Origin: Terriglobia bacterium
Lineage (GTDB): Bacteria > Acidobacteriota > Terriglobia > UBA7540
Direction: 5' to 3'
Assembly (NCBI GenBank): GCA_035712365.1
Contig: DASTAW010000015.1
Coordinates: 1-64,000, forward strand
DNA length: 64,000 nucleotides
The notes under the pieces were generated by a model. That model saw only the letters and a program-made list of their open reading frames with translations, had not been told where the DNA came from and did no database searches. Below, in pieces: positions 1 through 64,000 of this stretch; position 1 is the stretch's first letter, and every line of letters starts with the position of its first letter. The position numbers were made by a program, and so were the translations under genes.

Positions 1-528
1 TGTGAGTGAAATCACCACATCCGCGCGTTCCAGCAATCTTTTTTCAAACCACTTGGCCGCCCGGTACACGCCCGAACCGCGCCGCCACGCTCCGCCGTCA
101 ACCTTCTCATCCGGCCAGAAGCCGCGCATGTCGAAGATGAGCCTTATTCCCGCCGCTCGCTTCAGGGCGAGCCCGATGACACCCGGAACGTATCCCCGAG
201 CGTGGAGAATCCGCGGGCATCTCCCGAGAGCGAACCTCATGCCCCGCAAAATTCCATGCGCGACGTCGAACGCCGTGGCCGGCACGGTCGGACGCTTGTG
301 GTAGCGCAAGGGAATCCATTTGATTCCAGCGCGGCGAAGCTGTCCCTGTAGTTCCTGCCGCCGCTCGCAGTCCGCCCAGTCCTGCGGCTTCTCAAAACTC
401 ATTACCGTGATGGCAAATTCGCCGGCCAGCCCGCGAAGGTAGGGCAGCACCTGGGACTGCCCCAAAGGCTCCATCAGCCCGTCATAGGTGATGTAGAACA
501 CCGAGCGCGGCGAAGAGTGCTCCTTCAT
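1..528 (-). CDS. Glycosyltransferase, GT4-like N-terminal half (partial)
   Basis: The frame starts at an ATG at 528 and is open to the left window edge (176 codons, no stop). The protein begins MKEHSSPRSVFYITYDGLME and contains the donor-independent features of the N-terminal Rossmann half of GT-B glycosyltransferases: a 'GQSQVLPYLRGLAGEF' segment, then an 'RADVVISLT' strand near the edge, where GT4 enzymes usually have a line such as 'ADxVxxxS'. The C-terminal donor-binding half lies outside the window. It follows the GT2 gene at 554-1486 by about 25 bases, so it is the last visible gene of polysaccharide block 1. A shorter shadow frame on the same strand is not coding. Family assignment is good; donor and acceptor cannot be told. 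Confidence 0.75.
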   Translation of the reverse strand, partial: MKEHSSPRSVFYITYDGLMEPLGQSQVLPYLRGLAGEFAITVMSFEKPQDWADCERRQELQGQLRRAGIKWIPLRYHKRPTVPATAFDVAHGILRGMRFALGRCPRILHARGYVPGVIGLALKRAAGIRLIFDMRGFWPDEKVDGGAWRRGSGVYRAAKWFEKRLLERADVVISLT

Positions 529-553
529 CTGCTCATTCCTGGCACTGTGCGTT

Positions 554-1486
554 TCATCGGCCTTGCGCCTGGTCCATCAGGTTCAACGCCAGGCCTACGG
601 GAAGCGCCGTCAGCCACAAGGCCCTGCCGAGCGCGGTTCCCACCTCTCTCCACTGCGCTGCGGGGCCTATTCCCATGCGAAAGGAGAACCGGGAGTAAGC
701 TGCGGCACGGCGATAAAACTGCACGGGAGCATACCGCAGCCATTGCGTGTCACGGGCCAGTTGGTCCTGGTACTGCGCCCGCAGCCCGGGCCAGTGCGCA
801 AAGCCCGACCCATTCCTCTGCAACGAAACTCGCCCGTGGTCCGACTGGTAGTAAACATACAAAATCTCGTTGAGCCACCGCGCCTTGTAGATTCTGCCCA
901 CGCGCGCCTGTGTCAGCCCCTCCGGAAGCCAGCCCGAAAAGCCCTTCAGAACAGGCGCCGGAAATCCTCTGATGACTTTCGTCACCCAACAGGGACGCTG
1001 GTCCTCGCGAACGCGAAATCTGTAATACTGCTCATGAAAAGTCGCGTCGCGCCACGGTACGCCGAATCCTGCGCCATTGGGCCGGCCGTTCTCATCGCAG
1101 GAGCGGACGTACATCCCGGCGTACCCTGCCCTGGCTTGTTCAGGGATTTCACGCCAGGCTTCCCACAGCCTTTCGAGAGCATTGGACTTGCAGCCGTCGT
1201 CATGATCGATCTGGAAGAAGAACTCCCCGCGCGCGATCGAAACGGCGCGATTGAACGAGGCCGCGGTGCCGGAGTGCGCTTGCCGTTCGAGGCGAATCGG
1301 GAACGGCGCGCTCGCCTGCCACTTTTCAACCAGCCCCTCCGTGCCGTCCACCGACCCGTCACTAACCACCAGCCATTCAAAGCTGCGCAGCGTTTGGCTC
1401 TGGAGGCTTTCATAAACCCGATGTAGCGTGCGCTCCGCGTTAAACGCCGATGTGAACACCGTGAACAGCGGCGCTGCTTCAGCCAT
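554..1486 (-). CDS. Family 2 glycosyltransferase
   Basis: 310 residues. The N-terminus has the GT-A fold pattern of family 2: 'FTVFTSAFNAERTLHRVYES', then 'WLVVSDGSVDGT' (nucleotide-binding strand and loop) and 'FFFQIDHDDGCKSNAL', where DHDD stands for the metal-binding DxD. The C-terminal third is basic and aromatic-rich, as in acceptor regions of such enzymes; there is no long membrane segment, so it probably acts at the cytoplasmic face on a lipid-linked glycan. The ATG at 1486 overlaps the last codons of the upstream GT4 gene (stop at 1479), which suggests translational coupling, and an AGGGAGAT run lies upstream. The sugar transferred is unknown. Confidence 0.88.
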   Translation of the reverse strand: MAEAAPLFTVFTSAFNAERTLHRVYESLQSQTLRSFEWLVVSDGSVDGTEGLVEKWQASAPFPIRLERQAHSGTAASFNRAVSIARGEFFFQIDHDDGCKSNALERLWEAWREIPEQARAGYAGMYVRSCDENGRPNGAGFGVPWRDATFHEQYYRFRVREDQRPCWVTKVIRGFPAPVLKGFSGWLPEGLTQARVGRIYKARWLNEILYVYYQSDHGRVSLQRNGSGFAHWPGLRAQYQDQLARDTQWLRYAPVQFYRRAAAYSRFSFRMGIGPAAQWREVGTALGRALWLTALPVGLALNLMDQAQGR

Positions 1487-2681
1487 TCGATCCCATCTCC
1501 CTTGGCGCTGGCGCTGCTTTCGCTGCCACCGTTCGGCGATGTCGCTCGTTGATCAAATCGCCGAAATAATTCTCCCAGCGCTCTGCCACCACGGTGGGAG
1601 TGAAGTGTGTGTGGACCCGTTCCACCGCGGCCCGCTGAAGCCGCTGCCTCAGGCCGTGGTCCACCAGTGCGCGCGCTACGGCATCGGCCAACGGCTCCGG
1701 CCCGTCCGGCGGCGCCAGAAGCCCGGAAACTCCATCCTCGACAACCTCCGGCACCGAACCGACGGCAACCGCCACCACAGGAACGCCCAGGGCCATGGCC
1801 TCTGCGATGGCCAGCCCGAATCCCTCCAGGCTCGATGGTGAAACGAACAGGTCTGCCGCCGCGATATGCTTCAGCGCGTCCGCATAAGCGAGGTTGCCGG
1901 TCATGATCACCTGGCCCTCGAGTCCTGCGTTCCTGACGGCGGCCCGTATTTCAGGCTCCAGCGGCCCGCTGCCGACCAGCAGAAGTTTGGGAGCGGTCCC
2001 TCTGCCCTTCAGGATCTCGAGCGCGCGCAGCAGCAGGCTGTGTCCCTTTTGCTTGACCATCCTGGCTGAGTAGGCCAGCAGAGTGGCCTCGGCGCCAACT
2101 CCCAGATCCTTCCTCAAGCTGTCCCGTCCAGTCAGGAAGCTTTCCGGCAGCCCGCCAAGCTCAATGGCGTTAGGTATTGCCGTGATCCGCCGGATGCCCA
2201 TTTCGGCTCGATAATGCCGGCCAACGCTGTCGCTCACGGCCACCACGCCGTCGGTCAACCGGCGGAGCGCAAAGCGGTGCAATCGGCGAAGCGCCTTTTG
2301 GCGAAGGTTTCGGGCCGGATAGATTTCGTAATCAAGGTTGTGGAGCACCGCCACGCGCGGCGGTCCTGCTGCAAGCACGCGCGACAATCCCGACGCGATG
2401 CAGGAAGTCAGCAGGTGGGCCTGGACCACGTCAAACCGGCCCTTGCGGACCAGGCGCGCCACTCTTGCTGCCGCGCCTGCAAAGTCCCGCCGGAATCTCA
2501 CTCCAAGCTCATGGAATCTGACTCCGTATTGGGGCAGGTCTTTCGCCAGGTCGGAGCCAGGGAAGAGTGCCGCAATCGTGCACTCGTGTCCGCGAGCCGT
2601 CAAGGCGCGGGCCAGGGTCACCAGTTGCCTTTCCGCGCCTCCGGGCGTACACAGCCGATCAATGACGCACAGGATTTTCAT
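1479..2681 (-). CDS. Family 4 glycosyltransferase
   Basis: 400 residues starting MKILCVIDRLCTPGGAERQL, the typical GT4 opening with the glycine loop 'GGAERQ'. The C-terminal half holds 'LLAYSARMVKQKGHSLLLRAL', 'KLLLVGSGPLEPEI' and the donor-site EX7E motif in 'SLEGFGLAIAEAM', all diagnostic for retaining GT-B enzymes of family 4. A longer frame to 2729 exists, but the 2681 ATG matches the family start and leaves only a 23-base overlap with the methyltransferase gene upstream. It is one of several glycosyltransferases that would build the repeat unit of the block 1 polysaccharide on a lipid carrier. Substrate is not predictable from the sequence. Confidence 0.92.
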   Translation of the reverse strand: MKILCVIDRLCTPGGAERQLVTLARALTARGHECTIAALFPGSDLAKDLPQYGVRFHELGVRFRRDFAGAAARVARLVRKGRFDVVQAHLLTSCIASGLSRVLAAGPPRVAVLHNLDYEIYPARNLRQKALRRLHRFALRRLTDGVVAVSDSVGRHYRAEMGIRRITAIPNAIELGGLPESFLTGRDSLRKDLGVGAEATLLAYSARMVKQKGHSLLLRALEILKGRGTAPKLLLVGSGPLEPEIRAAVRNAGLEGQVIMTGNLAYADALKHIAAADLFVSPSSLEGFGLAIAEAMALGVPVVAVAVGSVPEVVEDGVSGLLAPPDGPEPLADAVARALVDHGLRQRLQRAAVERVHTHFTPTVVAERWENYFGDLINERHRRTVAAKAAPAPREMGSNG

Positions 2682-3384
2682 GGGTTCTCTGTTTTTCAGG
2701 CAGGCGTCTGGCCAGCACGGCCCACGCATACTGATTCATGGTGTCAAACCTGTCCAACAAGGTGGTGCAAGGAATGGCGATAAGCGTCGCTGGCAGAAAC
2801 AGCATGGCGCCCAGCCTGTACTGCCCCCGCCGCACTCCCATCCGCCGCAGCATCGGGAACAGCGCATTCAGGACGGCCAGATCAATCAGGCGGATGGCAA
2901 CCAGCGTGAACAGCCCGCCCATCGGCTCGCATTCCACCACCTCGAAGCCGGCCTCACTCAGGAGGTAAGCCAGCCCGTATTTGGTATATCGATAGAAGTC
3001 GTACGGCTCGTAGTGCAAGCCCCAGGTCTGCGGCACGGTCAGATAGAGCAGCCCGCCGGGTTTCAGCACCCGGCCAATCTCCTCAAGCGCCAGCCAGGGC
3101 TTCGGCACATGCTCGATCACGTGGTTGCACATCACGGAATCAAAGGTGGCGTCCTTCACCGGAATAGCCAGGCATGACCCGGCAAGCTCCGGCCGCCGCC
3201 CCGCATCGCCATCCATCCCCACGCAAGTGGTTCCTTTCGGCAGCAGGTCTTCATACGGCCGGTAGCCGCAGCCCAGGTCCAGGACCTTCGGCCCCAGTCT
3301 CTGGCAGAACTTGGCCGCCTTCTGACGGTCCAGCCGATGCGCCAGGTAGAGGTAGTCGTTGAACAGGTTGTTTTTTCTCGGCAT
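2659..3384 (-). CDS. SAM-dependent class I methyltransferase
   Basis: 241 residues. Motif I is 'KVLDLGCGYRPYEDLLP', followed by 'CVGMDGDAG' (acidic residue after beta 2) and 'DSVMCNHVIEHVPKPWLALEEIGRVLKPGGLLYLTVP', which is the Methyltransf_11 pattern (motifs II and III). Residues about 165-225 are hydrophobic and could contact the membrane, as in methyltransferases that act on lipid-linked sugars. The position between glycosyltransferase genes suggests O-methylation of a sugar in the block 1 polymer, but a role in lipid or quinone methylation cannot be excluded. Its end overlaps the GT4 gene by 23 bases. No strong ribosome-binding site is seen before the ATG. Confidence 0.85.
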   Translation of the reverse strand: MPRKNNLFNDYLYLAHRLDRQKAAKFCQRLGPKVLDLGCGYRPYEDLLPKGTTCVGMDGDAGRRPELAGSCLAIPVKDATFDSVMCNHVIEHVPKPWLALEEIGRVLKPGGLLYLTVPQTWGLHYEPYDFYRYTKYGLAYLLSEAGFEVVECEPMGGLFTLVAIRLIDLAVLNALFPMLRRMGVRRGQYRLGAMLFLPATLIAIPCTTLLDRFDTMNQYAWAVLARRLPEKQRTHENPVRH

Positions 3385-3418
3385 GGGTCAGGAGGAATGC
3401 GCAAGGATGTCGTTGGCT

Positions 3419-4519
3419 TCACGTTCCGATGAGCCGTCTGAATGTTCGGCCGCGCGCGCCGCCGTCGATCTCCTGAAGAAATCGGAAGGATTGCGTCGGC
3501 AGGGTGCTGTAGGCAATAGCGAAGATTGAGTAGGCCAGCCTGCGCCGCCAATTTCTCTGGGGCTGCCGCCAGGTCGCCTTGATGGCCTTCATTGTCAAGT
3601 GCGGCAGACTGCCCTGCCACGGGTCGTCGCCTGGATTTCCCCGCCGCGAGACGATCCTGCGCACCCAGTGCTGCGGGCATCCACCGATCCACTCGTCCAG
3701 GGACCCCATCTTTCCGCCGGTCAGCCGATACAGCGAATAATACAGTTTGAAATCCAGCTCGATGCGGTTCCTGATCACGGCCAGCGGGTCTCCGCACGCC
3801 AGGGCATTGCTCCCGTGGATGCGGTATCTTGCCAGCGCTTCCCGAAGGCACTTCACCTCGCCGTAGAGGCCCGCCGCAGTGAGGTAAACGTCAGGACAGG
3901 CTTTCCATTCTGTTTCCGGGATGGGCACCATCTTCTCGAGCGCCCGACGCGAGAACACGTTTCCGCTGGTCGGCGAGCCCACTCCGAACGACCCTAAGAC
4001 GGGGCTGGGCAATTCCTGTCCTCCAATCCTGCGTCCAAGGAGTTTGCCGTCCTTGTCCACTACCTCCAGGGGAAAAAGTATGCGGGCCGTTCCCTCGCGC
4101 CATTCCCTCGCGGCGGTTTCGATGGCGTTCGGCTCCAGCACGTCGTCGGAATCGAGAAAAAGGACCAGGTCGCCTGTCGAGGCCGCAAAGCCCGCATTCA
4201 AGGCCGAGACGTGGCCGCCGTTCGCCTTGAAAATCGCGCGCACCCTCTCTCCCCGGCTTTCGATCACCTGCCGAGAGTCGTCCGTCGAACCGTCGTCAAC
4301 AACAATCACTTCAGTATTGCTGCAGGTCTGGCCCAGCGCGCTGTCAATCGCCTCGCCCACAAATTGCGCATAGTTGCAGTTGCTGATGATGATGCTGACG
4401 GTCAGCGGCCGCACGGCGCCAGCCTCAGATGCCGCCGACCCGCCATCCGCCTTCGATGCCGCTTTTTGGCGCCCCTCTTCGATTTCCAGAGCGGCGCCTG
4501 GCTCTCCAATTGTATTCAC
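3419..4519 (-). CDS. Family 2 glycosyltransferase (tandem copy A)
   Basis: 366 residues with a GTG start at 4519, placed 8 bases after a GGGGAG run. After an unconserved 38-residue N-terminal extension come the GT2 motifs 'VSIIISNCNYAQFVGEAID', 'EVIVVDDGSTDDSRQVI' and 'DLVLFLDSDDVLEP'. The C-terminal part, 'HWVRRIVSRRGNPGDDPWQG' and 'AIKATWRQPQRNWRRRLAY', is shared almost residue by residue with the next upstream gene (4665-5657), so the two arose by tandem duplication. Both would transfer sugars in the cytoplasm to the growing lipid-linked repeat. The N-terminal extension is absent from the other copy. Confidence 0.9.
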   Translation of the reverse strand: MNTIGEPGAALEIEEGRQKAASKADGGSAASEAGAVRPLTVSIIISNCNYAQFVGEAIDSALGQTCSNTEVIVVDDGSTDDSRQVIESRGERVRAIFKANGGHVSALNAGFAASTGDLVLFLDSDDVLEPNAIETAAREWREGTARILFPLEVVDKDGKLLGRRIGGQELPSPVLGSFGVGSPTSGNVFSRRALEKMVPIPETEWKACPDVYLTAAGLYGEVKCLREALARYRIHGSNALACGDPLAVIRNRIELDFKLYYSLYRLTGGKMGSLDEWIGGCPQHWVRRIVSRRGNPGDDPWQGSLPHLTMKAIKATWRQPQRNWRRRLAYSIFAIAYSTLPTQSFRFLQEIDGGARGRTFRRLIGT

Positions 4520-4664
4520 GTCAGTGTCTCCCCTCGCAAGACCCCTGGAGTGACCTCAATTGCAGCTACTGATAGTGAAACTAAATCTCCGTGATTGCCT
4601 TATGGGCAGCGTCGCATAAGGCTCCCGCCCGGCTCCTGTTCGCTCACAGTCTCGGCGCGCGTGC

Positions 4665-5657
4665 TCACGCGCCAAGGAGGCGCTTGAACACCCGGCCGCG
4701 CTCTTGCCCCTCCACCGTCCACATTCCATGCGAAGCCTTCCTGGGCAGTATGGCGTGGCCGACAACGAAGATTGTATACGCCACCCTGCGCCGGAAATTA
4801 CGGCCCGGCTGGCGCCACGTTGCCCTTATCGCATGGGCCAGCAAGCTAGGTACGGTGTCGGGCCACGGGTGGTCCTTTGGGCTTTCCCGAAGCGATCTGA
4901 TCCGCCGAACCCAGTGCAAGGGGCACGCGCTAAGCCATTGCTCAAGCGATCCAATCTTCCCGTCGGTCAGCCTATGTAGAATTTCGTAAAACTTCAGATC
5001 CAATCTGATGCGATTCCTGACAGCCCAGGCCACATCATCCTGCGGGTGGCCGGCGTCTCTGTGTACGCGGTATTTGCCAAGCGGCTCTCTCAGACAAACC
5101 GTTTCGCCGAACAAGCTGGTTGCTGTCAGGTAGATATCCGCGGCAATTTCCCAGCCCTCTTCAGGCATCGGCATGATCCTTTCGAGCGCCGCGCGAGAGA
5201 ACGTGTTTCCGCTGGTCGGAGAGCCCATGCCGAATGGGCCCAGCGCGGGACTCGGAACCGCCACGCCCCCTTTGGTCCGGCCCATAGGCTTGCCGCTTTT
5301 GTCGACAACCTCCAAAGGAAATATGATTCGAGAGACACCGTCCCGCCATTCACGGACAACGGTTTCAATCGCCTCCGCCTCCAGCATGTCGTCGGAATCC
5401 AGGAAAAGAATCAAATCACCCGTGGACGCTTCGAAGCCTGCATTGAACGCCGAAGCCTGCCCGCCGTTCTCCTTCAGCACCGGAATGATGAGCTCGCGGT
5501 AACCGGCAATCACCTCGCGCGAGTTGTCGGTCGAGCCGTCGTCAACCACAATCACTTCGCAATGGGGATAGGTCTGCCCCAGCGCGCTGTCAATGGCCTC
5601 CCAGAGAAAGCGGCCATAGTTGTAATTGTTGACGATGATGGAGACCAGCGGATTCAT
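4665..5657 (-). CDS. Family 2 glycosyltransferase (tandem copy B)
   Basis: 330 residues from the ATG at 5657; an in-frame TTG at 5681 would add 8 residues. GT2 motifs are 'VSIIVNNYNYGRFLWEAID', 'EVIVVDDGSTDNSREVI' and 'DLILFLDSDDMLEA'. It aligns along its whole length with copy A at 3419-4519, including 'GSPTSGNxFSRxALE' and the C-terminal 'IRATWRQPGRNFRRRVAYTIF'. Divergence is high enough that the two probably have different acceptors now. A gene-free 163-base gap separates it from the phosphatase-like gene upstream, and that gap holds a REP-like hairpin. Family assignment is firm, substrate unknown. Confidence 0.9.
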   Translation of the reverse strand: MNPLVSIIVNNYNYGRFLWEAIDSALGQTYPHCEVIVVDDGSTDNSREVIAGYRELIIPVLKENGGQASAFNAGFEASTGDLILFLDSDDMLEAEAIETVVREWRDGVSRIIFPLEVVDKSGKPMGRTKGGVAVPSPALGPFGMGSPTSGNTFSRAALERIMPMPEEGWEIAADIYLTATSLFGETVCLREPLGKYRVHRDAGHPQDDVAWAVRNRIRLDLKFYEILHRLTDGKIGSLEQWLSACPLHWVRRIRSLRESPKDHPWPDTVPSLLAHAIRATWRQPGRNFRRRVAYTIFVVGHAILPRKASHGMWTVEGQERGRVFKRLLGA

Positions 5658-5716
5658 ATTTCTCTGCGGCTCATCGCTCAATCCCGATTGGTTTTTGAGC
5701 GGAGTAGCGCAGACCG

Positions 5717-5731
5717 TCCCGCCTTGCGGGA
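5717..5731. repeat. REP-like hairpin, copy 1
   Basis: The 15 bases TCCCGCCTTGCGGGA form a perfect 6-base stem with a 3-base loop, directly followed by TCTGC. A second element with the same stem, TCCCGC-GAA-GCGGGA, also followed closely by ATCTGC, lies at 35171-35185. Both sit between genes. Dispersed short palindromes of this kind are common in intergenic DNA of Acidobacteriota; the link is inference. There is no T-run, so a terminator role is unlikely. Confidence 0.5.
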
Positions 5732-5810
5732 TCTGCGGCTCTTAGCCTGATCTGCAGAAAAACTCATCTGCGGCGAATCAATCCCGAGTCCATTCAGCAG
5801 CCTCCTGCCA

Positions 5811-5890
5811 GCGCGCCGCATCAGTCCTGCCGCGAGCGGCGGCCCACTGCCAAACACTCCTGAATCACCGTCCGAACGGTGTCCTCGAAC
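5811..5890. repeat. Shared gene-end repeat, copy 1 (in phosphatase-like gene)
   Basis: These 80 bases align without gaps to 9191-9270 with about 65 identical positions by eye. They contain the stop codon, the last codons of the phosphatase-like gene and about 10 bases beyond it. The reading frame is the same in both places, giving the similar C-terminal tails 'AFEDTVRTVIQECLAV' and 'AFEETVQAVIQECLAV' on two unrelated enzymes. A shorter, weaker third copy is at 7852-7891. Confidence 0.75.
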
Positions 5891-6717
5891 GCGCGCGCAC
5901 CTGGGCTGGCAACGCTCGCGGGCGTTGCAATGTTCGGCGCGATGCGCGGCCTTAACAATTTGACGATCTCGCCCTCAAGGTTTCGCCGTGACGCCGCCAG
6001 CCCCGGCAGCAGGGTATCTGCGCGGTTAAACATCGGCCGGCGAAAGTCGAGAGTGCCTACAAACCCGCCTGACGCTTCCATCAGCGCCACGCCTGCCGCC
6101 ACGTCCCATTCGTGTTTCGGCGTCAGCGTCCAGGTGGCGTCGGCCAATCCAGCCGCCACCCGCGCCAGTTTGTAGGCCACGGAACCCAGCGGCCTGATGG
6201 CGAACCCGGAGTTGCGAAAGGCTTCCCACTCCCCGCGCATCACTTCCCTTCGGCTGGCCAGCACCGTGGCCCCGGCCAGGCTCGCGGCAGCAGCCACAGG
6301 AACGTCCTCGCCCATGTAGGTGACCCCGGCTCCGGCTGCGCCCAGGAAGGTCTCATGCGTGGCGGGGTTCATGATGCCGCCTGCGACGGCGACTCCCTGC
6401 TGCACAAATGCGATTGAAACGCAGTATTCGGGCACTCCGGCTATAAACTCGCGCGTTCCGCCGATTGGGTCCACAATCCAGACGCGATCGTTATTAAGGC
6501 GCGAGCCGTCATCCGCGCTCTCCTTTGAGAGCCAGCCCTCGCCCTTGCGCCGCAGGATGCTGTGCAGCACCTTGTTCACCGCATGGTCCGCCGCCGTCAC
6601 CAGTTCGTCGTCGTCTTTCAAGCGCGCCCTGGCTGACCCGGACTCAAACGGCTTCAGAACGTCCGCCGCCCATTCCAGCGCTTCCTGAATTCGTGTTAAA
6701 GCTTCTGCTGGACGCAA
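5821..6717 (-). CDS. Inositol monophosphatase / CysQ-family protein with altered metal site
   Basis: 298 residues with a TTG start at 6717 behind an AGGGG run. It carries the family motifs in order: 'LSKES' (Glu66, metal ligand), 'WIVDPIGGTREF' at 80-91, and 'HEWDVAAG' (Asp205). The second motif normally reads DPxDGT; here the second Asp is Gly86 (codon GGC instead of GAC), so one of the metal ligands known in human IMPase (Asp93) is missing. The family hydrolyses sugar phosphates or 3'-phosphoadenosine nucleotides with Mg2+. Activity is therefore uncertain. The last 26 residues, ending 'VIQECLAVGRRSRQD', are not part of the family and resemble the tail of the GDP-mannose dehydratase at 9201-10274. 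It sits inside the polysaccharide block. Confidence 0.85.
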   Translation of the reverse strand: MRPAEALTRIQEALEWAADVLKPFESGSARARLKDDDELVTAADHAVNKVLHSILRRKGEGWLSKESADDGSRLNNDRVWIVDPIGGTREFIAGVPEYCVSIAFVQQGVAVAGGIMNPATHETFLGAAGAGVTYMGEDVPVAAAASLAGATVLASRREVMRGEWEAFRNSGFAIRPLGSVAYKLARVAAGLADATWTLTPKHEWDVAAGVALMEASGGFVGTLDFRRPMFNRADTLLPGLAASRRNLEGEIVKLLRPRIAPNIATPASVASPGARAFEDTVRTVIQECLAVGRRSRQD

Positions 6718-6903
6718 TCCGCTTCCCCTTTCGGCCCTGCCCGCCCTGCGGCAGGTCGCGCTGTGAGGGTTTGCTGGAGGAGTGGCATCACGAGGTCCTT
6801 CGCCAATCCTTTAATTCCCAACCCGCCGCGGGAGACGCGGCTGTACGATCCGCCGCGCAACATCGAAAAGAGCCGCCGCGCAGTCGCCGGAATGGACAAT
6901 GTC

Positions 6904-6941
6904 TCCGCATAAAGTGATGGTGGGCGCGCTCCGCAATTTCC
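6904..6941 (-). pseudogene. Remnant of a glycosyltransferase 3' end
   Basis: In the 228-base gap between two genes, 6904-6941 matches 7913-7950, which is inside the neighbouring GT4 gene, at about 34 of 38 positions. Read on the minus strand it encodes 'EIAERAHHHFMRR', against 'ELAERAHHRFLRE' in the intact gene, and then runs to a stop with no further similarity. The rest of the gap (6718-6903) has no convincing gene. This is best read as the broken end of a second GT4 gene, left behind by deletion or rearrangement. Confidence 0.55.
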
Positions 6942-6945
6942 CCAT

Positions 6946-7746
6946 TCAGAAATCCTCGAAGTGGCTCCAGGGCCGAGTGTCATCAGCTTCCTTCCTAAAC
7001 GCGATGCAGGTGCCTCGGAGACCGATTCGCTTGTCCGGCGTCGCGACCTCGGGCCGAAGGAGCCTTCGAAACGGCGAGCGGCGCAGCAACTGCTCAGAAG
7101 CGCGACGCTTAAACGTCGGTGCCGAACTCGAGCCACTTACGGCCAGGATGGAATAAGCAAGGCTGGTTTTGACGAAACGGCAGAGTTTGCGGATGGCGGG
7201 CATGTGCATATCGTCAAAGGCTACAACCCCTCCTACGTTCAGCATGCGGTCAATAAAAAAGAAATCGACAAGCGCGAAGTCGAAAGTGTGCCATCCATCG
7301 ATAAATGCGAAATCCACGCGACACCCGGATCGCTCCAGTTCGGGAAGCGCGCGGTAGGACGGCTCCTCAATTAGCCGGACGATGTCCCCGTGACCCGCCC
7401 GGCGAAGGTTTGCCATTCCTATGCCGTCCCAGCAAAACCCGTTAGTGCTGACGTATTGGTTCGGATCGATTACAATGTGTTCCGTCCCGCTTCGAACCTT
7501 GAGTGCATCGCAGATGAAGAGGGCCGAGACCCCATAGGCAAGCCCAATCTCCAGGCTTACGGTCGGATCTATCAGGCGGACAACCCTTTGCAGCATCTCA
7601 CCCTCGGACAAGGTAATGGCCGAGTGCACCGCGACCGTTCCCGCTCCATCCGCGCTCTTTGAGACGCCCGTCGCAAGAATATCGGCAAGAACGACATTCG
7701 TTGAGAAAGCACTCCGGTCCTCCAACTTCTGACTGAGAGTTGACAT
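6946..7746 (-). CDS. Class I SAM-dependent methyltransferase
   Basis: 266 residues from the ATG at 7746, which is preceded by a strong GGGAGGTG ribosome-binding site 6 bases upstream; a longer frame reaching 8094 is rejected because it runs through the GT4 gene. The protein has 'VSLEIGLAYGVSALFICDAL' (motif I, with GLAYG in place of GxGxG), 'TEHIVIDPNQY', 'VDFAFIDGWHTFDFALVDFFFIDRMLNVGGVVAFDD', which is the Methyltransf_24 layout found in sugar- and polyketide-tailoring methyltransferases. The C-terminus is basic ('RRSPFRRLLRPEV'). It probably methylates a sugar of the block 1 polymer; the acceptor is not known. Confidence 0.8.
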   Translation of the reverse strand: MSTLSQKLEDRSAFSTNVVLADILATGVSKSADGAGTVAVHSAITLSEGEMLQRVVRLIDPTVSLEIGLAYGVSALFICDALKVRSGTEHIVIDPNQYVSTNGFCWDGIGMANLRRAGHGDIVRLIEEPSYRALPELERSGCRVDFAFIDGWHTFDFALVDFFFIDRMLNVGGVVAFDDMHMPAIRKLCRFVKTSLAYSILAVSGSSSAPTFKRRASEQLLRRSPFRRLLRPEVATPDKRIGLRGTCIAFRKEADDTRPWSHFEDF

Positions 7747-7777
7747 AAGTGACACCTCCCTGCGAATGGCTCGCGGC

Positions 7778-9043
7778 TCAGACGTTAAGGCTGTGGATTG
7801 GGCCACCAGCGGCACGGGGTGAAGGGTTGACCTCAGCCGGGATGCTACTTGCTGCCAGACACTCGCGTACCACAGCGCGAACCTTGCCCTCCTGCGCATC
7901 CCACGTCCATTCCCGCAGAAAGCGATGGTGGGCGCGTTCCGCAAGTTCCCTGCCCAACTGAGGATCGCGCGCCAGCCGGATGCAGGCGGAGGCGAAATCC
8001 TGCGGGTTCTCTGCAAGCAGAAACTCCTCTCCATCGCGGACGCCGTAGCCGTAAGCGCCGGTGGAGGTGGCAACAATCGGGCATTTCCTGGCAAAGCCTT
8101 CCGCCATCTTTACCCGGGTGCCGGCGCCGAATCTAACGGGGATAACCATTGCGGACCAGGAGGCAATTTCTTCGCTGGGGTCCTCTAACCATCCCAGGCC
8201 GGTGACTCCCCGGCCGGTCTCGGCCCAATAATCCTCGGTACCTGCGCCGACGAGACGAAGTTGCGCATTTGGCAATTCGCGCTTTATGAGGGGCCATACT
8301 CTACTTGCCAACCACTCGACCCCTTCCCGGTTGGGTTCATACCTGCATGTTCCAATAAAGCCGATGCGCGGAGTCTCCGAAGGAGGCCAGCGACGGGTCG
8401 CCTGAGCGTTGAAGCCGTTCGGAATAATATGAACTCGGGGGTGCCTGCCCAGATGGCCTCGCTCGTTGTCGCTGCACACCGTCAGAATATCGAATCGTTC
8501 AGCGAACACCCGTTGACGCCTCTTCCAAATCCATGACATCCGGTAATAAAGCAATCGCCTCAGCAGATTGTCTCCTGTTTTCGCAATTGAGCAGTACCAG
8601 TTACTCGGAACGTCAACTGTGTCCAGCACCGAGCGGGGCCATTTGCCGATCCGGCAGGAATCGGCTGTCTTAACGTCTTGAATCCATACGAGGTCATATT
8701 TCTGGATTTCGTTCAACAACTCAGCTCTGTCGGCCCCGCTAATTGCATAGGCATCAGTTGCAATAAACCTGGGGTCGAATTCATGCCGAATCCGCCACCG
8801 AAGTCGGCCAAACAGGCCAGTTGTCTCCGGAGGGTGGGCATTGAGCGCCATCCGGACTTCAAACTCTCGCATGTTCAAGTGGACAGTCTCTCTGTTAACA
8901 GAGTGCCTCTGGATGATTACAAACGAGACTTCCCCGATGCGACTTAGCAGCCTGCTGATATTCAGCGTGCGTTGCCGTGCTCCGTTTTCTGGCGGAAGGG
9001 GCCACTCTTTAGTTATGAATAGAATTCTTGGTCGTTCTTGCAT
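7778..9043 (-). CDS. Family 4 glycosyltransferase
   Basis: 421 residues. The N-terminus 'ILFITKEWPLPPENGARQRT' resembles the sugar transferases of the EpsH/PEP-CTERM-associated GT4 subgroup, whose members start with a line like 'ITHRFPYPPDKGDKIR'. Further motifs are 'YDLVWIQDVKTA', 'LTVCSDNERGHL', 'RVHIIPNGFNA', 'RIGFIGTCRYEPNREGVEWL' and 'PVRFGAGTRVKMAEGFARKCPIVATSTG', the donor-binding region. It makes part of the repeat unit on the cytoplasmic side. The C-terminal 'VRAVVRECLAA' is similar, in protein and DNA, to the tails of the phosphatase-like and gmd genes on either side. Confidence 0.9.
   Translation of the reverse strand: MQERPRILFITKEWPLPPENGARQRTLNISRLLSRIGEVSFVIIQRHSVNRETVHLNMREFEVRMALNAHPPETTGLFGRLRWRIRHEFDPRFIATDAYAISGADRAELLNEIQKYDLVWIQDVKTADSCRIGKWPRSVLDTVDVPSNWYCSIAKTGDNLLRRLLYYRMSWIWKRRQRVFAERFDILTVCSDNERGHLGRHPRVHIIPNGFNAQATRRWPPSETPRIGFIGTCRYEPNREGVEWLASRVWPLIKRELPNAQLRLVGAGTEDYWAETGRGVTGLGWLEDPSEEIASWSAMVIPVRFGAGTRVKMAEGFARKCPIVATSTGAYGYGVRDGEEFLLAENPQDFASACIRLARDPQLGRELAERAHHRFLREWTWDAQEGKVRAVVRECLAASSIPAEVNPSPRAAGGPIHSLNV
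7852..7891. repeat. Shared gene-end repeat, weak copy 3
   Basis: About 29 of 40 positions match 5847-5886 in the same reading frame, giving 'VRAVVRECLAA' in the GT4 protein. The match is weaker than that between 5811-5890 and 9191-9270 and could partly be chance. Confidence 0.35.
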
Positions 9044-9190
9044 TCACACCTGTTAACGAAGAACTCGGAGCGCGGTCCCGATTACCAAAAGGGAATCCCC
9101 CGATCACCCGAGTCTCAGCCCGCCCTCCCGATGACCCGCGCCCTCACTTTTGTAGAAGCAGAGTGAGCTCGAACAGGCCCCCGGGCTTGA

Positions 9191-9270
9191 GCGCGCTGCA
9201 TCAGTCCTGCTGCGGGTGGCCGCTCACTGCCAGGCACTCCTGAATGACGGCCTGAACGGTTTCCTCAAAG
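9191..9270. repeat. Shared gene-end repeat, copy 2 (in gmd)
   Basis: Partner of 5811-5890: ungapped alignment, about 65 of 80 identical, including the stop codon and the bases just beyond it. In this copy the encoded tail is 'AFEETVQAVIQECLAV' followed by 'SGHPQQD'. Confidence 0.75.
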
Positions 9271-10274
9271 GCGTGGCCGCTCGCGCTGGAAACGCCCCGC
9301 GCTTGCTGGGCCGAAGCCAGATCAGCTTTGACCATCATGCGGACCAGTTCCGGAAATTCTGTCTCCGGCTTCCAGCCGAGCTCCTTTTGGGCGAGACGTG
9401 GGTCAGCACGCAGATCGTGGATTTCCCCCGTCCGCAGAAAACGTGGGTCCACTTCCACCCAATCCTCGAAGACAGGAACATCGGCGGGCCCGCAAATTGC
9501 CGCCAGCTCCTTTAAGGTCTGCCGCGCAAAATCTTCTACGCTGTGTGACACGCCCGTGCCGATAACGTAATCCCTCGGTGAGTCCTTTTGCAGCATGGCG
9601 TGCATCGCTTTCACATAATCGCCCGCAAATCCCCAGTCGCGCCGCGCCTGCAGGTTTCCCAGCGTGAGCTTTGCCCTGTCACCCAGCGCCCAGCGGGCTG
9701 CCGCGCGAGTGATTTTTCGCGTCACCATTTCAGGGCCGCGGCGCGGCGACTCGTGGTTGAACAGGATGCCCCCGGCCACGAACAGCCCGCGGTTCCGGTA
9801 GACTTCCGCCAGGCGGTGCGCTGCCATCTTCGAAACTCCGTAAGGCGACATGGGCTTGAAGGGCGTGGTCTCGCTGCGCGCGCCATCGGCATTTCCGAAC
9901 ATTTCCGAGGTGGAAGCCTGGTAAACCCGCGTGTCGGGCTTCTGGCGCTCGACTATCTGCAGCAGCCGGACAAGCCCTCCCGCGTTGATGCCGAAGGTCT
10001 CGGCGGGGTGCTCCCAGCTTGTGGGGACAAAAACCTGGGCTGCCAGATTGTAGAGTTCGTCAGGCCAGACCTTTTGGAATGCCACGGCGAGCGATTCGGC
10101 GTCTCGCAAGTCGCCGTAGACCACTTCAATTCGATGGGCAAAAGGCTCCAGCCATCTCGACGTGGCCGGCTCCCGCCGCACCATGCCCCAAACTTCATAG
10201 CCGAGGTCCAGCAGGTGCTCAGCAAGGTAACTTCCGTCCTGGCCCGAAATCCCCGTTATCAGTGCTTTCTTCAT
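9201..10274 (-). CDS. gmd: GDP-mannose 4,6-dehydratase
   Basis: 357 residues from the ATG at 10274 (MKKALITGISGQDGSYLAEH); the frame stays open to 10490 but the extra part is not family-like. Short-chain dehydrogenase features are the NAD(P) loop GISGQDG (8-14), 'YNLAAQVFVPTSWEHP', the catalytic Ser/Thr-Glu segment 'STSEMFG' (121-127) and 'YGVSK' (145-149); 'FNHESPRRGPEMVTRKI' is specific to GMD. The reaction is GDP-D-mannose to GDP-4-keto-6-deoxy-D-mannose, the branch point for GDP-rhamnose, GDP-fucose and GDP-perosamine. No matching reductase, epimerase or aminotransferase is seen in the window. The last 25 residues are an added tail shared with the gene at 5821-6717. Confidence 0.93.
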   Translation of the reverse strand: MKKALITGISGQDGSYLAEHLLDLGYEVWGMVRREPATSRWLEPFAHRIEVVYGDLRDAESLAVAFQKVWPDELYNLAAQVFVPTSWEHPAETFGINAGGLVRLLQIVERQKPDTRVYQASTSEMFGNADGARSETTPFKPMSPYGVSKMAAHRLAEVYRNRGLFVAGGILFNHESPRRGPEMVTRKITRAAARWALGDRAKLTLGNLQARRDWGFAGDYVKAMHAMLQKDSPRDYVIGTGVSHSVEDFARQTLKELAAICGPADVPVFEDWVEVDPRFLRTGEIHDLRADPRLAQKELGWKPETEFPELVRMMVKADLASAQQARGVSSASGHAFEETVQAVIQECLAVSGHPQQD

Positions 10275-10371
10275 TTCACGCCATCCTTTACGCCCGGTGT
10301 CACATGCAGCGCCCGGCTTCAGGCGGGCAGGTGCCAGGCTAAAGCTCGGTGCTACGTGGGAAGTTGCGGAT

Positions 10372-11907
10372 TCAGCGCGCCAGTTTGAGCAGGAGCCTGA
10401 TCTGCCATTTTTCTTCGAGATTAAGAACGTAGCGCCAGGCGGCCAGCAGGAAACCGCCGCCGAGAAGCGCGGCGAAGGCCGCTTCGGCAATCAAAACGTG
10501 AGTTGAAGTCCACAGAAGCACGAGCCCCAGGGCCAGCGCCAGCAGGGTTGCAAGGCTTCGCCTTACGTCTCTGCCCGCCAGCAGCCGCGCCGGCGTCCGC
10601 GTGAGCCAGCAGGCCCAAACAAGGTAGTAAGCCAGCTCGAAGGTGACGCGCAACGCCCAGGCAAACGCCGCGCCCGGCAGGCCGAAGCGCGTGGCCAGGA
10701 ACCAGACCAGGAGGAGATAGAAAGGAAGTTCCGCCAGGTGGAGCTTGGCCGGAATGTCGGGCCGGCCAAGGCCCTGCAGAAGGCTGAAGAGGACCCAGGC
10801 CAGCGAGTTGACAAAAACAGCCAGGGCCATGATCTGGAGCACCAGTGCGCCTTCGTCCGCATATTGTGTGCCCAGCCATAGGGTGAGGAACGGCCGGGCG
10901 AAGAAGACCATCAGCAGCGCAGTCGGGCCGACGATCAGGATCAGGAATTTGAGCGAGCGGACGAGCGTGCGCCTGATCCACTCACCGTCTCCGCGCCCGG
11001 CGGACGTGCTGAAGGCGGGAAAAAGCGTGGCCACGAGGCTGGTGGGAAGGATCCACATCTTTGTCGCGATCATGAAAGGAGGCGCGTAATAGCCGACGGC
11101 GGCAACGGAAACGACGGCGCCGATGAGAAAACGGTCAAAGTAAGTGAGGATGGGCCCGACGGCGCTGGTGACCGTGACCCAGCCGCCGAAACCCAGCAGC
11201 GACCGGACGAGCCGGAAATCGAAGCGGACGCGGCGCAGCGCCGGATAGAGACGCAGGCAAATTACCGTGACCACCGCGAGGGAGGCAAGGCGCGCCAGCG
11301 CCAGGACGAGGACGATGGCCGGCAGCCCGTACCCCAGCGCCAGGACAACGACGGGCAATAGATAACTGAGCGTGCTGGCGGGAAGGCTGACGGCGGTGAG
11401 CAGGTCAAAGCGCTGCGAGGCCCCCAGCACGCCCTGCATCGAGCCGCTGGCAAAGTCAAAGGGCAGAAGGGCGGCCATGATCAGCAGGACAAGGTGCGCC
11501 TCGGCGTGGAGGCCGGGGGGAATCTTGAGCACGCGCTCCACCAGGAAGGGCGAAGCGGCGGCCAGCACAATGCCGCCCGCGAGGCCCATGCACGTCTGGC
11601 AGGCCAGCGCCGTCCACACAAGCTGCGGCAGCTTCCCGGCTTCCCCCTTGCCCAGAAGTTCCGCCACAAACTTGGTGGTGGCCGGGCCCATGCCCAGGTT
11701 GAAAAGCGCGAAATAACCCACCACGATCCAGGCCAGCGAGAGCAAGCCGTAACGGTCAGGGCCCAGGTGATGGATCACGTATGGGACGGTGGCAATCGCC
11801 ACCACGAGAGGCGCTACGCGGCCCGTAAGGTTCAGCGCCGTGTTGCGGGCCAGCGTTCGTCCGCTGACATCAACGTGGATGGCGGATGTTGTTTCAGTTG
11901 AATTCAT
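10372..11907 (-). CDS. Wzx-type lipid-linked oligosaccharide flippase
   Basis: 511 residues, almost all hydrophobic, with about 12-14 predicted membrane segments. The N-terminus 'SGRTLARNTALNLTGRVAPL' followed by 'PYVIHHLGPDRYGLLSLAWI' is typical of the polysaccharide_synt/MATE-like flippases of the MOP superfamily, as is 'GPATTKFVAELLGKGE'. It would move the undecaprenyl-linked repeat unit across the inner membrane for the polymerase at 19384-20745. The basic C-terminus 'EEKWQIRLLLKLAR' is cytoplasmic by the positive-inside rule. A 439-base gap lies upstream. It may also serve block 2, which has its own flippase. Confidence 0.9.
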   Translation of the reverse strand: MNSTETTSAIHVDVSGRTLARNTALNLTGRVAPLVVAIATVPYVIHHLGPDRYGLLSLAWIVVGYFALFNLGMGPATTKFVAELLGKGEAGKLPQLVWTALACQTCMGLAGGIVLAAASPFLVERVLKIPPGLHAEAHLVLLIMAALLPFDFASGSMQGVLGASQRFDLLTAVSLPASTLSYLLPVVVLALGYGLPAIVLVLALARLASLAVVTVICLRLYPALRRVRFDFRLVRSLLGFGGWVTVTSAVGPILTYFDRFLIGAVVSVAAVGYYAPPFMIATKMWILPTSLVATLFPAFSTSAGRGDGEWIRRTLVRSLKFLILIVGPTALLMVFFARPFLTLWLGTQYADEGALVLQIMALAVFVNSLAWVLFSLLQGLGRPDIPAKLHLAELPFYLLLVWFLATRFGLPGAAFAWALRVTFELAYYLVWACWLTRTPARLLAGRDVRRSLATLLALALGLVLLWTSTHVLIAEAAFAALLGGGFLLAAWRYVLNLEEKWQIRLLLKLAR

Positions 11908-12346
11908 GCAATCGAGAGAACGGTTGAAAGGGCCCAGACAGCGCCAGCGACGGCAACGGCAAATTGAACCGCTTGTAATACGCGTCCAGAAACCACGGGT
12001 CTTGTGTCAGATTTCGACATGAATTTGGACGAAACGCTTGTGGCCATTGGGGAGCGCCGGGCGGCCTTTGAGCGGCCAGGCTGGCCGGGACAGAAGGCCA
12101 ATCAGGCGAACATCGCGGCCGCTGCGGCCGGAAGTCTACGTAGGCCACACATAGTAGGCTAGTTAAATCACGAAATACAACCCAGATGAGACGCATGGGA
12201 TTTTCGGGAATAAAATTTTAAAATTATTAAGTTGTTCATTTTATTGCATTTGTTAAAAAATATTGGACGAAATTCTGCCGCTTTTGAAAAAGCTGTTCAC
12301 TTCTGTCACAGCGTGTAAAATTTTCCGTTGCAGGGTCCGTCCATTC
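11908..12346. other. Gene-free spacer with AT-rich core
   Basis: No credible gene. The stretch 12190-12330 is strikingly AT-rich (runs such as TAAAATTTTAAAATTATTAA) in GC-rich surroundings, which suggests a promoter or regulatory region for the flippase and downstream genes. A TAAAAT at 12215-12220 on the minus strand resembles a -10 box, but I found no matching -35 element at a good distance. A 100-residue frame on the minus strand here has no family features. Confidence 0.4.
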
Positions 12347-13456
12347 CTAATGTCTTATGATGAGGTAACCGGTGGCCACCATGGCTCCGGCCCCCACACC
12401 GTTGAGCACTGTTAGCCCTAACTTCTTCCCCGCGCTCCCCGGCACGTAGACCAGGTCATTCGCTTCGAGGGTCACATCCGGCGCCTTGCGCTCCATGATC
12501 TTCGGCAGGTCCAGCGGCACCGTTTGCCGTTTCCCGTCCGCATCGTCGCGCACGATCACGGCACTGCCGGGTTTGGCGGTGGGTTTCCACCCGCCTGTCA
12601 ACGCCATCAGCTTGGATATGGTAAGCTTCTCGCCACGGCCCAGCATGAACGATCCGGGATTCTTGACGTCCCCGGCGACGAAGACTTTCTGATCGGGCAG
12701 GACCTGTACGGTGTCCCCAGGGCTGACCGGGATGTTGAATTTTGGATCGGTCCCGGAAAGCACTTTCTTGAGCGAAAGATCATATGCGACGGCGTTTCCA
12801 GTTCCGTCGTCTCGAGTCACGAGCACGCTGTTCCCGGCCCCCTGCTCGGGACCGCCCGCAAGCATCAGCACTTCCTGCAGGGTCAGAGGTCGCATTTCCT
12901 GTAGCACCTGCGGATTCCTGACGCTCCCACCCACGACGACTGGCTTGCTTTCCACTCTGATGACTGTCACGCTTACCTGAGGATCCAGCAGTATTTGGAG
13001 TTGCTTCAGTTCCGAAGCAACGTCCTGCCCGACTTGCAGCGTCGTTTTTCCGTTGATTTCGAGTGGCTGCGGGAAATAAGAAAGCACGAGCGCCCCCTGT
13101 GATCCCACGACAGCGGTTCGATTGAGCTCAGGCATGTCATAAATAACGATCCCCAGGACGTCGCCGGTCCCAATCCGATACTCAGGAGGAGCGCTCATGG
13201 GAGACGGAATAGGCGCCGGTGTTGGCATTTCCTGCTGCTGCGACGGTGGCTGCAGGGTGGATGATGATGGCCCGGACACGAGGGAGGAGGGTGATTGAGC
13301 CCGCACGGGAGTCCCCAGCGCCAGGAAGACGCCAAGCGTCGCGGCCGTGGCGGCAGCAATTCCTCCGGGGCAGACCGTGCGCAGCCAGGGAAGAATTGAT
13401 TCGAGACACTCTGCCGTGACCATCCATACTTTTCGATCAGGGTTCCACTTATGCAT
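12347..13456 (-). CDS. Wza-like polysaccharide export protein (OPX family)
   Basis: 369 residues from the ATG at 13456, which sits 6 bases after GGAG and overlaps the stop of the kinase gene by 8 bases; in-frame ATGs at 13477 and 13468 are alternatives. A hydrophobic signal region is at about 28-52 ('GGIAAATAATLGVFLALGTPVRAQ') with no clear lipobox Cys, unlike E. coli Wza. The poly-export domain starts at 'YRIGTGDVLGIVIYDMPELN' and is followed by two SLBB-type units ('VVVGGSVRNPQVLQEM', 'VFVAGDVKNPGSFMLG'). The C-terminal 'GAGAMVATGYLI' may be the outer-membrane helix. It forms the periplasmic/outer-membrane export channel working with the upstream kinase. Confidence 0.92.
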   Translation of the reverse strand: MHKWNPDRKVWMVTAECLESILPWLRTVCPGGIAAATAATLGVFLALGTPVRAQSPSSLVSGPSSSTLQPPSQQQEMPTPAPIPSPMSAPPEYRIGTGDVLGIVIYDMPELNRTAVVGSQGALVLSYFPQPLEINGKTTLQVGQDVASELKQLQILLDPQVSVTVIRVESKPVVVGGSVRNPQVLQEMRPLTLQEVLMLAGGPEQGAGNSVLVTRDDGTGNAVAYDLSLKKVLSGTDPKFNIPVSPGDTVQVLPDQKVFVAGDVKNPGSFMLGRGEKLTISKLMALTGGWKPTAKPGSAVIVRDDADGKRQTVPLDLPKIMERKAPDVTLEANDLVYVPGSAGKKLGLTVLNGVGAGAMVATGYLIIRH

Positions 13457-15650
13457 CATCGTCTCCATCGTTTCCATTCCTATGGGCGCGGTAAGAGTGA
13501 TACCCGTCGTGGTAGTAGTAATAGTGGTGGCTCATCTCCGGCGTGACGCCGTTGAGGACGATGCCGGCGAGCTGTGCGCGGACCTGGCGTAGCTGGTCGA
13601 TTACCATCTGCACGCAATCGCGGGAGGTCCGTCCTGCCCGCACTACCAAAAGGGAGGCGTCCGCCACACTGGCCACGTTCAACCCATCGGCAAAGCCCAG
13701 CATGGGAGGCGTATCGATCACGACGATCTCGAACCGCGTTTTGAGCTCCTCAATCACTTCCCCGATCCGGGCTGCAATATGTTCCCGCGCATTGATGGAA
13801 AGAGGGCCCGCGGGCAGGATGCTCAATCGATCAATCCCTCCGGGAACCACGGCCTCCTCAAGCGTCGCATGGTCCTGCAAAATGGAACTCAGGCCCAGGC
13901 GGTTGGAGATGTCGAGGACCCTGTGCACCTGGGGCCGGCGGAGATCGCCGTCCACAAGCACAGTGCGCCTGCCAAGCGCGGCCATAGACATGGCGAGAGT
14001 CATCGCCACGGTTGTCTTCCCTTCTTCAGGTCTGGAACTGATGACGGCCAGGGCACGCATGGGGCTGCCGGAGGCCCCGAGAAGAAGAGTGGACCGGATT
14101 CCCAGGAGCGATTCTGCGAAGGGCGTGCCATCCGCATTCGCGTCCTGGCTCTCTGTGACACTCGCGGGCATCAGCAGCGATTTGATCTCGGTGCCGTTTC
14201 GCACCTCTGGCAGGGAACCCAAAAGCCCCGTGCCCAGTTCGGAGGGGACCGCCCTGGGATCGCGCAACGTCTGGTCCAATCCGTCGGCCGTAACTGCGCC
14301 CACCACGCCCAGCATCCCGGACAGGAGCAGGGCCAGTATGAGCGTCTCCTTGGTGCGCGGGTAAACGGGAGAAGGGTTGGGCGTGGCCGCATCGATAATT
14401 CGCAGCGCAGTCGAATGATAGCCGGCGCTGACGTCAGCGGCATCCACCCGCTGAAGCAGGTCAGAGTAAATCAGCTGGTCAGTATCGGCCTGGTGCTTGA
14501 GAATCTGGAATTGTACGTTCTTGCGGTTGAATTCTTCGAGCTGGCCTTTGGCATCGGCCAACTGGCGCTCCGTCAACCTTACCTGAACCGCCTGGGCGCG
14601 GGCCTGGGCGCTGATTTGCGCCAGGATGTGCTGTTGTGCTTTCTCAACCGAGCTATTGATGTGGGCCAGTTCACGCTGTTTTTGTTGGAAAAGGTAGTTT
14701 CCCGGCCCATACTTTGAAGACAGGACGTCAAGCTGCAGCTGTGACTGCTGCTGCGCCTGGATAAGAGCAGCCAGCGAATCACCCCGGTCGGAGACGAGAA
14801 GAGCGTCGAGGGTTCCCTCTTTTGCAAGCGCGAGGTTGGCTTCGAGCGTGCGCTGCTTCGCCTGCTCCTGGCCGAGATCTTGTTGCAGAGATGAAAGCTG
14901 CTGGTTCATCAGGCTGGAAGTGCTGTCCGGGTTGATAATATTGTTTTCGCGCTCAAACGCATCGAGAGCGACCTGGCTTTCCTTCATACGCTGGCCAAGT
15001 TCTTTGATCTGCTCTCGCATGTACTGGGTCAGACTTACAAGAGCGCTGTTGCGCGTGTCATACTCGTGCTCGATGAACTGCTCGGCCAGGGCATTGGCCA
15101 CTGCCGCCGCCTGGTCCGGGGAAGATGAGCGGTACGACACGTTTAGAAGATACGTTCCAGGTTCCTGGCTGGTCTTAATGTTTCTGGTAATTCCCGCCAC
15201 GAACGAAGGAGGAACATCTGTTGAAGAATTGTCCCCAGGAGGTGCCCATAGTCCGAGTTTCTCGACAATCGGCGTTACCACGGCGGGCGTAGTAATTTCC
15301 TTCGTAGCTGTAGCAAACAGCACGTCGCTGTCCTGGCCCCCGCCGGGCTGGTTGCTGACCACGCTTACCGGGACGGAAGGGTCCAACCGGATGACGCATG
15401 TCGATTCGTACTTCTTGGGCAGGCGCAACAGGATGGCGCCGGTGAAGAGCAGTGTTGCCGCCACAAAGATGGCGATCTTCAGGGCGTGACGACGGATCGC
15501 GCCCCAATAGCGCGAGAGTACCAGACTAATGGCCGGATCTGTGGGAAAACTCCAGGATGTTTTCTGGTTGTCCGGCGCCAATGGCGTTCCGGCTTCCTGG
15601 CTTGAGTGCCGCAATCCTGCGTCTGATCTCTGAGTGATGTTAAAATTCAT
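13449..15650 (-). CDS. Wzc-like chain-length determinant with tyrosine autokinase domain
   Basis: 733 residues. The N-terminal half is a Wzz domain with membrane segments at about 58-76 and 437-455, enclosing a long periplasmic coiled coil rich in Gln/Glu/Leu (about 200-400). The cytoplasmic half is a bacterial tyrosine kinase: Walker A 'SRPEEGKTTV' (539-548), Walker A' 'VLVDGDLRRP' (564-573), Walker B 'IVVIDTP' (642-648). The tail holds a tyrosine cluster, Y710-713, Y717 and Y720, the expected autophosphorylation sites. Cycles of phosphorylation control polymer length and export with the Wza-like protein encoded next. Both domains are in one chain, as in proteobacterial Wzc. Confidence 0.94.
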   Translation of the reverse strand: MNFNITQRSDAGLRHSSQEAGTPLAPDNQKTSWSFPTDPAISLVLSRYWGAIRRHALKIAIFVAATLLFTGAILLRLPKKYESTCVIRLDPSVPVSVVSNQPGGGQDSDVLFATATKEITTPAVVTPIVEKLGLWAPPGDNSSTDVPPSFVAGITRNIKTSQEPGTYLLNVSYRSSSPDQAAAVANALAEQFIEHEYDTRNSALVSLTQYMREQIKELGQRMKESQVALDAFERENNIINPDSTSSLMNQQLSSLQQDLGQEQAKQRTLEANLALAKEGTLDALLVSDRGDSLAALIQAQQQSQLQLDVLSSKYGPGNYLFQQKQRELAHINSSVEKAQQHILAQISAQARAQAVQVRLTERQLADAKGQLEEFNRKNVQFQILKHQADTDQLIYSDLLQRVDAADVSAGYHSTALRIIDAATPNPSPVYPRTKETLILALLLSGMLGVVGAVTADGLDQTLRDPRAVPSELGTGLLGSLPEVRNGTEIKSLLMPASVTESQDANADGTPFAESLLGIRSTLLLGASGSPMRALAVISSRPEEGKTTVAMTLAMSMAALGRRTVLVDGDLRRPQVHRVLDISNRLGLSSILQDHATLEEAVVPGGIDRLSILPAGPLSINAREHIAARIGEVIEELKTRFEIVVIDTPPMLGFADGLNVASVADASLLVVRAGRTSRDCVQMVIDQLRQVRAQLAGIVLNGVTPEMSHHYYYYHDGYHSYRAHRNGNDGDDDA

Positions 15651-15806
15651 GCCGTTCCGTTTGAAATCGTTGCTTCAGCCACCGTCCATAGCAAGGCGGT
15701 GTCTCAACCGAGCCATTCACCTCCCTGATTCCACTTCAAGCCAAAGGTCGCGGTGTCTCGGCCGCTGTGGCCGCGGTCGCGGTCCTCAAGAGCGTTCCCG
15801 GACAAA

Positions 15807-16442
15807 CTAGCGTGGTCTTCGAATCCAATCGTAATTGATCTCCGGGTCATCGAAAGCTATCCGGCCTTCGTCGGCCGGGTCGTAGAAATGGTCGGTTGCA
15901 TAGAGAAGTTGGGCAGGACCCTCGCCGATGACCTTATAGCCATGGGCAACGCCCGGCGGGATCCGAACCTTCCAGGGACGCTGCGTGCCGATGAACAAAG
16001 TGTTGATGCAACCCCAACTGGGTGAATCGTCTCGAAGATCGCATAGAAAAACCTGGAACATGCCCGCCAGCGGGGCCCACAGGTCGGTTTGGGCAAAGTG
16101 GTAATGGATCGCCTTGATCACGCCGGGATAAGAAACGGTGAATGAAACCTGAATCTCACGGACGCTCTGAGGGTTGAACTCCTGCGCGACACCGGGCGCG
16201 CCAAAGCGAAAGAGTTCGGTGAAGCAACCGCGGTCGTCCGGCCACTGGACCATCGGTTCGAGTTCAACGCCAGCGATCAGCCGGGAAGATCGCAGACTGC
16301 CGATCACGTCGCCAATCCCGGCGTGCTCGTGGTGTGGCAGTACAAGACGCAGCCCCGCGCGCTCGCCGATCAGCCGCCTCTCAGACGACTCTGGCTTCGG
16401 CTGGTCGATTCCTGATAAGTTTGTCAGCGTGGTTCCCTCCAT
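15807..16442 (-). CDS. rmlC: dTDP-4-dehydrorhamnose 3,5-epimerase (RmlC family)
   Basis: 211 residues if the ATG at 16442 is used, which overlaps the end of rmlD by 62 bases; a GTG at 16307 would give 166 residues, beginning near the point where RmlC homology starts ('VELEPMVQWPDDRGCFTELF'). Family features are the cupin with 'GVIKAIHYHF' (catalytic His), 'RIPPGVAHGYKVI' and 'LLYATDHFYDPADEGRI' with the active-site Tyr, ending 'INYDW'. It catalyses epimerisation at C3 and C5 of the keto sugar made by RmlB. The gene order rmlA-rmlB-rmlD-rmlC, with close spacing, supports the name. The start is not resolved. Confidence 0.85.
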   Translation of the reverse strand: MEGTTLTNLSGIDQPKPESSERRLIGERAGLRLVLPHHEHAGIGDVIGSLRSSRLIAGVELEPMVQWPDDRGCFTELFRFGAPGVAQEFNPQSVREIQVSFTVSYPGVIKAIHYHFAQTDLWAPLAGMFQVFLCDLRDDSPSWGCINTLFIGTQRPWKVRIPPGVAHGYKVIGEGPAQLLYATDHFYDPADEGRIAFDDPEINYDWIRRPR

Positions 16443-17283
16443 CACGAATTTCCGCGAGGTAGTTCTCCAGTCCTTCCTCCCAATGCGGCAAGGGTCCCAT
16501 GCCCATTGAACTGAGCCGCTGGTTCGCAAGGACAGAATAGGCAGGCCTGAGGGCGGGGCGGTTGCATTCCGATGTAGAGATGGGGACCACGTGAGTTTCT
16601 TGAAGGCCATACGAATCCAGGATCTTCCGGGCGAACTCGAACCACGTGCAATCTCCACTTGCCGTCATGTTATAGATGCCATACTCGCGGGTCATTACGA
16701 GTGCCGCCAGCTTTTCTGCCAGATGTCTGGTATAGGTCGGCGATCCTCGCTGGTCATTGACAACGCGGAGCTCAGATGTCTCGCGCGCCAGTCCCAGGAC
16801 CGTCGAGACAAAATTCCTCCCGCCGCTGCCGTAGAGCCACGACGTCCGGACAATGAAGGAACGCTCAACCATCTCCTGCACGTACTTTTCTCCCATCAGC
16901 TTTGTTTTTCCATAGACGCTGAGGGGATTGGCTTGGGCATCTTCGGAATACGGCCGGATTGCCTGGCCGTCGAAAACATAGTCGGTGCTTGTGTATAAAA
17001 GCGCGGCCTCGATCTTCGCGGCCGCCTTGGCAACATTGAGCGTCGCAAGCCCGTTCCAGGCCTTTGCTCTTTCTGGATCGAGTTCGCAACCATCAACATT
17101 GGTGAAAGCGGCGAGATGGACCACCATGTCAGGTTGTTGGCGCAGAAACATTTTGCGGACCCTGTTCTCATCACAGAGGTCGCAGTCTTTTCTGGTGAGC
17201 CCGCACACCTCGTGATCTTGCTCAAGAACAGGGACCAGGGCGTGTGCCAGCATCCCACCTGCCCCAGTCACAAGGATGCGCAT
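16381..17283 (-). CDS. rmlD: dTDP-4-dehydrorhamnose reductase
   Basis: 300 residues. NAD(P)-binding loop GAGGMLA (7-13), 'MVVHLAAFTNVDGCE', 'YTSTDYVFDG' (97-106) and YGKTK (124-128, catalytic Tyr and Lys) are the RmlD/RfbD pattern, as are 'VRTSWLYGSGGRNFV' and 'RGSPTYTRHLAEKL'. It reduces the 4-keto sugar to dTDP-L-rhamnose, the last step of the pathway. The start overlaps the end of rmlB by 16 bases, and its end overlaps the rmlC start region, so the four genes look translationally coupled. Length is normal for the family. Confidence 0.95.
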   Translation of the reverse strand: MRILVTGAGGMLAHALVPVLEQDHEVCGLTRKDCDLCDENRVRKMFLRQQPDMVVHLAAFTNVDGCELDPERAKAWNGLATLNVAKAAAKIEAALLYTSTDYVFDGQAIRPYSEDAQANPLSVYGKTKLMGEKYVQEMVERSFIVRTSWLYGSGGRNFVSTVLGLARETSELRVVNDQRGSPTYTRHLAEKLAALVMTREYGIYNMTASGDCTWFEFARKILDSYGLQETHVVPISTSECNRPALRPAYSVLANQRLSSMGMGPLPHWEEGLENYLAEIRDGGNHADKLIRNRPAEARVV

Positions 17284-18332
17284 GTAGAGCGCCCTCCGGG
17301 GTTCTGTATTCTTTTCAAAGTCTCGTCACGCCGTTCGTACTGCTCCTGACAATAGGAACGGTAGGCTTGATTCTGGATCCGCTCTCTCCACGCGGCGTTT
17401 GCCACATACCAGTCGATCGTCGCGGCCAAACCCGCTGTAAAATTCATTTCAGGCTTCCAGCCGAGTTCAGATTTGATCTTGGAAGAATCCACCGCATAGC
17501 GCCGGTCATGACCCGGCCGGTCCTGAACAGACGTCAGCAGGGAATGGGGTTTTTGGAGAATGTCCAGAATCCTTTTGGCAATTTCAAGGTTGGGCCATTC
17601 ATTGCCGCCGCCGATGTTGTAAATTTCACCCTCGCGTCCTTCGTGGAGAACAGCATCCAAAGCCCGGCAGTGGTCCTCCACAAAAATCCAGTCGCGCACC
17701 TGGAGGCCGTCGCCGTAAATGGGAATGCTCTGGTTCTCCAGCGCGCGGCTGATAAGGAGAGGAATGAACTTTTCCGGAAACTGGTAAGGCCCAAAATTGT
17801 TGGAGCAGCGGGTAACAATCACCGGGAACCGGTAGGTCTGAAAGTATGCGCGGGCCAGCAGATCGGACGCGGCTTTGCTGGCTGCGTAGGGGCTGTTGGG
17901 AGCCAGGGGATGCTCCTCCCGAAATTTCTGTGTTTCAGGCGCGTTCCCGTAGACTTCATCCGTACTGACGTGTACGAAACGCCGGACGCCCGATTGACGC
18001 GCGGCATCCAGCAGGCTTTGAGTTCCCAGCACGTTGGTCCGGACGAACACTGATCCATCCAGAATGCTCCGATCGACGTGCGATTCCGCCGCGAAATGGA
18101 CGACAGCATCCACCCCCTGAGAAAGCGCTTGCAGCGTTTCGTCGCCATGGCAAATGTCCAGTTTCAAAAATTGATGGCGCGGATTCCCGAGCGCGTCAGC
18201 CAGGTTTTCGAGGTTCCCGGAGTAGGTCAGGTTGTCCAGGTTGAGGATGGAATAGGCCGGATATTTCTCCAACATGTAGCGTACGAAGTTTGAACCGATA
18301 AAACCCGCTCCGCCGGTGATCGCCAGTTTCAT
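17268..18332 (-). CDS. rmlB: dTDP-glucose 4,6-dehydratase
   Basis: 354 residues. NAD-binding GGAGFIG (7-13), catalytic 'STDEVYG' (123-129, Thr-Asp-Glu of the dehydratase) and YAASK (149-153), with 'RCSNNFGPYQFPEKFIPL' typical of RmlB and 'GRRYA' like 'DRPGHDRRYAVD' near the C-terminus. It converts dTDP-glucose to dTDP-4-keto-6-deoxyglucose. Its ATG overlaps the rmlA stop in an ATGA arrangement (18329-18332), a sign of translational coupling. Length matches the family. There is no sign of damage. Confidence 0.96.
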   Translation of the reverse strand: MKLAITGGAGFIGSNFVRYMLEKYPAYSILNLDNLTYSGNLENLADALGNPRHQFLKLDICHGDETLQALSQGVDAVVHFAAESHVDRSILDGSVFVRTNVLGTQSLLDAARQSGVRRFVHVSTDEVYGNAPETQKFREEHPLAPNSPYAASKAASDLLARAYFQTYRFPVIVTRCSNNFGPYQFPEKFIPLLISRALENQSIPIYGDGLQVRDWIFVEDHCRALDAVLHEGREGEIYNIGGGNEWPNLEIAKRILDILQKPHSLLTSVQDRPGHDRRYAVDSSKIKSELGWKPEMNFTAGLAATIDWYVANAAWRERIQNQAYRSYCQEQYERRDETLKRIQNPGGRSTCASL

Positions 18333-19120
18333 CTTTGACCCACTTCATTCGGTGTTTCCGCCACCTCGGCTATCTGCCCCTGAGCATCCAGGTTGAGTCT
18401 GTTCGCGCCTGTCTCCGCAACGAGGTTCGTGGCGCTTCTCAAGGATTCAAAGGTGCCTGCGTCCGTCCACCAGCCGTCCAAAACGCTGTAGGTCAGAGTG
18501 CCGTCGTCCAGATAGGAATTGTTGACGTCGGTGATTTCGAGTTCGCCGCGCATGGACGGATTCAGGCGTTTGATCTTGTCAAAGACGGTCGAGTCGTAGA
18601 AATAAATTCCAGTGACGGCAAAAGGGCTCGCGGGCTTTTCCGGCTTCTCCTGAATTCGGACGATCCTGTCGCCCTCAAAAACAGGGACGCCGAACCGCTG
18701 GGGAAAGGGAACTTCCTTGAGGATGATGTGCGCGCCCGTCTGCTGGCGTTCAAAGCGTTCGGCAGCCAGTGTGATGCTACCCTCGATGATATTGTCGCCC
18801 AGGATGACGCACATCTTCTCCCCGCCTGCAAAGTACTCCGCCAGTTTTAAGGCATCGGCGATGCCTCCTTCGCCCTCCTGGTAGGTGTAGTTGAGGTGGC
18901 GGAGGCCAAACTCTTTGCCGTTGCTAAGGAGGCGGAGAAAGTCGCCCGAGTTGCGCCCGCCGGTCACGATCAGAATCTCGGTGATACCGGCATTGATCAG
19001 CGCCCGGATTGGGTAGAAGATCATCGGCTCGGTGTAAACAGGGAGCAAATGCTTGTTGGTGATTTTCGTCAGGGGAAAAAGTCGCGATCCCGTGCCTCCG
19101 GCAAGAATGACTCCTTTCAA
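18329..19120 (-). CDS. rmlA: Glucose-1-phosphate thymidylyltransferase, short form
   Basis: 263 residues with a TTG start at 19120, chosen because AAAGGAGG lies 6 bases upstream and the protein then begins at the family start 'MKGVILAGGTGSRLFPLTK'. The frame is open to 19315, but the extra residues are not family-like. The nucleotidyl-transfer signature GGTGSRL (8-14) is followed by 'KHLLPVYTEPMIFYPI', 'VILGDNIIEG' and 'VQEKP'-like 'RIQEKPEKPASPFAVTGIYFYD'. The protein is shorter than E. coli RmlA (about 290) and ends after 'WTDAGTFESLRSATN', like the short type known from several bacteria and archaea. It feeds dTDP-glucose to RmlB. Confidence 0.93.
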   Translation of the reverse strand: MKGVILAGGTGSRLFPLTKITNKHLLPVYTEPMIFYPIRALINAGITEILIVTGGRNSGDFLRLLSNGKEFGLRHLNYTYQEGEGGIADALKLAEYFAGGEKMCVILGDNIIEGSITLAAERFERQQTGAHIILKEVPFPQRFGVPVFEGDRIVRIQEKPEKPASPFAVTGIYFYDSTVFDKIKRLNPSMRGELEITDVNNSYLDDGTLTYSVLDGWWTDAGTFESLRSATNLVAETGANRLNLDAQGQIAEVAETPNEVGQR

Positions 19121-19383
19121 ATTGCGCCTCCTTTCAAGAAGCTGGCCTTGCAGCTTCGAAACACTTGTCCGGGACTGTGTCAACTCGAATGGAAGTGAAT
19201 TGCTTCGAATCGGAAAGCGAAAACGGGCCCGTGGAGTCCAAGACCGTAGCTCAGGCAGGCCGCAGGACGGATAGACCGGCAAGGTCAATGCCCGGTCCGC
19301 GCTTCTTGCAAACACAGTGTAGCCATGTTGGAAGAGATTTCGGAAGACTCAATGGATTTCGCAATCGTGCCTGGCGCCTGGAC

Positions 19384-20745
19384 TTACTGGCCCGATCGAG
19401 GTCCTTCTTTGGGCCGCGAGGAAGCAACCGGCGCTATGGATATTCCCGCGCACACGGCGAACCAGGCCATATTTGCCGGAATGTGCAGGTTGAAGTCTGC
19501 GAAACTATGGATCAGCAGCCCGCAACAGCCTAGGGCCGCCCCCAATTGAATCCACCATTGGACATCATCGGTGCGCCTGCGCAGATTGCGGAATACCAGC
19601 CAGACAAACAGCAGCAATCCCGACAGGATGATGAAGCCGCCCACGATTCCGGTTTCAGTCAGCGCTTCCACATAATCATTGTGGGCATGGGTCCAGGCTA
19701 AATCGGTCGGGAAGGTCTGATATTGCGGGAAGACGGTATCGAAAGTTCCCAGACCGGTCCCCAGCCAGCGGTAGTCACGCAGCTCCGCAAGGGCGTCCCG
19801 GCTGACGGTCAATCGGTTCTCGAGTGTCACGTCCGGCTTCTGGACCACTCCCGCAATTGAGGCCAAACGTTGCCAACCGCTGTTTGGCGTTACTGCGAAG
19901 AGCACCACTGCGAGACCAGCCGCGCCCACCAGTCCAATAACCCTCCATTTCCGGAGGTTCCCTCGATTTTTATTCCACCGCCAGATGACCATGCCCAGAA
20001 TGACGATCTCAGCGGCAACCGAAATCATCCCGCCTCTCGAGCCGGAAAGGAGTAAGGAAGCGATCGCCCCGCACACGCCGAAGATCAGCAGCATCTGATC
20101 GGTATTCTTCAGGCATCGATATAGCGCGTAGCACATACAGATCGGAATCAGCATTTCCATCAGGCCCGCATAATTGTTGTGATTAACGTATGGGCCAAAG
20201 ATATCTCCGTCTCGCGCCGCGATCTTCCAGTAAATTAAACCGTAGCTTGTGAAGTATTGGATGATTGCGAACGATGCGATTGAGAATGAATAAATGAGTA
20301 CGGCCAGACCAAAGCGATTCCAAAGCTTGGCGGAAGCATCGGCCGAGAGTTGAACGGCCAGGAAGAGAAAAACAAAACTGGTTGCCAGCTTGATCAATGC
20401 CTCCCGGGTCGCGAACGGATTCAGCGTGAGATGGCTGGCGATCTGCCCGACCCCCAGCAGTAAGTACAACACGGCGGGAACGTAGAGAGGCGACCACCGT
20501 ATCGTCACAACCCGGCTATGAGCACAGCCCAACGCCCACAGGACCAAAAGGATTGCGGCAATCACAGCCAGGCTTGCCCATGCCCAGGTCTGGACTGAAC
20601 CGAACGCCGTCGGGGCAGCCATCAGCGTAAACACGAACAAGTAGCGCGCGATGGCAGTAGGTCGAGGTACACGCCGGCTCTCCGATCGGGGGAATGCCTT
20701 CTCGGAAGGGCGCGGGCGGCCAAGAACGGTGGCGATTGTTGCCAT
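19384..20745 (-). CDS. O-antigen ligase / Wzy-type polymerase
   Basis: 453 residues with about 11-12 membrane segments. The large periplasmic loop near 330-370 has the Wzy_C hallmark 'DYRWLGTGLGTFDTVFPQY' and 'THAHNDYVEALTETGIVGG', as in ligases and polymerases that use undecaprenyl-linked sugars. An SGSRGG segment ('LLLSGSRGGMISV') precedes it. The start overlaps the stop of the TPR gene upstream by one base, so the two are translated together; pairing of such polymerases with TPR proteins is frequent in Acidobacteriota. It probably polymerises the repeat unit delivered by the flippase at 10372-11907; ligase activity is the alternative. Confidence 0.88.
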   Translation of the reverse strand: MATIATVLGRPRPSEKAFPRSESRRVPRPTAIARYLFVFTLMAAPTAFGSVQTWAWASLAVIAAILLVLWALGCAHSRVVTIRWSPLYVPAVLYLLLGVGQIASHLTLNPFATREALIKLATSFVFLFLAVQLSADASAKLWNRFGLAVLIYSFSIASFAIIQYFTSYGLIYWKIAARDGDIFGPYVNHNNYAGLMEMLIPICMCYALYRCLKNTDQMLLIFGVCGAIASLLLSGSRGGMISVAAEIVILGMVIWRWNKNRGNLRKWRVIGLVGAAGLAVVLFAVTPNSGWQRLASIAGVVQKPDVTLENRLTVSRDALAELRDYRWLGTGLGTFDTVFPQYQTFPTDLAWTHAHNDYVEALTETGIVGGFIILSGLLLFVWLVFRNLRRRTDDVQWWIQLGAALGCCGLLIHSFADFNLHIPANMAWFAVCAGISIAPVASSRPKEGPRSGQ

Positions 20746-22067
20746 CAGGAGGGCCCCATCTTCTTCTTGTCCACCTGGGCAGCAACTGGAGTTTCAGCTT
20801 TTAGCGACACTTGATCCAGCCAAAGCGTTCCCAGAATTTCCGTCGGGTAGCCCAGGCTGCGGGCACGCCAGATCGATACGCGCACAGCGTCCGTCCGGGG
20901 GCCCGTCCGAAATCGCAAGTTGATCTGGCGCCAGGGCGTCGTGCCCATTATCGCGTCCGTTGAGGCGGTCAGGCACTGCCAGCAGACCGGATCGGTCACG
21001 CGCAGAACGGGCCCGCTGGCAGAAACTATGTTGACTGAATGGACCTGCGCAGTGAGCACGTAGTTCTGATCTGCCCTGACGGGAATAATCTGATAGACCG
21101 GCTCATCCTGATGATTTCCAACATCGCTGAAGTCAATCCGAAGGCAACGTTTCCCTGCGGAAGGCAGATGAGTCGCTAACTGGACCGTCGTATAGGGATC
21201 TTTCTGATACCGCCAGTCGAATCCGGCATTTATAGGAATGTGTTCGAAGCCTCCATTGAAAACCAGATTGGAACCGCCGTCTGATTGCGGCGCCAGGCCC
21301 CGCGCTTGCAGGTCATTCCACACGCTCACCGCCTGGTCATATTTGTGGTCGTTGATCAACCCTTCAAGGTAAGGATCAGCATCAGAGAAGGAGATGTCTG
21401 CTTTGCTTGCCACCAGTTCTTTCCAGATTTGAAATGCAAAGTCTCCGTAGTTGTGTGATGAGGTGAAACTGATGTAAGCAAGCTGCAATTTTGGACTGGC
21501 GGCAGGCGTGACCAGGGAGTCGTACACAAGCTGTGGGTCGCTCGTCGATCCCAGGGAAGCTCGAAAGGATGCACCGGCATAAGCGGGATCCAGATCCAGC
21601 AGGCGTCGAAACTGGCTAAAGGCCTCGTCCTGCCGGTTTGCCCACAGGTAGTAATTGGCTGCTTCCCAGTGAATCCGGGGAGCCATCGGCCTCAGCGAAA
21701 GCGTCCTGGAGATCGCCTCGCCGGCACAGATGCTGTTCCCCTGGAATTGGCAGGCGGAAGCCAGAGCGCTCCAGTAACGCGTTTCGTGCGGACTCAACCG
21801 GGTGGCGAGGTCCAATTGCTCAACCCCGGCCGCGGTGTCGGGATTTTCCAGGTCAAAAGCTTCTGCCATTCCCAGTCGAAAGTGAAGGTTGGGATTGGCG
21901 GGATCCAGAGAGACTGCCTTCTTCAAGTCTGCAACCTTTGACGACTTGCCAAGCTGTGCCGCCCAGGCGATGCGGACGCTTTCCGCAGCCAGAAGCAAGC
22001 TGACCAGCCCAACCATTACGACGAATGCCGCCGATTTCGGACGAATGTGCGAAGCGTTACTGGCCAT
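20745..22067 (-). CDS. Membrane-anchored TPR protein with C-terminal jelly-roll-like domain
   Basis: 440 residues. A membrane anchor or signal is at about 13-36. Residues 40-260 form TPR-like helical repeats ('KKAVSLDPANPNLHFRLGMAEAF', 'LATRLSPHETRYWSALASAC', 'FRRLLDLDPAYAGASFRA'). The region 265-430 ('NLVFNGGFEHIPINAGFDWRYQ', 'GKRCLRIDFSDVGN', 'YVLTAQVHS') resembles carbohydrate-binding jelly-roll domains: FNGGFE then a beta-rich sandwich ending 'LWLDQVSLK'. It may hold the polymer or organise the polymerase encoded immediately downstream in the periplasm. The domain order is visible; the binding function is inference. The ATG has no strong ribosome-binding site. Confidence 0.7.
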   Translation of the reverse strand: MASNASHIRPKSAAFVVMVGLVSLLLAAESVRIAWAAQLGKSSKVADLKKAVSLDPANPNLHFRLGMAEAFDLENPDTAAGVEQLDLATRLSPHETRYWSALASACQFQGNSICAGEAISRTLSLRPMAPRIHWEAANYYLWANRQDEAFSQFRRLLDLDPAYAGASFRASLGSTSDPQLVYDSLVTPAASPKLQLAYISFTSSHNYGDFAFQIWKELVASKADISFSDADPYLEGLINDHKYDQAVSVWNDLQARGLAPQSDGGSNLVFNGGFEHIPINAGFDWRYQKDPYTTVQLATHLPSAGKRCLRIDFSDVGNHQDEPVYQIIPVRADQNYVLTAQVHSVNIVSASGPVLRVTDPVCWQCLTASTDAIMGTTPWRQINLRFRTGPRTDAVRVSIWRARSLGYPTEILGTLWLDQVSLKAETPVAAQVDKKKMGPS

Positions 22068-22234
22068 GTGACGAAGTTGTGTGAAGCGCAGTGGCTGTGA
22101 AAGGGAAATCCAGAGACCTCGATTTCAAAAACTGCGGCCGCTCTTCAGACCGTCAGCACCGTGCGGCGCCGGACCGTGTCTGCAAGTGGCAGCCCGAAAG
22201 CAATGCTGCTTCGGCTAACGGCGCGTCCGTCCCT

Positions 22235-22819
22235 TCAGATGGCCGCGTTGAGGAGTGGATCATCCATCGGCCGGACCGCTGCAGCCGACCTGGTGACAAC
22301 TCGCTCGACGTCGCACGCCTCGACTTCCACAGAAATTGATTTCATCAGCAGTTCTACAGCGAGGACCAATCGGTAAAAGCTCTTCTTGCGAACCAGAATT
22401 CCCTCCAACCCTTCAAGCGGACCAGATTTCACTCGGACCCGGTCTCCGGATTTCAGCAAGGGATGGGGCTCGACGTTCAGGCCACGCTCAACCGCGCACC
22501 GCACCGCATCGATCTCCGCAGCCGGTATGGCCGCCGGGACGCCGCTCAGCCGGACAAAGTCATAGACGCCCGGGGTCGAGAGCACGGCAGCCCGGTGGTC
22601 GAGGTTCGCCAGGACAAACACATAATTTGGAAATAGAGGCAGAGACAGGTCCTTCATCCGATCTTTCCAGCGATGGACAGCCTTATAGAGAGGGAGGAAA
22701 GCCTCCACTCCTCTGCCCGTTATCAACTGGGCAACAGCCTTTTCATGCCGGTGCCGCGTATAAACAGCAAACCAGGACGCTTGAGTGTTACTATTGGATG
22801 AGGTTCGGATTTTCTCCAT
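22235..22819 (-). CDS. NusG/UpxY-family transcription antiterminator
   Basis: 194 residues. The N-terminal NGN domain shows 'WFAVYTRHRHEKAVAQLI', 'EAFLPLYKAVHRWKDRMKDLSLPLFPNYVFV' and 'GVYDFVRLSG'; the C-terminal KOW domain is 'LKSGDRVRVKSGPLEGLEGILVRKK'. Relatives such as Bacteroides UpxY and RfaH sit first in long polysaccharide operons and let RNA polymerase read through internal terminators. The position here, upstream of about 22 kb of same-strand polysaccharide genes, fits that job. Its 5' region carries two perfect palindromes (22827-22843, 22855-22865). Core NusG is less likely because it would neighbour secE and ribosomal genes. Confidence 0.9.
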   Translation of the reverse strand: MEKIRTSSNSNTQASWFAVYTRHRHEKAVAQLITGRGVEAFLPLYKAVHRWKDRMKDLSLPLFPNYVFVLANLDHRAAVLSTPGVYDFVRLSGVPAAIPAAEIDAVRCAVERGLNVEPHPLLKSGDRVRVKSGPLEGLEGILVRKKSFYRLVLAVELLMKSISVEVEACDVERVVTRSAAAVRPMDDPLLNAAI

Positions 22820-22826
22820 AGCTCCG

Positions 22827-22843
22827 CTCTGTAAGTTACAGAG
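22827..22843. promoter_or_regulatory. Perfect palindrome before antiterminator gene
   Basis: CTCTGTAAGTTACAGAG is an 8-base perfect inverted repeat around one central base, ending 7 bases before the UpxY-like start at 22819 and just upstream of its GGAG. It could be an operator or an mRNA hairpin masking or exposing the ribosome-binding site. A second palindrome, CTGAGTCTCAG, follows at 22855-22865. Confidence 0.5.
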
Positions 22844-22854
22844 ACTTTTCCACC

Positions 22855-22865
22855 CTGAGTCTCAG
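22855..22865. promoter_or_regulatory. Second palindrome in antiterminator leader
   Basis: CTGAGTCTCAG is a 5-base inverted repeat around one base, 12 bases from the palindrome at 22827-22843. The pair also allows a GAGACT/AGTCTC stem (22841-22846 with 22858-22863), so alternative hairpins could form in the leader RNA. Confidence 0.35.
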
Positions 22866-22914
22866 TTACTTGCCTCGTGCCAGTCGTCTAATGCCCCACC
22901 CCGTTGCTGCTTCG

Positions 22915-23334
22915 TCAGTTGATCCAGCGATTGCCCTTGGTGACAAGGTTCAACGGCGAGTCCTCAGATTTCCATCGAGAGCCTTTGCCGCGAACATAGG
23001 ATTCACCTTTCAGGAAAGAAACCGCGATTTCGCACGACTCTCCCGGCAGGACCCGCAGAACGAGGCTGCGGAACCGTATGGTCGTAACGCCGCCATCGGG
23101 ATGCCGGAAGTCAACTTCGAGTGAAACACGATGGCCTGCCTCAATCGGGCCGTTCAGGAAAAAACGCGCGCCTTTTTCGCTGATATCGTAGAGCGACCCG
23201 TGGCCAATCAACCGTTTTTTCCCCCGGCCCGGAGTAAGGACTGCCACCGGGCAATCGATTTTGAAACGCGCGCGCTGCCTTCTCTCCTGAGCCATCGGCA
23301 CACTTGCCGCATTTTTCGAAGAATGTATTCGCAT
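22915..23334 (-). CDS. PilZ-domain protein
   Basis: 139 residues from the ATG at 23334; an ATG at 23295 and a frame reaching 23430 are alternatives. It has the c-di-GMP signature of PilZ: an arginine-rich 'QERRQRARFKIDCPVAV' (RxxxR region) followed by 'YDISEKGARFFLNGPIEAGHRVSLEVDF' with the D/NxSxxG turn as DISEKG. The C-terminal part ('RSLVLRVLPGESCEIAVSF') completes the beta-barrel. Such proteins bind c-di-GMP and control exopolysaccharide or motility. Being the first minus-strand gene before block 1, it may tie polymer production to c-di-GMP; this is inference. Confidence 0.82.
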   Translation of the reverse strand: MRIHSSKNAASVPMAQERRQRARFKIDCPVAVLTPGRGKKRLIGHGSLYDISEKGARFFLNGPIEAGHRVSLEVDFRHPDGGVTTIRFRSLVLRVLPGESCEIAVSFLKGESYVRGKGSRWKSEDSPLNLVTKGNRWIN

Positions 23335-23835
23335 GCCCTCTGTTGGGAACCGCAGAGATGACTGTACCACCCGCCCCAATACCGGAAGCAATCCCTTCGG
23401 TGGGTGAGATTTGGGTGAGAGCCATGTCAAAAAGGGTTACCCTGATTTCAGGCTATTCACTGAACTCGAACGGGGTCTCCGCCGCCTCGCTAACCATCTG
23501 TTCTGAAGTAAAACAGTCCGAAAGTTAAAGCAATAACGGAAAATCTGAAGTGGACCAAGCGGGCAGTGGCGCGTGTCTGCCAAGCGTCTCTATACAGGCC
23601 GCTTACTTTGCTGTTGTGAGGGCAATCGGGGATCGATGCCGCCCAAAAGCGCCGGACAACCCCATGTTCAGCAGGCTGACAAGGAAGCGTTGACAGTGGC
23701 GAAGAGGGGTGCCATTGGGTCCAGAATTCGAATCCCGCCGTCATTCTGGCAGGCTTTTCGGTGAGAAGGTCCGTGAAGGAATGTCGTTAGGAAGGCAGAG
23801 AAAAATGCGGCCCGCCTCAGGATACGCGCAAAAAG
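23335..23835. other. Gene-free region
   Basis: About 500 bases between the PilZ gene and the LuxR-type gene. Frames on both strands here lack family features and ribosome-binding sites. The most notable element is a TTTTTGACA run on the minus strand near 23420, without a good -10 box at the right distance. It likely contains the PilZ promoter. Confidence 0.4.
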
Positions 23836-24519
23836 TTATGAGACGCCGGGTAAACTAATGGCCCCGGGGACCGTTCCTGAAGGCGAATGCTCGGGCCCAA
23901 CACGCTTGAAGTAACAGACTGCCGCCGCGCGGCGCGTGCTGACCTTAAGTTTCTTGTAAATTGATTTCACGTGGGAGCGCGCGGTCTCCGTACCGATAAA
24001 GAGGCTCCTTGCCACCTCTTTGTCAGAATACCCTTGCGCAATGAGGGCCAAGACTTCCCATTCCCGTGGCGTCAGGTTTTCTCCAAACGTTCTGTTCGCT
24101 TCTCGCCCTGCAATGAGCTTCTCGATAACGGCGTTTGTCACCCGATGCCCAAACCAACGCTCGCCTTCGGCAACCTTTTCTACAGCCTTGATCAAAACCT
24201 GTGGTGAATCCGCAGTGGAAAGGCACCCCCAGGCGCCTGCCTCCAAGGTTTGCATCGCGAAATCTTCATCAGGATCATCCGCCAGCATCAACGCTCGCGC
24301 TTCTGGAAGCAAGCTTCGCAATTCGCGCGCGGAGGCGATGCCCGAACCAACATCAGTTGTGTGAATTATCAGGATGGGGGATTGGGTCTTGTCACCCGTA
24401 AAGGGAAGGTCCAGCACGGTGCCGGATTCTATCACCTCAGTACACGTCCCACTTCCCGCCAACAACGAACAGAGGGCCTTGCGAATAAGGACCCGTGGAC
24501 TTACCACACCCAATTTCAC
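23836..24519 (-). CDS. LuxR-type regulator with degenerate receiver domain
   Basis: 227 residues from a GTG at 24519 with GGGAGG 6 bases upstream; this start removes 22 residues of an upstream extension. The C-terminal HTH is a clear LuxR/NarL domain: 'NLTPREWEVLALIAQGYSDKEVARSLFIGTETARSHVKSIYKKLKV' (148-193). The N-terminal part has receiver-like length, but the acidic pair after beta 1 is absent ('MKLGVVSPRVLIRKAL'), the phosphoacceptor position in 'PILIIHTTD' is His53 instead of Asp, and the conserved Lys is Thr102 in 'GCLSTADS'. It is probably a phosphorylation-independent regulator. No sensor kinase is adjacent. A good promoter lies at 24663-24692. Confidence 0.82.
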   Translation of the reverse strand: MKLGVVSPRVLIRKALCSLLAGSGTCTEVIESGTVLDLPFTGDKTQSPILIIHTTDVGSGIASARELRSLLPEARALMLADDPDEDFAMQTLEAGAWGCLSTADSPQVLIKAVEKVAEGERWFGHRVTNAVIEKLIAGREANRTFGENLTPREWEVLALIAQGYSDKEVARSLFIGTETARSHVKSIYKKLKVSTRRAAAVCYFKRVGPEHSPSGTVPGAISLPGVS

Positions 24520-24662
24520 GAGGTACCTCCCATCGGAGAAAGTACCCCTCCCTGGTGCCTTAGAACTCTTAGGTCTCAGTTCCACAACAGCAAAGAATGG
24601 CGCAGCTGAATTAAAAACCTATAGCCCCAAAACAAAACATTAATGACTTCTAATATAATCTC

Positions 24663-24692
24663 ATCATACCTGCCATGAGCGAGAACCGTCAA
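24663..24692 (-). promoter_or_regulatory. Sigma-70-type promoter for LuxR-type gene
   Basis: On the minus strand TTGACG (24692-24687), an 18-base spacer, and TATGAT (24668-24663): 5 of 6 matches in each box. It lies about 145 bases before the GTG start at 24519, in an AT-rich intergenic region. Confidence 0.55.
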
Positions 24693-24731
24693 GCAATTTA
24701 GGAAAACATGTTCGCCATCGGACTTTGTCAA

Positions 24732-24760
24732 ACGTACGTACGTACGTACTTACGTACGTA
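24732..24760. repeat. ACGT tandem repeat, self-complementary
   Basis: 18 bases of uninterrupted ACGT repeats (24732-24749), one T, then TACGTACGTA (24751-24760). Every unit is its own reverse complement, so the tract can fold into several hairpins or a cruciform. It lies between the end of the M48 protease gene and the LuxR-type gene promoter. Confidence 0.85.
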
Positions 24761-24821
24761 GTTAATTGAGATGGGGTGCTTCAGGAGCGTCGTGCGCCCG
24801 TAACCGGCTTCACCGCTGCGC

Positions 24822-26480
24822 CTACTGGCTCGCTTTGTCACTATAAGGCGTCAAGTAAGGAATCAGCGGAGTCACCTCAAACGGCATTTTGTCCTTGGCC
24901 GTGACCAGCGCGACCGGAGCTGATTTCACCAGGCGGATCTCGTCATCCCAGGAGTCCACCTTGATGCGGGCGCCCAGCGGCAATGCTGCGATCTGGTCAA
25001 TGGAGTTGGGCGCCAGGTTGGGCGCGCCTTGCATTAGTTGGGCCATGCGGAGCTGCTGGTGCTTGTCGATCAGGCGGTCGCCCAAATGCGCGCCGAAAAG
25101 GTTGGGAGTGTCCGGAGCGATCTCCGCCAGGGCTTTCAGAAACAAGCCAGCTTTGCTGAGCTGGTCCTTGTAGGGGGAGTTTTGAAGGAGGATCATCGCC
25201 TCTTGATCGGCAGCCTGTTCCTGCTGTGCTGGCCGGGCAAAGTCAAATGTCTTGAGGAGCTGTTCGTCCGGAATCACCATGCGATCGTAAAACGAATAAT
25301 TGGTGTTTATCTGATCGCCCAGCTTGATGTGGGCCAGTTCGTGCGCCAAGACCATGGCCAGGCTGGGTTCATCCGGCAGCACATCGATGAGGCCGCGGCT
25401 GAGCACAATAGTATCCCCCACAGTGAAGGACTCCAGGGGATAGGTCATGAGGACGCGGCAATGGATAGCTGGCAGGTTGTCCAGATGGTTGGTGACGACC
25501 AGGTTGTTCACCACCGTTTCCAGCACCTTATCCACTGGGCTTGGAGGGGCCATCAGACCGCCCTTCTGCAGGCGGTTAAGGACATTTTGCTCGGCCTCGT
25601 GCCGCCAGTCGCGCTCGCTCTCGAGCGGCGAATTGTCATGGGATTGGGCGCTGGCATCCTCAACCGGCGACTTGGAATCCACGAGGATCTGCGTCAACTC
25701 CTGGTCCGGCGTGGTCGCCTTGAGGACATATCCCCAAAGACGCGTCTGCGACCTGAAACCCCGGTGCGCGACTCCGTAACTGGCAAGGTCCGTCTCTTCG
25801 CTGTAAACATAAACCGGCAGCCAAAGGCCGGGCTGGAGGTTCTCCCTCCAACTGTCAAAGTGGAAGGTGAAATCGCTGTGTCTTCCGCGCGTTCCGTTGA
25901 TTCGAACGATGTGGTAGCCTTTATCCTCCACCCAGATTCGGCCTTCGAACAGCCCGTTCCCGGCTTGCGCGCGCGGCCTGACGTTGAACACCAGGCAGCG
26001 AACCTGGCCCAGGAATTCCCGGCCCGCGAATTCGAAATCGTAGTGGGCCAGATCAAATTTCTGAGGGTCGATCAAGATGGGGTACGCAAATGTCCCTGGC
26101 TTAAGCCGGAAGGAAAGCAAATCAAGGATAGGTCCGTAAAGGAGCACCTTGCGAATGATGTTACGCAATGTGAAACGGGAAGACGGCAGGAAGGACTGCT
26201 CCACGACGCCGTTCTTGACTATCAGCCGGCCCAGAAAATAATCGTCGCCGACGATGCGCAGCCTGCCTTCCTTGTCCCGGCGATTTTCCTGGATATACGT
26301 TTCGACTCGGGGACTGTAATTGCCGAACGCCTTGACCAGGTCCTGTTCCTGCGTGACAATCCTCTGCAGCGCCTCGCGCACGGCGCTCGATTGCTGCGCT
26401 TGTTGCGGCGCCGCCGCCGAAAGGGATGCCGCCAGTGTTATCAGGACCGCAGCCATCGATGCTCCGCGGAATGCTTTCAT
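24822..26480 (-). CDS. Secreted M48-family metalloprotease
   Basis: 552 residues with a GAGGGAGA ribosome-binding site 4 bases before the ATG. A signal peptide is at 1-24 ('AAVLITLAASLSAAA'). The zinc site is 'AMVLAHELAHIKLGD' (HExxH at 380-384) with 'EQAADQEAM' (Glu421, Asp425) as the third ligand region of M48 peptidases. Residues 30-300 are a beta-rich N-terminal domain of unknown function that resembles outer-membrane lipoprotein-carrier-like folds in layout ('RIWVEDKGYHIVRINGTRG'). The family includes BepA/HtpX-type quality-control proteases of the envelope. The substrate here is unknown. There is no obvious operon partner. Confidence 0.88.
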   Translation of the reverse strand: MKAFRGASMAAVLITLAASLSAAAPQQAQQSSAVREALQRIVTQEQDLVKAFGNYSPRVETYIQENRRDKEGRLRIVGDDYFLGRLIVKNGVVEQSFLPSSRFTLRNIIRKVLLYGPILDLLSFRLKPGTFAYPILIDPQKFDLAHYDFEFAGREFLGQVRCLVFNVRPRAQAGNGLFEGRIWVEDKGYHIVRINGTRGRHSDFTFHFDSWRENLQPGLWLPVYVYSEETDLASYGVAHRGFRSQTRLWGYVLKATTPDQELTQILVDSKSPVEDASAQSHDNSPLESERDWRHEAEQNVLNRLQKGGLMAPPSPVDKVLETVVNNLVVTNHLDNLPAIHCRVLMTYPLESFTVGDTIVLSRGLIDVLPDEPSLAMVLAHELAHIKLGDQINTNYSFYDRMVIPDEQLLKTFDFARPAQQEQAADQEAMILLQNSPYKDQLSKAGLFLKALAEIAPDTPNLFGAHLGDRLIDKHQQLRMAQLMQGAPNLAPNSIDQIAALPLGARIKVDSWDDEIRLVKSAPVALVTAKDKMPFEVTPLIPYLTPYSDKASQ

Positions 26481-26977
26481 GCGCTCTCCCTCTTCAAAAC
26501 GCCAGTGGAAAATTAATCTGGATCAAAGCGGCGGGACCCGAAGGACGACCGCCGTGCTCATTGGCTTGAGCTGATGCGCTTCGCCATAAACCCCACAGCA
26601 TCGCCCATACGGCGATCACGCCCTTGTTCAACTTTCAGCACGCGCAAATTCCCAATCGAACCCGAATTACCTTCTGCAGACCGGCCGCCTTGGCTCCCAT
26701 CAAATCGAAAGGACTGCGGCGCAAACCTGTGGATTTCTAGTAAGTGGGTGTGGCTGCCATTGGTTCCGCTCCCGCGGATAAAACACTTTCTCCGCTCTTT
26801 TGTCCGCCGGCTTATCGAATTAGATTTTTATCATATTCCCGATAATACCGGAAGCAATGGCGGGTTTCAGGTTTCGTCAGGCATGAGCAGGAAGTAATGG
26901 CCCTGCCACAACACCGAGGGCGGCGCCTCCCGCAGACATCCTGAAAATCGCGCTTGAGGCTGACAGGGGGCGCTCCG
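26481..26977. other. Gene-free region
   Basis: No convincing gene in 497 bases. A weak minus-strand promoter candidate is TTGCTT (26857-26852), 16 bases, TATGAT (26835-26830), about 350 bases before the M48 gene start. The rest shows nothing recognisable. Confidence 0.35.
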
Positions 26978-28708
26978 TCAACGCCGCGCTGGCGTAGCCT
27001 TTGCAACTCCCTTTCCTTCCTGAAGGACGACAAACTGATTGGCCGCGAACTTCCTGAGCGACTCGACATGTCCGTCCATCCAGTGAACTTCAATCAAGTC
27101 AACGCTCGTTCGTTTCTCGAGGCCAAAGTGCAAGCGAAGGTCGCTTGCGGAGAGATAGCTCCCGCCAGCACGGACTTCCCCCCACTGCACAAGATCGCCC
27201 GCCACCAGTTTGACCCTTGCTCCAATAGCGTCGCGATTTGGCCCGTGTCCCTGCAATTGGACATTGATCCAGTTGTTGCGATTCCCACCGTCGTTTCTCA
27301 GGACCGTAGGTTTGCCGTCCAGATTTTCGATCACGATATCAATGTCGCCGTCATTGTCGATGTCACCGAACGCGGCGCCGCGGCTGACGCGAGGGACCAT
27401 GAGGGCCTGGCCGTGGTCGGCGGCCACCTCTGAGAAGGTCCCGTCCCGGTTGTTGTGGAAAAGCAGGATACGCTGCCGGTACGATGTGCCCAGGTCGGCG
27501 CGGTCTACCTGTGGATACACGTGGCCGTTTACGACGATCAGGTCCAGCCAGCCGTCGTTGTCGTAATCAAAGAAGGCAGTGCCCCATCCCAGATACGGGA
27601 TCGAGATGCTTGCCGTCTTTGACGCATAGGAAACATCCGTATACTCAAGCTTTGAGTCATTACGATAGAGAGCATTGTATTCGTCCGAAAAATTGGTGAC
27701 AAAGAGCGCCGGCCTCCCCGTGTGGAGGTAATCCCCCACGGCAATTCCCATCGATCCCTGCTCCTGGCCGTCGTCGCCCACCGCCACTCCTGCCAGGAAA
27801 CCGATCTCTTCAAAAGTTCCATTCTGCTTGTTGTGATAAAGGAAATTGGGCCCGGTGTCATTCGCCACGTAGAGGTCTGGCCATCCATCTCCGTCCACAT
27901 CGGTCCAGATGGCCCCCAATCCGTAGCGCCCCTGGGGGTCTGAAACTCCGGCCTTCTCGCTGACATTTGAAAACCTGCCGTTTCCGCTGTTGTGAAACAG
28001 CGAATCGCCGGCGCCTTTCAGTCCGCGAGGTCCACACTGGACCGCGATGCCGTGATAATTGCAGAATTTCCCCTTCCCGAATTGTGGAAGATCAGAAAGC
28101 TTGAAGTCCACGTAGTTCGCGACAAAAAGGTCCAGCCGGCCGTCCCGGTCGTAGTCGCCGAAGGCCGCCCCTGTTGACCAGCGCGGATCATCCACGCCGG
28201 CCTTTGCTGCCATCTCGGCAAATGTCCCGTTCCCGTTATTGTGGTAAAGGCGGTTCGGCCCCAGGCAGGTGACATACAGGTCCTGACAGCCGTCGCCGTC
28301 GAAGTCGGCCGCAACAACTCCCATGGCCCAACCCGGATAAGCCAGCCCGGATTTTTCCGTGACGTCGGTAAATGTGCCGTCGCGGTTGTTGTGATATAAG
28401 GCGCTCCGGGAACTGCGGGGATTGCCGGCCGTCTCAACTGTCAGCGCGTTGGTGAAATAGATGTCAAGCCAGCCGTCGTTGTCGTAGTCGAAAAGAGCGA
28501 CGCCTCCGCTCATCGACTCCACGATGTATTTCTTTTCGGGCGCAGAAATATGCTGGAAGGTGATCCCCGCCGAGTCAGTAATATCCGTGAACTGAACGGA
28601 AGCTTTGGGCCGCTCAGTTGCCGGCGGAACGAGAGTGATTGGCAAGGCGCCCATGGCCAGCAGCGGAACCTTCTTAAGGAATTGGCGACGCGATGAATTT
28701 TCCGTCAT
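26978..28708 (-). CDS. CRTAC1-like FG-GAP/VCBS repeat protein with UnbV domain
   Basis: 576 residues. The N-terminus '[21 protein letters not shown]' is a twin-arginine-type signal. At least six calcium-binding FG-GAP/VCBS repeats follow, e.g. '[18 protein letters not shown]', '[13 protein letters not shown]', '[15 protein letters not shown]', '[15 protein letters not shown]' and '[15 protein letters not shown]', forming a beta-propeller. The C-terminal '[21 protein letters not shown]' to '[15 protein letters not shown]' is the ASPIC/UnbV domain. It is exported and probably binds glycans or protein partners outside the cytoplasm. It follows the TPR and TonB-receptor genes in one operon, an arrangement often seen in Acidobacteriota; biochemical function is unknown. 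Confidence 0.9.
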
Positions 28709-28751
28709 GTTCGAGCGGGAACGCTCCTGGTCGGCGGCCTTTGCGCGTTGT

Positions 28752-30392
28752 TCATTGAGTCTTGCCGGGCTGAGAAGGTTGAAAATTCAACTGCTGGTCC
28801 TTCAGGTTCCGGGTGAGCTCAAATTCCTTTTGGGCCTCTGCTCGCTGTCCCGCAAGCATATAGGCGCGCCCCAACTGATAGTGCGAATATGCTTTATGAG
28901 GGTCCAGTTGGACAGCTTTCTTGAGCTCAGCGATGGCCGCCGCGGCGTTGCCTTCATCCAGCAGGGTTTTACCCAGGCTGTAATGCGCCTCGGCATATCC
29001 AGGATTTTCACGCAGCACCTGCTGCAGCAAGGGAATGGCTTCCGCTGTCTTCTGCTGCTTCAGCAGGACGAAAGCCAGATTGTAACGCGCTTCCACGTCA
29101 CTTGGGTGCGCTCGAAGTTCAGACTTGAACTCTTCCGCGGCTTCCGCCATTCGGCCATCCTGCATTTTCAGCAATCCCAGATCGAGGTGCGCTGACGGCG
29201 CTTCAGGATTGAGTTCCAATGCCCGCCGGAATTCCTGTTCAGCCTGTGGAACCTGGCCCTGGGCTGCGTAGGCCTTTCCCAGCAGGATATGGACGACCGG
29301 AGAATCCGGATGCGATTTCATCAGCTCCGCAAAGACGTTCTGGGCGTCCTGGTCGTGATGGGTCCGCGCCAGCGCGCCGCCCAGCGCCAGCAAAGCTTCA
29401 GAATCGCCTGGTGAGGAATTCCTGACCTGCTGCAGCAGCTTGATGGCCTCGTCATATTTTCCAAGTTCGAAGTAAGTGAGGCCCAGATATTTTTGAGCTG
29501 AGGGATCGGCGGGGTTTCGGGCCAGCGCCTTTTCCAGCGGCTTCGCAGCCTGCGCAAACTGTTCCGCCTTAAACAGGGCCAGGCCCAACCGGTAATCAAC
29601 TTCAGGATAATCCGGCTGCAATTTCCGGACCTGCGCAAACTGCTTCGCTGCCTCGCCAAATTTCCCCTCGCTGACGGCGATTCGCGCCAGATAGCTGTAC
29701 CCGCTCACCAGGACCTGCCCATATACGCTTAAGACCTTTTTCTGGCTGTCCGTAAGCGGAGCGGGTGGAGCAGGCGCAAAGTTATAAGCCGCAGCCCGGC
29801 CGCCAGTACTCAATCGCGACGCGGTCTGCATTTCCTGGCGTGCGGCTTCATTCTTTTTCAGGGACAAATAGGTCTTGCCCAGCAAAGCGTGGAGCCGAGG
29901 CTCATTCGGAGTTTTCCGTATCAGTTGTTCAAGCAATGATGCCGATTCGCTGTAATGCTGAAGGCGGAATTCAGCGTACGCCAGCTCATAGCGGACTTTA
30001 TCGCGGCCAGGGTCCAGGTCCAGCGCCGCCTTGAGATCGTCCTCCGCTTCCTTCCACGAACCCTCCTGCTGATAGATCGCCGCCCGGGCCTGATAGGTTT
30101 GCAGCAGCAGGGCCTGGAATGCCGCAGCAGCTTTCGTGTTTGGGCCCTGCTCAAAAAGCTGTTGTGCTTTTTCGTAGGCGAGTTTCAGGCCCTCCTGGGC
30201 CAATGCCCCGGCGGGGAAAAGCAAACAGCAAAAGACGGGGGGAAGCAGAAAGAGTAATGTACGTAGAGAGCGCGCCGAAACAGCGCAAGATCGCTTGCTT
30301 GCCAACCTGTCTGGTTCTTGTGCGCTCGAATGGCCGCCCATTGTTCCCGTTTCAATAATACGGCGGGAGCGCTGCGGGTGCAACGCTCCCAT
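28752..30392 (-). CDS. Exported TPR protein
   Basis: 546 residues from 30392; an ATG at 30341 after GGGA is a likely alternative start. The hydrophobic run '[23 protein letters not shown]' is a signal peptide. The rest is a series of about 12 TPR units with the W/L-G-Y/F-A-P pattern, e.g. '[30 protein letters not shown]', '[22 protein letters not shown]' and '[30 protein letters not shown]'. It would act as a periplasmic scaffold. It lies 24 bases after the TonB receptor gene and 43 before the CRTAC1-like gene, so the three are one operon, probably for capture or processing of an external substrate. Confidence 0.85.
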
Positions 30393-30415
30393 CCGGCAAT
30401 CGGCAGGAACAATCC

Positions 30416-33400
30416 TCAGAAGATGAACTTCAATCCAAGCTGAATTTCCCTTGGGTCGCGCGCGTCCGTGATGGCGCCGAGTTGGGCGGACGGATCGGCG
30501 GGCAGCCCTGCGAGCGGGTTCCCACTGGAATCGGTCTGGGGAACGAACGTCGAATTGAGCCCACTGAACTGCGTGTGGTTGAAGACGTTGAACATTTCGG
30601 CGCGGAACTCGAGCTTCGCAGTTTCACCCGCCAATGAGTCAGCCCCGGAGCCACCAAACCAGGGAATATTGAAATTCTTGAAGATTGAAAAGTCTGAGTC
30701 GTTGATCCCCGGCCCCACAATCAGGTTGCGGGCGGCATTGCCAAAGGTGCCCAGAGGTTGCAGCACATAAGCATTCGGGTCAAAGAACCTCTGCAGCGTT
30801 CGAGTTCCCTTGCTCAGGTTCGGATTGGACACAAGGTCCGGACGATAACAGGCCTCGCCGCGGGCGCCGGTATAGTCTGTATCTTCGCAGATACTCACGG
30901 GAAGGCCGGTACGGAAAGTGGTGATTCCGACAACCTGCCATCCGCCCAGAATCTGGCCCTGGAATCCTTTGGCGTCTTTGAACCAGGGCAACGACCACAG
31001 GTAATTTGCCGAAAATGAATTGGGCGTGTTCTGGTTGGCCACCGCCCACTCGGCGCTTGGGTTGTAAGCGTCTTGAATCGGATTGGAATGCCCTTCCGTA
31101 TCCATGTTGATCGTGTCGGACAGGTTCCGCGACCAGGTATAGGCAACTTGGAACTGGAGCCCAAAGCGGTCTACCCGATGGTTCAAGAAAACCTGGAGGG
31201 AATTGTAACGCGACGTTCCAACGCGCTCATTCATGTTGATGACGCTGAAGCCCAGGTAGGGACGCACTGTATTCGCATCGACGTTATTCACCTGAATCGG
31301 AAGTTGAAATTGAGGGAACGGCTGATTAAGGTCGCGGTTCTGCCCCATGTGGATCTGATGGCTGCCTACGTAATCCGTCTCGATCGTCGTGTTGCTTCCC
31401 AGTTGGTACTGGACACCCAGGCTGTACTGGTCGCTCACGGGATTGTTGTAGACGGCATCCAGCGCTGAAAGCTCCACCGGCGGCTGGGGCAGGCTCGGGT
31501 TAAAGGGCCTGATCTGGTTGAACGTAATATTGTTGATCGAGGCAACGTGGTCGAAAGGCGGCTGCCGTCCCAGGGCGCTGGTCTGTGACCCGGCGTCGCG
31601 GCCGTGATAAATTCCAAACCCGCCCCGGACCACGAGCTTGTCACTCAGGATCCCCGGCACCCAGGCCACGCCGAAGCGTGGTTCCCAGTCGTTAAAATGC
31701 CTCCCGACCAGGGCCCTGTTGACGCCCGAGGTTGCGGGCGTAACGATCCCGTTCAGAGGGTCGCACAGCGTCGGATCAATCAGGCCGTCGGGAGTGAAAG
31801 CGGCGGGCGAGCATCGAGAAGGATCGTATTGGCTGTTGTAGAAATTGGCGATGTTATCGTGCGCGGTGAAGATCGGGCTCAGATATTGCCAGCGCAATCC
31901 CAGATTGAAAGTCAGGTTCTTTCGGATCTTATAGTCGTCCTGAACGAAACCCGCGTAGTTTTCAAAGCGGTCTCGGACCGTATTGAGCGTTTCCTCCTCG
32001 GTGTAGTTCTGCAGGTTGCCCAGCAGCAGGTCGCTGAAATTACTGAAAGTAAGGGTCCCGGCGTTCTCATCGTCCCCGCCGTTGGCCGGCTCCTGCTTGC
32101 GGAGCAGGCCGATATCCACGCCGGTCGTCACCGTGTGCTTGCCGAACGTCAACGCGACGTTGTCCTCGACAAAGAAATTGTCGGTCTTATTGAAGAAGGG
32201 GGCCGTGTGCGTAATCCCTCCAAAGCTCTCAACCGAATTCAGCGTGGGGAAGGACCCGCTGGTGACCGGCCAGATTTCTGTGTAGGTAAATCCGTCGCGT
32301 GAAGCGAGGGTCGGGTCCGAGACCGAACTCGTGACAAAGCTAATATGATTGTGCGAATACCCGAATCGGAAGTCGTTCACGGTGTGAGGATTGATCGTGT
32401 AGAGCAGGTGAGCCGTTGCCAACCTCCCAATCCATTTCCAGTCGCTGCTCACGCTGGGGAAGCTGTCGTCCCCCCAGAGTTGGTTATTGACGTTGTTCAG
32501 ACCCTGGGACATCCGCATGAAGTTCGCCATCACCCGGGCCTTCTGGCCGATGTAATGGTCCCACTTGATATTCTCATTGTCAACAGTGGTCACCAGCGGC
32601 TCGCTGGCGATAAAGTTGAAACCGTTCTGAACAAAATTGGCGTTGGGCAGCGGATAGCGTTCGAGCATCGCGGCCGAGTTGGAATTAATCGAGGCAGGAT
32701 TAACATTGGCCTCGCCGCTGATGGGGACCTCGAAAGGATCGGCAGCCGCGGGAGTGCATGCCCCCGGAGTCGAGCTGCAAGTGGGATCGAGCAGGCCCTG
32801 CGTCTGGCGGAGGCTGGGCACATTATCAGTAACCACGTTGCCCCTGGTTTCACGCCGCACTTCTTGCGAGAAAAAGAAGAAGTCTTTGGTCCGGTCCTGG
32901 TTGTAGAGACCCGGAATCCAGAACGGCCCGCCAATGGTGCCGCCAAAATCATTGTGGCGAAGCTTGCTCTTGGTGCCGTTGGTTGAGTTCGTAAAAAAGT
33001 TTGCAGCGTCCAGGGCATCGTTCCGCAAAAACTCGTAAGCGTCACCGTGGAATTCACGGGTCCCTGATTTGGTCACAATCGTTATGATGGCGCCGGTGCC
33101 GGTGCCGAATTCAGCGCTGTAATTGTTGCGCAAAATCTTGAACTCGTCGATGGAATCCACCGAAGGCGTGACCAGCAGGTTGGCGCTCGACCCGTTGTCT
33201 TCGTTATACATTCCGTTAACAAGGAAGGTGTTGGAATTCGACAGGGCGCCGTTGACGGAAGCCGCGGTGTTGCTGAAGAGCCCTTCACCGCCGCTTATTC
33301 GCCCGTTGTCGGGAGCAACCCCGGGAGCCAGATCAATTAACTGGTTAAAGTCGCGGCCGTTCAAAGGCAGGGTCGCCATTTGGGCAGATCCCACCAGGTT

Positions 33401-33820
33401 GGAAATTTCCCCGCTGGCAGTCTGCAGGATGGGGGCAGCGCCCGTCACCGTGACCGACTGTGTTACGGCGCCGACAGTGAGAGCAATGTGGAAATTCAGC
33501 TTGTCGTTAACATCAACATGAATGCCGCTTTGAACGTACTGGTTGAATCCTGTCATGCTGACCTTTAGGTCATAGTCGCCGATGGGGAGATTCGAAAAGT
33601 TAAAGAGACCTGCGCTGGTGGTCGTGGTGCTTCTCTGGTTGCTCGTCTGTCGATTCGTAACCACGACCTGGGCATCTGGAATCAGAGCGCCACTCGGGTC
33701 CGTTACGCTCCCCAGGATGCTCCCGGTCGTCCCCTGGGCAAGCACCACGCGCGAAGCCGTCAGGGTGAAAAAGACGCCCAGCAGTACTGCCAGAAACACG
33801 GGAATGTGCCTTCTTGGCAT
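30416..33820 (-). CDS. Oar-like TonB-dependent receptor
   Basis: 1134 residues from the ATG at 33820, behind GGAGGA; the frame is open to 33934. A signal peptide (1-29, ending 'TASRVVLAQ') is followed by a carboxypeptidase-regulatory beta-sandwich ('GSILGSVTDPSGALIPDAQVVVTN'), a plug domain ('TLPLNGRDFNQLIDLAPGV') and a long 22-strand-type barrel ending in 'IQLGLKFIF' with the C-terminal Phe of outer-membrane proteins. Such receptors (Oar/SusC-like) are greatly expanded in Acidobacteriota and import large molecules such as glycans. No TonB box is evident, common in this group. A promoter candidate is at 33939-33967. Confidence 0.93.
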   Translation of the reverse strand: MPRRHIPVFLAVLLGVFFTLTASRVVLAQGTTGSILGSVTDPSGALIPDAQVVVTNRQTSNQRSTTTTSAGLFNFSNLPIGDYDLKVSMTGFNQYVQSGIHVDVNDKLNFHIALTVGAVTQSVTVTGAAPILQTASGEISNLVGSAQMATLPLNGRDFNQLIDLAPGVAPDNGRISGGEGLFSNTAASVNGALSNSNTFLVNGMYNEDNGSSANLLVTPSVDSIDEFKILRNNYSAEFGTGTGAIITIVTKSGTREFHGDAYEFLRNDALDAANFFTNSTNGTKSKLRHNDFGGTIGGPFWIPGLYNQDRTKDFFFFSQEVRRETRGNVVTDNVPSLRQTQGLLDPTCSSTPGACTPAAADPFEVPISGEANVNPASINSNSAAMLERYPLPNANFVQNGFNFIASEPLVTTVDNENIKWDHYIGQKARVMANFMRMSQGLNNVNNQLWGDDSFPSVSSDWKWIGRLATAHLLYTINPHTVNDFRFGYSHNHISFVTSSVSDPTLASRDGFTYTEIWPVTSGSFPTLNSVESFGGITHTAPFFNKTDNFFVEDNVALTFGKHTVTTGVDIGLLRKQEPANGGDDENAGTLTFSNFSDLLLGNLQNYTEEETLNTVRDRFENYAGFVQDDYKIRKNLTFNLGLRWQYLSPIFTAHDNIANFYNSQYDPSRCSPAAFTPDGLIDPTLCDPLNGIVTPATSGVNRALVGRHFNDWEPRFGVAWVPGILSDKLVVRGGFGIYHGRDAGSQTSALGRQPPFDHVASINNITFNQIRPFNPSLPQPPVELSALDAVYNNPVSDQYSLGVQYQLGSNTTIETDYVGSHQIHMGQNRDLNQPFPQFQLPIQVNNVDANTVRPYLGFSVINMNERVGTSRYNSLQVFLNHRVDRFGLQFQVAYTWSRNLSDTINMDTEGHSNPIQDAYNPSAEWAVANQNTPNSFSANYLWSLPWFKDAKGFQGQILGGWQVVGITTFRTGLPVSICEDTDYTGARGEACYRPDLVSNPNLSKGTRTLQRFFDPNAYVLQPLGTFGNAARNLIVGPGINDSDFSIFKNFNIPWFGGSGADSLAGETAKLEFRAEMFNVFNHTQFSGLNSTFVPQTDSSGNPLAGLPADPSAQLGAITDARDPREIQLGLKFIF

Positions 33821-34157
33821 CGTGTCCTCCTTCACATTTTTACTGGCCCGCCCCGACAAAAATGAAACAGAAAAGAGGAAGAAACCGACGACTAACTCCA
33901 GCCGGATGCTATCTGCTTGAGTTTTACTTAACAAATCGAACTTAATAAAGTTTCATTAGTATGTCAAGTTACTTTCGGCAAAGGAGGCAGGAGATGGATA
34001 TTACATCGTGAATCCTGTCAAATGTTTTTCTTCCAACAGGTGCAGTACCAGCGCGGTGGAAGTTCAGGCCACTGGGGAAAGACACCGGGATAGCGATCAA
34101 TGGAGTCTCTCGACCCGAAAGCTTTCGCAGGGCAGGCCGAGGCCATCGCACGCCACG
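33821..34157. other. Intergenic region upstream of TonB receptor
   Basis: 337 bases without a gene; AT-rich from 33920 to 34000. It holds the candidate promoter at 33939-33967. Nothing else recognisable. Confidence 0.4.
33939..33967 (-). promoter_or_regulatory. Candidate promoter with overlapping palindrome
   Basis: On the minus strand a perfect TTGACA (33967-33962), a 17-base spacer and TAAGTT (33944-33939). The weak -10 box overlaps the palindrome AACTT-AATA-AAGTT (33939-33952), which could be an operator. The distance to the TonB receptor start is about 120 bases. Confidence 0.45.
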
Positions 34158-35111
34158 TCAACTGAGATGCTTCAGCGTTTCCTCCAGCAGCTTGCTGGTG
34201 CCCTCGTAAGCTCCGCCGCGCCCTTCCCATTCCAGCGAATAGTAACCTCGATAGCCGGCAGCCTTGGCAATCTTGAAAATCCTCCCTACGTCCACCGTGT
34301 ATAGCTTATCGTGGTCTCCCACCTCGGAGTCCTTCATGTGCGCGATGTTATAAGCATGGCGGAACATCAGGGCCAAAGCATCATAATTGAAGTCAGCGTT
34401 TCCGCTCAGCATCGAATTGGCGAAGTCTGGCAGCGAGCGGAGATAGGGGTTGCCGACCTCGTCGATGACCCGCACCAGAAAGAAAGCGTCTTCCGTTTCC
34501 AGGTCGTCATTTTCAAGCGTCACCATGACGTTGCGCTGCGCGCCGTACGCGGCCACTTGTTTCAGACTCTCGGCCGTCCGGCCGGCGTCAGGAGCGGTTC
34601 CCTTCACCCCTGCTACATGCAGGCGGACGCTCGGCGACCCGACTGCAACCGCAATATCAATCCATTTCTTTCCAAAGTCGATGGCCTCCTTGCGCTTCGC
34701 TGCATCGGGATCGTAAAAACTTGCCCTGCCGTCCACCGGAAGATTGATGATATGCGATCCGGCCTTTTCAACCGCGGCGCGCAATTCCCGCAGGTATGCT
34801 GCGTCGGTGGATGGAAAGTGATAAGACAGAAGTTCAACGTTGTGCAGGCCGAATTTTTTCGCCACCATCGCCGGGAAATCTTTCAGCGCCATTCCGGGAA
34901 GCTTGGGGTCCCGCCATGGGTTTGTGGGATTGTCCATGTACATGCGAAACTGCCAGGTGGTAACCGCGATCCTTTCCCGCGGCGCTGTAGGAAACTTCAT
35001 ATGCGGCTCTCGCGACTGCGCAAAAAGATCAGAGACGGTAAGCGCTCCCGCCGCTCCCGCCGCAGCGCTAATGGAATTTCTCAAAAAATTGCGACGCGAA
35101 ACCTTGTTCAT
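34158..35111 (-). CDS. Tat-exported sugar phosphate isomerase/epimerase-like TIM barrel
   Basis: 317 residues from the ATG at 35111, preceded by GGGGAGGA; a frame open to 35507 overlaps zwf and is rejected. The signal 'KVSRRNFLRNSISAAAGAAGALTVSDLFAQ' is a twin-arginine type with the RRNFL motif. The barrel shows 'NVELLSYHFPSTDAAYL', 'SVRLHVAGVKG', 'VMVTLENDDLETEDAF' (metal-binding Glu/Asp), 'LPDFANSMLSG' and 'HMKDSEVGDHDKLYTVDVGRIFKIAKAAGYRGYYSLEWEGRG', the AP_endonuc_2/xylose-isomerase-like pattern. Substrate is unknown; many exported homologues act on sugars or inositols. It is 337 bases upstream of the TonB receptor and may assist glycan use. Confidence 0.85.
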   Translation of the reverse strand: MNKVSRRNFLRNSISAAAGAAGALTVSDLFAQSREPHMKFPTAPRERIAVTTWQFRMYMDNPTNPWRDPKLPGMALKDFPAMVAKKFGLHNVELLSYHFPSTDAAYLRELRAAVEKAGSHIINLPVDGRASFYDPDAAKRKEAIDFGKKWIDIAVAVGSPSVRLHVAGVKGTAPDAGRTAESLKQVAAYGAQRNVMVTLENDDLETEDAFFLVRVIDEVGNPYLRSLPDFANSMLSGNADFNYDALALMFRHAYNIAHMKDSEVGDHDKLYTVDVGRIFKIAKAAGYRGYYSLEWEGRGGAYEGTSKLLEETLKHLS

Positions 35112-35159
35112 CACAGTCTTGTCCTCCCCAGCAATTCTTTCTGCATACCTAAAACCAAC

Positions 35160-35199
35160 CGTCATGCTGATCCCGCGAAGCGGGAGAAGCATCTGCTGT
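35160..35199 (+). repeat. Dispersed-repeat-like element with REP hairpin, copy 2
   Basis: Starts GTCATGCTGA, then the perfect hairpin TCCCGC-GAA-GCGGGA (35171-35185), and ends ATCTGCTGT. Elements of the form 'GTCATTCTGAGCG...' are a familiar dispersed repeat of Acidobacteriota genomes (established in general; this copy assigned by pattern only). The hairpin matches 5717-5731. Confidence 0.5.
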
Positions 35200-35238
35200 A
35201 CGTCACCGAAAATGACCAAGGCAGAACCGGAGTTTAAC

Positions 35239-35276
35239 CTGACTCCACAGCAGGTTCCTCGCTCCGGCTTCGGAAT
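35239..35276 (-). repeat. Dispersed-repeat-like element, inverted copy
   Basis: On the minus strand it reads ATTCCGAAGCCGGAGCGAGG followed by AACCTGCTGT, close to the plus-strand element at 35160-35199 at both ends but without the perfect hairpin. Confidence 0.4.
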
Positions 35277-35473
35277 GGCAACCAAAGACTCAGGATGATG
35301 TAGCCCAGGAGCTTTTTCAGCAACCTGCTGGGACTCGTTCTGCGCGGTGCCGCTTCCCCTCGAAAGCACGGAGTGTACAACTCTTTGGCTGAATCCTGCA
35401 AGGGCGCGCGCATGATCATCAGCGGCAAGCCTCTCCGGAAGCAGGCATGCGATGGTAGCGGAACCAGAGAGCC

Positions 35474-36871
35474 TCACGCCAGGTCTTGTCCGACGGGATT
35501 GTGCCATCCTGCGGGCGGCGAAACCTTCTGGTCAACCTCGCTGGGACCCCAGGCCCCCGGCTCGTATTCATAGACCGGCGTCGCTCCGTTCAGCACCGGA
35601 TCGACGATCCGCCATGCCTCTTCCACATAGTCCTCGCGCGCAAAGTGGCTGGCGTCGCCCGCCATCGCATCGCCCAGCACCCGCTCGTAAGCTTCCATTT
35701 CTTCCGGGCGGGGATGATGGCATGCCACCATCTCGACCATTTCGCCTTTCATCGCTTCGCTCGGGCCCAGCACGGTCGTGCCGATGGCGATCGTCATTTC
35801 CGGACTGATCCGGAACCGTAAATGATTTTGATAGAGATCGCTCTCGGGGACCACTGCCGGAGGCTTTCGAAACCGGCCGATCACCTCCGTGCAGGTCACA
35901 GGCAGATGCTTTCCGGCGCGGATGTAAAACGGCACTCCTTTCCATCGCCACGAATCGATTTCGAGGCGCAGGGCGGCAAAAGTTTCAGTCTGCGAATCAG
36001 ATGCTACTCCTTTTTCCTGGCGATACCCCCGGAATTGTCCGCGAACCAGGTTGTCGGGCACGAGCGGCGGAATCGCTTTCAACACTTTTACCTTTTCGTC
36101 TCGAAGGGTTTCACCGTCAGTGCGGACTGGAGGCTCCATGGCGAGATGGGACAGGACCTGAAAAAGGTGGTTCTGAACCACGTCACGGACAGTGCCGGTC
36201 TGGTCGTAAAAGGCGCCGCGCCCTTCAACCCCGAAGGATTCCGCCATGGTAATCTGCACGCTTTCGATATAGTTGCGGTTCCAGAAAGGCTCCATGAAAG
36301 CGTTCGCAAAGCGGAAAACCACCATGTTGTTTACCGGCCTCTTGCCAAGATAATGATCGATGCGAAAGATGCTGGATTCCGGGAAAACCGAGTGCAACAC
36401 GCGGTTCAGCTCCTGCGCTGAAGCAAGATCATGGCCGAAGGGCTTCTCCACAATCACGCGGGCCATTTCGCAACCCGATCCTGAGGCGCAGCCAATCTGC
36501 TCCAGTTGCTTCACAACGGTTTCGAACAGCACGGGAGGAATGGCCAGGTAGTGGGCCGGCCTTTGGGCAAAGCCCAGGGTCCGCCGTATCGCCTCAAAGG
36601 TGGCCCGGTCCCGATAATCGCCATCGACGTAGCGCAGCAAGGCGCTCAATTGCTCGAAAGCTGCTGGGTCAACTCCGCCGTGCTTTTCCAGGCTGTCGTG
36701 CGCCCGGGCGCGAAGCTGATCGAGGTTCCAGCCCGCTTTGGCTACGCCGATCACCGGAACGCTCAAGTGGCCGCGCTTGACCATCGCCTGCAAGGCGGGA
36801 AAGATTTTCTTGTAGGCAAGATCGCCTGTCGCCCCATAGAAAACCAGGGCGTCCGAATGGGAATCGGTCAT
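35474..36871 (-). CDS. zwf: Glucose-6-phosphate dehydrogenase
   Basis: 465 residues. NADP-binding '[19 protein letters not shown]' (GxxGDL at 13-18), '[11 protein letters not shown]' (142-146 EKPFG) and the active-site signature 'RIDHYLGK' (170-177) define the family; 'FFxRAGK'-like '[11 protein letters not shown]' is also present. It oxidises glucose-6-phosphate to 6-phosphogluconolactone and makes NADPH. It follows pgi and polyphosphate glucokinase on the same strand with short gaps, so the three form a glucose-phosphate operon that could also feed nucleotide-sugar synthesis for the surface polymers. Length is slightly below the usual 480-510. Confidence 0.95.
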
Positions 36872-36970
36872 CTACAACTCCAAGTCTATGATTATTTAGC
36901 AGTAGGCTCTCTTACGAGTTCCCCTAAACAAAGAATCCGCGGCGCGAACTTTTTCGCTTCCTCGAGTTCA

Positions 36971-38641
36971 CTAGGCGCTGTCCCTGGAATTCCGGTAGCG
37001 GCGGATCAGATTGTTGGTTGAACTGTCGTGGCCGAGCGCCGGCTCCGCCCTGCTCTCCAGCTCAGGAATGATTCGCTGGGCTAGAACTTTGCCCAGCTCC
37101 ACGCCCCATTGGTCAAATGAGTTGATATTCCAGATCGTCCCTTGCGCAAAAACGCTATGCTCGTAGAGCGCAACCAGTTTGCCCAGTGTTTCCGGGGTCA
37201 GCCGGTCAGCCAGGATGGTGTTCGACGGCCGGTTTCCTTCAAACACGCGATGCGGAACCAGCCACTCCGGCGTACCTTCGGCCTCTACTTGCTGGCGCGA
37301 CTTGCCAAAGGCCAGCGCCTCGGTTTGAGCGAAAACATTTGCCATGAGCATGTCATGGTGGCGGCCCAGAGGATTGAGAGCCTGGCTGAACGCAATAAAA
37401 TCGCAGGGAATGAGCCGGGTGCCCTGATGAATTAATTGATAGAAAGAGTGCTGGCCATTGGTCCCCGGCTCGCCCCAATAAATCGCCCCGGTAGCATAGT
37501 CAAGCGTCGATCCATTCAACGTCACAGATTTTCCGTTGCTTTCCATCGTCAACTGCTGCAAGTATGCTGGAAAACGCTTCAAGTACTGCTCGTAAGGCAG
37601 CACGGCAACCGTCTGGGCCCCGAAAAAGTCGTTGTACCAGATTCCAAGAAGGCCCATCAGCACCGGCAGGTTGCGATCAAACGGCGTGGTGCGGAAGTGC
37701 TCATCCATCTGATGGAAACCACGCAACAGCGCCCGGAAGTTCTCCGGGCCGACCGCCAGCATGGTCGAGAGGCCAATCGCCGAGTCCATCGAATATCGCC
37801 CGCCGACCCAGTCCCAGAAGCCGAACATGTTGGCCGTGTCGATCCCAAACTTCGCTACTTCATTCTCGTTCGTGGAGACAGCAACAAAATGACTGGCAAC
37901 CGATTTCGCCTCACCGCCAAAGCCCGCCAGCAACCACTCGCGGGCCGTGCGTGCATTCGTCATGGTTTCGAGCGTTGTGAAGGTTTTCGATGAAACGACG
38001 AAGAGCGTTTCCGCCGGATCGAGGTCGCGGACCGCCTCTGCAAAGTCGGTACCGTCCACGTTGGAAACGAACCGAAACGTCATCGCGCGATCGCTATAAT
38101 GTTTCAACGCCTCATAGGCCATCACTGGCCCCAGGTCAGACCCTCCGATGCCGATGTTGATGACGTTGCGGATGCGCTTGCCGGTGTGCCCCTTCCAATC
38201 GCCGTTGCGAACACGCTCGCAGAAGCCACTCATCCTGTCGAGCACGGCGTGAACCTGAGGAACGACGTTTTCGCCATCGACAACAATCGATGTCCCCTTA
38301 GGCGCGCGCAGTGCCACGTGCAGGACGGCTCGGTTCTCCGTGACATTGATTTTTTCGCCACGGAACATTGCGTCCGTCCGCGCGCGCAGACCTGATTCCT
38401 CTGCCAGGTTGGCCAGCAGCTTGAGGGTTTCATCGGTGATGCGGTTCTTGGAATAGTCCAGGAAAATGCCCGCAGCTTCGACCGTCAGGCGCTCGCCACG
38501 CCCGGGATCGCTTGCAAAAAGATCGCGCAGATGCAAATTCCGCACATCCTCGTAGTGGCTCTGGAGGGCCTTCCAGGCATTCCGCTTCGTGAGCGGTCCT
38601 GCGCTCTGATTTTTAGCATCTTTTCGCACCGGTTCTGCCAT
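36971..38641 (-). CDS. pgi: Glucose-6-phosphate isomerase
   Basis: 556 residues from the ATG at 38641; the longer frame to 38740 is not needed. Signatures are '[21 protein letters not shown]', '[14 protein letters not shown]', '[13 protein letters not shown]' and '[18 protein letters not shown]' (catalytic Glu and His region), plus the C-terminal '[11 protein letters not shown]', all of the long E. coli-type isomerase. It interconverts glucose-6-phosphate and fructose-6-phosphate; the latter leads to GDP-mannose for gmd, the former to dTDP-glucose for rmlA. It lies between polyphosphate glucokinase (gap 40) and zwf (gap 99), presumably co-transcribed. Confidence 0.97.
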
Positions 38642-38681
38642 GGTTCTGCTCCTCGCGCATCCACGCTTTTGCCAGGGTCCT

Positions 38682-39350
38682 TCAACAACAGGTCTTGCTG
38701 TCGGCTTGCTCCCAGAGGCGAAACCCTCCGACAAACGCATTCCCGTTGTCGCCTGCGCGACACCCTTTAGGCAACTCTTTCAGCTTTTTGACGTTGCCTC
38801 CTCCCAAGACAACGTCTGCTGGCTCAAGCGCAGCGATTAATCGAGCGACAACATCCGCAACATGTCGCCGCCACTTCCTTTTACCTCGCTTTTCCAATCC
38901 TCGAAGCCCCACGTAATCTTCATAGGTGGCCTTCTTGTAAGGAAGGTGCCCCAGCTCCATCGGTTCGATAATACCATCCGCAATCATGGCGGAGCCGAGA
39001 CCCGTTCCCAAGCCCAGGAAAAGCAGCCTCTTGCCCCTGTAACTTCCCAACGCTTGCATGGCTGCGTCGTTAATGAGCCTTACTGGGCGCCCGAATGCCC
39101 TTCGAAAAGGAAAACCAACCCATCCGGGAGCAAGATTATATGGCTCGACGATCGGCCGGTTGTGTACAACCACCCCAGGATAGCCTATTGATACAACGTC
39201 ATACTTCCAATCCGCTGTGAGCTTTCTGACCGCGGCGACCATGCCTTTGGGAGTCATTGAAGGCCCGGATGGAAATTCCCGATGTTCCGCCTGTCCAGTA
39301 GCGAGGACTTTGATGTGAGTCCCTCCCACGTCAACCACCAGCACTTTCAT
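38682..39350 (-). CDS. ppgK: Polyphosphate glucokinase (ROK family)
   Basis: 222 residues from the ATG at 39350, with AGGA 7 bases upstream. It starts '[19 protein letters not shown]' (phosphate-1 loop of ROK kinases), then '[30 protein letters not shown]', '[35 protein letters not shown]' and '[23 protein letters not shown]', a line close to polyphosphate glucokinases. It phosphorylates glucose with polyphosphate or ATP. It is somewhat shorter than typical PPGK (about 250), the C-terminal part after '[15 protein letters not shown]' being brief. It is first in the operon with pgi and zwf. Confidence 0.85.
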
Positions 39351-39796
39351 CTGACGGTCCTCCTTAAGCGCGGCACGCTTTGGCACGTTCACTGCCCTCC
39401 GACAATTTGGGCGTGCTCCGCGTGTCACTCATCGATCTCTTTTCGGCGCACCTACTAATGTACCCTTGTTAGCGGTTTGTTGTCCGACGAATCACGCACA
39501 GGAGGCCCCTCCAAGGGGTGATCGGCTCATCATTCCGCCTGCTATCGGTTAAGCCGAAGTCCGGACGACACTCAATATTTCGGTGTTTCAAAATGACACA
39601 GCCATACTAAGTATTGTATGCCTCATGTGCGATAGCCTTAGAGGTAGTGGGTTGGACAGGCCGCGTTGAGAGGGACTGATTCATCGCGTGTTCGACTTTA
39701 TCAACCCAAAAGGGGAGCCAGGATATGGGAGGGATGCAAAAGTGATACGAGGCTGCCCTTCGTCTAAATGAACCGCACCCCGAGCGGCGATGAAGG
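39351..39796. other. Gene-free region between carbon operon and block 2
   Basis: 446 bases with no gene. It includes the palindrome ATACT-A-AGTAT (39604-39614), a small hairpin CCCCT-CCA-AGGGG (39506-39518), and a plus-strand sigma-54-like TGGCACG-N4-CTGCC (39381-39396) with no plus-strand gene behind it. It probably contains the ppgK promoter. Confidence 0.4.
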
Positions 39797-41011
39797 TCAC
39801 GACGGTCTCGGCGGCATGTTCGGCCCGCCAATTGGAGGTAAGCCTTTGGCTGAAGGTCGAATCGAACGGCCAGAGGAAACCCATTCGGGGATTGCCTGTG
39901 CAATTGCACAATCTGGCGCCTCGTGAAATACGCGTTGCCGAATCAGGCCGGAAAATTCATCCACAAAACGCTGGCGAGTGAATCTCATTGCAGATGCTCG
40001 AATCAGCTTTGGATCAAAAAAGCCATGTTCAAGCCGGTCCAGCGCGCCCAGAAGTGAATCCACCGATTCGTCGTTAAACAAGACCCCGGTCAAATTATCT
40101 TGCACGATTTCCAGCGCGCCCCCTTTTCCAAGGGCCACTACCGGCGTGCCGCAGGCCTGGGCTTCGGCCATCACGATTCCAAAGTCCTCTTCACCTGCAA
40201 AGACAAAGGCCCTGCAGCGCTGCATGGCTTCCACAACTTCTCTTTGTGGCAGCGATCCCGCAAAACGAATATTTTCCCCGGCCCGGCGCTCGAGCTTTTG
40301 CCGTTCCGGCCCATCACCGATAATCAGCAGCGGCCGCTTGCACCGGGTGAAAGCATCGACGATCAGATCAATCCGCTTATAGGAGACTAGCTGTGAAACA
40401 GTCAGGAAGAAGCCGTCGCGTTCATCCGGCCGTGAGTTGACGACAAAGCGCTGGGTATCAACGGGTGGATGGATAACCACGCTCTGCCTGCCATAAAAAC
40501 TTTCAATTCGGGCCTGGACGTTTTCAGAATTTGCAACAAAAAAATCCACACGCTGAGCGGCTCGATGGTCCCACCGGCAAAGATGGCCCCGAAGGGCTGA
40601 AAGCGTGAATCGCACTAGGGGATGGGCGGCCTGTCGATAAGTTTCGTAGCCGCTCCACAGGCAGCGCATCGGCGAATGGCAGTAACAGACATGAGTTGCC
40701 CCGTCGTGAATTCGAATGCCCTTTATGACAGCCGCATCAGAACTGACGACCAGATCGTAACCCCTGAGATCAAGCTGGCTGGTTGCGATGGGGAAAAGTG
40801 GAAGATAGTAAGGGTACCAACGCGTTGGCCGCGGAAGGTGCTGCAGGAGCGAGGTTCGAACCCGCAGCCGGCTGAGAGATGAAGGAAGCATCTTGCGATC
40901 ACAAACCAGCGTAAAAAGGTCAGCCGACGGAAAGATCTCTGCCAATGCCTCAAGGACACGCTCGCCGCCTCGCATGGTGACCAGCCAGTGATGGACCAGG
41001 GCGATTCGCAT
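39797..41011 (-). CDS. Family 4 glycosyltransferase
   Basis: 404 residues from the ATG at 41011 (MRIALVHHWLVTMRGGERVL), the usual GT4 start with 'RGGERVLEALAEIFPSADLFTL'. The C-terminal part has 'FFLTVSQLVSYKRIDLIVDAF', 'LLIIGDGPERQKLE', 'IRFAGSLPQREVVEAMQRC' and the EX7E-type 'GEEDFGIVMAEAQACGTPVVALGKGG'. The close relatives are mannosyl- and similar transferases of exopolysaccharide loci such as GumI/WbaZ-like proteins. It is the last gene of block 2. The C-terminal 20 residues are Pro/Gly-rich and not part of the family. Confidence 0.92.
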   Translation of the reverse strand: MRIALVHHWLVTMRGGERVLEALAEIFPSADLFTLVCDRKMLPSSLSRLRVRTSLLQHLPRPTRWYPYYLPLFPIATSQLDLRGYDLVVSSDAAVIKGIRIHDGATHVCYCHSPMRCLWSGYETYRQAAHPLVRFTLSALRGHLCRWDHRAAQRVDFFVANSENVQARIESFYGRQSVVIHPPVDTQRFVVNSRPDERDGFFLTVSQLVSYKRIDLIVDAFTRCKRPLLIIGDGPERQKLERRAGENIRFAGSLPQREVVEAMQRCRAFVFAGEEDFGIVMAEAQACGTPVVALGKGGALEIVQDNLTGVLFNDESVDSLLGALDRLEHGFFDPKLIRASAMRFTRQRFVDEFSGLIRQRVFHEAPDCAIAQAIPEWVSSGRSIRPSAKGLPPIGGPNMPPRPS

Positions 41012-41031
41012 GCGAGGACTGCGCAGACGCT

Positions 41032-42243
41032 CTAGGCTGCCGATTCCTCGCGAATTGCTTCCGGGTTGCCAGATTGTTTTGTCGCGCATAGTTTCCAGAT
41101 CAGTCCGCGAATTCTGGACTTAAAGTTTTCAAGCGAAAATCGGCCGTCAACGCTCGATTTGGCCCCAGCGCCGAGGCGCGCGCGCAGCGAGGCATCCTGG
41201 AGGAAGCGTTCCAAAGCCCTGGCAAGGGCGACTTCATCTCCCGGAGGGACCAGCAGGCCGTTCGCTCCGTGACTAATGACTTCCGGGATCCCACCCGTCC
41301 AGGAGGCAATCACCGGGACCCCATGTTGCAGGGCCTCCAATACCGACATCGGCATCGATTCGCCCGAATCTGACAGCGAAGGCTGGATGAGCACATCCAT
41401 TGCACGATAAAACGGGTGGACCGCTGTCTGGTAACCAGCCCACTCGGCCCTGGCTTCCAGACCGGACTGAGTTACACATTCTTTGAGGCGCTGATCGTAC
41501 GCCAGGTCCTCGCTGTTGTCAGGCGAAGGTGCGCCAACGAAAACCACGCGGACCCTGGCCTTGTTCTGTGCGCTAAGCCTTCCGAGCGCGTTCAGCAGCA
41601 CCCTCTGTCCCTTCGGTTTGGTGATGCGTCCCACCACGCCAAGCGTAATACCTGAAGAACTGCCGCCGGGCAAAGGATCCGGCAGGTCTTTCGTTGCAGG
41701 GGCGCTCGCGACAAGCGGGTTATAGAGGATATGGGTCTTGCCCGCCAGACTGCGATTAGCTCTAATCATGCCCGCGGCAGCGGCCCGCGAACACGACACG
41801 ATGGCTGAAACATAGCGCGCCAGGTTGGCAACCAGAAGGACCTCCGGCTTGCGCACCAGGGTTAAATGCAGATGGAACAGCGCCGGGCGCCCTGTGATGC
41901 GGGCGGCCAGAACTCCGGCGAGCATGCACCGGGGTCCATTGATGTAGACAAGCCCCACGTCCTGCTGATGAATCACCCTTGCGAGCTTGACTGCGCACAG
42001 CAGGCTTCGCTCGGCAAACGCCAGCATCTCAACTCGGGATTTCCGGCCGGTCTGATAGAAGCCGAGAGGATACGACAGGGTCTGGATATTACGTCCTGCA
42101 AGTTTTCTGGAGAACTCACCCTCGCCCGGAAAGGCCACTATCGGGTCGTATTCTCCGGCCGTGGCGTCCAGAACGGATTCCAGCACGCGTTGGGCGCCGC
42201 TCAGCCAGCTCTGCTGTTCGAGAAAGAGGATCTTTCTTTTCAT
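41032..42243 (-). CDS. Family 4 glycosyltransferase
   Basis: 403 residues. It opens 'RKILFLEQQSWLSGAQRVLES', with a GAQ variant of the glycine loop. Later 'SGITLGVVGRITKPKGQRVLLNAL', 'VRVVFVGAPSPDNSEDLAY' and the donor-site 'SGESMPMSVLEALQHGVPVIASWTGGIPEVI' show the GT-B fold of family 4. The start overlaps the stop of the polymerase gene upstream by 4 bases (42240-42243). It adds a sugar to the lipid-linked repeat of block 2. Sugar specificity is unknown. Confidence 0.9.
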   Translation of the reverse strand: MKRKILFLEQQSWLSGAQRVLESVLDATAGEYDPIVAFPGEGEFSRKLAGRNIQTLSYPLGFYQTGRKSRVEMLAFAERSLLCAVKLARVIHQQDVGLVYINGPRCMLAGVLAARITGRPALFHLHLTLVRKPEVLLVANLARYVSAIVSCSRAAAAGMIRANRSLAGKTHILYNPLVASAPATKDLPDPLPGGSSSGITLGVVGRITKPKGQRVLLNALGRLSAQNKARVRVVFVGAPSPDNSEDLAYDQRLKECVTQSGLEARAEWAGYQTAVHPFYRAMDVLIQPSLSDSGESMPMSVLEALQHGVPVIASWTGGIPEVISHGANGLLVPPGDEVALARALERFLQDASLRARLGAGAKSSVDGRFSLENFKSRIRGLIWKLCATKQSGNPEAIREESAA

Positions 42244-43736
42244 CTGAAGCTCTCGGCAGAAAAACTCGTCCGAGAATCCAATCCACGATTGTCATTCTGT
42301 GAGCCCGTCCTTGCCGCGCGGTTCAGCGTAAAGGCCGCAAGAGCTGCAAAGACCACCATGTTGCGCCAGAAAGTGTAGGCATCCACGGCAAGCAGTTGAA
42401 CCAGCAGTCCGCACCAGATGGAAAACAGCACTGCTGACCAGAACGCAACTGCCTGGTCCGCGGCGCGCGCGAGTTCCAGAAATCTCTTCATGATTGCTGC
42501 GGAAAAATACAGGAAGCCCGCGAGACCCACGAAGCCCGTTTCCAGTAGAAGGCTGAGATAGCCGTTATCAACGATAATCTCTCCATGGAACAGCCGGGTG
42601 ATGGTAAGCGTCTTGTAGCCAACCCCAAATACCAGATAGTGGGGGTGTTCAGTCATGATGGCCAGCACGTGACTCCAGGTGTCGAACCTGCCGCTGGTGA
42701 CTACGTCAGGGCTGACGAAAATTTCGGCAAGCTTCCCAACCCTTGCGTCGAGCAGATACATCCATAGCTCGGGCGAAAGCTTCCAGAGCAGGAACAGCGG
42801 AACTGCAAGGACCACCCCTAATATTGCTCCCCGCCGGACCTTGACGTTTCCTGTGATCGAAGCGAAGACAAGAAGCGCGACCAGGACGCCCGCCCACGTA
42901 CTCCGCGAAAACGCCACCAGAACAGCCAGGCTGAGGACCACCACCGAAGCAATCAGCACCGGTCGCCGAATGCCCAGCAGCCGCTCTTTTTGGGCCAGTA
43001 ACGCCGCAGAGGTTATGACCAGGAAAAAGCCGCAGAAGTTCGCAAAATTCGAGGACTCGTAGAACACGCCCTGGGCCCGGCGCAGGATCATGCTTCCAAG
43101 CCAGATGAACTGGTCCGCAGCCGGGTGGGCAAAAGGAACGGGCCAGACGAAGTCAACAATGCCATAGGCGGCTGACAACAATGCACCCGCCAAAAGCAAC
43201 CGGAAGGCCCATCGCTCACAACGAGTTTCTTCCTCGTTAGCGCCTCCGCGAATCAGATAGTAAATGAATGCCATTTGCGACAGCAGCAGCCAGTGCAAAA
43301 CGCTGCCGGCGCCGGCCCGCGCACCCGAGAGCCACCATGCAAATGGAATGGACAATGCAATCGCCACAAGGAAGGCCGCCAGTCCGCCCGAAAATGAGTC
43401 GCCGCCGAAGTTAAGATCTCGAAGTCGCGAGACGACGATTGCACCTCCGACGGGCAGGAGGAGAAATGAGAGGAAAACGGGCGTATCGCCTGTTTGGGCA
43501 AAGAAGAAAGGCGGAAATATCTCCAACACCACCAGAAACGTCACGACAAAGATCAGAGGTTCTTTAACAGAGAGGGCCGCAAACAACAAATAGGCAATAA
43601 CCCCCACCAGCAGCAGCGACCATTGCGCCGTAGAGCCAATGAGCGCGAGCGAGCATCCAAAAACGACGGCGGCCACAAAATAACAGATCAGGCTGCCAGC
43701 GGGAAGCGCCGGGACAGAGTCGATCTTTCCACTCAT
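42240..43736 (-). CDS. O-antigen ligase / Wzy-type polymerase
   Basis: 498 residues with about 12 membrane segments. Wzy_C features are 'GVGYKTLTITRLFHGEIIVDNGYLSLLLETGFVGL', with the periplasmic loop carrying 'MTEHPHYLVFGVGYKT'; the usual HNxxL is replaced by DNGYL. 'LSLAVLVAFSRSTWAGVLVALL' is the conserved SRS/TW segment. It would polymerise the repeat unit moved by the flippase at 43733-45181, whose stop overlaps this start by 4 bases. It is one of three such proteins in the window and is not closely similar to the others. Confidence 0.87.
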   Translation of the reverse strand: MSGKIDSVPALPAGSLICYFVAAVVFGCSLALIGSTAQWSLLLVGVIAYLLFAALSVKEPLIFVVTFLVVLEIFPPFFFAQTGDTPVFLSFLLLPVGGAIVVSRLRDLNFGGDSFSGGLAAFLVAIALSIPFAWWLSGARAGAGSVLHWLLLSQMAFIYYLIRGGANEEETRCERWAFRLLLAGALLSAAYGIVDFVWPVPFAHPAADQFIWLGSMILRRAQGVFYESSNFANFCGFFLVITSAALLAQKERLLGIRRPVLIASVVVLSLAVLVAFSRSTWAGVLVALLVFASITGNVKVRRGAILGVVLAVPLFLLWKLSPELWMYLLDARVGKLAEIFVSPDVVTSGRFDTWSHVLAIMTEHPHYLVFGVGYKTLTITRLFHGEIIVDNGYLSLLLETGFVGLAGFLYFSAAIMKRFLELARAADQAVAFWSAVLFSIWCGLLVQLLAVDAYTFWRNMVVFAALAAFTLNRAARTGSQNDNRGLDSRTSFSAESFR

Positions 43737-45181
43737 AAGCTTTCATCCATGACGAGTTGCCACTCAACACTCCGCGGAAAGCCCAGTGTGACCAGCGTTC
43801 CAGCGAGAACCAGCAATAGCCAAGCGGCGGACCACTGGCATGCCTCGCCCGGCGACGCAGTCACGACGGCTCCCAGGGCGACAAACAAGGTTGCCGGCAG
43901 GAAAACTTTTAAGATGCTCCACCCTGCGACGCGCGCGTGGTTTCCCTGGACCAGGAAGTAAAGATAAGAACAACACATCGTCAATTCGCGGACCACGTCT
44001 GCAATCGCACAACCGGCGGCCCCATAGCGCGCTGAAAGAACAAGGCTCAAGCCAAGGCCCAGCGCAACCCCCGCGCCAAGGGTGCCCATGTAAACCCGGC
44101 GGCGCTGAGCGGCAATAAACACGTAGAACAGGGCCGTGTTCAAATAGACCAGCGGAAGCATGGGAGCCAGGAGCCGCAGGGTTGGGGCGGCGGGCGCCAG
44201 CGCCTCTCCAAAGATCCAGACCACCAGCTCTGGGGCAATAAACCAGAGCACGATGGAGCCAAGCGTCGTGGCCAACAGGCCGTTCTTCAGGAGGCCCGTC
44301 AAGTAAGCACTGCTGTGCATCGAGTCCTTCCGCAAAAGGCGGGAGAGCTTGGGAAACAGGACAGTCATCAGCAGTGAAGTGGCCAGGAAGATCCCCACCG
44401 GGAACCATGCCACTGCTTGAAATTCACCGAGCAACCGGTTGGAAACGTACCGGCCCAGCACCAGGACGTCAATCCGGACATTGAACGCCTGCAGCATTGC
44501 TGTAATCCCAATAGGAAAACTTGAGACGATGATTGCTGCCAGCAGGGTGCGGTCCCATCTGGCAAAACGTCCTGGGGAAAAGTTTGTTCTGATGAAGTGC
44601 CAGCCGAGGAAGGTTTCCGCCGCCTGTCCGGCAACGAGCGCGGCGACCACCACCCAAAGGTCGGCCTTGAATGCCAGGGCTGCGCCCGCCACCAGCACAA
44701 CCACAAACGAGTTGACGCTTTGCTGGATGGCGACAAAATGCATCCGCTCAAATGCCTTGAATATCGCCATGGAAGCCTGGGAGTAAGTTTGCAACAACAC
44801 CCTGCCCGTCAGCAGGTAGAAGAGAAGGCGGCTTTCCGCGTCAGCTATCAGCCCGGCACCGAAGGCAACAACGAGCAAGAGGGCGGCGCCTGTCAGCAAG
44901 AGCTTCAACCAGTGGACATTCCAAAAAACGGCCGGCAATCGTTCTGGCTCGGTGGAGAGTTCCCGCATCGCAAAAAGATGCGTCCCAAAGTCAGGAACCA
45001 GCAGCAGAACGCTGGCAAACGCCAGCGCGTATCCATATTCTCCGAGCGCCACGGGACCGAAACGGCGGGCGATGATCACGGCCATCAGCAGCGTGGCGCA
45101 CCGCGCTACCGCTTCGCCGCCGAAGATGGCTGCGCTGTTGATGAAAAGCCGCCGAGGGAACGCTTGAGGAATAACAGACAT
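43733..45181 (-). CDS. Wzx-type lipid-linked oligosaccharide flippase
   Basis: 482 residues with about 14 hydrophobic segments. The N-terminus 'RRLFINSAAIFGGEAVARCATLLMAVIIARRFGPVALGEYGYALAF' is the signature opening of polysaccharide_synt flippases. Further features are the alternating pairs of helices and the basic loops at 'SKLSRLLRKDSMHSSAYLTGLLK'. It exports the undecaprenyl-linked unit built by block 2 glycosyltransferases. It sits 9 bases after the Wzz-like gene and overlaps the polymerase gene. It differs clearly from the block 1 flippase, so the two probably carry different glycans. Confidence 0.9.
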   Translation of the reverse strand: MSVIPQAFPRRLFINSAAIFGGEAVARCATLLMAVIIARRFGPVALGEYGYALAFASVLLLVPDFGTHLFAMRELSTEPERLPAVFWNVHWLKLLLTGAALLLVVAFGAGLIADAESRLLFYLLTGRVLLQTYSQASMAIFKAFERMHFVAIQQSVNSFVVVLVAGAALAFKADLWVVVAALVAGQAAETFLGWHFIRTNFSPGRFARWDRTLLAAIIVSSFPIGITAMLQAFNVRIDVLVLGRYVSNRLLGEFQAVAWFPVGIFLATSLLMTVLFPKLSRLLRKDSMHSSAYLTGLLKNGLLATTLGSIVLWFIAPELVVWIFGEALAPAAPTLRLLAPMLPLVYLNTALFYVFIAAQRRRVYMGTLGAGVALGLGLSLVLSARYGAAGCAIADVVRELTMCCSYLYFLVQGNHARVAGWSILKVFLPATLFVALGAVVTASPGEACQWSAAWLLLVLAGTLVTLGFPRSVEWQLVMDESL

Positions 45182-45190
45182 GACGGCCTT

Positions 45191-46513
45191 TCAACGCTTC
45201 TTGGCGGCAACCGGCTCGACGACTTCAAGAGGAAAGAGGTCCAAATTGCGCATCTCACGAAGGTTCTCGATGACCAACGCCAATGAGGTAAACAGCATGG
45301 CGCCCAGGATGAAGCCCAGCAGCGCGTTGAGACGGGGCCTGGGCCGGACCGGATGCTCGGGAACGATTGCAGGCGCCACCTGCTTCAGGTCCTGCGATTT
45401 CGAGGTAACCGTTACAGAAGCGTTCTGGTATTCGTGGCTTGCAGTTTTGACTGCTTCGGACGCCAGTGTGTAGTTCTGGTCCGCGTTTTCCACCTTGCTT
45501 CGCAATACCGTGGTTCGGGCGAGCAGGTTGGTGATGGCGTTGTCCACCACGCCAAGCCTGGTTTCGGCCTCCTTCGAACCTGCCAGTTCAGCAGCCGCAT
45601 CCACCGTCGCCTTGACGAGGTCCTGCTGGATGGTTTCACGCGTGGTGTTGAGTGATTCTTCGGTCATGGAAAGCGGCGCGCCGGATGGCCCCATCTTCTC
45701 CGCGGCCCGTTCGAGGAAGCGATCTTCCGTGACGCTCTTCTTTAACTGGTAGGTCCGGGGCTGCCCAGCCAGCGCCTGTTTCAGCGCTTGGGTCCGGCTC
45801 TGGTCCTGGGCCAACGCAAGCCTTAGCTGCTCCAGATGGGTTGAGAGCCGTTCCTTCCCCGCCAGCAGAATGCTGAGTTCCTTTTCCCGGTCTACCATGC
45901 GGGCTTCCTGCTGGACTTCCAAGCGCTGAGCAGCGGCCAGCGCCAGCCGCTCGGTGGCTTCTTCAAGTTGTTTCTTCAGGAAGGCCCGCGTCGAAGAAGT
46001 ATCCGCGGCATTCATCCTGTCGTTGAACCGGACGGCGCGGGTTGCAAGGTCGTTGGCAAGATCGGCAGCGACCCTGGCATTGGGAAATTCGATGTCCACC
46101 TCGAGGAGTCGCGTGGATTTCGGTATCTGGACGTCCAGATAGCCGCTTCGTCGAAACTTATCAGCAGTGAGATTGTAGGGGGGACGGTCCAGATGGAATT
46201 TCTCAAGCGATTCCTGGATGAGCGCCTCGTTATCCACAAAAGGCACGAAAGTCGGCAGCGAGGCCATCTGCTGCCACGGTGTATCTCCAGAACCGGAGCC
46301 GATCTTGGACTCCGAGACCATGATGTAGGTTGTGGCCCGGTAGATTCTGGGTGAAAACCGGCTCACGACGAAAGCGGCTGTGGCGCATACGCATGCGCCA
46401 CCGACAATCCAGCTCCAGTGGCGGCGCAGTTTGCCAACCCTCGCAACCAAGCGTCGGTCCGCGTAATGGTCCATCATGGTTTCAGCCTTTCCGTCGCCTT
46501 CTTCAATAGGCAT
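45191..46513 (-). CDS. Wzz/GumC-like chain-length determinant, no kinase domain
   Basis: 440 residues. Membrane segments at about 35-52 and 390-410 flank a periplasmic region with long coiled coils (about 160-370: 'TRAFLKKQLEEATERLALAA', 'GKERLSTHLEQLRLALAQ'). The Wzz motif region near the second segment is proline-rich, 'APAIVPEHPVRPRPRLNALL'. The cytoplasmic tail is only about 30 residues and has no Walker motifs or Tyr cluster, unlike the 13449-15650 protein. It sets polymer length. The start overlaps the priming-transferase stop by 11 bases; ATGs at 46477 and 46474 are alternatives. Confidence 0.87.
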   Translation of the reverse strand: MPIEEGDGKAETMMDHYADRRLVARVGKLRRHWSWIVGGACVCATAAFVVSRFSPRIYRATTYIMVSESKIGSGSGDTPWQQMASLPTFVPFVDNEALIQESLEKFHLDRPPYNLTADKFRRSGYLDVQIPKSTRLLEVDIEFPNARVAADLANDLATRAVRFNDRMNAADTSSTRAFLKKQLEEATERLALAAAQRLEVQQEARMVDREKELSILLAGKERLSTHLEQLRLALAQDQSRTQALKQALAGQPRTYQLKKSVTEDRFLERAAEKMGPSGAPLSMTEESLNTTRETIQQDLVKATVDAAAELAGSKEAETRLGVVDNAITNLLARTTVLRSKVENADQNYTLASEAVKTASHEYQNASVTVTSKSQDLKQVAPAIVPEHPVRPRPRLNALLGFILGAMLFTSLALVIENLREMRNLDLFPLEVVEPVAAKKR

Positions 46514-47894
46514 TACGATGAAAGAAAGTTCGAGTCAGCGTAAGGAGCAGAATCTTGAGATCAAGCCCCATGGCCCAGTTCCGGGTGTAGTAAAGATCGT
46601 GCGCAACACGCTGCGCGATCGAGGTATCGCCCCGCCAGCCATTCACCTGTGCCCAGCCCGTGATGCCACTTTTGACGTAGTGGCGTGACATGTACTCGGG
46701 CACTTCCTGCCGGAACCGTTCCAGGAAAAAGGGACGTTCGGGGCGCGGCCCGACGACGCTCATGTCGCCGTTGAGTACATTCACGAACTGAGGGAGTTCA
46801 TCCAGGTTGCTCCGGCGCAGCCATCGGCCAAGCGGCGTTACGTAGGGATCATTCCGGGATGTCCAGTGGTCGCCGGAATTGAGGGCTGGATCTTGCCGCA
46901 TGGTACGGAATTTCAGCATTCCGAAAGCCTTGCCATTCAAGCCCACCCGGTCCTGGACAAAAAATACGGGGCCGGGTGAGGTGAGCTTGATCAGAACCGC
47001 TATCAGCAAAAACAGGGGTGAGAAAAAGACGAGCACAGCGAGCGACAGGGCGATGTCGAAGAGGCGCTTCAGGACCGCATACCTGAAATTCTCGGTCGGG
47101 TAGTGGCGAACGTTGACCAGGGGAATTCCGTCCAGGTCGTGGACCTGAGTGTCCGTCTGAATCAACGGGAAAAGGTCAGGAACGATCCTGACATTGATTC
47201 CCTGGTTTTCACACTCCAGGATCAGCCGCGTTGCAAGGTCCTTCGCCTGCGAAGGCAGCGCCAGGATCACGTCATCGACGGAAGTTTCACGCAGATAGCG
47301 GCAGACCGCGTCAACGAGGGAGGTCTCCTCGTCCTGTCCGGAGGCAAAGTAGAGAAAGTGGCGCACGACACGGTATCCATAATGAGCATGCTGGTCGATC
47401 TTTGCTGCGAGCCTGCGCCCCATGTGGGGAGAGGTGATGAGAACCAGGGTTTTTACGTTATGTCCGTGCCGCCGCAGGACACGAGTGGTGAGCCGCAACG
47501 TCACCCTGGCCAGAGACAGGGAGACGAAGCTCATCACCGCGAAGCGGGCCATAAAGATGCGAGGCAGGTCAAGCGCCGCGGACAGATGGCCGACGCATTC
47601 AAGGAGTACGAGAGTGGCGATTGAGATCTTGGCAATGATGACGAGATCGGCAAAGGGCCGATCAAGCCGCCGGGAATGGTACATGCCGAAATAGAGCGAG
47701 AAGGCGAGCCAGATCGCCAGGGTGACAACAAGGGCTTCGATGTTCCTGCCGTTCGCCAGGGAACCCTGAGGAGCGCCCGTTTCAGGACGCGCTAACCCCA
47801 GCCACAAGGCAACGTAACAGGCGCTGACCACCGCCAGATCGAAACAAACAAGATACGCCTGGATGACATAAGCTTGAACGCGGAACATAATCAA
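46503..47894 (-). CDS. WcaJ-like undecaprenyl-phosphate sugar phosphotransferase
   Basis: 463 residues. Four N-terminal membrane segments (about 12-120) and a CoA-binding-like middle ('HNVKTLVLITSPHMGRRLAAKID') precede a fifth hydrophobic segment at 'KRLFDIALSLAVLVFFSPLFLL' and the catalytic Bac_transf domain: 'SPGPVFFVQDRVGLNGKAFGMLKFRTM', 'RRSNLDELPQFVNVLNGDMSVVGPRPERP', 'SGITGWAQVNGWRGDT'. It transfers a sugar-1-phosphate, commonly glucose-1-P, to undecaprenyl phosphate and starts the repeat unit. This is the only priming enzyme in the window. The start overlaps the previous gene's end by 4 bases. Confidence 0.95.
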   Translation of the reverse strand: MIMFRVQAYVIQAYLVCFDLAVVSACYVALWLGLARPETGAPQGSLANGRNIEALVVTLAIWLAFSLYFGMYHSRRLDRPFADLVIIAKISIATLVLLECVGHLSAALDLPRIFMARFAVMSFVSLSLARVTLRLTTRVLRRHGHNVKTLVLITSPHMGRRLAAKIDQHAHYGYRVVRHFLYFASGQDEETSLVDAVCRYLRETSVDDVILALPSQAKDLATRLILECENQGINVRIVPDLFPLIQTDTQVHDLDGIPLVNVRHYPTENFRYAVLKRLFDIALSLAVLVFFSPLFLLIAVLIKLTSPGPVFFVQDRVGLNGKAFGMLKFRTMRQDPALNSGDHWTSRNDPYVTPLGRWLRRSNLDELPQFVNVLNGDMSVVGPRPERPFFLERFRQEVPEYMSRHYVKSGITGWAQVNGWRGDTSIAQRVAHDLYYTRNWAMGLDLKILLLTLTRTFFHRNAY

Positions 47895-49267
47895 TCCCTG
47901 ATGACCGTTTCGTTGAGCTGCGCAACCACAGGCTTCAAAGACGGCTCCGAATCACGATTCCCCTTCTCAACCTTGGCACTGCTGCCGGCTTTGGACCCAG
48001 CGGGAGCGCGCAGCCTCCGATGGAATTGCCACCGAGGGTATTCACAGGCATACCGAAGGGCCGAAAGTGCGTGGAACTTGAGCCTTCGCAGGCCATGGAC
48101 AAGCTGGGCCAGCCTTCTCCTCCTGCCGCTCGGCCCGTGGTTGAACAAGACGTCGGGGAGATGATGAGGCCGGCGGAATGGAAACAATCGCCGCCTCCGA
48201 ATCTCCGCCCACCTGGACCGATCTGTTACAAACTCCCGGTGGAGAAACAGACTGTTCTTGTTCCCCCGAAAATTCGCGAGCGCCCCAGGAAGCCCGTAGA
48301 GGTCGGTCCACGCGCCCACTACCGCTGAGAACCTCGGGTCCACCCGGGGATTGAATTCCGCCGGGATGGAACCTCCAAAAAGCAGGCGGGTAAGGTTGAA
48401 CACCAGCGTGGAAATTTCAGGCGCCCAGCGCAGGTTTGCTACCCGGTCCTGATACTGCCCCCAGAACACCGAATCCGCAGCCCGCTGATTCAGGAAATGC
48501 GAGACTTCAAGGAATACCGACAGCCGGCACCAGTTCCGCAGAATATGGCGGAAGGCGTGGAGGACCTGAAAAATAAGGCCGTCTTCGTCACATAAGGTTG
48601 GATACTCCAAGCCCAGCCCGACGCGGTTGCGCAAACGGTCCATGAAGTCGTCACCGAGCGGGATTTCGATTTTTTCCTCGGTGTTTTCCCACAGCCTGAT
48701 GTGCAACTCGACCGGCCTTTGCAGCCGGGCGGAATAGGGTCCTACGGGGCCCGTTGGAGGGCCACCCTCGGGCGCCGGCCGGAAATAGGCAATGTGATAG
48801 CCTTCGCGCGAAACCTTCGGCCTGTATCCTGCTGCTTGCAGGGCTGCCTCGGCCCGCGCGAGTGCGTCAGGGCGAATGAGATAGTCGTAGTCATATTGCG
48901 TACGAAGGTTTGGGTCAGGGCAGTAATCCGGCACCATCGCCAGGCCCTTCAGAAGAGCGAATTGGACGCCTGCATCGTCGAACAGGTTGTGAAGGGCCGC
49001 GGACTCCTTCCGGATGGACTCGACGCGCCAGCAGTTCTGCTCGTAGCTGCGGGCCAGCCGCGTCTGAACGTAGAACGGCAGAACTTGCAATCCACCGGTA
49101 TTGACGACCTTGTGCCGGAAATAGAGGGCCAGTCCACTCACGTCAAGCCACTCAAGGGCGCGGCCCCAATCCGACGGGTCGAAAGAGTGCCAGAAGGCGA
49201 ACCCAAACTGCGTCCTGCCGGCGGGCGCCAGCTCGGCGACAACGGCCTGGCGCAGCGATGAATTCAA
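47891..49267 (-). CDS. Nucleotidyltransferase-fold protein (NTP_transf_5-like)
   Basis: 458 residues. The central region 'GVQFALLKGLAMVPDYCPDPNLRTQYDYDYLIRPDALARAEAALQAAGY' carries the GLA and the YDYDYLI acidic pair expected at the metal site of the NTP_transf_5 group, then 'ELHIRLWENTEEKIEI'. The C-terminal half is helix-rich and basic ('RRRRLAQLVHGLRRLKFHALSALRYACEYPRWQFHRRL'). Proteins of this group are found beside HprK-like kinases in peptide-modification and polysaccharide loci, though their substrate is rarely known. The gene starts inside the end of the HprK-like gene (4-base overlap), strongly suggesting the two act together. Confidence 0.7.
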   Translation of the reverse strand: MNSSLRQAVVAELAPAGRTQFGFAFWHSFDPSDWGRALEWLDVSGLALYFRHKVVNTGGLQVLPFYVQTRLARSYEQNCWRVESIRKESAALHNLFDDAGVQFALLKGLAMVPDYCPDPNLRTQYDYDYLIRPDALARAEAALQAAGYRPKVSREGYHIAYFRPAPEGGPPTGPVGPYSARLQRPVELHIRLWENTEEKIEIPLGDDFMDRLRNRVGLGLEYPTLCDEDGLIFQVLHAFRHILRNWCRLSVFLEVSHFLNQRAADSVFWGQYQDRVANLRWAPEISTLVFNLTRLLFGGSIPAEFNPRVDPRFSAVVGAWTDLYGLPGALANFRGNKNSLFLHREFVTDRSRWAEIRRRRLFPFRRPHHLPDVLFNHGPSGRRRRLAQLVHGLRRLKFHALSALRYACEYPRWQFHRRLRAPAGSKAGSSAKVEKGNRDSEPSLKPVVAQLNETVIRD

Positions 49268-51297
49268 AATAGGTCCTCCGTTGGGTGATGGGTGCTCAGC
49301 ATGCTGCGCAGGAAAACCGCAGCTTCCGAAGGGTCGTTGCCATAGGCCAGGTTGTATGCGGGCAGCCGCCCGAGCGACTTGAAAACAGAATCACGCTCGG
49401 GACCGGAACCCATGTTATCCACGAATGGAGCAACTGTGGCGAGCCTCCTGCAAGCTTCTTCCTGGCGAATGGGTTCAAGCCTGGGCGAGGTCCCGGCCTC
49501 CCGCTGCAGGAAAATGCAACTGACAGGGGTCACGGCGCGGGCGTCGGAGGGTAAACATTCCTTGCTGACGCACAAAAAGGTCCTGTCGCAATAAACGAGC
49601 GGACGCGTTTGGCCGGCGAGCTCCGGCAGGAACTGCAGCGCGTCCTCTCGAAAAGCCGCCGCCCAGAATTCCCCCCAGGCGCGCAGAGTGCGACCTCTCC
49701 TATCAAGGAACACAGCCTGGTCGGCATGAAATTGCAGCCCGAACCTGGTGCTCAGATAGCTCGCGGTGGTTTTTCCGCTGCCCGGCGCGCCAAAAAGGAG
49801 GATCCCTCGGCCTTCCATGGCTACACACGCCGCGGTGATCGTGACCAGACCAAGAGCGGGCGCAGTGAGATAAAACATCCGGGCAAGGTAGACGCTTGAG
49901 AAGCCTGTTTCATCATTCGCAAGGTGCTCTGGAATTACCCCCACCGCCTGGCGCGCGCCGTGGTCCACTGCAATGAAACTACGCTGTCCCAGATTGATGT
50001 AACGCAGGCCATGGTCTGAAAAAGCCGCCATTTGAGGCCAGGCAGCCCCGGTTTCACGGCCCGGTTCCGTCACGATCCTCCAGAGAAATTGCGCCGGTGT
50101 GGTGTTGGCGCCTTCAAGGCGGTCCAAGAACGTCTCGGCGTGCTTAAGGATGATGGGACTATTGGTTTCCACACGGACGTGCCGGCCCATCAGATCTGCC
50201 TGATAATTGAGCGGCGTGGCGCGAAACCGGCGAAGCGGGTCATCCGCGCTGCCAGCGGAGCGCGATGGTTTTCGCACTGGCGAACCCATCAGATGTTTCT
50301 CCGCCTTCCAGCCGTTCACGACCAGGGAGTGCAGCGCGCCAGCCACCGTGCGGGCATCGCCACAGTAGAGGAGCCGGAAACATTCCCTCTTGACGAGGTC
50401 CTCTATGACGCGATGCTGTTTCTCCCGGGCCTCAGGACTGGCGCGAAGAAGCTGGCTTTCAAGCCGCAAAGCCGCGTCCTCTGGCGGAATGGAGGTGAGA
50501 GAAAAAGCCGGCCGCGACTGGCGTTCAAGGAAAACGAGCCATCTCGGCTCACAACATCGGATGTGGTGGATGCCGGAAAGCTTCCCGGCATCAAATCGAA
50601 GTTCGTCCGCCCGCTCGTATATGCCATCCGGTTCAACCTGACTGAGAAACGGAAACTGGGTGATGCTTTCAACCCGCTGTTTCATCTCCCTTGACAAGCC
50701 CCATGCCAGAAGGCGCCCTTGATGGACGGCAATCAGAGTGCGATCGTCAGAGAGAAAATCGAACCCCGATTCAGCGAGGGCCAACGAGAGAGTGGATTTC
50801 CCGGCCCCAGACTCGCCTGCCAGCAGCAATCCGCTCCCCTTCCAGGCGACGCACGCGCAATGCACAGGGGCCAGACCCACCGACGGCCCGAGGATGGTAA
50901 GAAGGGCCGGGAGCAAAATGGTTTCCCAGAGCTTTGAATCCGATGCTACTTCAGGGGTGAAGCGGCCTACCCCAGACTGGTCCTGCAGGTTCATCAGGAT
51001 CGAGTTGCAGCCATCGATCCCGGCAAAAACCAGGTGACCCAACCCGCGAAAATAGGGTTTGGGTTTGGGCTTTGGCGCCACGGATTGCGGTGCCTCTTCA
51101 ACCCAAAAACGCAGCCGGATTTCTTCCCCTCCGTCATGGCCCGGCGCTGTCCCTTCCCCAAAGGTCTTCTGCGCTGCGTTGAGGATGGGCTCGAAATTGG
51201 TTGTGATGCGCAGTTGCACGCCTGCCGCCTCATACCGGCCGTTGAGGGGAGTTTCGGCTTTTGTCTTCAAGAAATCCCCGGAGGAAATTGTCGTCAT
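49264..51297 (-). CDS. Double HPr-kinase-like protein (two fused units)
   Basis: 677 residues made of two homologous units. Unit 1 (about 14-345): 'ETPLNGRYEAAGVQLRITTN', then P-loop GESGAGKST (161-169) and 'DFLSDDRTLI'. Unit 2 (about 358-677): 'ATPLNYQADLMGRHVRVETN', P-loop GAPGSGKTT (503-511) and 'QFHADQAVF'. Both P-loops follow the same 'CxxWKGxGLLL'-type strand as HPr kinase/phosphorylase. Unit 1 keeps the DD pair of HprK; unit 2 has DQ. The true HprK partner HPr is not seen. Single-unit relatives occur in lasso-peptide and polysaccharide clusters, next to nucleotidyltransferase proteins. A peptide, lipid or sugar kinase is likely; substrate unknown. It is first in block 2. Confidence 0.75.
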   Translation of the reverse strand: MTTISSGDFLKTKAETPLNGRYEAAGVQLRITTNFEPILNAAQKTFGEGTAPGHDGGEEIRLRFWVEEAPQSVAPKPKPKPYFRGLGHLVFAGIDGCNSILMNLQDQSGVGRFTPEVASDSKLWETILLPALLTILGPSVGLAPVHCACVAWKGSGLLLAGESGAGKSTLSLALAESGFDFLSDDRTLIAVHQGRLLAWGLSREMKQRVESITQFPFLSQVEPDGIYERADELRFDAGKLSGIHHIRCCEPRWLVFLERQSRPAFSLTSIPPEDAALRLESQLLRASPEAREKQHRVIEDLVKRECFRLLYCGDARTVAGALHSLVVNGWKAEKHLMGSPVRKPSRSAGSADDPLRRFRATPLNYQADLMGRHVRVETNSPIILKHAETFLDRLEGANTTPAQFLWRIVTEPGRETGAAWPQMAAFSDHGLRYINLGQRSFIAVDHGARQAVGVIPEHLANDETGFSSVYLARMFYLTAPALGLVTITAACVAMEGRGILLFGAPGSGKTTASYLSTRFGLQFHADQAVFLDRRGRTLRAWGEFWAAAFREDALQFLPELAGQTRPLVYCDRTFLCVSKECLPSDARAVTPVSCIFLQREAGTSPRLEPIRQEEACRRLATVAPFVDNMGSGPERDSVFKSLGRLPAYNLAYGNDPSEAAVFLRSMLSTHHPTEDLF

Positions 51298-51500
51298 TCC
51301 ACCAGTCCCGCCAGCTCAATCAACTTTGGTTCGGATGAGTCCCGCCTGTATCCAGGGAACTCCGTCGGAATCTCCCGAGATCAAACCTACCACCCCGATA
51401 ATGCGGGATGTGTCAGGCGACTGTGGTGAATTTGTAAAAATTTGGAATCGTAGGGACAAACCGCCGGGCGGCAGTTGTGAGAAGGTGGATTGACGAGGCG

Positions 51501-53252
51501 TCAGGCAACGGATTGCTTTGGGGGGCGAGTCAATGGGACCGAGAGCTTGATGGTCGTACCGGACGGGCCAGTTGACTCAATCTTTACATTCCCGCCATGA
51601 TCGCCCGCAATCTTTTGGGCAACCGCAAGACCGAGCCCGGTCCCTCCATCCTTCCCGTGGGTTACGAAAGGGTGAAACACCTCATCGCGAACGGATTCGG
51701 GGATGCCGACGCCGTTATCAGTCACAGCAATCTCCACATGGTCATTCACTCGCATCGCACGCACGTCGATTTTCCCTGTGGCGACTGGCACTGCCTCACA
51801 GGCATTCAACAGCAGGTTGTGGAAGGCCCGGTCGAGTTTCTTAAAATCGAACCAGCCTTGAGTGGGTCCTTCATGGGTGAGCCGGATATCGATTTTGCTG
51901 AATTCCGGGCGAAGGCGGACGGTCTCGACGGTCCGCTTAAGGGAGTCGAACAGATCGCCATATACAAGCTGGAGTGACTCCTGGGCCCTTGAGAACTCGA
52001 GTAAAGAAGAGATCAATTCTGTCATTCTGCTGACGGCCGAACGAATCTCCAGGTAGAGACTTTTCCGCTGCCGGTCATCCCCCTTGCTTTCCGAAAGGAG
52101 CTCGGCGTATGCCAGCACCGCAGTCAAAGGATGGCGCAGATCGTGCGAAATCGAGCTCGCCGTCCGGCCGATGGTGGCCAGACGTTCTGCGTGGAGCAGA
52201 TCACGCTGGCTTTTCTGCAGCGATTTCCTCATTCCGTCGAAGGCGTCGGTTACCTCCGCCAGTTCGTCATTGCTGCGGACGTTCAGGGGATAGTTGAAGT
52301 CCCCCTTGCCCAGCGCATGGACGCCTGCGACAAGGTTGGCGAGCGGGCGTGTGAAGGTGTGGGAGATCAAGTAAATCAGAACGGTCCCCGCCAGCACCGC
52401 GACGAAGCCGACGGCCAGTAGCAGCCGGTTCAAATCCTGCAAAAAGAGAGTGGCGGCGTCAAATGATTTCAACACGGTGAGGCTGACCGGCTGCCTCCCC
52501 TTGGGGGCGAGCTCCAGCGTCGTGTCGAGAAAGTCTTCCCTGCCCAGTTGTATTTCCTCAGATTCGAGAGATTCCGGCGTGGTGAATCTGATCGCATGCG
52601 AGGAAAGTTCCCCCTTCTGGGGGGTGGAAAGGGTGGTGACCACAATGTCCTTGCCATAACGAAAGGCCACCTGGCTGGACGCTATCTGGGCCACCACTTC
52701 CGCCAGGCGCGCATCCACCTCAAAACCCATTGCCAGGACCCCGAGGAGATTGTTGTCCTGCGAGGAGCCGAAGAAGATGGGCTGCAGGAAAACTTCGTAG
52801 AGATGTCCACTCCCGAACCACCAGTCACGGCCCAACTCCCCGGTCAAAGTACGGGCAAGAGAATCTTGTGCGGCTTGCTGATTGAAGCCGGCCGTTGAGG
52901 TGTGGAGCGCCATCACTTTTCCTGACCGATCGGCGAGCAGAAACAGGTCACACCCGGCCAGCCTCCAGAAACCGGTGGACCCGTCCTGGATGGTCGGCTG
53001 GTGATGGGTGGTCATCAGCGCTCGCAGGCTGGGGAGGTCGGCGATCACTCCCGCCGACTCAGCCAGGGTTGTCTGGCGTTGCTGTTCGAAGTGCTGGAAA
53101 GTTATGACGGAGTTGGAAAGCGCCTGATGAATTTCCTGCCGTGCATGGTTTCTCAGGTAGGAGCGTACAATATACAGCGTGGCAAAGGTGAGAGCGGTGG
53201 TGGTGAATATCAGCGAAACCAGGAACTTGGTTCGCAAACGGATCTTGACCAT
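51501..53252 (-). CDS. Sensor histidine kinase
   Basis: 583 residues. Membrane segments at about 10-30 and 276-298 flank a periplasmic sensing domain of about 245 residues, cache-like in layout ('FLLADRSGKVMALHTSTAGF', 'LLGVLAMGFEVDARLAEVV'). A HAMP linker follows ('HTFTRPLANLVAGVHALGKGDF'), then the H-box 'SSISHDLRHPLTAVLAYAELL' (His370) and the ATPase domain ('FHNLLLNACEAVPV', 'VTDNGVGIPESVRDEVF', 'DGGTGLGLAVAQKIAGDHGG'). It pairs with the response regulator just upstream (69-base gap). Its signal is not known; placement between block 2 and the divergent cytochrome gene suggests control of surface or redox functions. Confidence 0.92.
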   Translation of the reverse strand: MVKIRLRTKFLVSLIFTTTALTFATLYIVRSYLRNHARQEIHQALSNSVITFQHFEQQRQTTLAESAGVIADLPSLRALMTTHHQPTIQDGSTGFWRLAGCDLFLLADRSGKVMALHTSTAGFNQQAAQDSLARTLTGELGRDWWFGSGHLYEVFLQPIFFGSSQDNNLLGVLAMGFEVDARLAEVVAQIASSQVAFRYGKDIVVTTLSTPQKGELSSHAIRFTTPESLESEEIQLGREDFLDTTLELAPKGRQPVSLTVLKSFDAATLFLQDLNRLLLAVGFVAVLAGTVLIYLISHTFTRPLANLVAGVHALGKGDFNYPLNVRSNDELAEVTDAFDGMRKSLQKSQRDLLHAERLATIGRTASSISHDLRHPLTAVLAYAELLSESKGDDRQRKSLYLEIRSAVSRMTELISSLLEFSRAQESLQLVYGDLFDSLKRTVETVRLRPEFSKIDIRLTHEGPTQGWFDFKKLDRAFHNLLLNACEAVPVATGKIDVRAMRVNDHVEIAVTDNGVGIPESVRDEVFHPFVTHGKDGGTGLGLAVAQKIAGDHGGNVKIESTGPSGTTIKLSVPLTRPPKQSVA

Positions 53253-53321
53253 CGTTCCACTCTGCCCTCGTCCTTCTGCCGCAGTCCGCCGATTCCAACA
53301 AGCGGCGGCGGTCTCCTCACC

Positions 53322-53999
53322 TCAGGGCACAAACTTGTACCCAGCCCCGTGAACCGTTTTGAAGTGCAAAGGATTCATAGGCTCCTTCTCCAGCTTTTGC
53401 CGGAGCTTCATGAGGTGATTGTCCACAGTCCTCGTTGAAGGATAGCAATCATAGCCCCACACCTGGTTCAGCAATTCATCCCGCGAGATGACACGCTCCG
53501 GGTTGCGGACAAAGTATTTGAGGATCTTGAATTCCTGCGGCGTGAGTGCAATCTTGCTGCCCGCCCGTGTCAACTCCATTTTGGCGAAGTCAACGGCCAC
53601 ATCATCAAAGGCATACTGATCGACGGGCTTGGGACCACGCGCCCGGCGTGAAATGGAGTGCACGCGCGCCAGCAGTTCCTTCGGGCTGAAGGGCTTGGTA
53701 ACGTAATCGTCAGCCCCCATCTCGAGCAGCAGCACCTTGTCCACTTCATCGGCCGAAGCGCTGAGCACGATCACCGGAACGTTTGGCGCTTCGGACCGGA
53801 TGGTCCGGCAGACTTCACGCCCGTGGACCTTGGGGAGCATCAGGTCAAGCACCACCAGGGCAGGCCTGGCGCTTCGGAACGCCTTCAGGCCCGCTTCGCC
53901 GTCTGAGGCGAATTCGATCGAGTAACCTTCAGCCTCAAAGGCAAGCTTCAGGGCCTTGTATAGCGACCGGTCATCCTCAACGACCAGGATCTTTTCCAT
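53322..53999 (-). CDS. OmpR-family response regulator
   Basis: 225 residues. The receiver has the acidic pair 'VVEDD' (Glu8-Asp10), phosphoacceptor Asp52 in 'LVVLDLMLPKVHG' and the Lys in 'DDYVTKPFSP', so it should be phosphorylatable. The C-terminal winged helix is 'IALTPQEFKILKYFVRNPERVISRDELLNQVWGYD' and 'STRTVDNHLMKLRQKLEKEP', typical of OmpR/PhoB. It is the cognate partner of the kinase encoded next. About 200 bases separate it from the divergently transcribed cytochrome gene at 54198, a likely shared control region. Confidence 0.95.
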   Translation of the reverse strand: MEKILVVEDDRSLYKALKLAFEAEGYSIEFASDGEAGLKAFRSARPALVVLDLMLPKVHGREVCRTIRSEAPNVPVIVLSASADEVDKVLLLEMGADDYVTKPFSPKELLARVHSISRRARGPKPVDQYAFDDVAVDFAKMELTRAGSKIALTPQEFKILKYFVRNPERVISRDELLNQVWGYDCYPSTRTVDNHLMKLRQKLEKEPMNPLHFKTVHGAGYKFVP

Positions 54000-54197
54000 A
54001 AGTTTTGACGAATTCCCCAGCGGGCACTTCTCCGGAACCCTTCAAAACTGCGCGGCGGCCGATTGCAAGTGATCGGAGTCGTGCGCTGCCTCTCCAGAGA
54101 GACTAACACAACCTTTACAAACTCACTACACCTGCCTGACTACTCGGTTTTTCAAACGTGGTACTCCTTGTTGAGTAACCAATTCAGGAGAGTGCAC

Positions 54198-55676
54198 ATG
54201 GGAAATGAGTATTTGATTGCGGCCGGAGTGGAACGGCATCGGAAGTGTGTTCCGGTCCTGAAAAGACGGTTCGCCGTTTGCATGTTAGCGGCCGGTCTCG
54301 CATGCTCCGTAACTCCATTCCTGCATGCTGCCAGCCCTCGTCCGTCCTCGGGCGCCGCACAACAGGCCATTGCCGGCAATTCTGAAATGGCGTCAAACTC
54401 GGCGCCCGCCGATGCCGTCGGAGTTCAATTCATCGACGGATCGACGACGTCCGTCATTGTGCAGCGCAACGGCAAGAAATACGTTGTGGACCTGGCGAAC
54501 CATACTGTCCGGGAAGTTGATCCATCGCCACCGCCGGCGGAGACCCATCTCGAGGAAACGGCCTCGGCTGAAGCGCCTCCCGGAAATGTGCAACTGGGCG
54601 CGAAGTCCTTCATTCAGAATTGTTCTGTCTGCCACGGCAGGGACGGAAAAGGCATCGCTGCAACCGGAACTCCCGACTTCACGAACCCTGCAGTTCAAGC
54701 CGGGATCTCGAAAGAGACCGTTCTCAACACCATCCGGCATGGAAAGAAAGGGACCCTGATGCCAGCCTGGGAAGGCAAGCTGTCGGAAGATCAAATTGTC
54801 GCCGTCGGCTCATTCGTCAAATCTCTTGGGTCGGGCGATGCTGCTCTGCAGCGCGCGGCCGCCTCGGAAGCCAGGGAAAACGCGAAAATTTATACTCCCG
54901 CTGATGATTATCTCTACAGCCTTCCTACGGGACGGCGGCTTGACCGGCATGGGTGGTACATCAACTTTACTCACCGTTTTGTTTTTGATCCGGCCTTCAG
55001 CGGACAGGCCCGCGGCGCGGTCCTGCTGGGACTTGACGGTATATCGGTTTCCTCGTTCGGTCTTCGATACGGCATCACAGACAAACTGTCAGTAGGCGTT
55101 TATCGCTCCCCCAGTTTCATCGGGCGGCCAATCGAATTGATGGCTGCCTATCACGCCCTGGATGAGCACGACGGCTATCCGCTGAACGCGACGTTCCGGC
55201 TATCGCTCGACGGACAGGATAATTTCCGCACGAACTTCACCACTAACTTTGAAGGGATCTTTTCACGGACCTTGTTTAAGGGCGCGCAACTGTACCTTGT
55301 CCCCACGCTTTCACTGCAGAACCGCCGGCTGATACTCAGTCCCGGGTTTGCAGAGGGTCCACCGCCTCTTCCGGGCATCAACAGTTTTTCACTGGGCGTG
55401 GGCGGGGCCTTTGACATTCGGCCGACAGTGGCCTTGATTGCTGAAGTCATACCGACCCTGGCTAACGGTCCGGAACTTGGAATTCACCGACCGGCCTATG
55501 CCTTTGGCATTCAAAAAAAGTTATGGCGGCATGCTTTCACGCTCGGATTTTCAAACAGTCCCGGCACGGTCGTGTCACAGCGGGCTGGCACACGGGCAAC
55601 GTTCCTGGGCGAACCATCGGCCGACACGCCGAGCGGGCTCTTCATCGGATTTGATCTGATGCGCCAATTGTATTGA
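54198..55676 (+). CDS. Cytochrome c domain fused to outer-membrane beta-barrel
   Basis: 492 residues from the ATG at 54198, with AGGAG 7 bases upstream; the upstream frame to 54063 is rejected. A signal peptide is at about 22-44. Residues 130-235 form a class I cytochrome c with one heme site CSVCH (142-146) and a candidate axial Met190 in 'GTLMPAWEGKL'. From about 245 to the end are amphipathic strands ('WYINFTHRFVFDPAFSG', 'ISVSSFGLRYGITDKLSVGVYRS', ... 'GLFIGFDLMRQLY') like DUF5777-type barrels. The fusion could carry electrons to or through the outer membrane. It is divergent from the two-component genes and first in the plus-strand group. Confidence 0.8.
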   Translation: MGNEYLIAAGVERHRKCVPVLKRRFAVCMLAAGLACSVTPFLHAASPRPSSGAAQQAIAGNSEMASNSAPADAVGVQFIDGSTTSVIVQRNGKKYVVDLANHTVREVDPSPPPAETHLEETASAEAPPGNVQLGAKSFIQNCSVCHGRDGKGIAATGTPDFTNPAVQAGISKETVLNTIRHGKKGTLMPAWEGKLSEDQIVAVGSFVKSLGSGDAALQRAAASEARENAKIYTPADDYLYSLPTGRRLDRHGWYINFTHRFVFDPAFSGQARGAVLLGLDGISVSSFGLRYGITDKLSVGVYRSPSFIGRPIELMAAYHALDEHDGYPLNATFRLSLDGQDNFRTNFTTNFEGIFSRTLFKGAQLYLVPTLSLQNRRLILSPGFAEGPPPLPGINSFSLGVGGAFDIRPTVALIAEVIPTLANGPELGIHRPAYAFGIQKKLWRHAFTLGFSNSPGTVVSQRAGTRATFLGEPSADTPSGLFIGFDLMRQLY

Positions 55677-55692
55677 GGTATCGAGGTCCCGC

Positions 55693-57006
55693 TTGAAGAA
55701 CTCCACCTTAATTGCACACGCCAGCCAATGGGAGCGGGCAATCAGGCCGGATGAGCACACCCGGTTCTGGAAGTTCCTGGCCTCTGCTCGTTTTGATTCG
55801 GCCATGCTGGCCCTGGGGCTCTGGGCGGTCCCGGTTTCCATAGCGGTTTCGGAATGCTTTCTCACTCTCGCGTTGCTGGCTCGAATTGTGCAGCTCGCCC
55901 GCGGCAAGGAGCGACTCGTATTTCCGCGCATCTTTCGATTCTGGGTGCTGTGGGCTGGCCTCGAAATCGTGGTGTGGCGCCTGTCGCCCGAACCCTCCTT
56001 TGGCCGGGGTGAAATCCGCCACCTGCTCCTGATTGGCGCGCTGTTTCTGGTGGTACCCTCCATTCACAAGGCCTCAGACCGTCTGATTGTCTGGCAGGGT
56101 ATATTCCTGGCCGCGAGCCTCAGCTCCCTGGTCCTCATCGGAGATTTTGTTTCCCGTCTTTTCTACTATCGCCGCGAACTCGCAACCGGGGGCGATGTGG
56201 GCCTCTATCTCCGTTCTGGAGGTTTACTCAATCACTGGATGGTTTACGGAACGGTGGAAATTCTGGTAGTGGCTGGATTGCTCAGCTTCTGGTCGTTGTA
56301 TCCCGAGGAGAGGCGGCGCTGGTGGCCAGTCGTGGCCATCAATGGGATCGCCATCCTCGTGAGCTTGACGCGGATGGCCTGGATCACATGCCTGGCGCTG
56401 TTTGGCATCGAGTTGATGCGGAGGCGCTCAAGGTGGATTTGGGCGCTCCCCGCCCTGCCGGCGGTTCTCTTCTTGCTTGCACCCAGGCCCATTCGTGAGC
56501 GCGTCACGCAGTCGATCAAGCCGTCCTACTACTCGAACCTGGAACGCATTGAAATGCTGCGGGTCGGGTGGGAAATGATCAGGGAGCATCCGCTCACCGG
56601 AGTCGGCCCGGGACGCATTGACAAGCTTTATCTGTCCTATCTTTCTGCGCGGGACCCCGTCCCGGCTTATCACGGCCACCTGCACAACAACGCCGTGGAA
56701 CTGGCCGCAGAATTCGGAATACCCGTTGTACTTGCTGCTCTCCTGTTCATCGCAGTGCTATTCCGCGATCTTCTCAAGGCTTCACGATCAGCCCAAAACA
56801 GGGAAGAAGCATTTGCGTCACGGACCGCGATACTGGCCCTCGCCGGTTATCTGGTCGCCGGCCTTTTCGAATACACCTACGGACACTCCCTCGGCTTGAT
56901 CCTGCTCAGCTTCGCGGCCCTGTCGCCGTTGATGCCTTCTGCCTCAACCGAGGTAGCGCCCTCCGGTCCTGAAGTTCCGGATTCAAGCTGCCGTGCGGCC
57001 TGTTGA
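55693..57006 (+). CDS. O-antigen ligase family protein
   Basis: 437 residues with a TTG start at 55693, 5 bases after GAGGT. About 10-11 membrane segments. The Wzy_C-type loop is 'EHPLTGVGPGRIDKLYLSYL' and 'HGHLHNNAVELAAEFGIPVV', with the HNxxxE feature of ligases. 'AILVSLTRMAWITCLALFGIEL' is the conserved segment before the loop. It is the third polymerase/ligase gene in the window and the only one on the plus strand. It is 17 bases after the cytochrome-barrel gene and precedes four radical SAM genes, so its glycan substrate may be linked to theirs; this is inference. Confidence 0.85.
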   Translation: MKNSTLIAHASQWERAIRPDEHTRFWKFLASARFDSAMLALGLWAVPVSIAVSECFLTLALLARIVQLARGKERLVFPRIFRFWVLWAGLEIVVWRLSPEPSFGRGEIRHLLLIGALFLVVPSIHKASDRLIVWQGIFLAASLSSLVLIGDFVSRLFYYRRELATGGDVGLYLRSGGLLNHWMVYGTVEILVVAGLLSFWSLYPEERRRWWPVVAINGIAILVSLTRMAWITCLALFGIELMRRRSRWIWALPALPAVLFLLAPRPIRERVTQSIKPSYYSNLERIEMLRVGWEMIREHPLTGVGPGRIDKLYLSYLSARDPVPAYHGHLHNNAVELAAEFGIPVVLAALLFIAVLFRDLLKASRSAQNREEAFASRTAILALAGYLVAGLFEYTYGHSLGLILLSFAALSPLMPSASTEVAPSGPEVPDSSCRAAC

Positions 57007-57035
57007 CAATTTTTTTGCAGGAAAGGGATTGCGCC

Positions 57036-57104
57036 ATGACATGCGGCCAAATTGCCGCTGGTATCCTTCGAGCATATCGGCCAGAAACTGGGATTTCCAA
57101 ATGA
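57036..57104 (+). CDS. Possible 22-residue small ORF before radical SAM genes
   Basis: ATG at 57036, stop at 57104, with an AAAGGG 8 bases upstream; the peptide is MTCGQIAAGILRAYRPETGI plus SK. It fills the gap between the ligase gene and the first radical SAM gene. A leader peptide, a very short radical-SAM substrate, or chance are all possible. No family is recognised. Confidence 0.2.
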   Translation: MTCGQIAAGILRAYRPETGISK

Positions 57105-57116
57105 CGGGAGAGCAGC

Positions 57117-58628
57117 GTGAGGGGTTCTAAGAAAATCGTATTTTTCTTTCCGGCTTTTGCCAGCAGCGAAGCCACCGCACCGCTCGGCATTCTGGCGGTT
57201 TCGACTCCGCTGCTGAGGGCAGGATACAAGGTCGTCTTAATTGACTCCACCATCACGCCCAACTTGAAGCAGCGAGTTCTTGAGGAAGTCAAGGATGCCC
57301 TCTGCCTCGGCATATCGCTGGTTACCGGCCCCATGATCCGCGAAACGGCGGAGATCGGGCGGGCGGTTAAGGCCTGGGACAAAGATTTCCCCATTATTCT
57401 GGGCGGCTGGCATCCCTCCTTATTGGCCAGGCAGACGCTTGAGGCAGAATTTGTGGACATTGTGGTCCGCGGCCAGGGTGAAGCCACGATGCTCGAAGTG
57501 GTCAGGCGCCTGGAGCACGGCGACTCGCTTGAGGGCGTCGAGGGTGTCGGTTTCAAGCGGGACGGGCGGCTGATTTTGAATCCGCCAAGGCCCTTGCAGA
57601 AACTCGTGGAAATGCCTTCCAAGGCCTATCAACTTGCTGACTTCGATGCCTATGAGCGGGTCTGCGGCAGGCGCTGGGCCATGTACACATCCAGTCTGGC
57701 CTGCCCCTTCAACTGCTCCTATTGCACCAACGCCGGCGTCTACGGCCGGCAGTGGAACGGCCTGCCTGCGGAGCAAGTGGTCGAAGAGACTTTCGACCTC
57801 TCCGTTCGCTATCGCCTGGAGATGCTCTGGATTGTCGATGACAACTTCCTCGTGGACCTGGAGCGTGCGCTCAAAATCGCAGAGGGACTGGTCCGGGTCG
57901 GCTCCAGATTCCGGTGGAGCATTCAGGCCACAACGAACCTCACAGCTCGCCTGACCACGGAGGAGCTGCGCCTGCTGGGACGGGCCGGCCTCCATCAGAT
58001 TTGCCAGGGTGTGGATTCCGCATCGCCCAAAATCCTGAAGTTGATGAACAAGACGTTCCAGGATTTCGACTCGATCTACCAATCCGCCGAGCGTTGCCTG
58101 GAGGCCGGCATTCGACCCAGTTTCAACATCATTTTCGGGTATCCGGGAGAAGGCGCGCAGGAGCAGAAGCAGACCATTCGTTTCATTATGGATGTCTGCC
58201 GGCGGTTCCCCGGCGCCGAGTTCTGGACCAACATTTTTACGCCGTATCCGGGGTCGCCCATCATGGATCGCGTCAAGGAACTTGGCATCGTGGTGCCGGA
58301 TTCTTTCGAAGGATGGGCTGACTACTTCCCGCGATACACCGTGCTCCCCTGGCTGAAAGGGCGGTCCCATCGGCGCGTCCAGGTCATGAGGGACTATCTC
58401 CGCATTGCCTTCGATCGTATTCCCATCGCCAAATTGGACGCGGGGACGGCCGTTCGAGCTTTCCAACACAGCCTGGCCTATCCGGCGCGGTGGCGTCTGG
58501 ACCACGACTTTTACGGACTGCCGATCGAGCTTTGGCTCAACCAAAAGATCAAGAGATTTGTCTCCATTGCCAAACCCAAAGTTGACGCGAAGCAACTGGA
58601 GCCTGCGGTGGGGGCAAATTGCCCATGA
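57117..58628 (+). CDS. Cobalamin-type radical SAM protein 1
   Basis: 503 residues with a GTG start at 57117 behind GGGAGAG. The N-terminal Rossmann half is B12-binding-like ('IVFFFPAFASSEATAPLGIL', 'LCLGISLVTGPMI', 'FPIILGGWHPSLLARQTL'), but the DxHxxG cobalamin motif is absent ('LIDSTITPN' in its place). The radical SAM core has 'ACPFNCSYCTNAGVYG' with Cys196, Cys200, Cys203 for the 4Fe-4S cluster, and 'QICQGVDSASPKILKLMNK' and 'FNIIFGYPGEGAQEQKQTI' downstream. It is a close paralogue of the next gene. Relatives include B12-dependent methylases and BchE-type enzymes; the reaction here is unknown. Confidence 0.88.
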   Translation: MRGSKKIVFFFPAFASSEATAPLGILAVSTPLLRAGYKVVLIDSTITPNLKQRVLEEVKDALCLGISLVTGPMIRETAEIGRAVKAWDKDFPIILGGWHPSLLARQTLEAEFVDIVVRGQGEATMLEVVRRLEHGDSLEGVEGVGFKRDGRLILNPPRPLQKLVEMPSKAYQLADFDAYERVCGRRWAMYTSSLACPFNCSYCTNAGVYGRQWNGLPAEQVVEETFDLSVRYRLEMLWIVDDNFLVDLERALKIAEGLVRVGSRFRWSIQATTNLTARLTTEELRLLGRAGLHQICQGVDSASPKILKLMNKTFQDFDSIYQSAERCLEAGIRPSFNIIFGYPGEGAQEQKQTIRFIMDVCRRFPGAEFWTNIFTPYPGSPIMDRVKELGIVVPDSFEGWADYFPRYTVLPWLKGRSHRRVQVMRDYLRIAFDRIPIAKLDAGTAVRAFQHSLAYPARWRLDHDFYGLPIELWLNQKIKRFVSIAKPKVDAKQLEPAVGANCP

Positions 58629-60121
58629 GCAACAAAGTAGTCCTTTTTTTCCCCCCCTACGCAGGCCTGCCGCTTGGGCCGCCGCTGAGTCTCCTCAGCC
58701 TGGCATCGCCATTGCTTGAGGATGGGTTCCAGGTCTCGATTGTGGACGGGTCAGTCGAGCCCGATTTCAAACGCATCGTGGCTCGGGAAATCAAGGATGC
58801 CGTCTGCCTTGGGGTTTCCCTGCTGACCGGCCAGATGATCCGCTCGGCTGCCGAGGTCGCGCGGTTGGTCCGCGAGCTTCGCCCGGGACTTCCCATCATT
58901 TTCGGAGGATGGCACCCCAGCCTTCTGCCGGCACAAACTCTCAGCGAACCTTTCGTGGATGTTGTAGTAAGGGCACAGGGCGAACGCACCATCGTTGAAA
59001 TTGCCCGCCTTCTGAGTGAAGGGAAATCTCTCGATAATGTCCAGGGAATTTCTCGCAAGCTCCCAGATGGGATTCATCACAACCCCGAGCGTCCGGTTGA
59101 AAACGTCAACAACCTTCCTGCGCCCGCGTTCCACCTGGGAAACTTTGATGCGTACGAAAAGATAACGGGCGGTCGTAAGCTGCCCTATGCATCGAGCGTC
59201 GGGTGTCCCTACGCGTGCAACTATTGCACCGACCAGGTCTTCTACAAACGGCGCTTCAACGCCTACAGCGCCGGCCGCGTGGTCCAGGAAGTCACCGAGC
59301 TGGTTTCGCGTTACCGCCTCAGCGAGGTTGCATTCCTGGACTCAAACCTCCCGGTCAATATAAAGCGGGCGGTCGAAATCGCACAGGGCTTTCTCGAATC
59401 CAAAGCCAGGTTCCGCTGGACCTTCCAGGCATCAACGGACCTGTTGTGCCGCATGAGCGACGATGAGGTCCGGCTGCTGGGCAAGTCGGGCGTGACGCAC
59501 ATGGGCTTCGGTACGGAGTCCGCGTCGCCCGAAGTACTTCTCCTGATGAACAAGAAGCATCAGAAGATCGATGAGATGTACGAAACCGCCCGCAAATCGG
59601 AGTTGGCAGGCATCCGGGTGACCTTCAACCTGATACTCGGATACCCGGGAGAAACGGAGACCGACCGGGTGGAAACCTTCCGTGTTATGAGCGACATTGC
59701 CCGGAGACATTCCAACGTCAGTTTTTCTCCAAACATTTTTACGCCTTATCCCGGAATTCCGATCTGGCCGGAACTCCGGGCCAAAGGGGTGCATGAGCCG
59801 CAGTCGCTCGAAGAGTGGGCCGATGTGGACCTTGGAAGCAATCACCTGCCGTGGCTCCAGGGAGAGGAACTCCGCCGCCTGAAACGAATGCTTGAGTATT
59901 TTCTGCTCAACAACCACATCCGCCGGACGGCGGTGAAGGTCCCCTGGATGCGAGGAGGAATCCGAAGAGCACTGGGGGCGCCCTTGCGGTGGCGGCTGCA
60001 AAACAACCACTACGGTTTCCCGTGGGAGCTTTGGGTGGCCAGGACCACCGAACGCCTGGTGACTCGCCGGTCGCTGCTGACCGGGCAATCACTCGGCCAC
60101 GGGATGCAGGAGGTCTGTTGA
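58625..60121 (+). CDS. Cobalamin-type radical SAM protein 2
   Basis: 498 residues from the ATG at 58625, which overlaps the previous stop as ATGA, so the two are translationally coupled; an in-frame TTG at 58619 is a poorer choice. It is laid out like protein 1: 'VVLFFPPYAGLPLGPPLSLLSL', 'LPIIFGGWHPSLLPAQTL', 'VGCPYACNYCTDQVFYKR' with Cys194, Cys198, Cys201, then 'MGFGTESASPEVLLLMNKKHQ' and 'FNLILGYPGETETDRV'. It also lacks DxHxxG ('IVDGSVEPD'). It probably forms a functional pair, possibly a heterodimer, with protein 1. Substrate unknown. Confidence 0.88.
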   Translation: MSNKVVLFFPPYAGLPLGPPLSLLSLASPLLEDGFQVSIVDGSVEPDFKRIVAREIKDAVCLGVSLLTGQMIRSAAEVARLVRELRPGLPIIFGGWHPSLLPAQTLSEPFVDVVVRAQGERTIVEIARLLSEGKSLDNVQGISRKLPDGIHHNPERPVENVNNLPAPAFHLGNFDAYEKITGGRKLPYASSVGCPYACNYCTDQVFYKRRFNAYSAGRVVQEVTELVSRYRLSEVAFLDSNLPVNIKRAVEIAQGFLESKARFRWTFQASTDLLCRMSDDEVRLLGKSGVTHMGFGTESASPEVLLLMNKKHQKIDEMYETARKSELAGIRVTFNLILGYPGETETDRVETFRVMSDIARRHSNVSFSPNIFTPYPGIPIWPELRAKGVHEPQSLEEWADVDLGSNHLPWLQGEELRRLKRMLEYFLLNNHIRRTAVKVPWMRGGIRRALGAPLRWRLQNNHYGFPWELWVARTTERLVTRRSLLTGQSLGHGMQEVC

Positions 60122-60176
60122 TTGCGCCTGCAACGCGTTTAGGCTGCGAGCGATCATTGGCGGCGAGGAGAATGCT

Positions 60177-61679
60177 TTGGCTGACGTCTTACTGACCCAC
60201 TCCTATCACCTCTATTACGACCGCAAGCAGGTCCGCAAAATGCAGCCGTACCCTCCCCTGGGCACGCTCTATGCGGCCGCTCTGCTCAGGCAGAAGGGAT
60301 TCTCCGTCGCTCTGTTTGACAGCATGCTCAACGATCCAGCAGAGGGATTTCCAGAGGCGCTGCGAAAGCATCGTGCGAAGGTCGTAGTGATCTACGAGGA
60401 CAATTTCAATTTTCTTTCCAAGATGTGCCTGAGCCGCATGAGAGAAGTTGCCTTCGAAATGATCGACGCTGCCCGCATGGCCGGCGCAACGATTGTGGTG
60501 CATGGATCGGATTCCTCGGACCACTGCTCTGAGTACCTGGCCAGAGGCGCGGATTACGTCCTCGCGGGCGAGGCCGAGTGGACGTTGCTCGAAGTCGTCG
60601 AGTCTCTGGCCAGAGGTTTGAAGCGGGACGCGATGAGTATTCCTGGCGTCGTGTTCGCGCCGAGCGGCGACGGGCGAGTGGTTCGCTCGTCGCGCAGGCC
60701 GCTGATGCGGGACCTGGACCAGCTTCCTTTTCCGGCGCGAGACCTGGTCGATATGGACCGCTACCGTCACGCCTGGCGCGAAGCGCATGGCTTCTTTTCG
60801 CTCAATCTGGTGTCTAGCCGTGGCTGCCCCTACCGCTGCAACTGGTGCGCGAAGCCGATCTACGGCGATTCTTTCCATGCCCGGACCCCCGAGGCTGTGG
60901 CCGAAGAAATGTGGCAACTCCGCGAGAGGTTTGGGGCCGATCATCTCTGGTTCGCAGACGACTTGTTCGGGATCAACAACCGCTGGATCCAGAATTTTGC
61001 CAGCCACGTCCGGCAGCGGAGTTCCGCCATTCCTTTCAAGGTGCAGGCAAGAGCAGACTTGATGCGAAAGGAAGAGACAGTTGCGGCCCTTGCAAGGTCC
61101 GGCTGCGCGGAGGTTTGGATGGGAGTGGAGTCCGGATCACAGAAGGTCCTGGATGCCATGGATAAGGGGATTCGCCTCGAGCAGGTCCTTCGTGCACGCC
61201 ACAATTTGAAACAGCACGGCATTCGCGCCGGCTTCTTCCTTCAGTTCGGTTATCCCGGCGAGACCTGGACCGACATTCAGAAAACCATAAACGTGGTCCG
61301 CGAAGTCCGCCCGGATGATATCGGCGTCTCGGTTTCCTACCCGTTGCCAGGGACCAGGTTTTACCAGCGCGTTCGCGAAGAGCTGGGGACCAAGAGCAAC
61401 TGGGTGGATAGCGATGACCTCTCCATGATGTTCAAGGGTGCTTATACGAGTGAATTCTATCGTGAGCTTCGGGATGCGCTTCACGCAGAGGTGGAGTCCT
61501 GGGGTTCGCCGGATGAATGGAAGTTCAGCCTGCGGGACCGATCGACGCCCGCGGCCCGCTTGGGCACCAATCAGGTTGCGGAACTCTGGAACAGGGTCGA
61601 GCAACTCGAACCGGCGTGCAGGAATTCCGACGCCACCCTGCTGCCTGTTCTGGCCTGCTCCGCCATGGGATGCGATTGA
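60177..61679 (+). CDS. Cobalamin-type radical SAM protein 3
   Basis: 500 residues with a TTG start at 60177, 6 bases after GAGGAG; the nearby ATG at 60172 is out of frame and stops after 7 codons. The N-terminal half begins 'DVLLTHSYHLYYDRKQVRKM' and 'PYPPLGTLYAAALLRQKGFSVALFDSMLNDP'. The radical SAM core is 'SRGCPYRCNWCAKPIYGD' with Cys217, Cys221, Cys224, 'VWMGVESGSQKVLDAMDKGI' and 'GFFLQFGYPGETWTDIQKTI'. It resembles BchE-like radical SAM proteins and is most similar to protein 4. It is 55 bases after protein 2. Reaction unknown. Confidence 0.88.
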   Translation: MADVLLTHSYHLYYDRKQVRKMQPYPPLGTLYAAALLRQKGFSVALFDSMLNDPAEGFPEALRKHRAKVVVIYEDNFNFLSKMCLSRMREVAFEMIDAARMAGATIVVHGSDSSDHCSEYLARGADYVLAGEAEWTLLEVVESLARGLKRDAMSIPGVVFAPSGDGRVVRSSRRPLMRDLDQLPFPARDLVDMDRYRHAWREAHGFFSLNLVSSRGCPYRCNWCAKPIYGDSFHARTPEAVAEEMWQLRERFGADHLWFADDLFGINNRWIQNFASHVRQRSSAIPFKVQARADLMRKEETVAALARSGCAEVWMGVESGSQKVLDAMDKGIRLEQVLRARHNLKQHGIRAGFFLQFGYPGETWTDIQKTINVVREVRPDDIGVSVSYPLPGTRFYQRVREELGTKSNWVDSDDLSMMFKGAYTSEFYRELRDALHAEVESWGSPDEWKFSLRDRSTPAARLGTNQVAELWNRVEQLEPACRNSDATLLPVLACSAMGCD

Positions 61680-61703
61680 CCCGCAGCACGCAACGGCTGC
61701 GGG
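61680..61703. other. Hairpin between radical SAM genes 3 and 4
   Basis: CCCGCAGC (61680-61687) and GCTGCGGG (61696-61703) form an 8-base perfect stem with an 8-base loop, starting at the stop codon of the upstream gene. No T-run follows, so it is more likely an RNA stability or processing element than a terminator. Confidence 0.5.
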
Positions 61704-61752
61704 CCGGTGTTTGTCCGCCACTTGGGAGGCAAAGCTCATAGCTGTTTGACAG

Positions 61753-63159
61753 ATGGCCCTTATGGATTTGCTTTTAACCCACGGATACTTCCTGGAGGAA
61801 GACGCCAAAGAGCAGGCGATCATGAAGCCCTACGTTCCTCTGGGCATCCTTTACCTGGCTTCGCACCTGCGCTCACGAAAGTTCGACGTCGAAGTCTTTG
61901 ACACGACGTTTGCCTCCCGAAACGATTTGCTGGAAATTCTGCGCAGCAGCGGACCGTCCGTCGTGGGTGTTTACGCAAACCTTATGACGCGGCCAAGCGT
62001 GGTCCGGATTCTCCAGGCGGCCAGGGAAGCCGGCTGGAAAACCATTGTCGGAGGGCCGGAACCTGCTTCCTACGTAGATGAGTATCTCGCGGCCGGCGCC
62101 GACGTGGTTGTCATCGGAGAAGGTGAGATCACTCTTGAGGAACTCGTGCCGATCCTGCGGAGCGGGTCATTCCATCTTCTGAGCGGCGTGAGCGGCATCG
62201 CTTTTCGAGGAGATGACGGCAGGGTCCACCGTACGCTGCCCCGACCGCAGATTCCGAACATCGATGCCCAACCATGGCCCAGCCGTGAGTCGGTGGAGAT
62301 CGAGCGTTACCTTAGAACCTGGCGCGAAAATCATGGCACAGGCTCCGTGTCCCTGATCACGGCCCGCGGTTGCCCCTATGAGTGCCAGTGGTGCAGCCAT
62401 GCGGTGTATGGCCGCACGCACCGCCGGCGAAAGCCCGCTTCGGTGGTGGATGAACTCGAATGGGTCCTCGACCGTTACAGCCCGGACATGATCTGGATGG
62501 CCGATGACGTTTTCACCATCCATCACGGCTGGCTGTTTCAATACGCGGCGGAGATGAAGCGTCGCGGTCTCAGGGTTCCCTTCGAATGTATCTCGCGCGC
62601 TGACCGGCTGAACCCGCAGGTCGTGGGGCTTCTTTCGGAACTTGGCTGTTTCCGCATCTGGATCGGCTCGGAGAGCGGGTCGCAGAGGATCCTGGACGCG
62701 ATGCGCCGGGGCGTTTCAGTCGAGCAGGTGCAGTCTGCCGTGCAACTGTGCAAGGCCAATGGCATCCAGACGGGCATGTTCCTGATGTGGGGCTACGAAG
62801 GCGAGGAACTGACCGATATTGAAGCCACCATAGATCATGTCAAGCGCAGCGATCCTGACGTTTTTCTCACAACGATTGCCTACCCGATTCGTGGTACTCC
62901 CTATTTTGAAAAAGTGGCAGACCGGGTAACTGCGCTCACGGCGTGGGCGGAAGGGTCTGACCGGGATTTCAGAATCCACGGGCGGCATTCCCGTCGCTTT
63001 TATCAGAGCGTGAACCAGCTCTTGCGGGCTGAAGTCGGGGTACAGAGGATGGCCGGACCCAATGCCGTCGGAACGCCTTCTGAGCTGGTTGCTCTTCGGC
63101 AACAAATCGATAGAGCACGCGAGGAAATGAAGCTTTCATTCGCGGAAGTCGAGGCGTAG
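61753..63159 (+). CDS. Cobalamin-type radical SAM protein 4
   Basis: 468 residues from the ATG at 61753; an ATG at 61762 is an alternative, and neither has a strong ribosome-binding site. It starts 'DLLLTHGYFLEEDAKEQAIM' and 'PYVPLGILYLASHLRSRKFDVEVFDTTF', parallel to protein 3. The radical SAM core is 'ARGCPYECQWCSHAVYGR' with Cys207, Cys211, Cys214, then 'IWIGSESGSQRILDAMRRGV' and 'GMFLMWGYEGEELTDIEATI'. The preceding 'WRENHGTGSVSLIT' matches 'WREAHGFFSLNLVS' of protein 3. The four genes form two paralogous pairs. Substrate unknown. Confidence 0.88.
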   Translation: MALMDLLLTHGYFLEEDAKEQAIMKPYVPLGILYLASHLRSRKFDVEVFDTTFASRNDLLEILRSSGPSVVGVYANLMTRPSVVRILQAAREAGWKTIVGGPEPASYVDEYLAAGADVVVIGEGEITLEELVPILRSGSFHLLSGVSGIAFRGDDGRVHRTLPRPQIPNIDAQPWPSRESVEIERYLRTWRENHGTGSVSLITARGCPYECQWCSHAVYGRTHRRRKPASVVDELEWVLDRYSPDMIWMADDVFTIHHGWLFQYAAEMKRRGLRVPFECISRADRLNPQVVGLLSELGCFRIWIGSESGSQRILDAMRRGVSVEQVQSAVQLCKANGIQTGMFLMWGYEGEELTDIEATIDHVKRSDPDVFLTTIAYPIRGTPYFEKVADRVTALTAWAEGSDRDFRIHGRHSRRFYQSVNQLLRAEVGVQRMAGPNAVGTPSELVALRQQIDRAREEMKLSFAEVEA

Positions 63160-63164
63160 GGAAC

Positions 63165-63989
63165 ATGACTTCGTCTTCTGGAACCACCATGACCGGGTCA
63201 ACAGCTTTCGACGAAGTTGCTGAGACGTATGATGCCAGCTTCACAAATTCACCCATCGGGTCCGCGCAGCGTAAGGCGGTTTGGAAGGAAATTGACCGGA
63301 CTTTCACAGCCGGGCAGCAGGTGCTGGAAATCAACTGTGGAACCGGGATAGACGCATTGCACCTGGCAGCGCGAGGCGTTCACGTGACGGCATGCGATTC
63401 GGCGCCACGGATGATTGCGGTTGCGCGGCGGCGGGCGGACCCTGGCGCGATGTCAGCCACAATCAATTTCAGAGTGCTGGCCAACGAGCAGATCGGAATT
63501 CTGAAGTGCGAAGGGCCTTTTGATGGAATCCTCTCAAACTTCTCAGGGCTGAACTGCATTCCCGATCCATCCGTCCTGGCCGGCGACCTGGCCCAGATGG
63601 TAAAAGTACGGAGCAAGATGGTCCTGTGCCTGTTCGGGCGTTTCTGCGCCTGGGAAGTTTTCTGGTATCTCTCGCGAGGCAACATCCGCAAGGCAGTACG
63701 GCGGTTGATGCCAGGAAGACAGTCCGCTGCTCTTTCTGCCGGCTCCGAAATCAAGGTCTGGTACCACTCTGTACGGCAGTTGAAGAAAGCCTTTATCCCT
63801 CACTTTCGGCTGCTGGCATGGAAAGGTGTGGGAGTGACGGTCCCGCCTTCGTATCTGGATTTTCTTGCGGCCGGCTACCCACGCTTGTTTCGCTTCGCAT
63901 CCGAAATCGATCCCTGGCTTGGCGAATGCCCCGGCTTTCGTGCGATGGCTGACCACATGCTCCTTGTTTTTGAGAGGACCGAACGATGA
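63165..63989 (+). CDS. SAM-dependent methyltransferase
   Basis: 274 residues, 5 bases after protein 4. Motif I is 'QQVLEINCGTGIDALHLA', then 'VTACDSAPRMIAVARRRA', 'FDGILSNFSGLNCIPD' and a motif III-like 'VKVRSKMVLCLFGR', the general class I methyltransferase pattern. Its C-terminal half contains a hydrophobic, aromatic stretch ('FCAWEVFWYLSRGNIRKAVRRLM'), suggestive of a lipid or lipid-linked substrate. Because it directly follows four radical SAM genes it is likely part of the same pathway. Its stop overlaps the next ATG (ATGA at 63986-63989). Confidence 0.85.
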   Translation: MTSSSGTTMTGSTAFDEVAETYDASFTNSPIGSAQRKAVWKEIDRTFTAGQQVLEINCGTGIDALHLAARGVHVTACDSAPRMIAVARRRADPGAMSATINFRVLANEQIGILKCEGPFDGILSNFSGLNCIPDPSVLAGDLAQMVKVRSKMVLCLFGRFCAWEVFWYLSRGNIRKAVRRLMPGRQSAALSAGSEIKVWYHSVRQLKKAFIPHFRLLAWKGVGVTVPPSYLDFLAAGYPRLFRFASEIDPWLGECPGFRAMADHMLLVFERTER

Positions 63990-64000
63990 ACGCAAAAACT
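63986..64000 (+). CDS. Start of next gene (partial)
   Basis: The ATG at 63986 overlaps the methyltransferase stop as ATGA and opens MNAKT before the window ends. Translational coupling makes it a likely real gene of the same operon, but nothing about its product can be said. Confidence 0.4.

Follow-up and report, generated by a model that had tools for sequence, protein, structure and literature searches.

The first half of an ancient ten-gene enzyme set, rich in radical SAM proteins and tightly conserved in Acidobacteriota

The window analyzed here, a 64,000-nucleotide stretch of contig DASTAW010000015.1 from a Terriglobia bacterium, contains the first half of a ten-gene acidobacterial enzyme set that is ancient and tightly conserved. 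The genes are arranged as rS1-rS2-rS3-rS4-MT1-MT2-rS5-MT3-AmH-rSPASM; six of them encode radical SAM proteins, five being of the B12-type, and nine of the encoded enzymes would use SAM. On the forward strand, rS1 (57117..58628, 503 aa), rS2 (58619..60121, with an alternative ATG at 58625; 500 aa), rS3 (60177..61679, 500 aa), and rS4 (61753..63159, 468 aa) each encode a B12-binding domain/radical SAM protein. They are followed, as a sequence-only reading of this DNA had noted, by a methyltransferase gene, MT1 (63165..63989, forward strand), whose 274-aa product is of class I and SAM-dependent (Pfam Methyltransf_25, 2e-11). That reading had also called for the genes after base 64000 to be inspected, and the operon does continue there (contig 63986-69555), with two further methyltransferases, a fifth B12-type radical SAM protein, an amidohydrolase, and a SPASM-type radical SAM protein. 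MT2 (contig 63986-65005, forward strand, 63986..64000 lying in the window) encodes a methyltransferase of class I whose N-terminus resembles a zinc ribbon; rS5 (contig 65002-66465), MT3 (contig about 66471-67229), AmH (contig 67226-68506), and rSPASM (contig 68503-69555) lie past the window. A porin-like gene (contig 69698-71305) and a gene for an amicyanin-like cupredoxin (contig 71309-72064) come next. The tight packing described earlier agrees with the coordinates: the rS2 ATG at 58625 forms an ATGA overlap with the rS1 stop, rS4 and MT1 are 5 bases apart, and the MT1 stop forms another ATGA overlap with the MT2 start at 63986. No RNA families or tRNAs were found in the window.

Motifs and domains confirmed that rS1 to rS4 are four consecutive B12-type radical SAM genes. 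Each protein has one CxxxCxxC motif (CPFNCSYC, CPYACNYC, CPYRCNWC, and CPYECQWC, in gene order), and the Radical_SAM and B12-binding Pfam domains score above their curated cut-offs in all four (2e-18 and 4e-15, respectively, in rS1). A motif search detected DxHxxG in none of the four, a motif also lacking in known base-off enzymes of this class. The N-terminal B12-binding Rossmann domain is over the Pfam cut-off in rS1 to rS5 and is also seen in the fold of rS4. The proposed paralogous pairs hold as well, with about 42% identity between rS1 and rS2 and about 37% between rS3 and rS4, and the members of each pair are sister groups in the tree. The subfamily search suggested with the earlier reading placed no protein of the operon in a well-characterized radical SAM subfamily: none reached an NCBIfam subfamily cut-off. 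The families of BchE, HpnJ, HpnR, and the ladderane-associated B12 radical SAM proteins are among the top-scoring models for rS1 to rS5, but every score is far under its curated cut-off (best values 141/481, 131/578, 94/650, and 116/360, respectively). Remote matches to ApyD and to C-methyltransferases of ribosomally made and modified peptides (RiPPs) were also obtained. These profile scores support the view that the radical SAM enzymes of the pathway fall outside the described subfamilies.

The predicted structure of rS4 (pLDDT 91.8) aligns with OxsB, AprD4, MgmA, CysS, and TsrM over 384-430 residues, nearly its whole length, with Z scores of 28-33. The two-domain architecture is shared with the solved structures of these enzymes and of TokK, although identity is only 17-22% and their substrates are unrelated to this locus. 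Because OxsB, AprD4, MgmA, CysS, and TsrM match within a few Z units, the structure cannot assign a single B12-type subfamily. Nor is the fold alone proof of cobalamin use, since AprD4 has the B12-binding domain and yet is not known to need cobalamin. Among the other enzymes, AmH adopts a methylthioadenosine (MTA)/SAH deaminase-type fold (Z about 36 with 4gbd, 4f0r, and TM0936), and its nearest profiles are also MTA/SAH deaminases. The full set of catalytic residues that it shares with these enzymes and with 5′-deoxyadenosine deaminase (HxH, HxxE, H, and D, as H89, H91, H201, E204, H231, and D281) is invariant in 23 AmH orthologues. However, AmH is only about 20% identical to MTA/SAH deaminases, stays under every curated cut-off (31.7/522 for the 5′-deoxyadenosine deaminase equivalog), and has invariant residues of its own, namely an HN following a near-invariant H, and WxHS. 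The methyltransferase families are too generic to hint at substrates.

The gene set and its order recur across Acidobacteriota, in Edaphobacter, Granulicella, Terriglobus, and Bryobacterales, and cultured carriers include Edaphobacter, Granulicella, Terriglobus, and Silvibacterium. Relatives belonging to several genera share the identical order, as do named loci of Acidobacteriota, while rS2 is absent from several relatives; in other classes the gene sets are partial or reordered. Because the arrangement is present in dozens of genomes, it is far beyond chance. Orthologues of rS1 are mostly 62-93% identical with gene order kept, and the five B12-type proteins form five separate orthologous groups whose internal branching matches. 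The dN/dS ratio is 0.05 for rS1 and 0.05-0.17 over the genes tested, indicating purifying selection. A plasmid search gave no evidence of carriage on plasmids, turning up only remote radical SAM homologues of at most about 31% identity.

Upstream of rS1 lies wzyC (55693..57006, forward strand), which encodes a membrane protein of the O-antigen ligase/polymerase family (Pfam Wzy_C, 2e-17). It had been taken as the partner of the pathway, with recurrence of the four-gene order beside such ligases as the test. The order does recur in other genomes, but the ligase adjoins rS1 mainly in the window's own family, where it is near rS1 in most mapped loci; a remote Wzy_C lies close to the cluster at loci L123 and L134. 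Elsewhere the neighbors are HprK-like and NTP_transf_5 genes, exopolysaccharide export genes, and c-type cytochromes. On the reverse strand of the window, a sensor histidine kinase (51501..53252) and an OmpR-type response regulator (53322..53999) form a divergent two-component pair, recognized by sequence and conserved, the regulator being kept in the family and beyond. These are followed by HprK2 (49264..51297), an HPr-kinase-like protein with apparently two such domains (Pfam Hpr_kinase_C, 3e-10; NCBIfam HprK_rel_A, 3e-19, below cut-off), an NTP_transf_5 (PF14907) nucleotidyltransferase-like protein (47891..49267; Pfam, 1e-40), and an exopolysaccharide module (39797..47894) encoding a WcaJ-type sugar phosphotransferase, Wzz-like and Wzx-like (flippase) proteins, Wzy_C, and two GT4 glycosyltransferases. 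By its domains (WcaJ_sugtrans above cut-off, Polysacc_synt, Wzy_C, and Wzz), this module is a Wzx/Wzy exopolysaccharide locus. The GT4 gene at 39797 was dropped as a quantitative marker of linkage because few genomes have its best homologue close to the operon.

Comparison with random regions gave 50 HprK/NTP_transf_5 matches and 29 exopolysaccharide genes in the operon flanks against none of either, counts in which the loci are mutually non-independent and the neighbor families derive from genes of the window itself. In 15 of 24 genomes, from four bacterial families, an NTP_transf_5 gene lies no more than 25 kb from rS5, where 0.29 was expected, and such a gene occurs anywhere in the genome in 24 of 25 operon carriers versus 13 of 25 genomes without the operon; in several genomes (G297, G337, and G407) the gene is located away from the operon. 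Of 15 genomes, 8 have Poly_export no farther than 30 kb from rS5, and more than half of the full-span loci have no polysaccharide gene within the flank examined. The HprK-like/NTP_transf_5 pair, exopolysaccharide genes, and c-type cytochromes are better-supported partners than the ligase, and their chromosomal co-location may mirror a general envelope island. The multi-step pathway at a polysaccharide locus proposed earlier is partly supported, by the conserved order, the radical SAM proteins outside known subfamilies, and the polysaccharide neighbors, but is larger than the five genes first seen.

Several kinds of product could be envisaged. A lipid had been named earlier as a possible modified product, and nothing points to one. 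Modification of a hopanoid, ladderane, membrane-spanning, or ether lipid would fit the distant resemblance to HpnJ, HpnR, and the ladderane family of B12-type proteins, and unusual membrane-spanning lipids are a known trait of Acidobacteriota. However, the HpnJ and ladderane scores are, as given above, far under cut-off and no lipid, isoprenoid, or fatty-acid genes were recognized among the recurrent neighbors, which makes this explanation quite doubtful. A related paper is PMC8941075. Among the profile matches, none was to a model of a tetraether or membrane-spanning lipid synthase (Tes, GDGT-MAS). It is very unlikely that the operon modifies a peptide by its B12-type and SPASM enzymes and has it tagged by the HprK-like kinase and its nucleotidyltransferase partner, on the model of phosphorylated lasso peptides. 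The SPASM domain of rSPASM, the matches to ApyD and RiPP C-methyltransferases, and the neighboring HprK-like and NTP_transf_5 genes agree with such a pathway, the latter finding a precedent in PsmK/PsmN, the kinase and nucleotidyltransferase of the pseudomycoidin cluster (PMC9266682), a likeness that lies in the pairing. In contrast to those clusters, no peptide, cyclase, or protease is recognized here and the genes lie inside a Wzx/Wzy module. A RiPP is disfavored because no conserved precursor peptide was found (intergenic regions of 92 loci yielded no recurrent small ORF, only incidental groups and no operon-wide family) and no PqqD homologue was detected in the own-family genomes G000, G002, and G005, where a fused or diverged recognition element (RRE) could escape. 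Neither a lasso cyclase nor a leader peptidase was recognized at the locus.

The redox neighbors suggest another explanation, namely that the product is a small redox-active molecule, either free or bound to the envelope, such as an electron mediator or metal binder serving an outer-membrane electron conduit, with the exopolysaccharide genes as matrix or mere neighbors. We consider this unlikely, although several observations favor it. CxxCH proteins account for 26 of 448 ORFs in the operon flanks versus 3 of 286 in random regions (odds ratio 5.8). The gene for a fusion of a cytochrome c domain with a DUF5777 beta barrel (54063..55676, forward strand) is present once per genome in the family, and 9 of 10 own-family genomes have it close to the operon. 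The downstream porin and cupredoxin were found again in Edaphobacter-like genomes. In some Bryobacteraceae, decahemes of the MtrA and MtrC families, known from MtrCAB-type extracellular electron conduits, adjoin the operon (L111, L123, and L125; MtrC/OmcA 441 against a cut-off of 209, DmsE/MtrA 236-262 against 192), whereas the region in the window's genome has no decahemes and instead carries the cytochrome c-barrel fusion and the cupredoxin. However, the cytochrome type varies by clade, most loci have none in the flank examined, a decaheme is in the mapped flank of only 3 of 12 genomes searched, and no gene points to a product of the quinone, phenazine, or flavin type. A glycan-anchored redox-active compound of a new class, an extracellular electron mediator from six radical SAM enzymes that couples cytochrome/cupredoxin conduits to the exopolysaccharide matrix, appears highly improbable.

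The reading that we tentatively favor, and hold possible rather than probable, is that the operon builds a heavily modified cell-envelope building block, most likely joined to or exported with exopolysaccharide, the polysaccharide link being solely one of neighborhood. Supported directly are the genes present, their conservation, shared descent, and selection, along with the folds and the enrichment of the neighborhood. The five B12-type enzymes would act in turn on unreactive carbons, methylating them, closing rings, removing oxygen, or rearranging C-C bonds in the manner of OxsB, AprD4, CysS, and MgmA, with duplicated enzymes perhaps serving two of the steps. The three SAM methyltransferases could cap O, N, or C positions, and the SPASM enzyme may add one further radical step. 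AmH would deaminate a 5′-substituted adenosine, either the 5′-deoxyadenosine/SAH by-products of the nine SAM-using enzymes or an adenosylated intermediate. The HprK-like kinase and NTP_transf_5 protein could phosphorylate the product or its carrier and tag it with a sugar or nucleotide, assembly and export perhaps falling to Wzx/Wzy/Wzz/Wza-type genes. A periplasmic and outer-membrane redox arm (cytochrome c, cupredoxin, and barrel) might then act on the product or use it.

Consistent with the earlier remark that no described pathway has this layout, a literature search that did not cover subscription papers found no account of the operon, and its product seems to be nobody's described compound. 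With six radical SAM enzymes, five of them of the B12-type, this conserved operon gathers an unusual amount of difficult C-H chemistry in one place, and strong purifying selection has maintained it throughout a major phylum of soil bacteria. The operon is present in cultured strains, and its product is therefore open to direct search. Such a search may yield new radical enzymology and a new constituent of the acidobacterial envelope, and may show what the HprK-like/NTP_transf_5 pair of exopolysaccharide loci does.

Gene calls, domains and motifs confirmed the five genes that the sequence-only reading had placed at window positions 57117-63989, four B12-type radical SAM genes (rS1 to rS4) and a methyltransferase gene (MT1). 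The operon is truncated by the window end, and the remaining genes were read from further along the contig, which has 225,559 bases (the window being bases 1-64000) and belongs to a 4.67 Mb draft genome whose near relatives are soil Acidobacteriota of the class Terriglobia. The sequence past base 64000, which that reading had singled out for inspection, holds five further operon genes: a methyltransferase, MT2 (contig positions 63986-65005), which follows MT1 with an ATGA overlap; a fifth B12-type radical SAM gene, rS5 (65002-66465); a third methyltransferase, MT3 (about 66471-67229); an amidohydrolase, AmH (67226-68506); and a SPASM-type radical SAM gene, rSPASM (68503-69555). Most junctions from MT2 through rSPASM are overlaps of a few bases. 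Together with the window genes, these make a ten-gene operon with six radical SAM genes, followed 3′ by genes for a porin-like protein and then an amicyanin-like cupredoxin.

Within the family of the window genome, the order wzyC (an O-antigen ligase/polymerase-family gene)-rS1-(rS2)-rS3-rS4-MT1-MT2-rS5-MT3-AmH-rSPASM repeats across several genera, four of which lack rS2. A strong rS2-like match was found in 14 of 61 genomes searched among the nearest relatives, with none in G001, a genome of the same genus. An rS5 profile scan of named genomes confirmed 368 loci, of which we analysed the best 80, many of them in draft metagenome assemblies where little flanking sequence is available. All 80 bear Acidobacteriota titles, including Edaphobacter, Granulicella, Terriglobus, Silvibacterium and many Bryobacterales. 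The rS1-to-rSPASM span is present in 45 of these best 80, and rS1, rS3, rS4, MT1, MT2, rS5, AmH and rSPASM are all present in 29, many of the remaining loci being broken by contig ends. Other classes of Acidobacteriota hold operon members in partial or reordered sets, and the plasmids searched yielded only remote homologues, with no carriage seen. A diverged version in another family of the same class (L035:7640-12909 and L165:1-3065) has rS1/rS5/rS4/MT2-like proteins at 34-45% identity, with WcaJ-type and GT4 genes nearby.

In a tree of 96 sequences, the Terriglobia/Bryobacterales members of rS1 to rS5 fall into five separate groups that branch alike internally, the picture that common inheritance of the operon would be expected to give. 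The rS3-rS4 split is already present in other classes, and remote rS1/rS2-like sequences fall outside both the rS1 and rS2 groups. Against a same-genus relative, dN/dS was 0.05-0.17 for the tested genes, lowest for rS1.

None of the nine operon proteins scanned (all except MT3) reached an NCBIfam subfamily cut-off, so that the search against subfamily models suggested at the outset left the radical SAM proteins below every one; the best scores against cut-off were 141/481 for BchE, 131/578 for HpnJ and 116/360 for a ladderane-type model. The confident rS4 model (pLDDT 91.8) aligns over nearly its full length with OxsB, AprD4, MgmA, CysS and TsrM (Z 28-33, identity 17-22%). Enzymes such as these perform carbon methylation, ring contraction or diol dehydration. 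The matches to the predicted structure settle which class rS4 belongs to rather than which reaction it carries out. For AmH, both the best structural alignment (model pLDDT 90.3, Z about 36) and the best profile matches (1e-22) are with methylthioadenosine/SAH deaminases, and the metal and catalytic residues are invariant. The role of AmH may be to remove 5′-deoxyadenosine and SAH; alternatively, it may act on an adenosyl adduct by deamination, as aminofutalosine deaminase does. The rSPASM protein retains its three cluster cysteines, and five further cysteines are invariant.

The proposed adjacency to a ligase gene held in part: wzyC lies close to rS1 in most own-family loci, whereas beyond this family just two loci, both Bryobacteraceae-like, showed a Wzy_C homologue. 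HprK-like and NTP_transf_5 proteins are more general partners of the operon than the ligase. Of 24 genomes, 15 have an NTP_transf_5 gene no more than 25 kb from rS5, against 0.29 expected under random placement (P 7e-24, nominal since the genomes are related, though four bacterial families show the linkage), and NTP_transf_5 is present in 24 of 25 genomes with the operon versus 13 of 25 without. When the flanks of the 80 loci (the best of 368) were compared with twenty random 20-kb regions, HprK/NTP_transf_5 matches numbered 50 versus 0 and exopolysaccharide genes 29 versus 0; as the query genes were drawn from the window, the flank-to-background comparison is fair and the choice of families is not. 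In Edaphobacter-like genomes, genes for a polysaccharide export protein, a Wzz-like protein, a flippase and glycosyltransferases, several named from sequence resemblance only, lie between or beside the pair and the operon. In the window, the pair (47891-51297; the HprK-like protein apparently has two kinase-like domains) sits inside a Wzx/Wzy exopolysaccharide module. Next to this module, at 34158-39428, are genes for a ROK kinase, phosphoglucose isomerase, glucose-6-phosphate dehydrogenase and a xylose-isomerase-like protein, whose role is perhaps sugar supply. At 26978-33934, a TonB-type outer membrane receptor is adjoined by an FG-GAP/ASPIC-UnbV protein and a TPR protein.

Redox proteins also recur: 26 of 448 flank ORFs encode CxxCH proteins versus 3 of 286 in random regions. 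Each of ten own-family genomes has one copy of the gene for the cytochrome c-DUF5777 barrel protein (window 54063-55676), and in nine of them it lies near the operon. In Bryobacteraceae, a DmsE/MtrA-type decaheme directly follows rSPASM in two loci (L123:14128-17205; L125:9380-12501), and MtrC/OmcA-type and MtrA-type decahemes adjoin each other in a third (L111:16033-21267); in each, the next gene after the MtrA-type gene encodes a large protein with no family match, taken for a predicted outer-membrane barrel. Other loci have RoxA-like cytochromes, small c-type cytochromes or cupredoxins. As cytochrome type changes from clade to clade, the association suggests function and not a frozen neighbourhood, but the majority of loci have no cytochrome within the available flank. 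Genes of a cytochrome P450-like family recur next to the operon at six loci (L105:897-2015, L115, L120, L123, L125 and L140).

We tentatively favour, as the likeliest single reading, a pathway of several steps whose product would belong to the envelope and probably be tied to exopolysaccharide. A redox-active small molecule ranks second and seems unlikely, and a lipid product, third, is more doubtful still. Least probable of the four is a RiPP pathway: kinase plus nucleotidyltransferase pairs are known to tag lasso peptides (PMC9266682), but this reading is weakened because no conserved small ORF was found in the intergenic regions of 92 loci and no PqqD match in three own-family genomes (G000, G002 and G005). 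The window genome, which carries the HprK-like/NTP_transf_5 pair, likewise gave no PqqD match.

We found no published description of the ten-gene assembly in the literature, and class the operon as a multi-radical-SAM biosynthetic locus. All of its enzyme superfamilies are already known; the apparently new element is the combination of genes.
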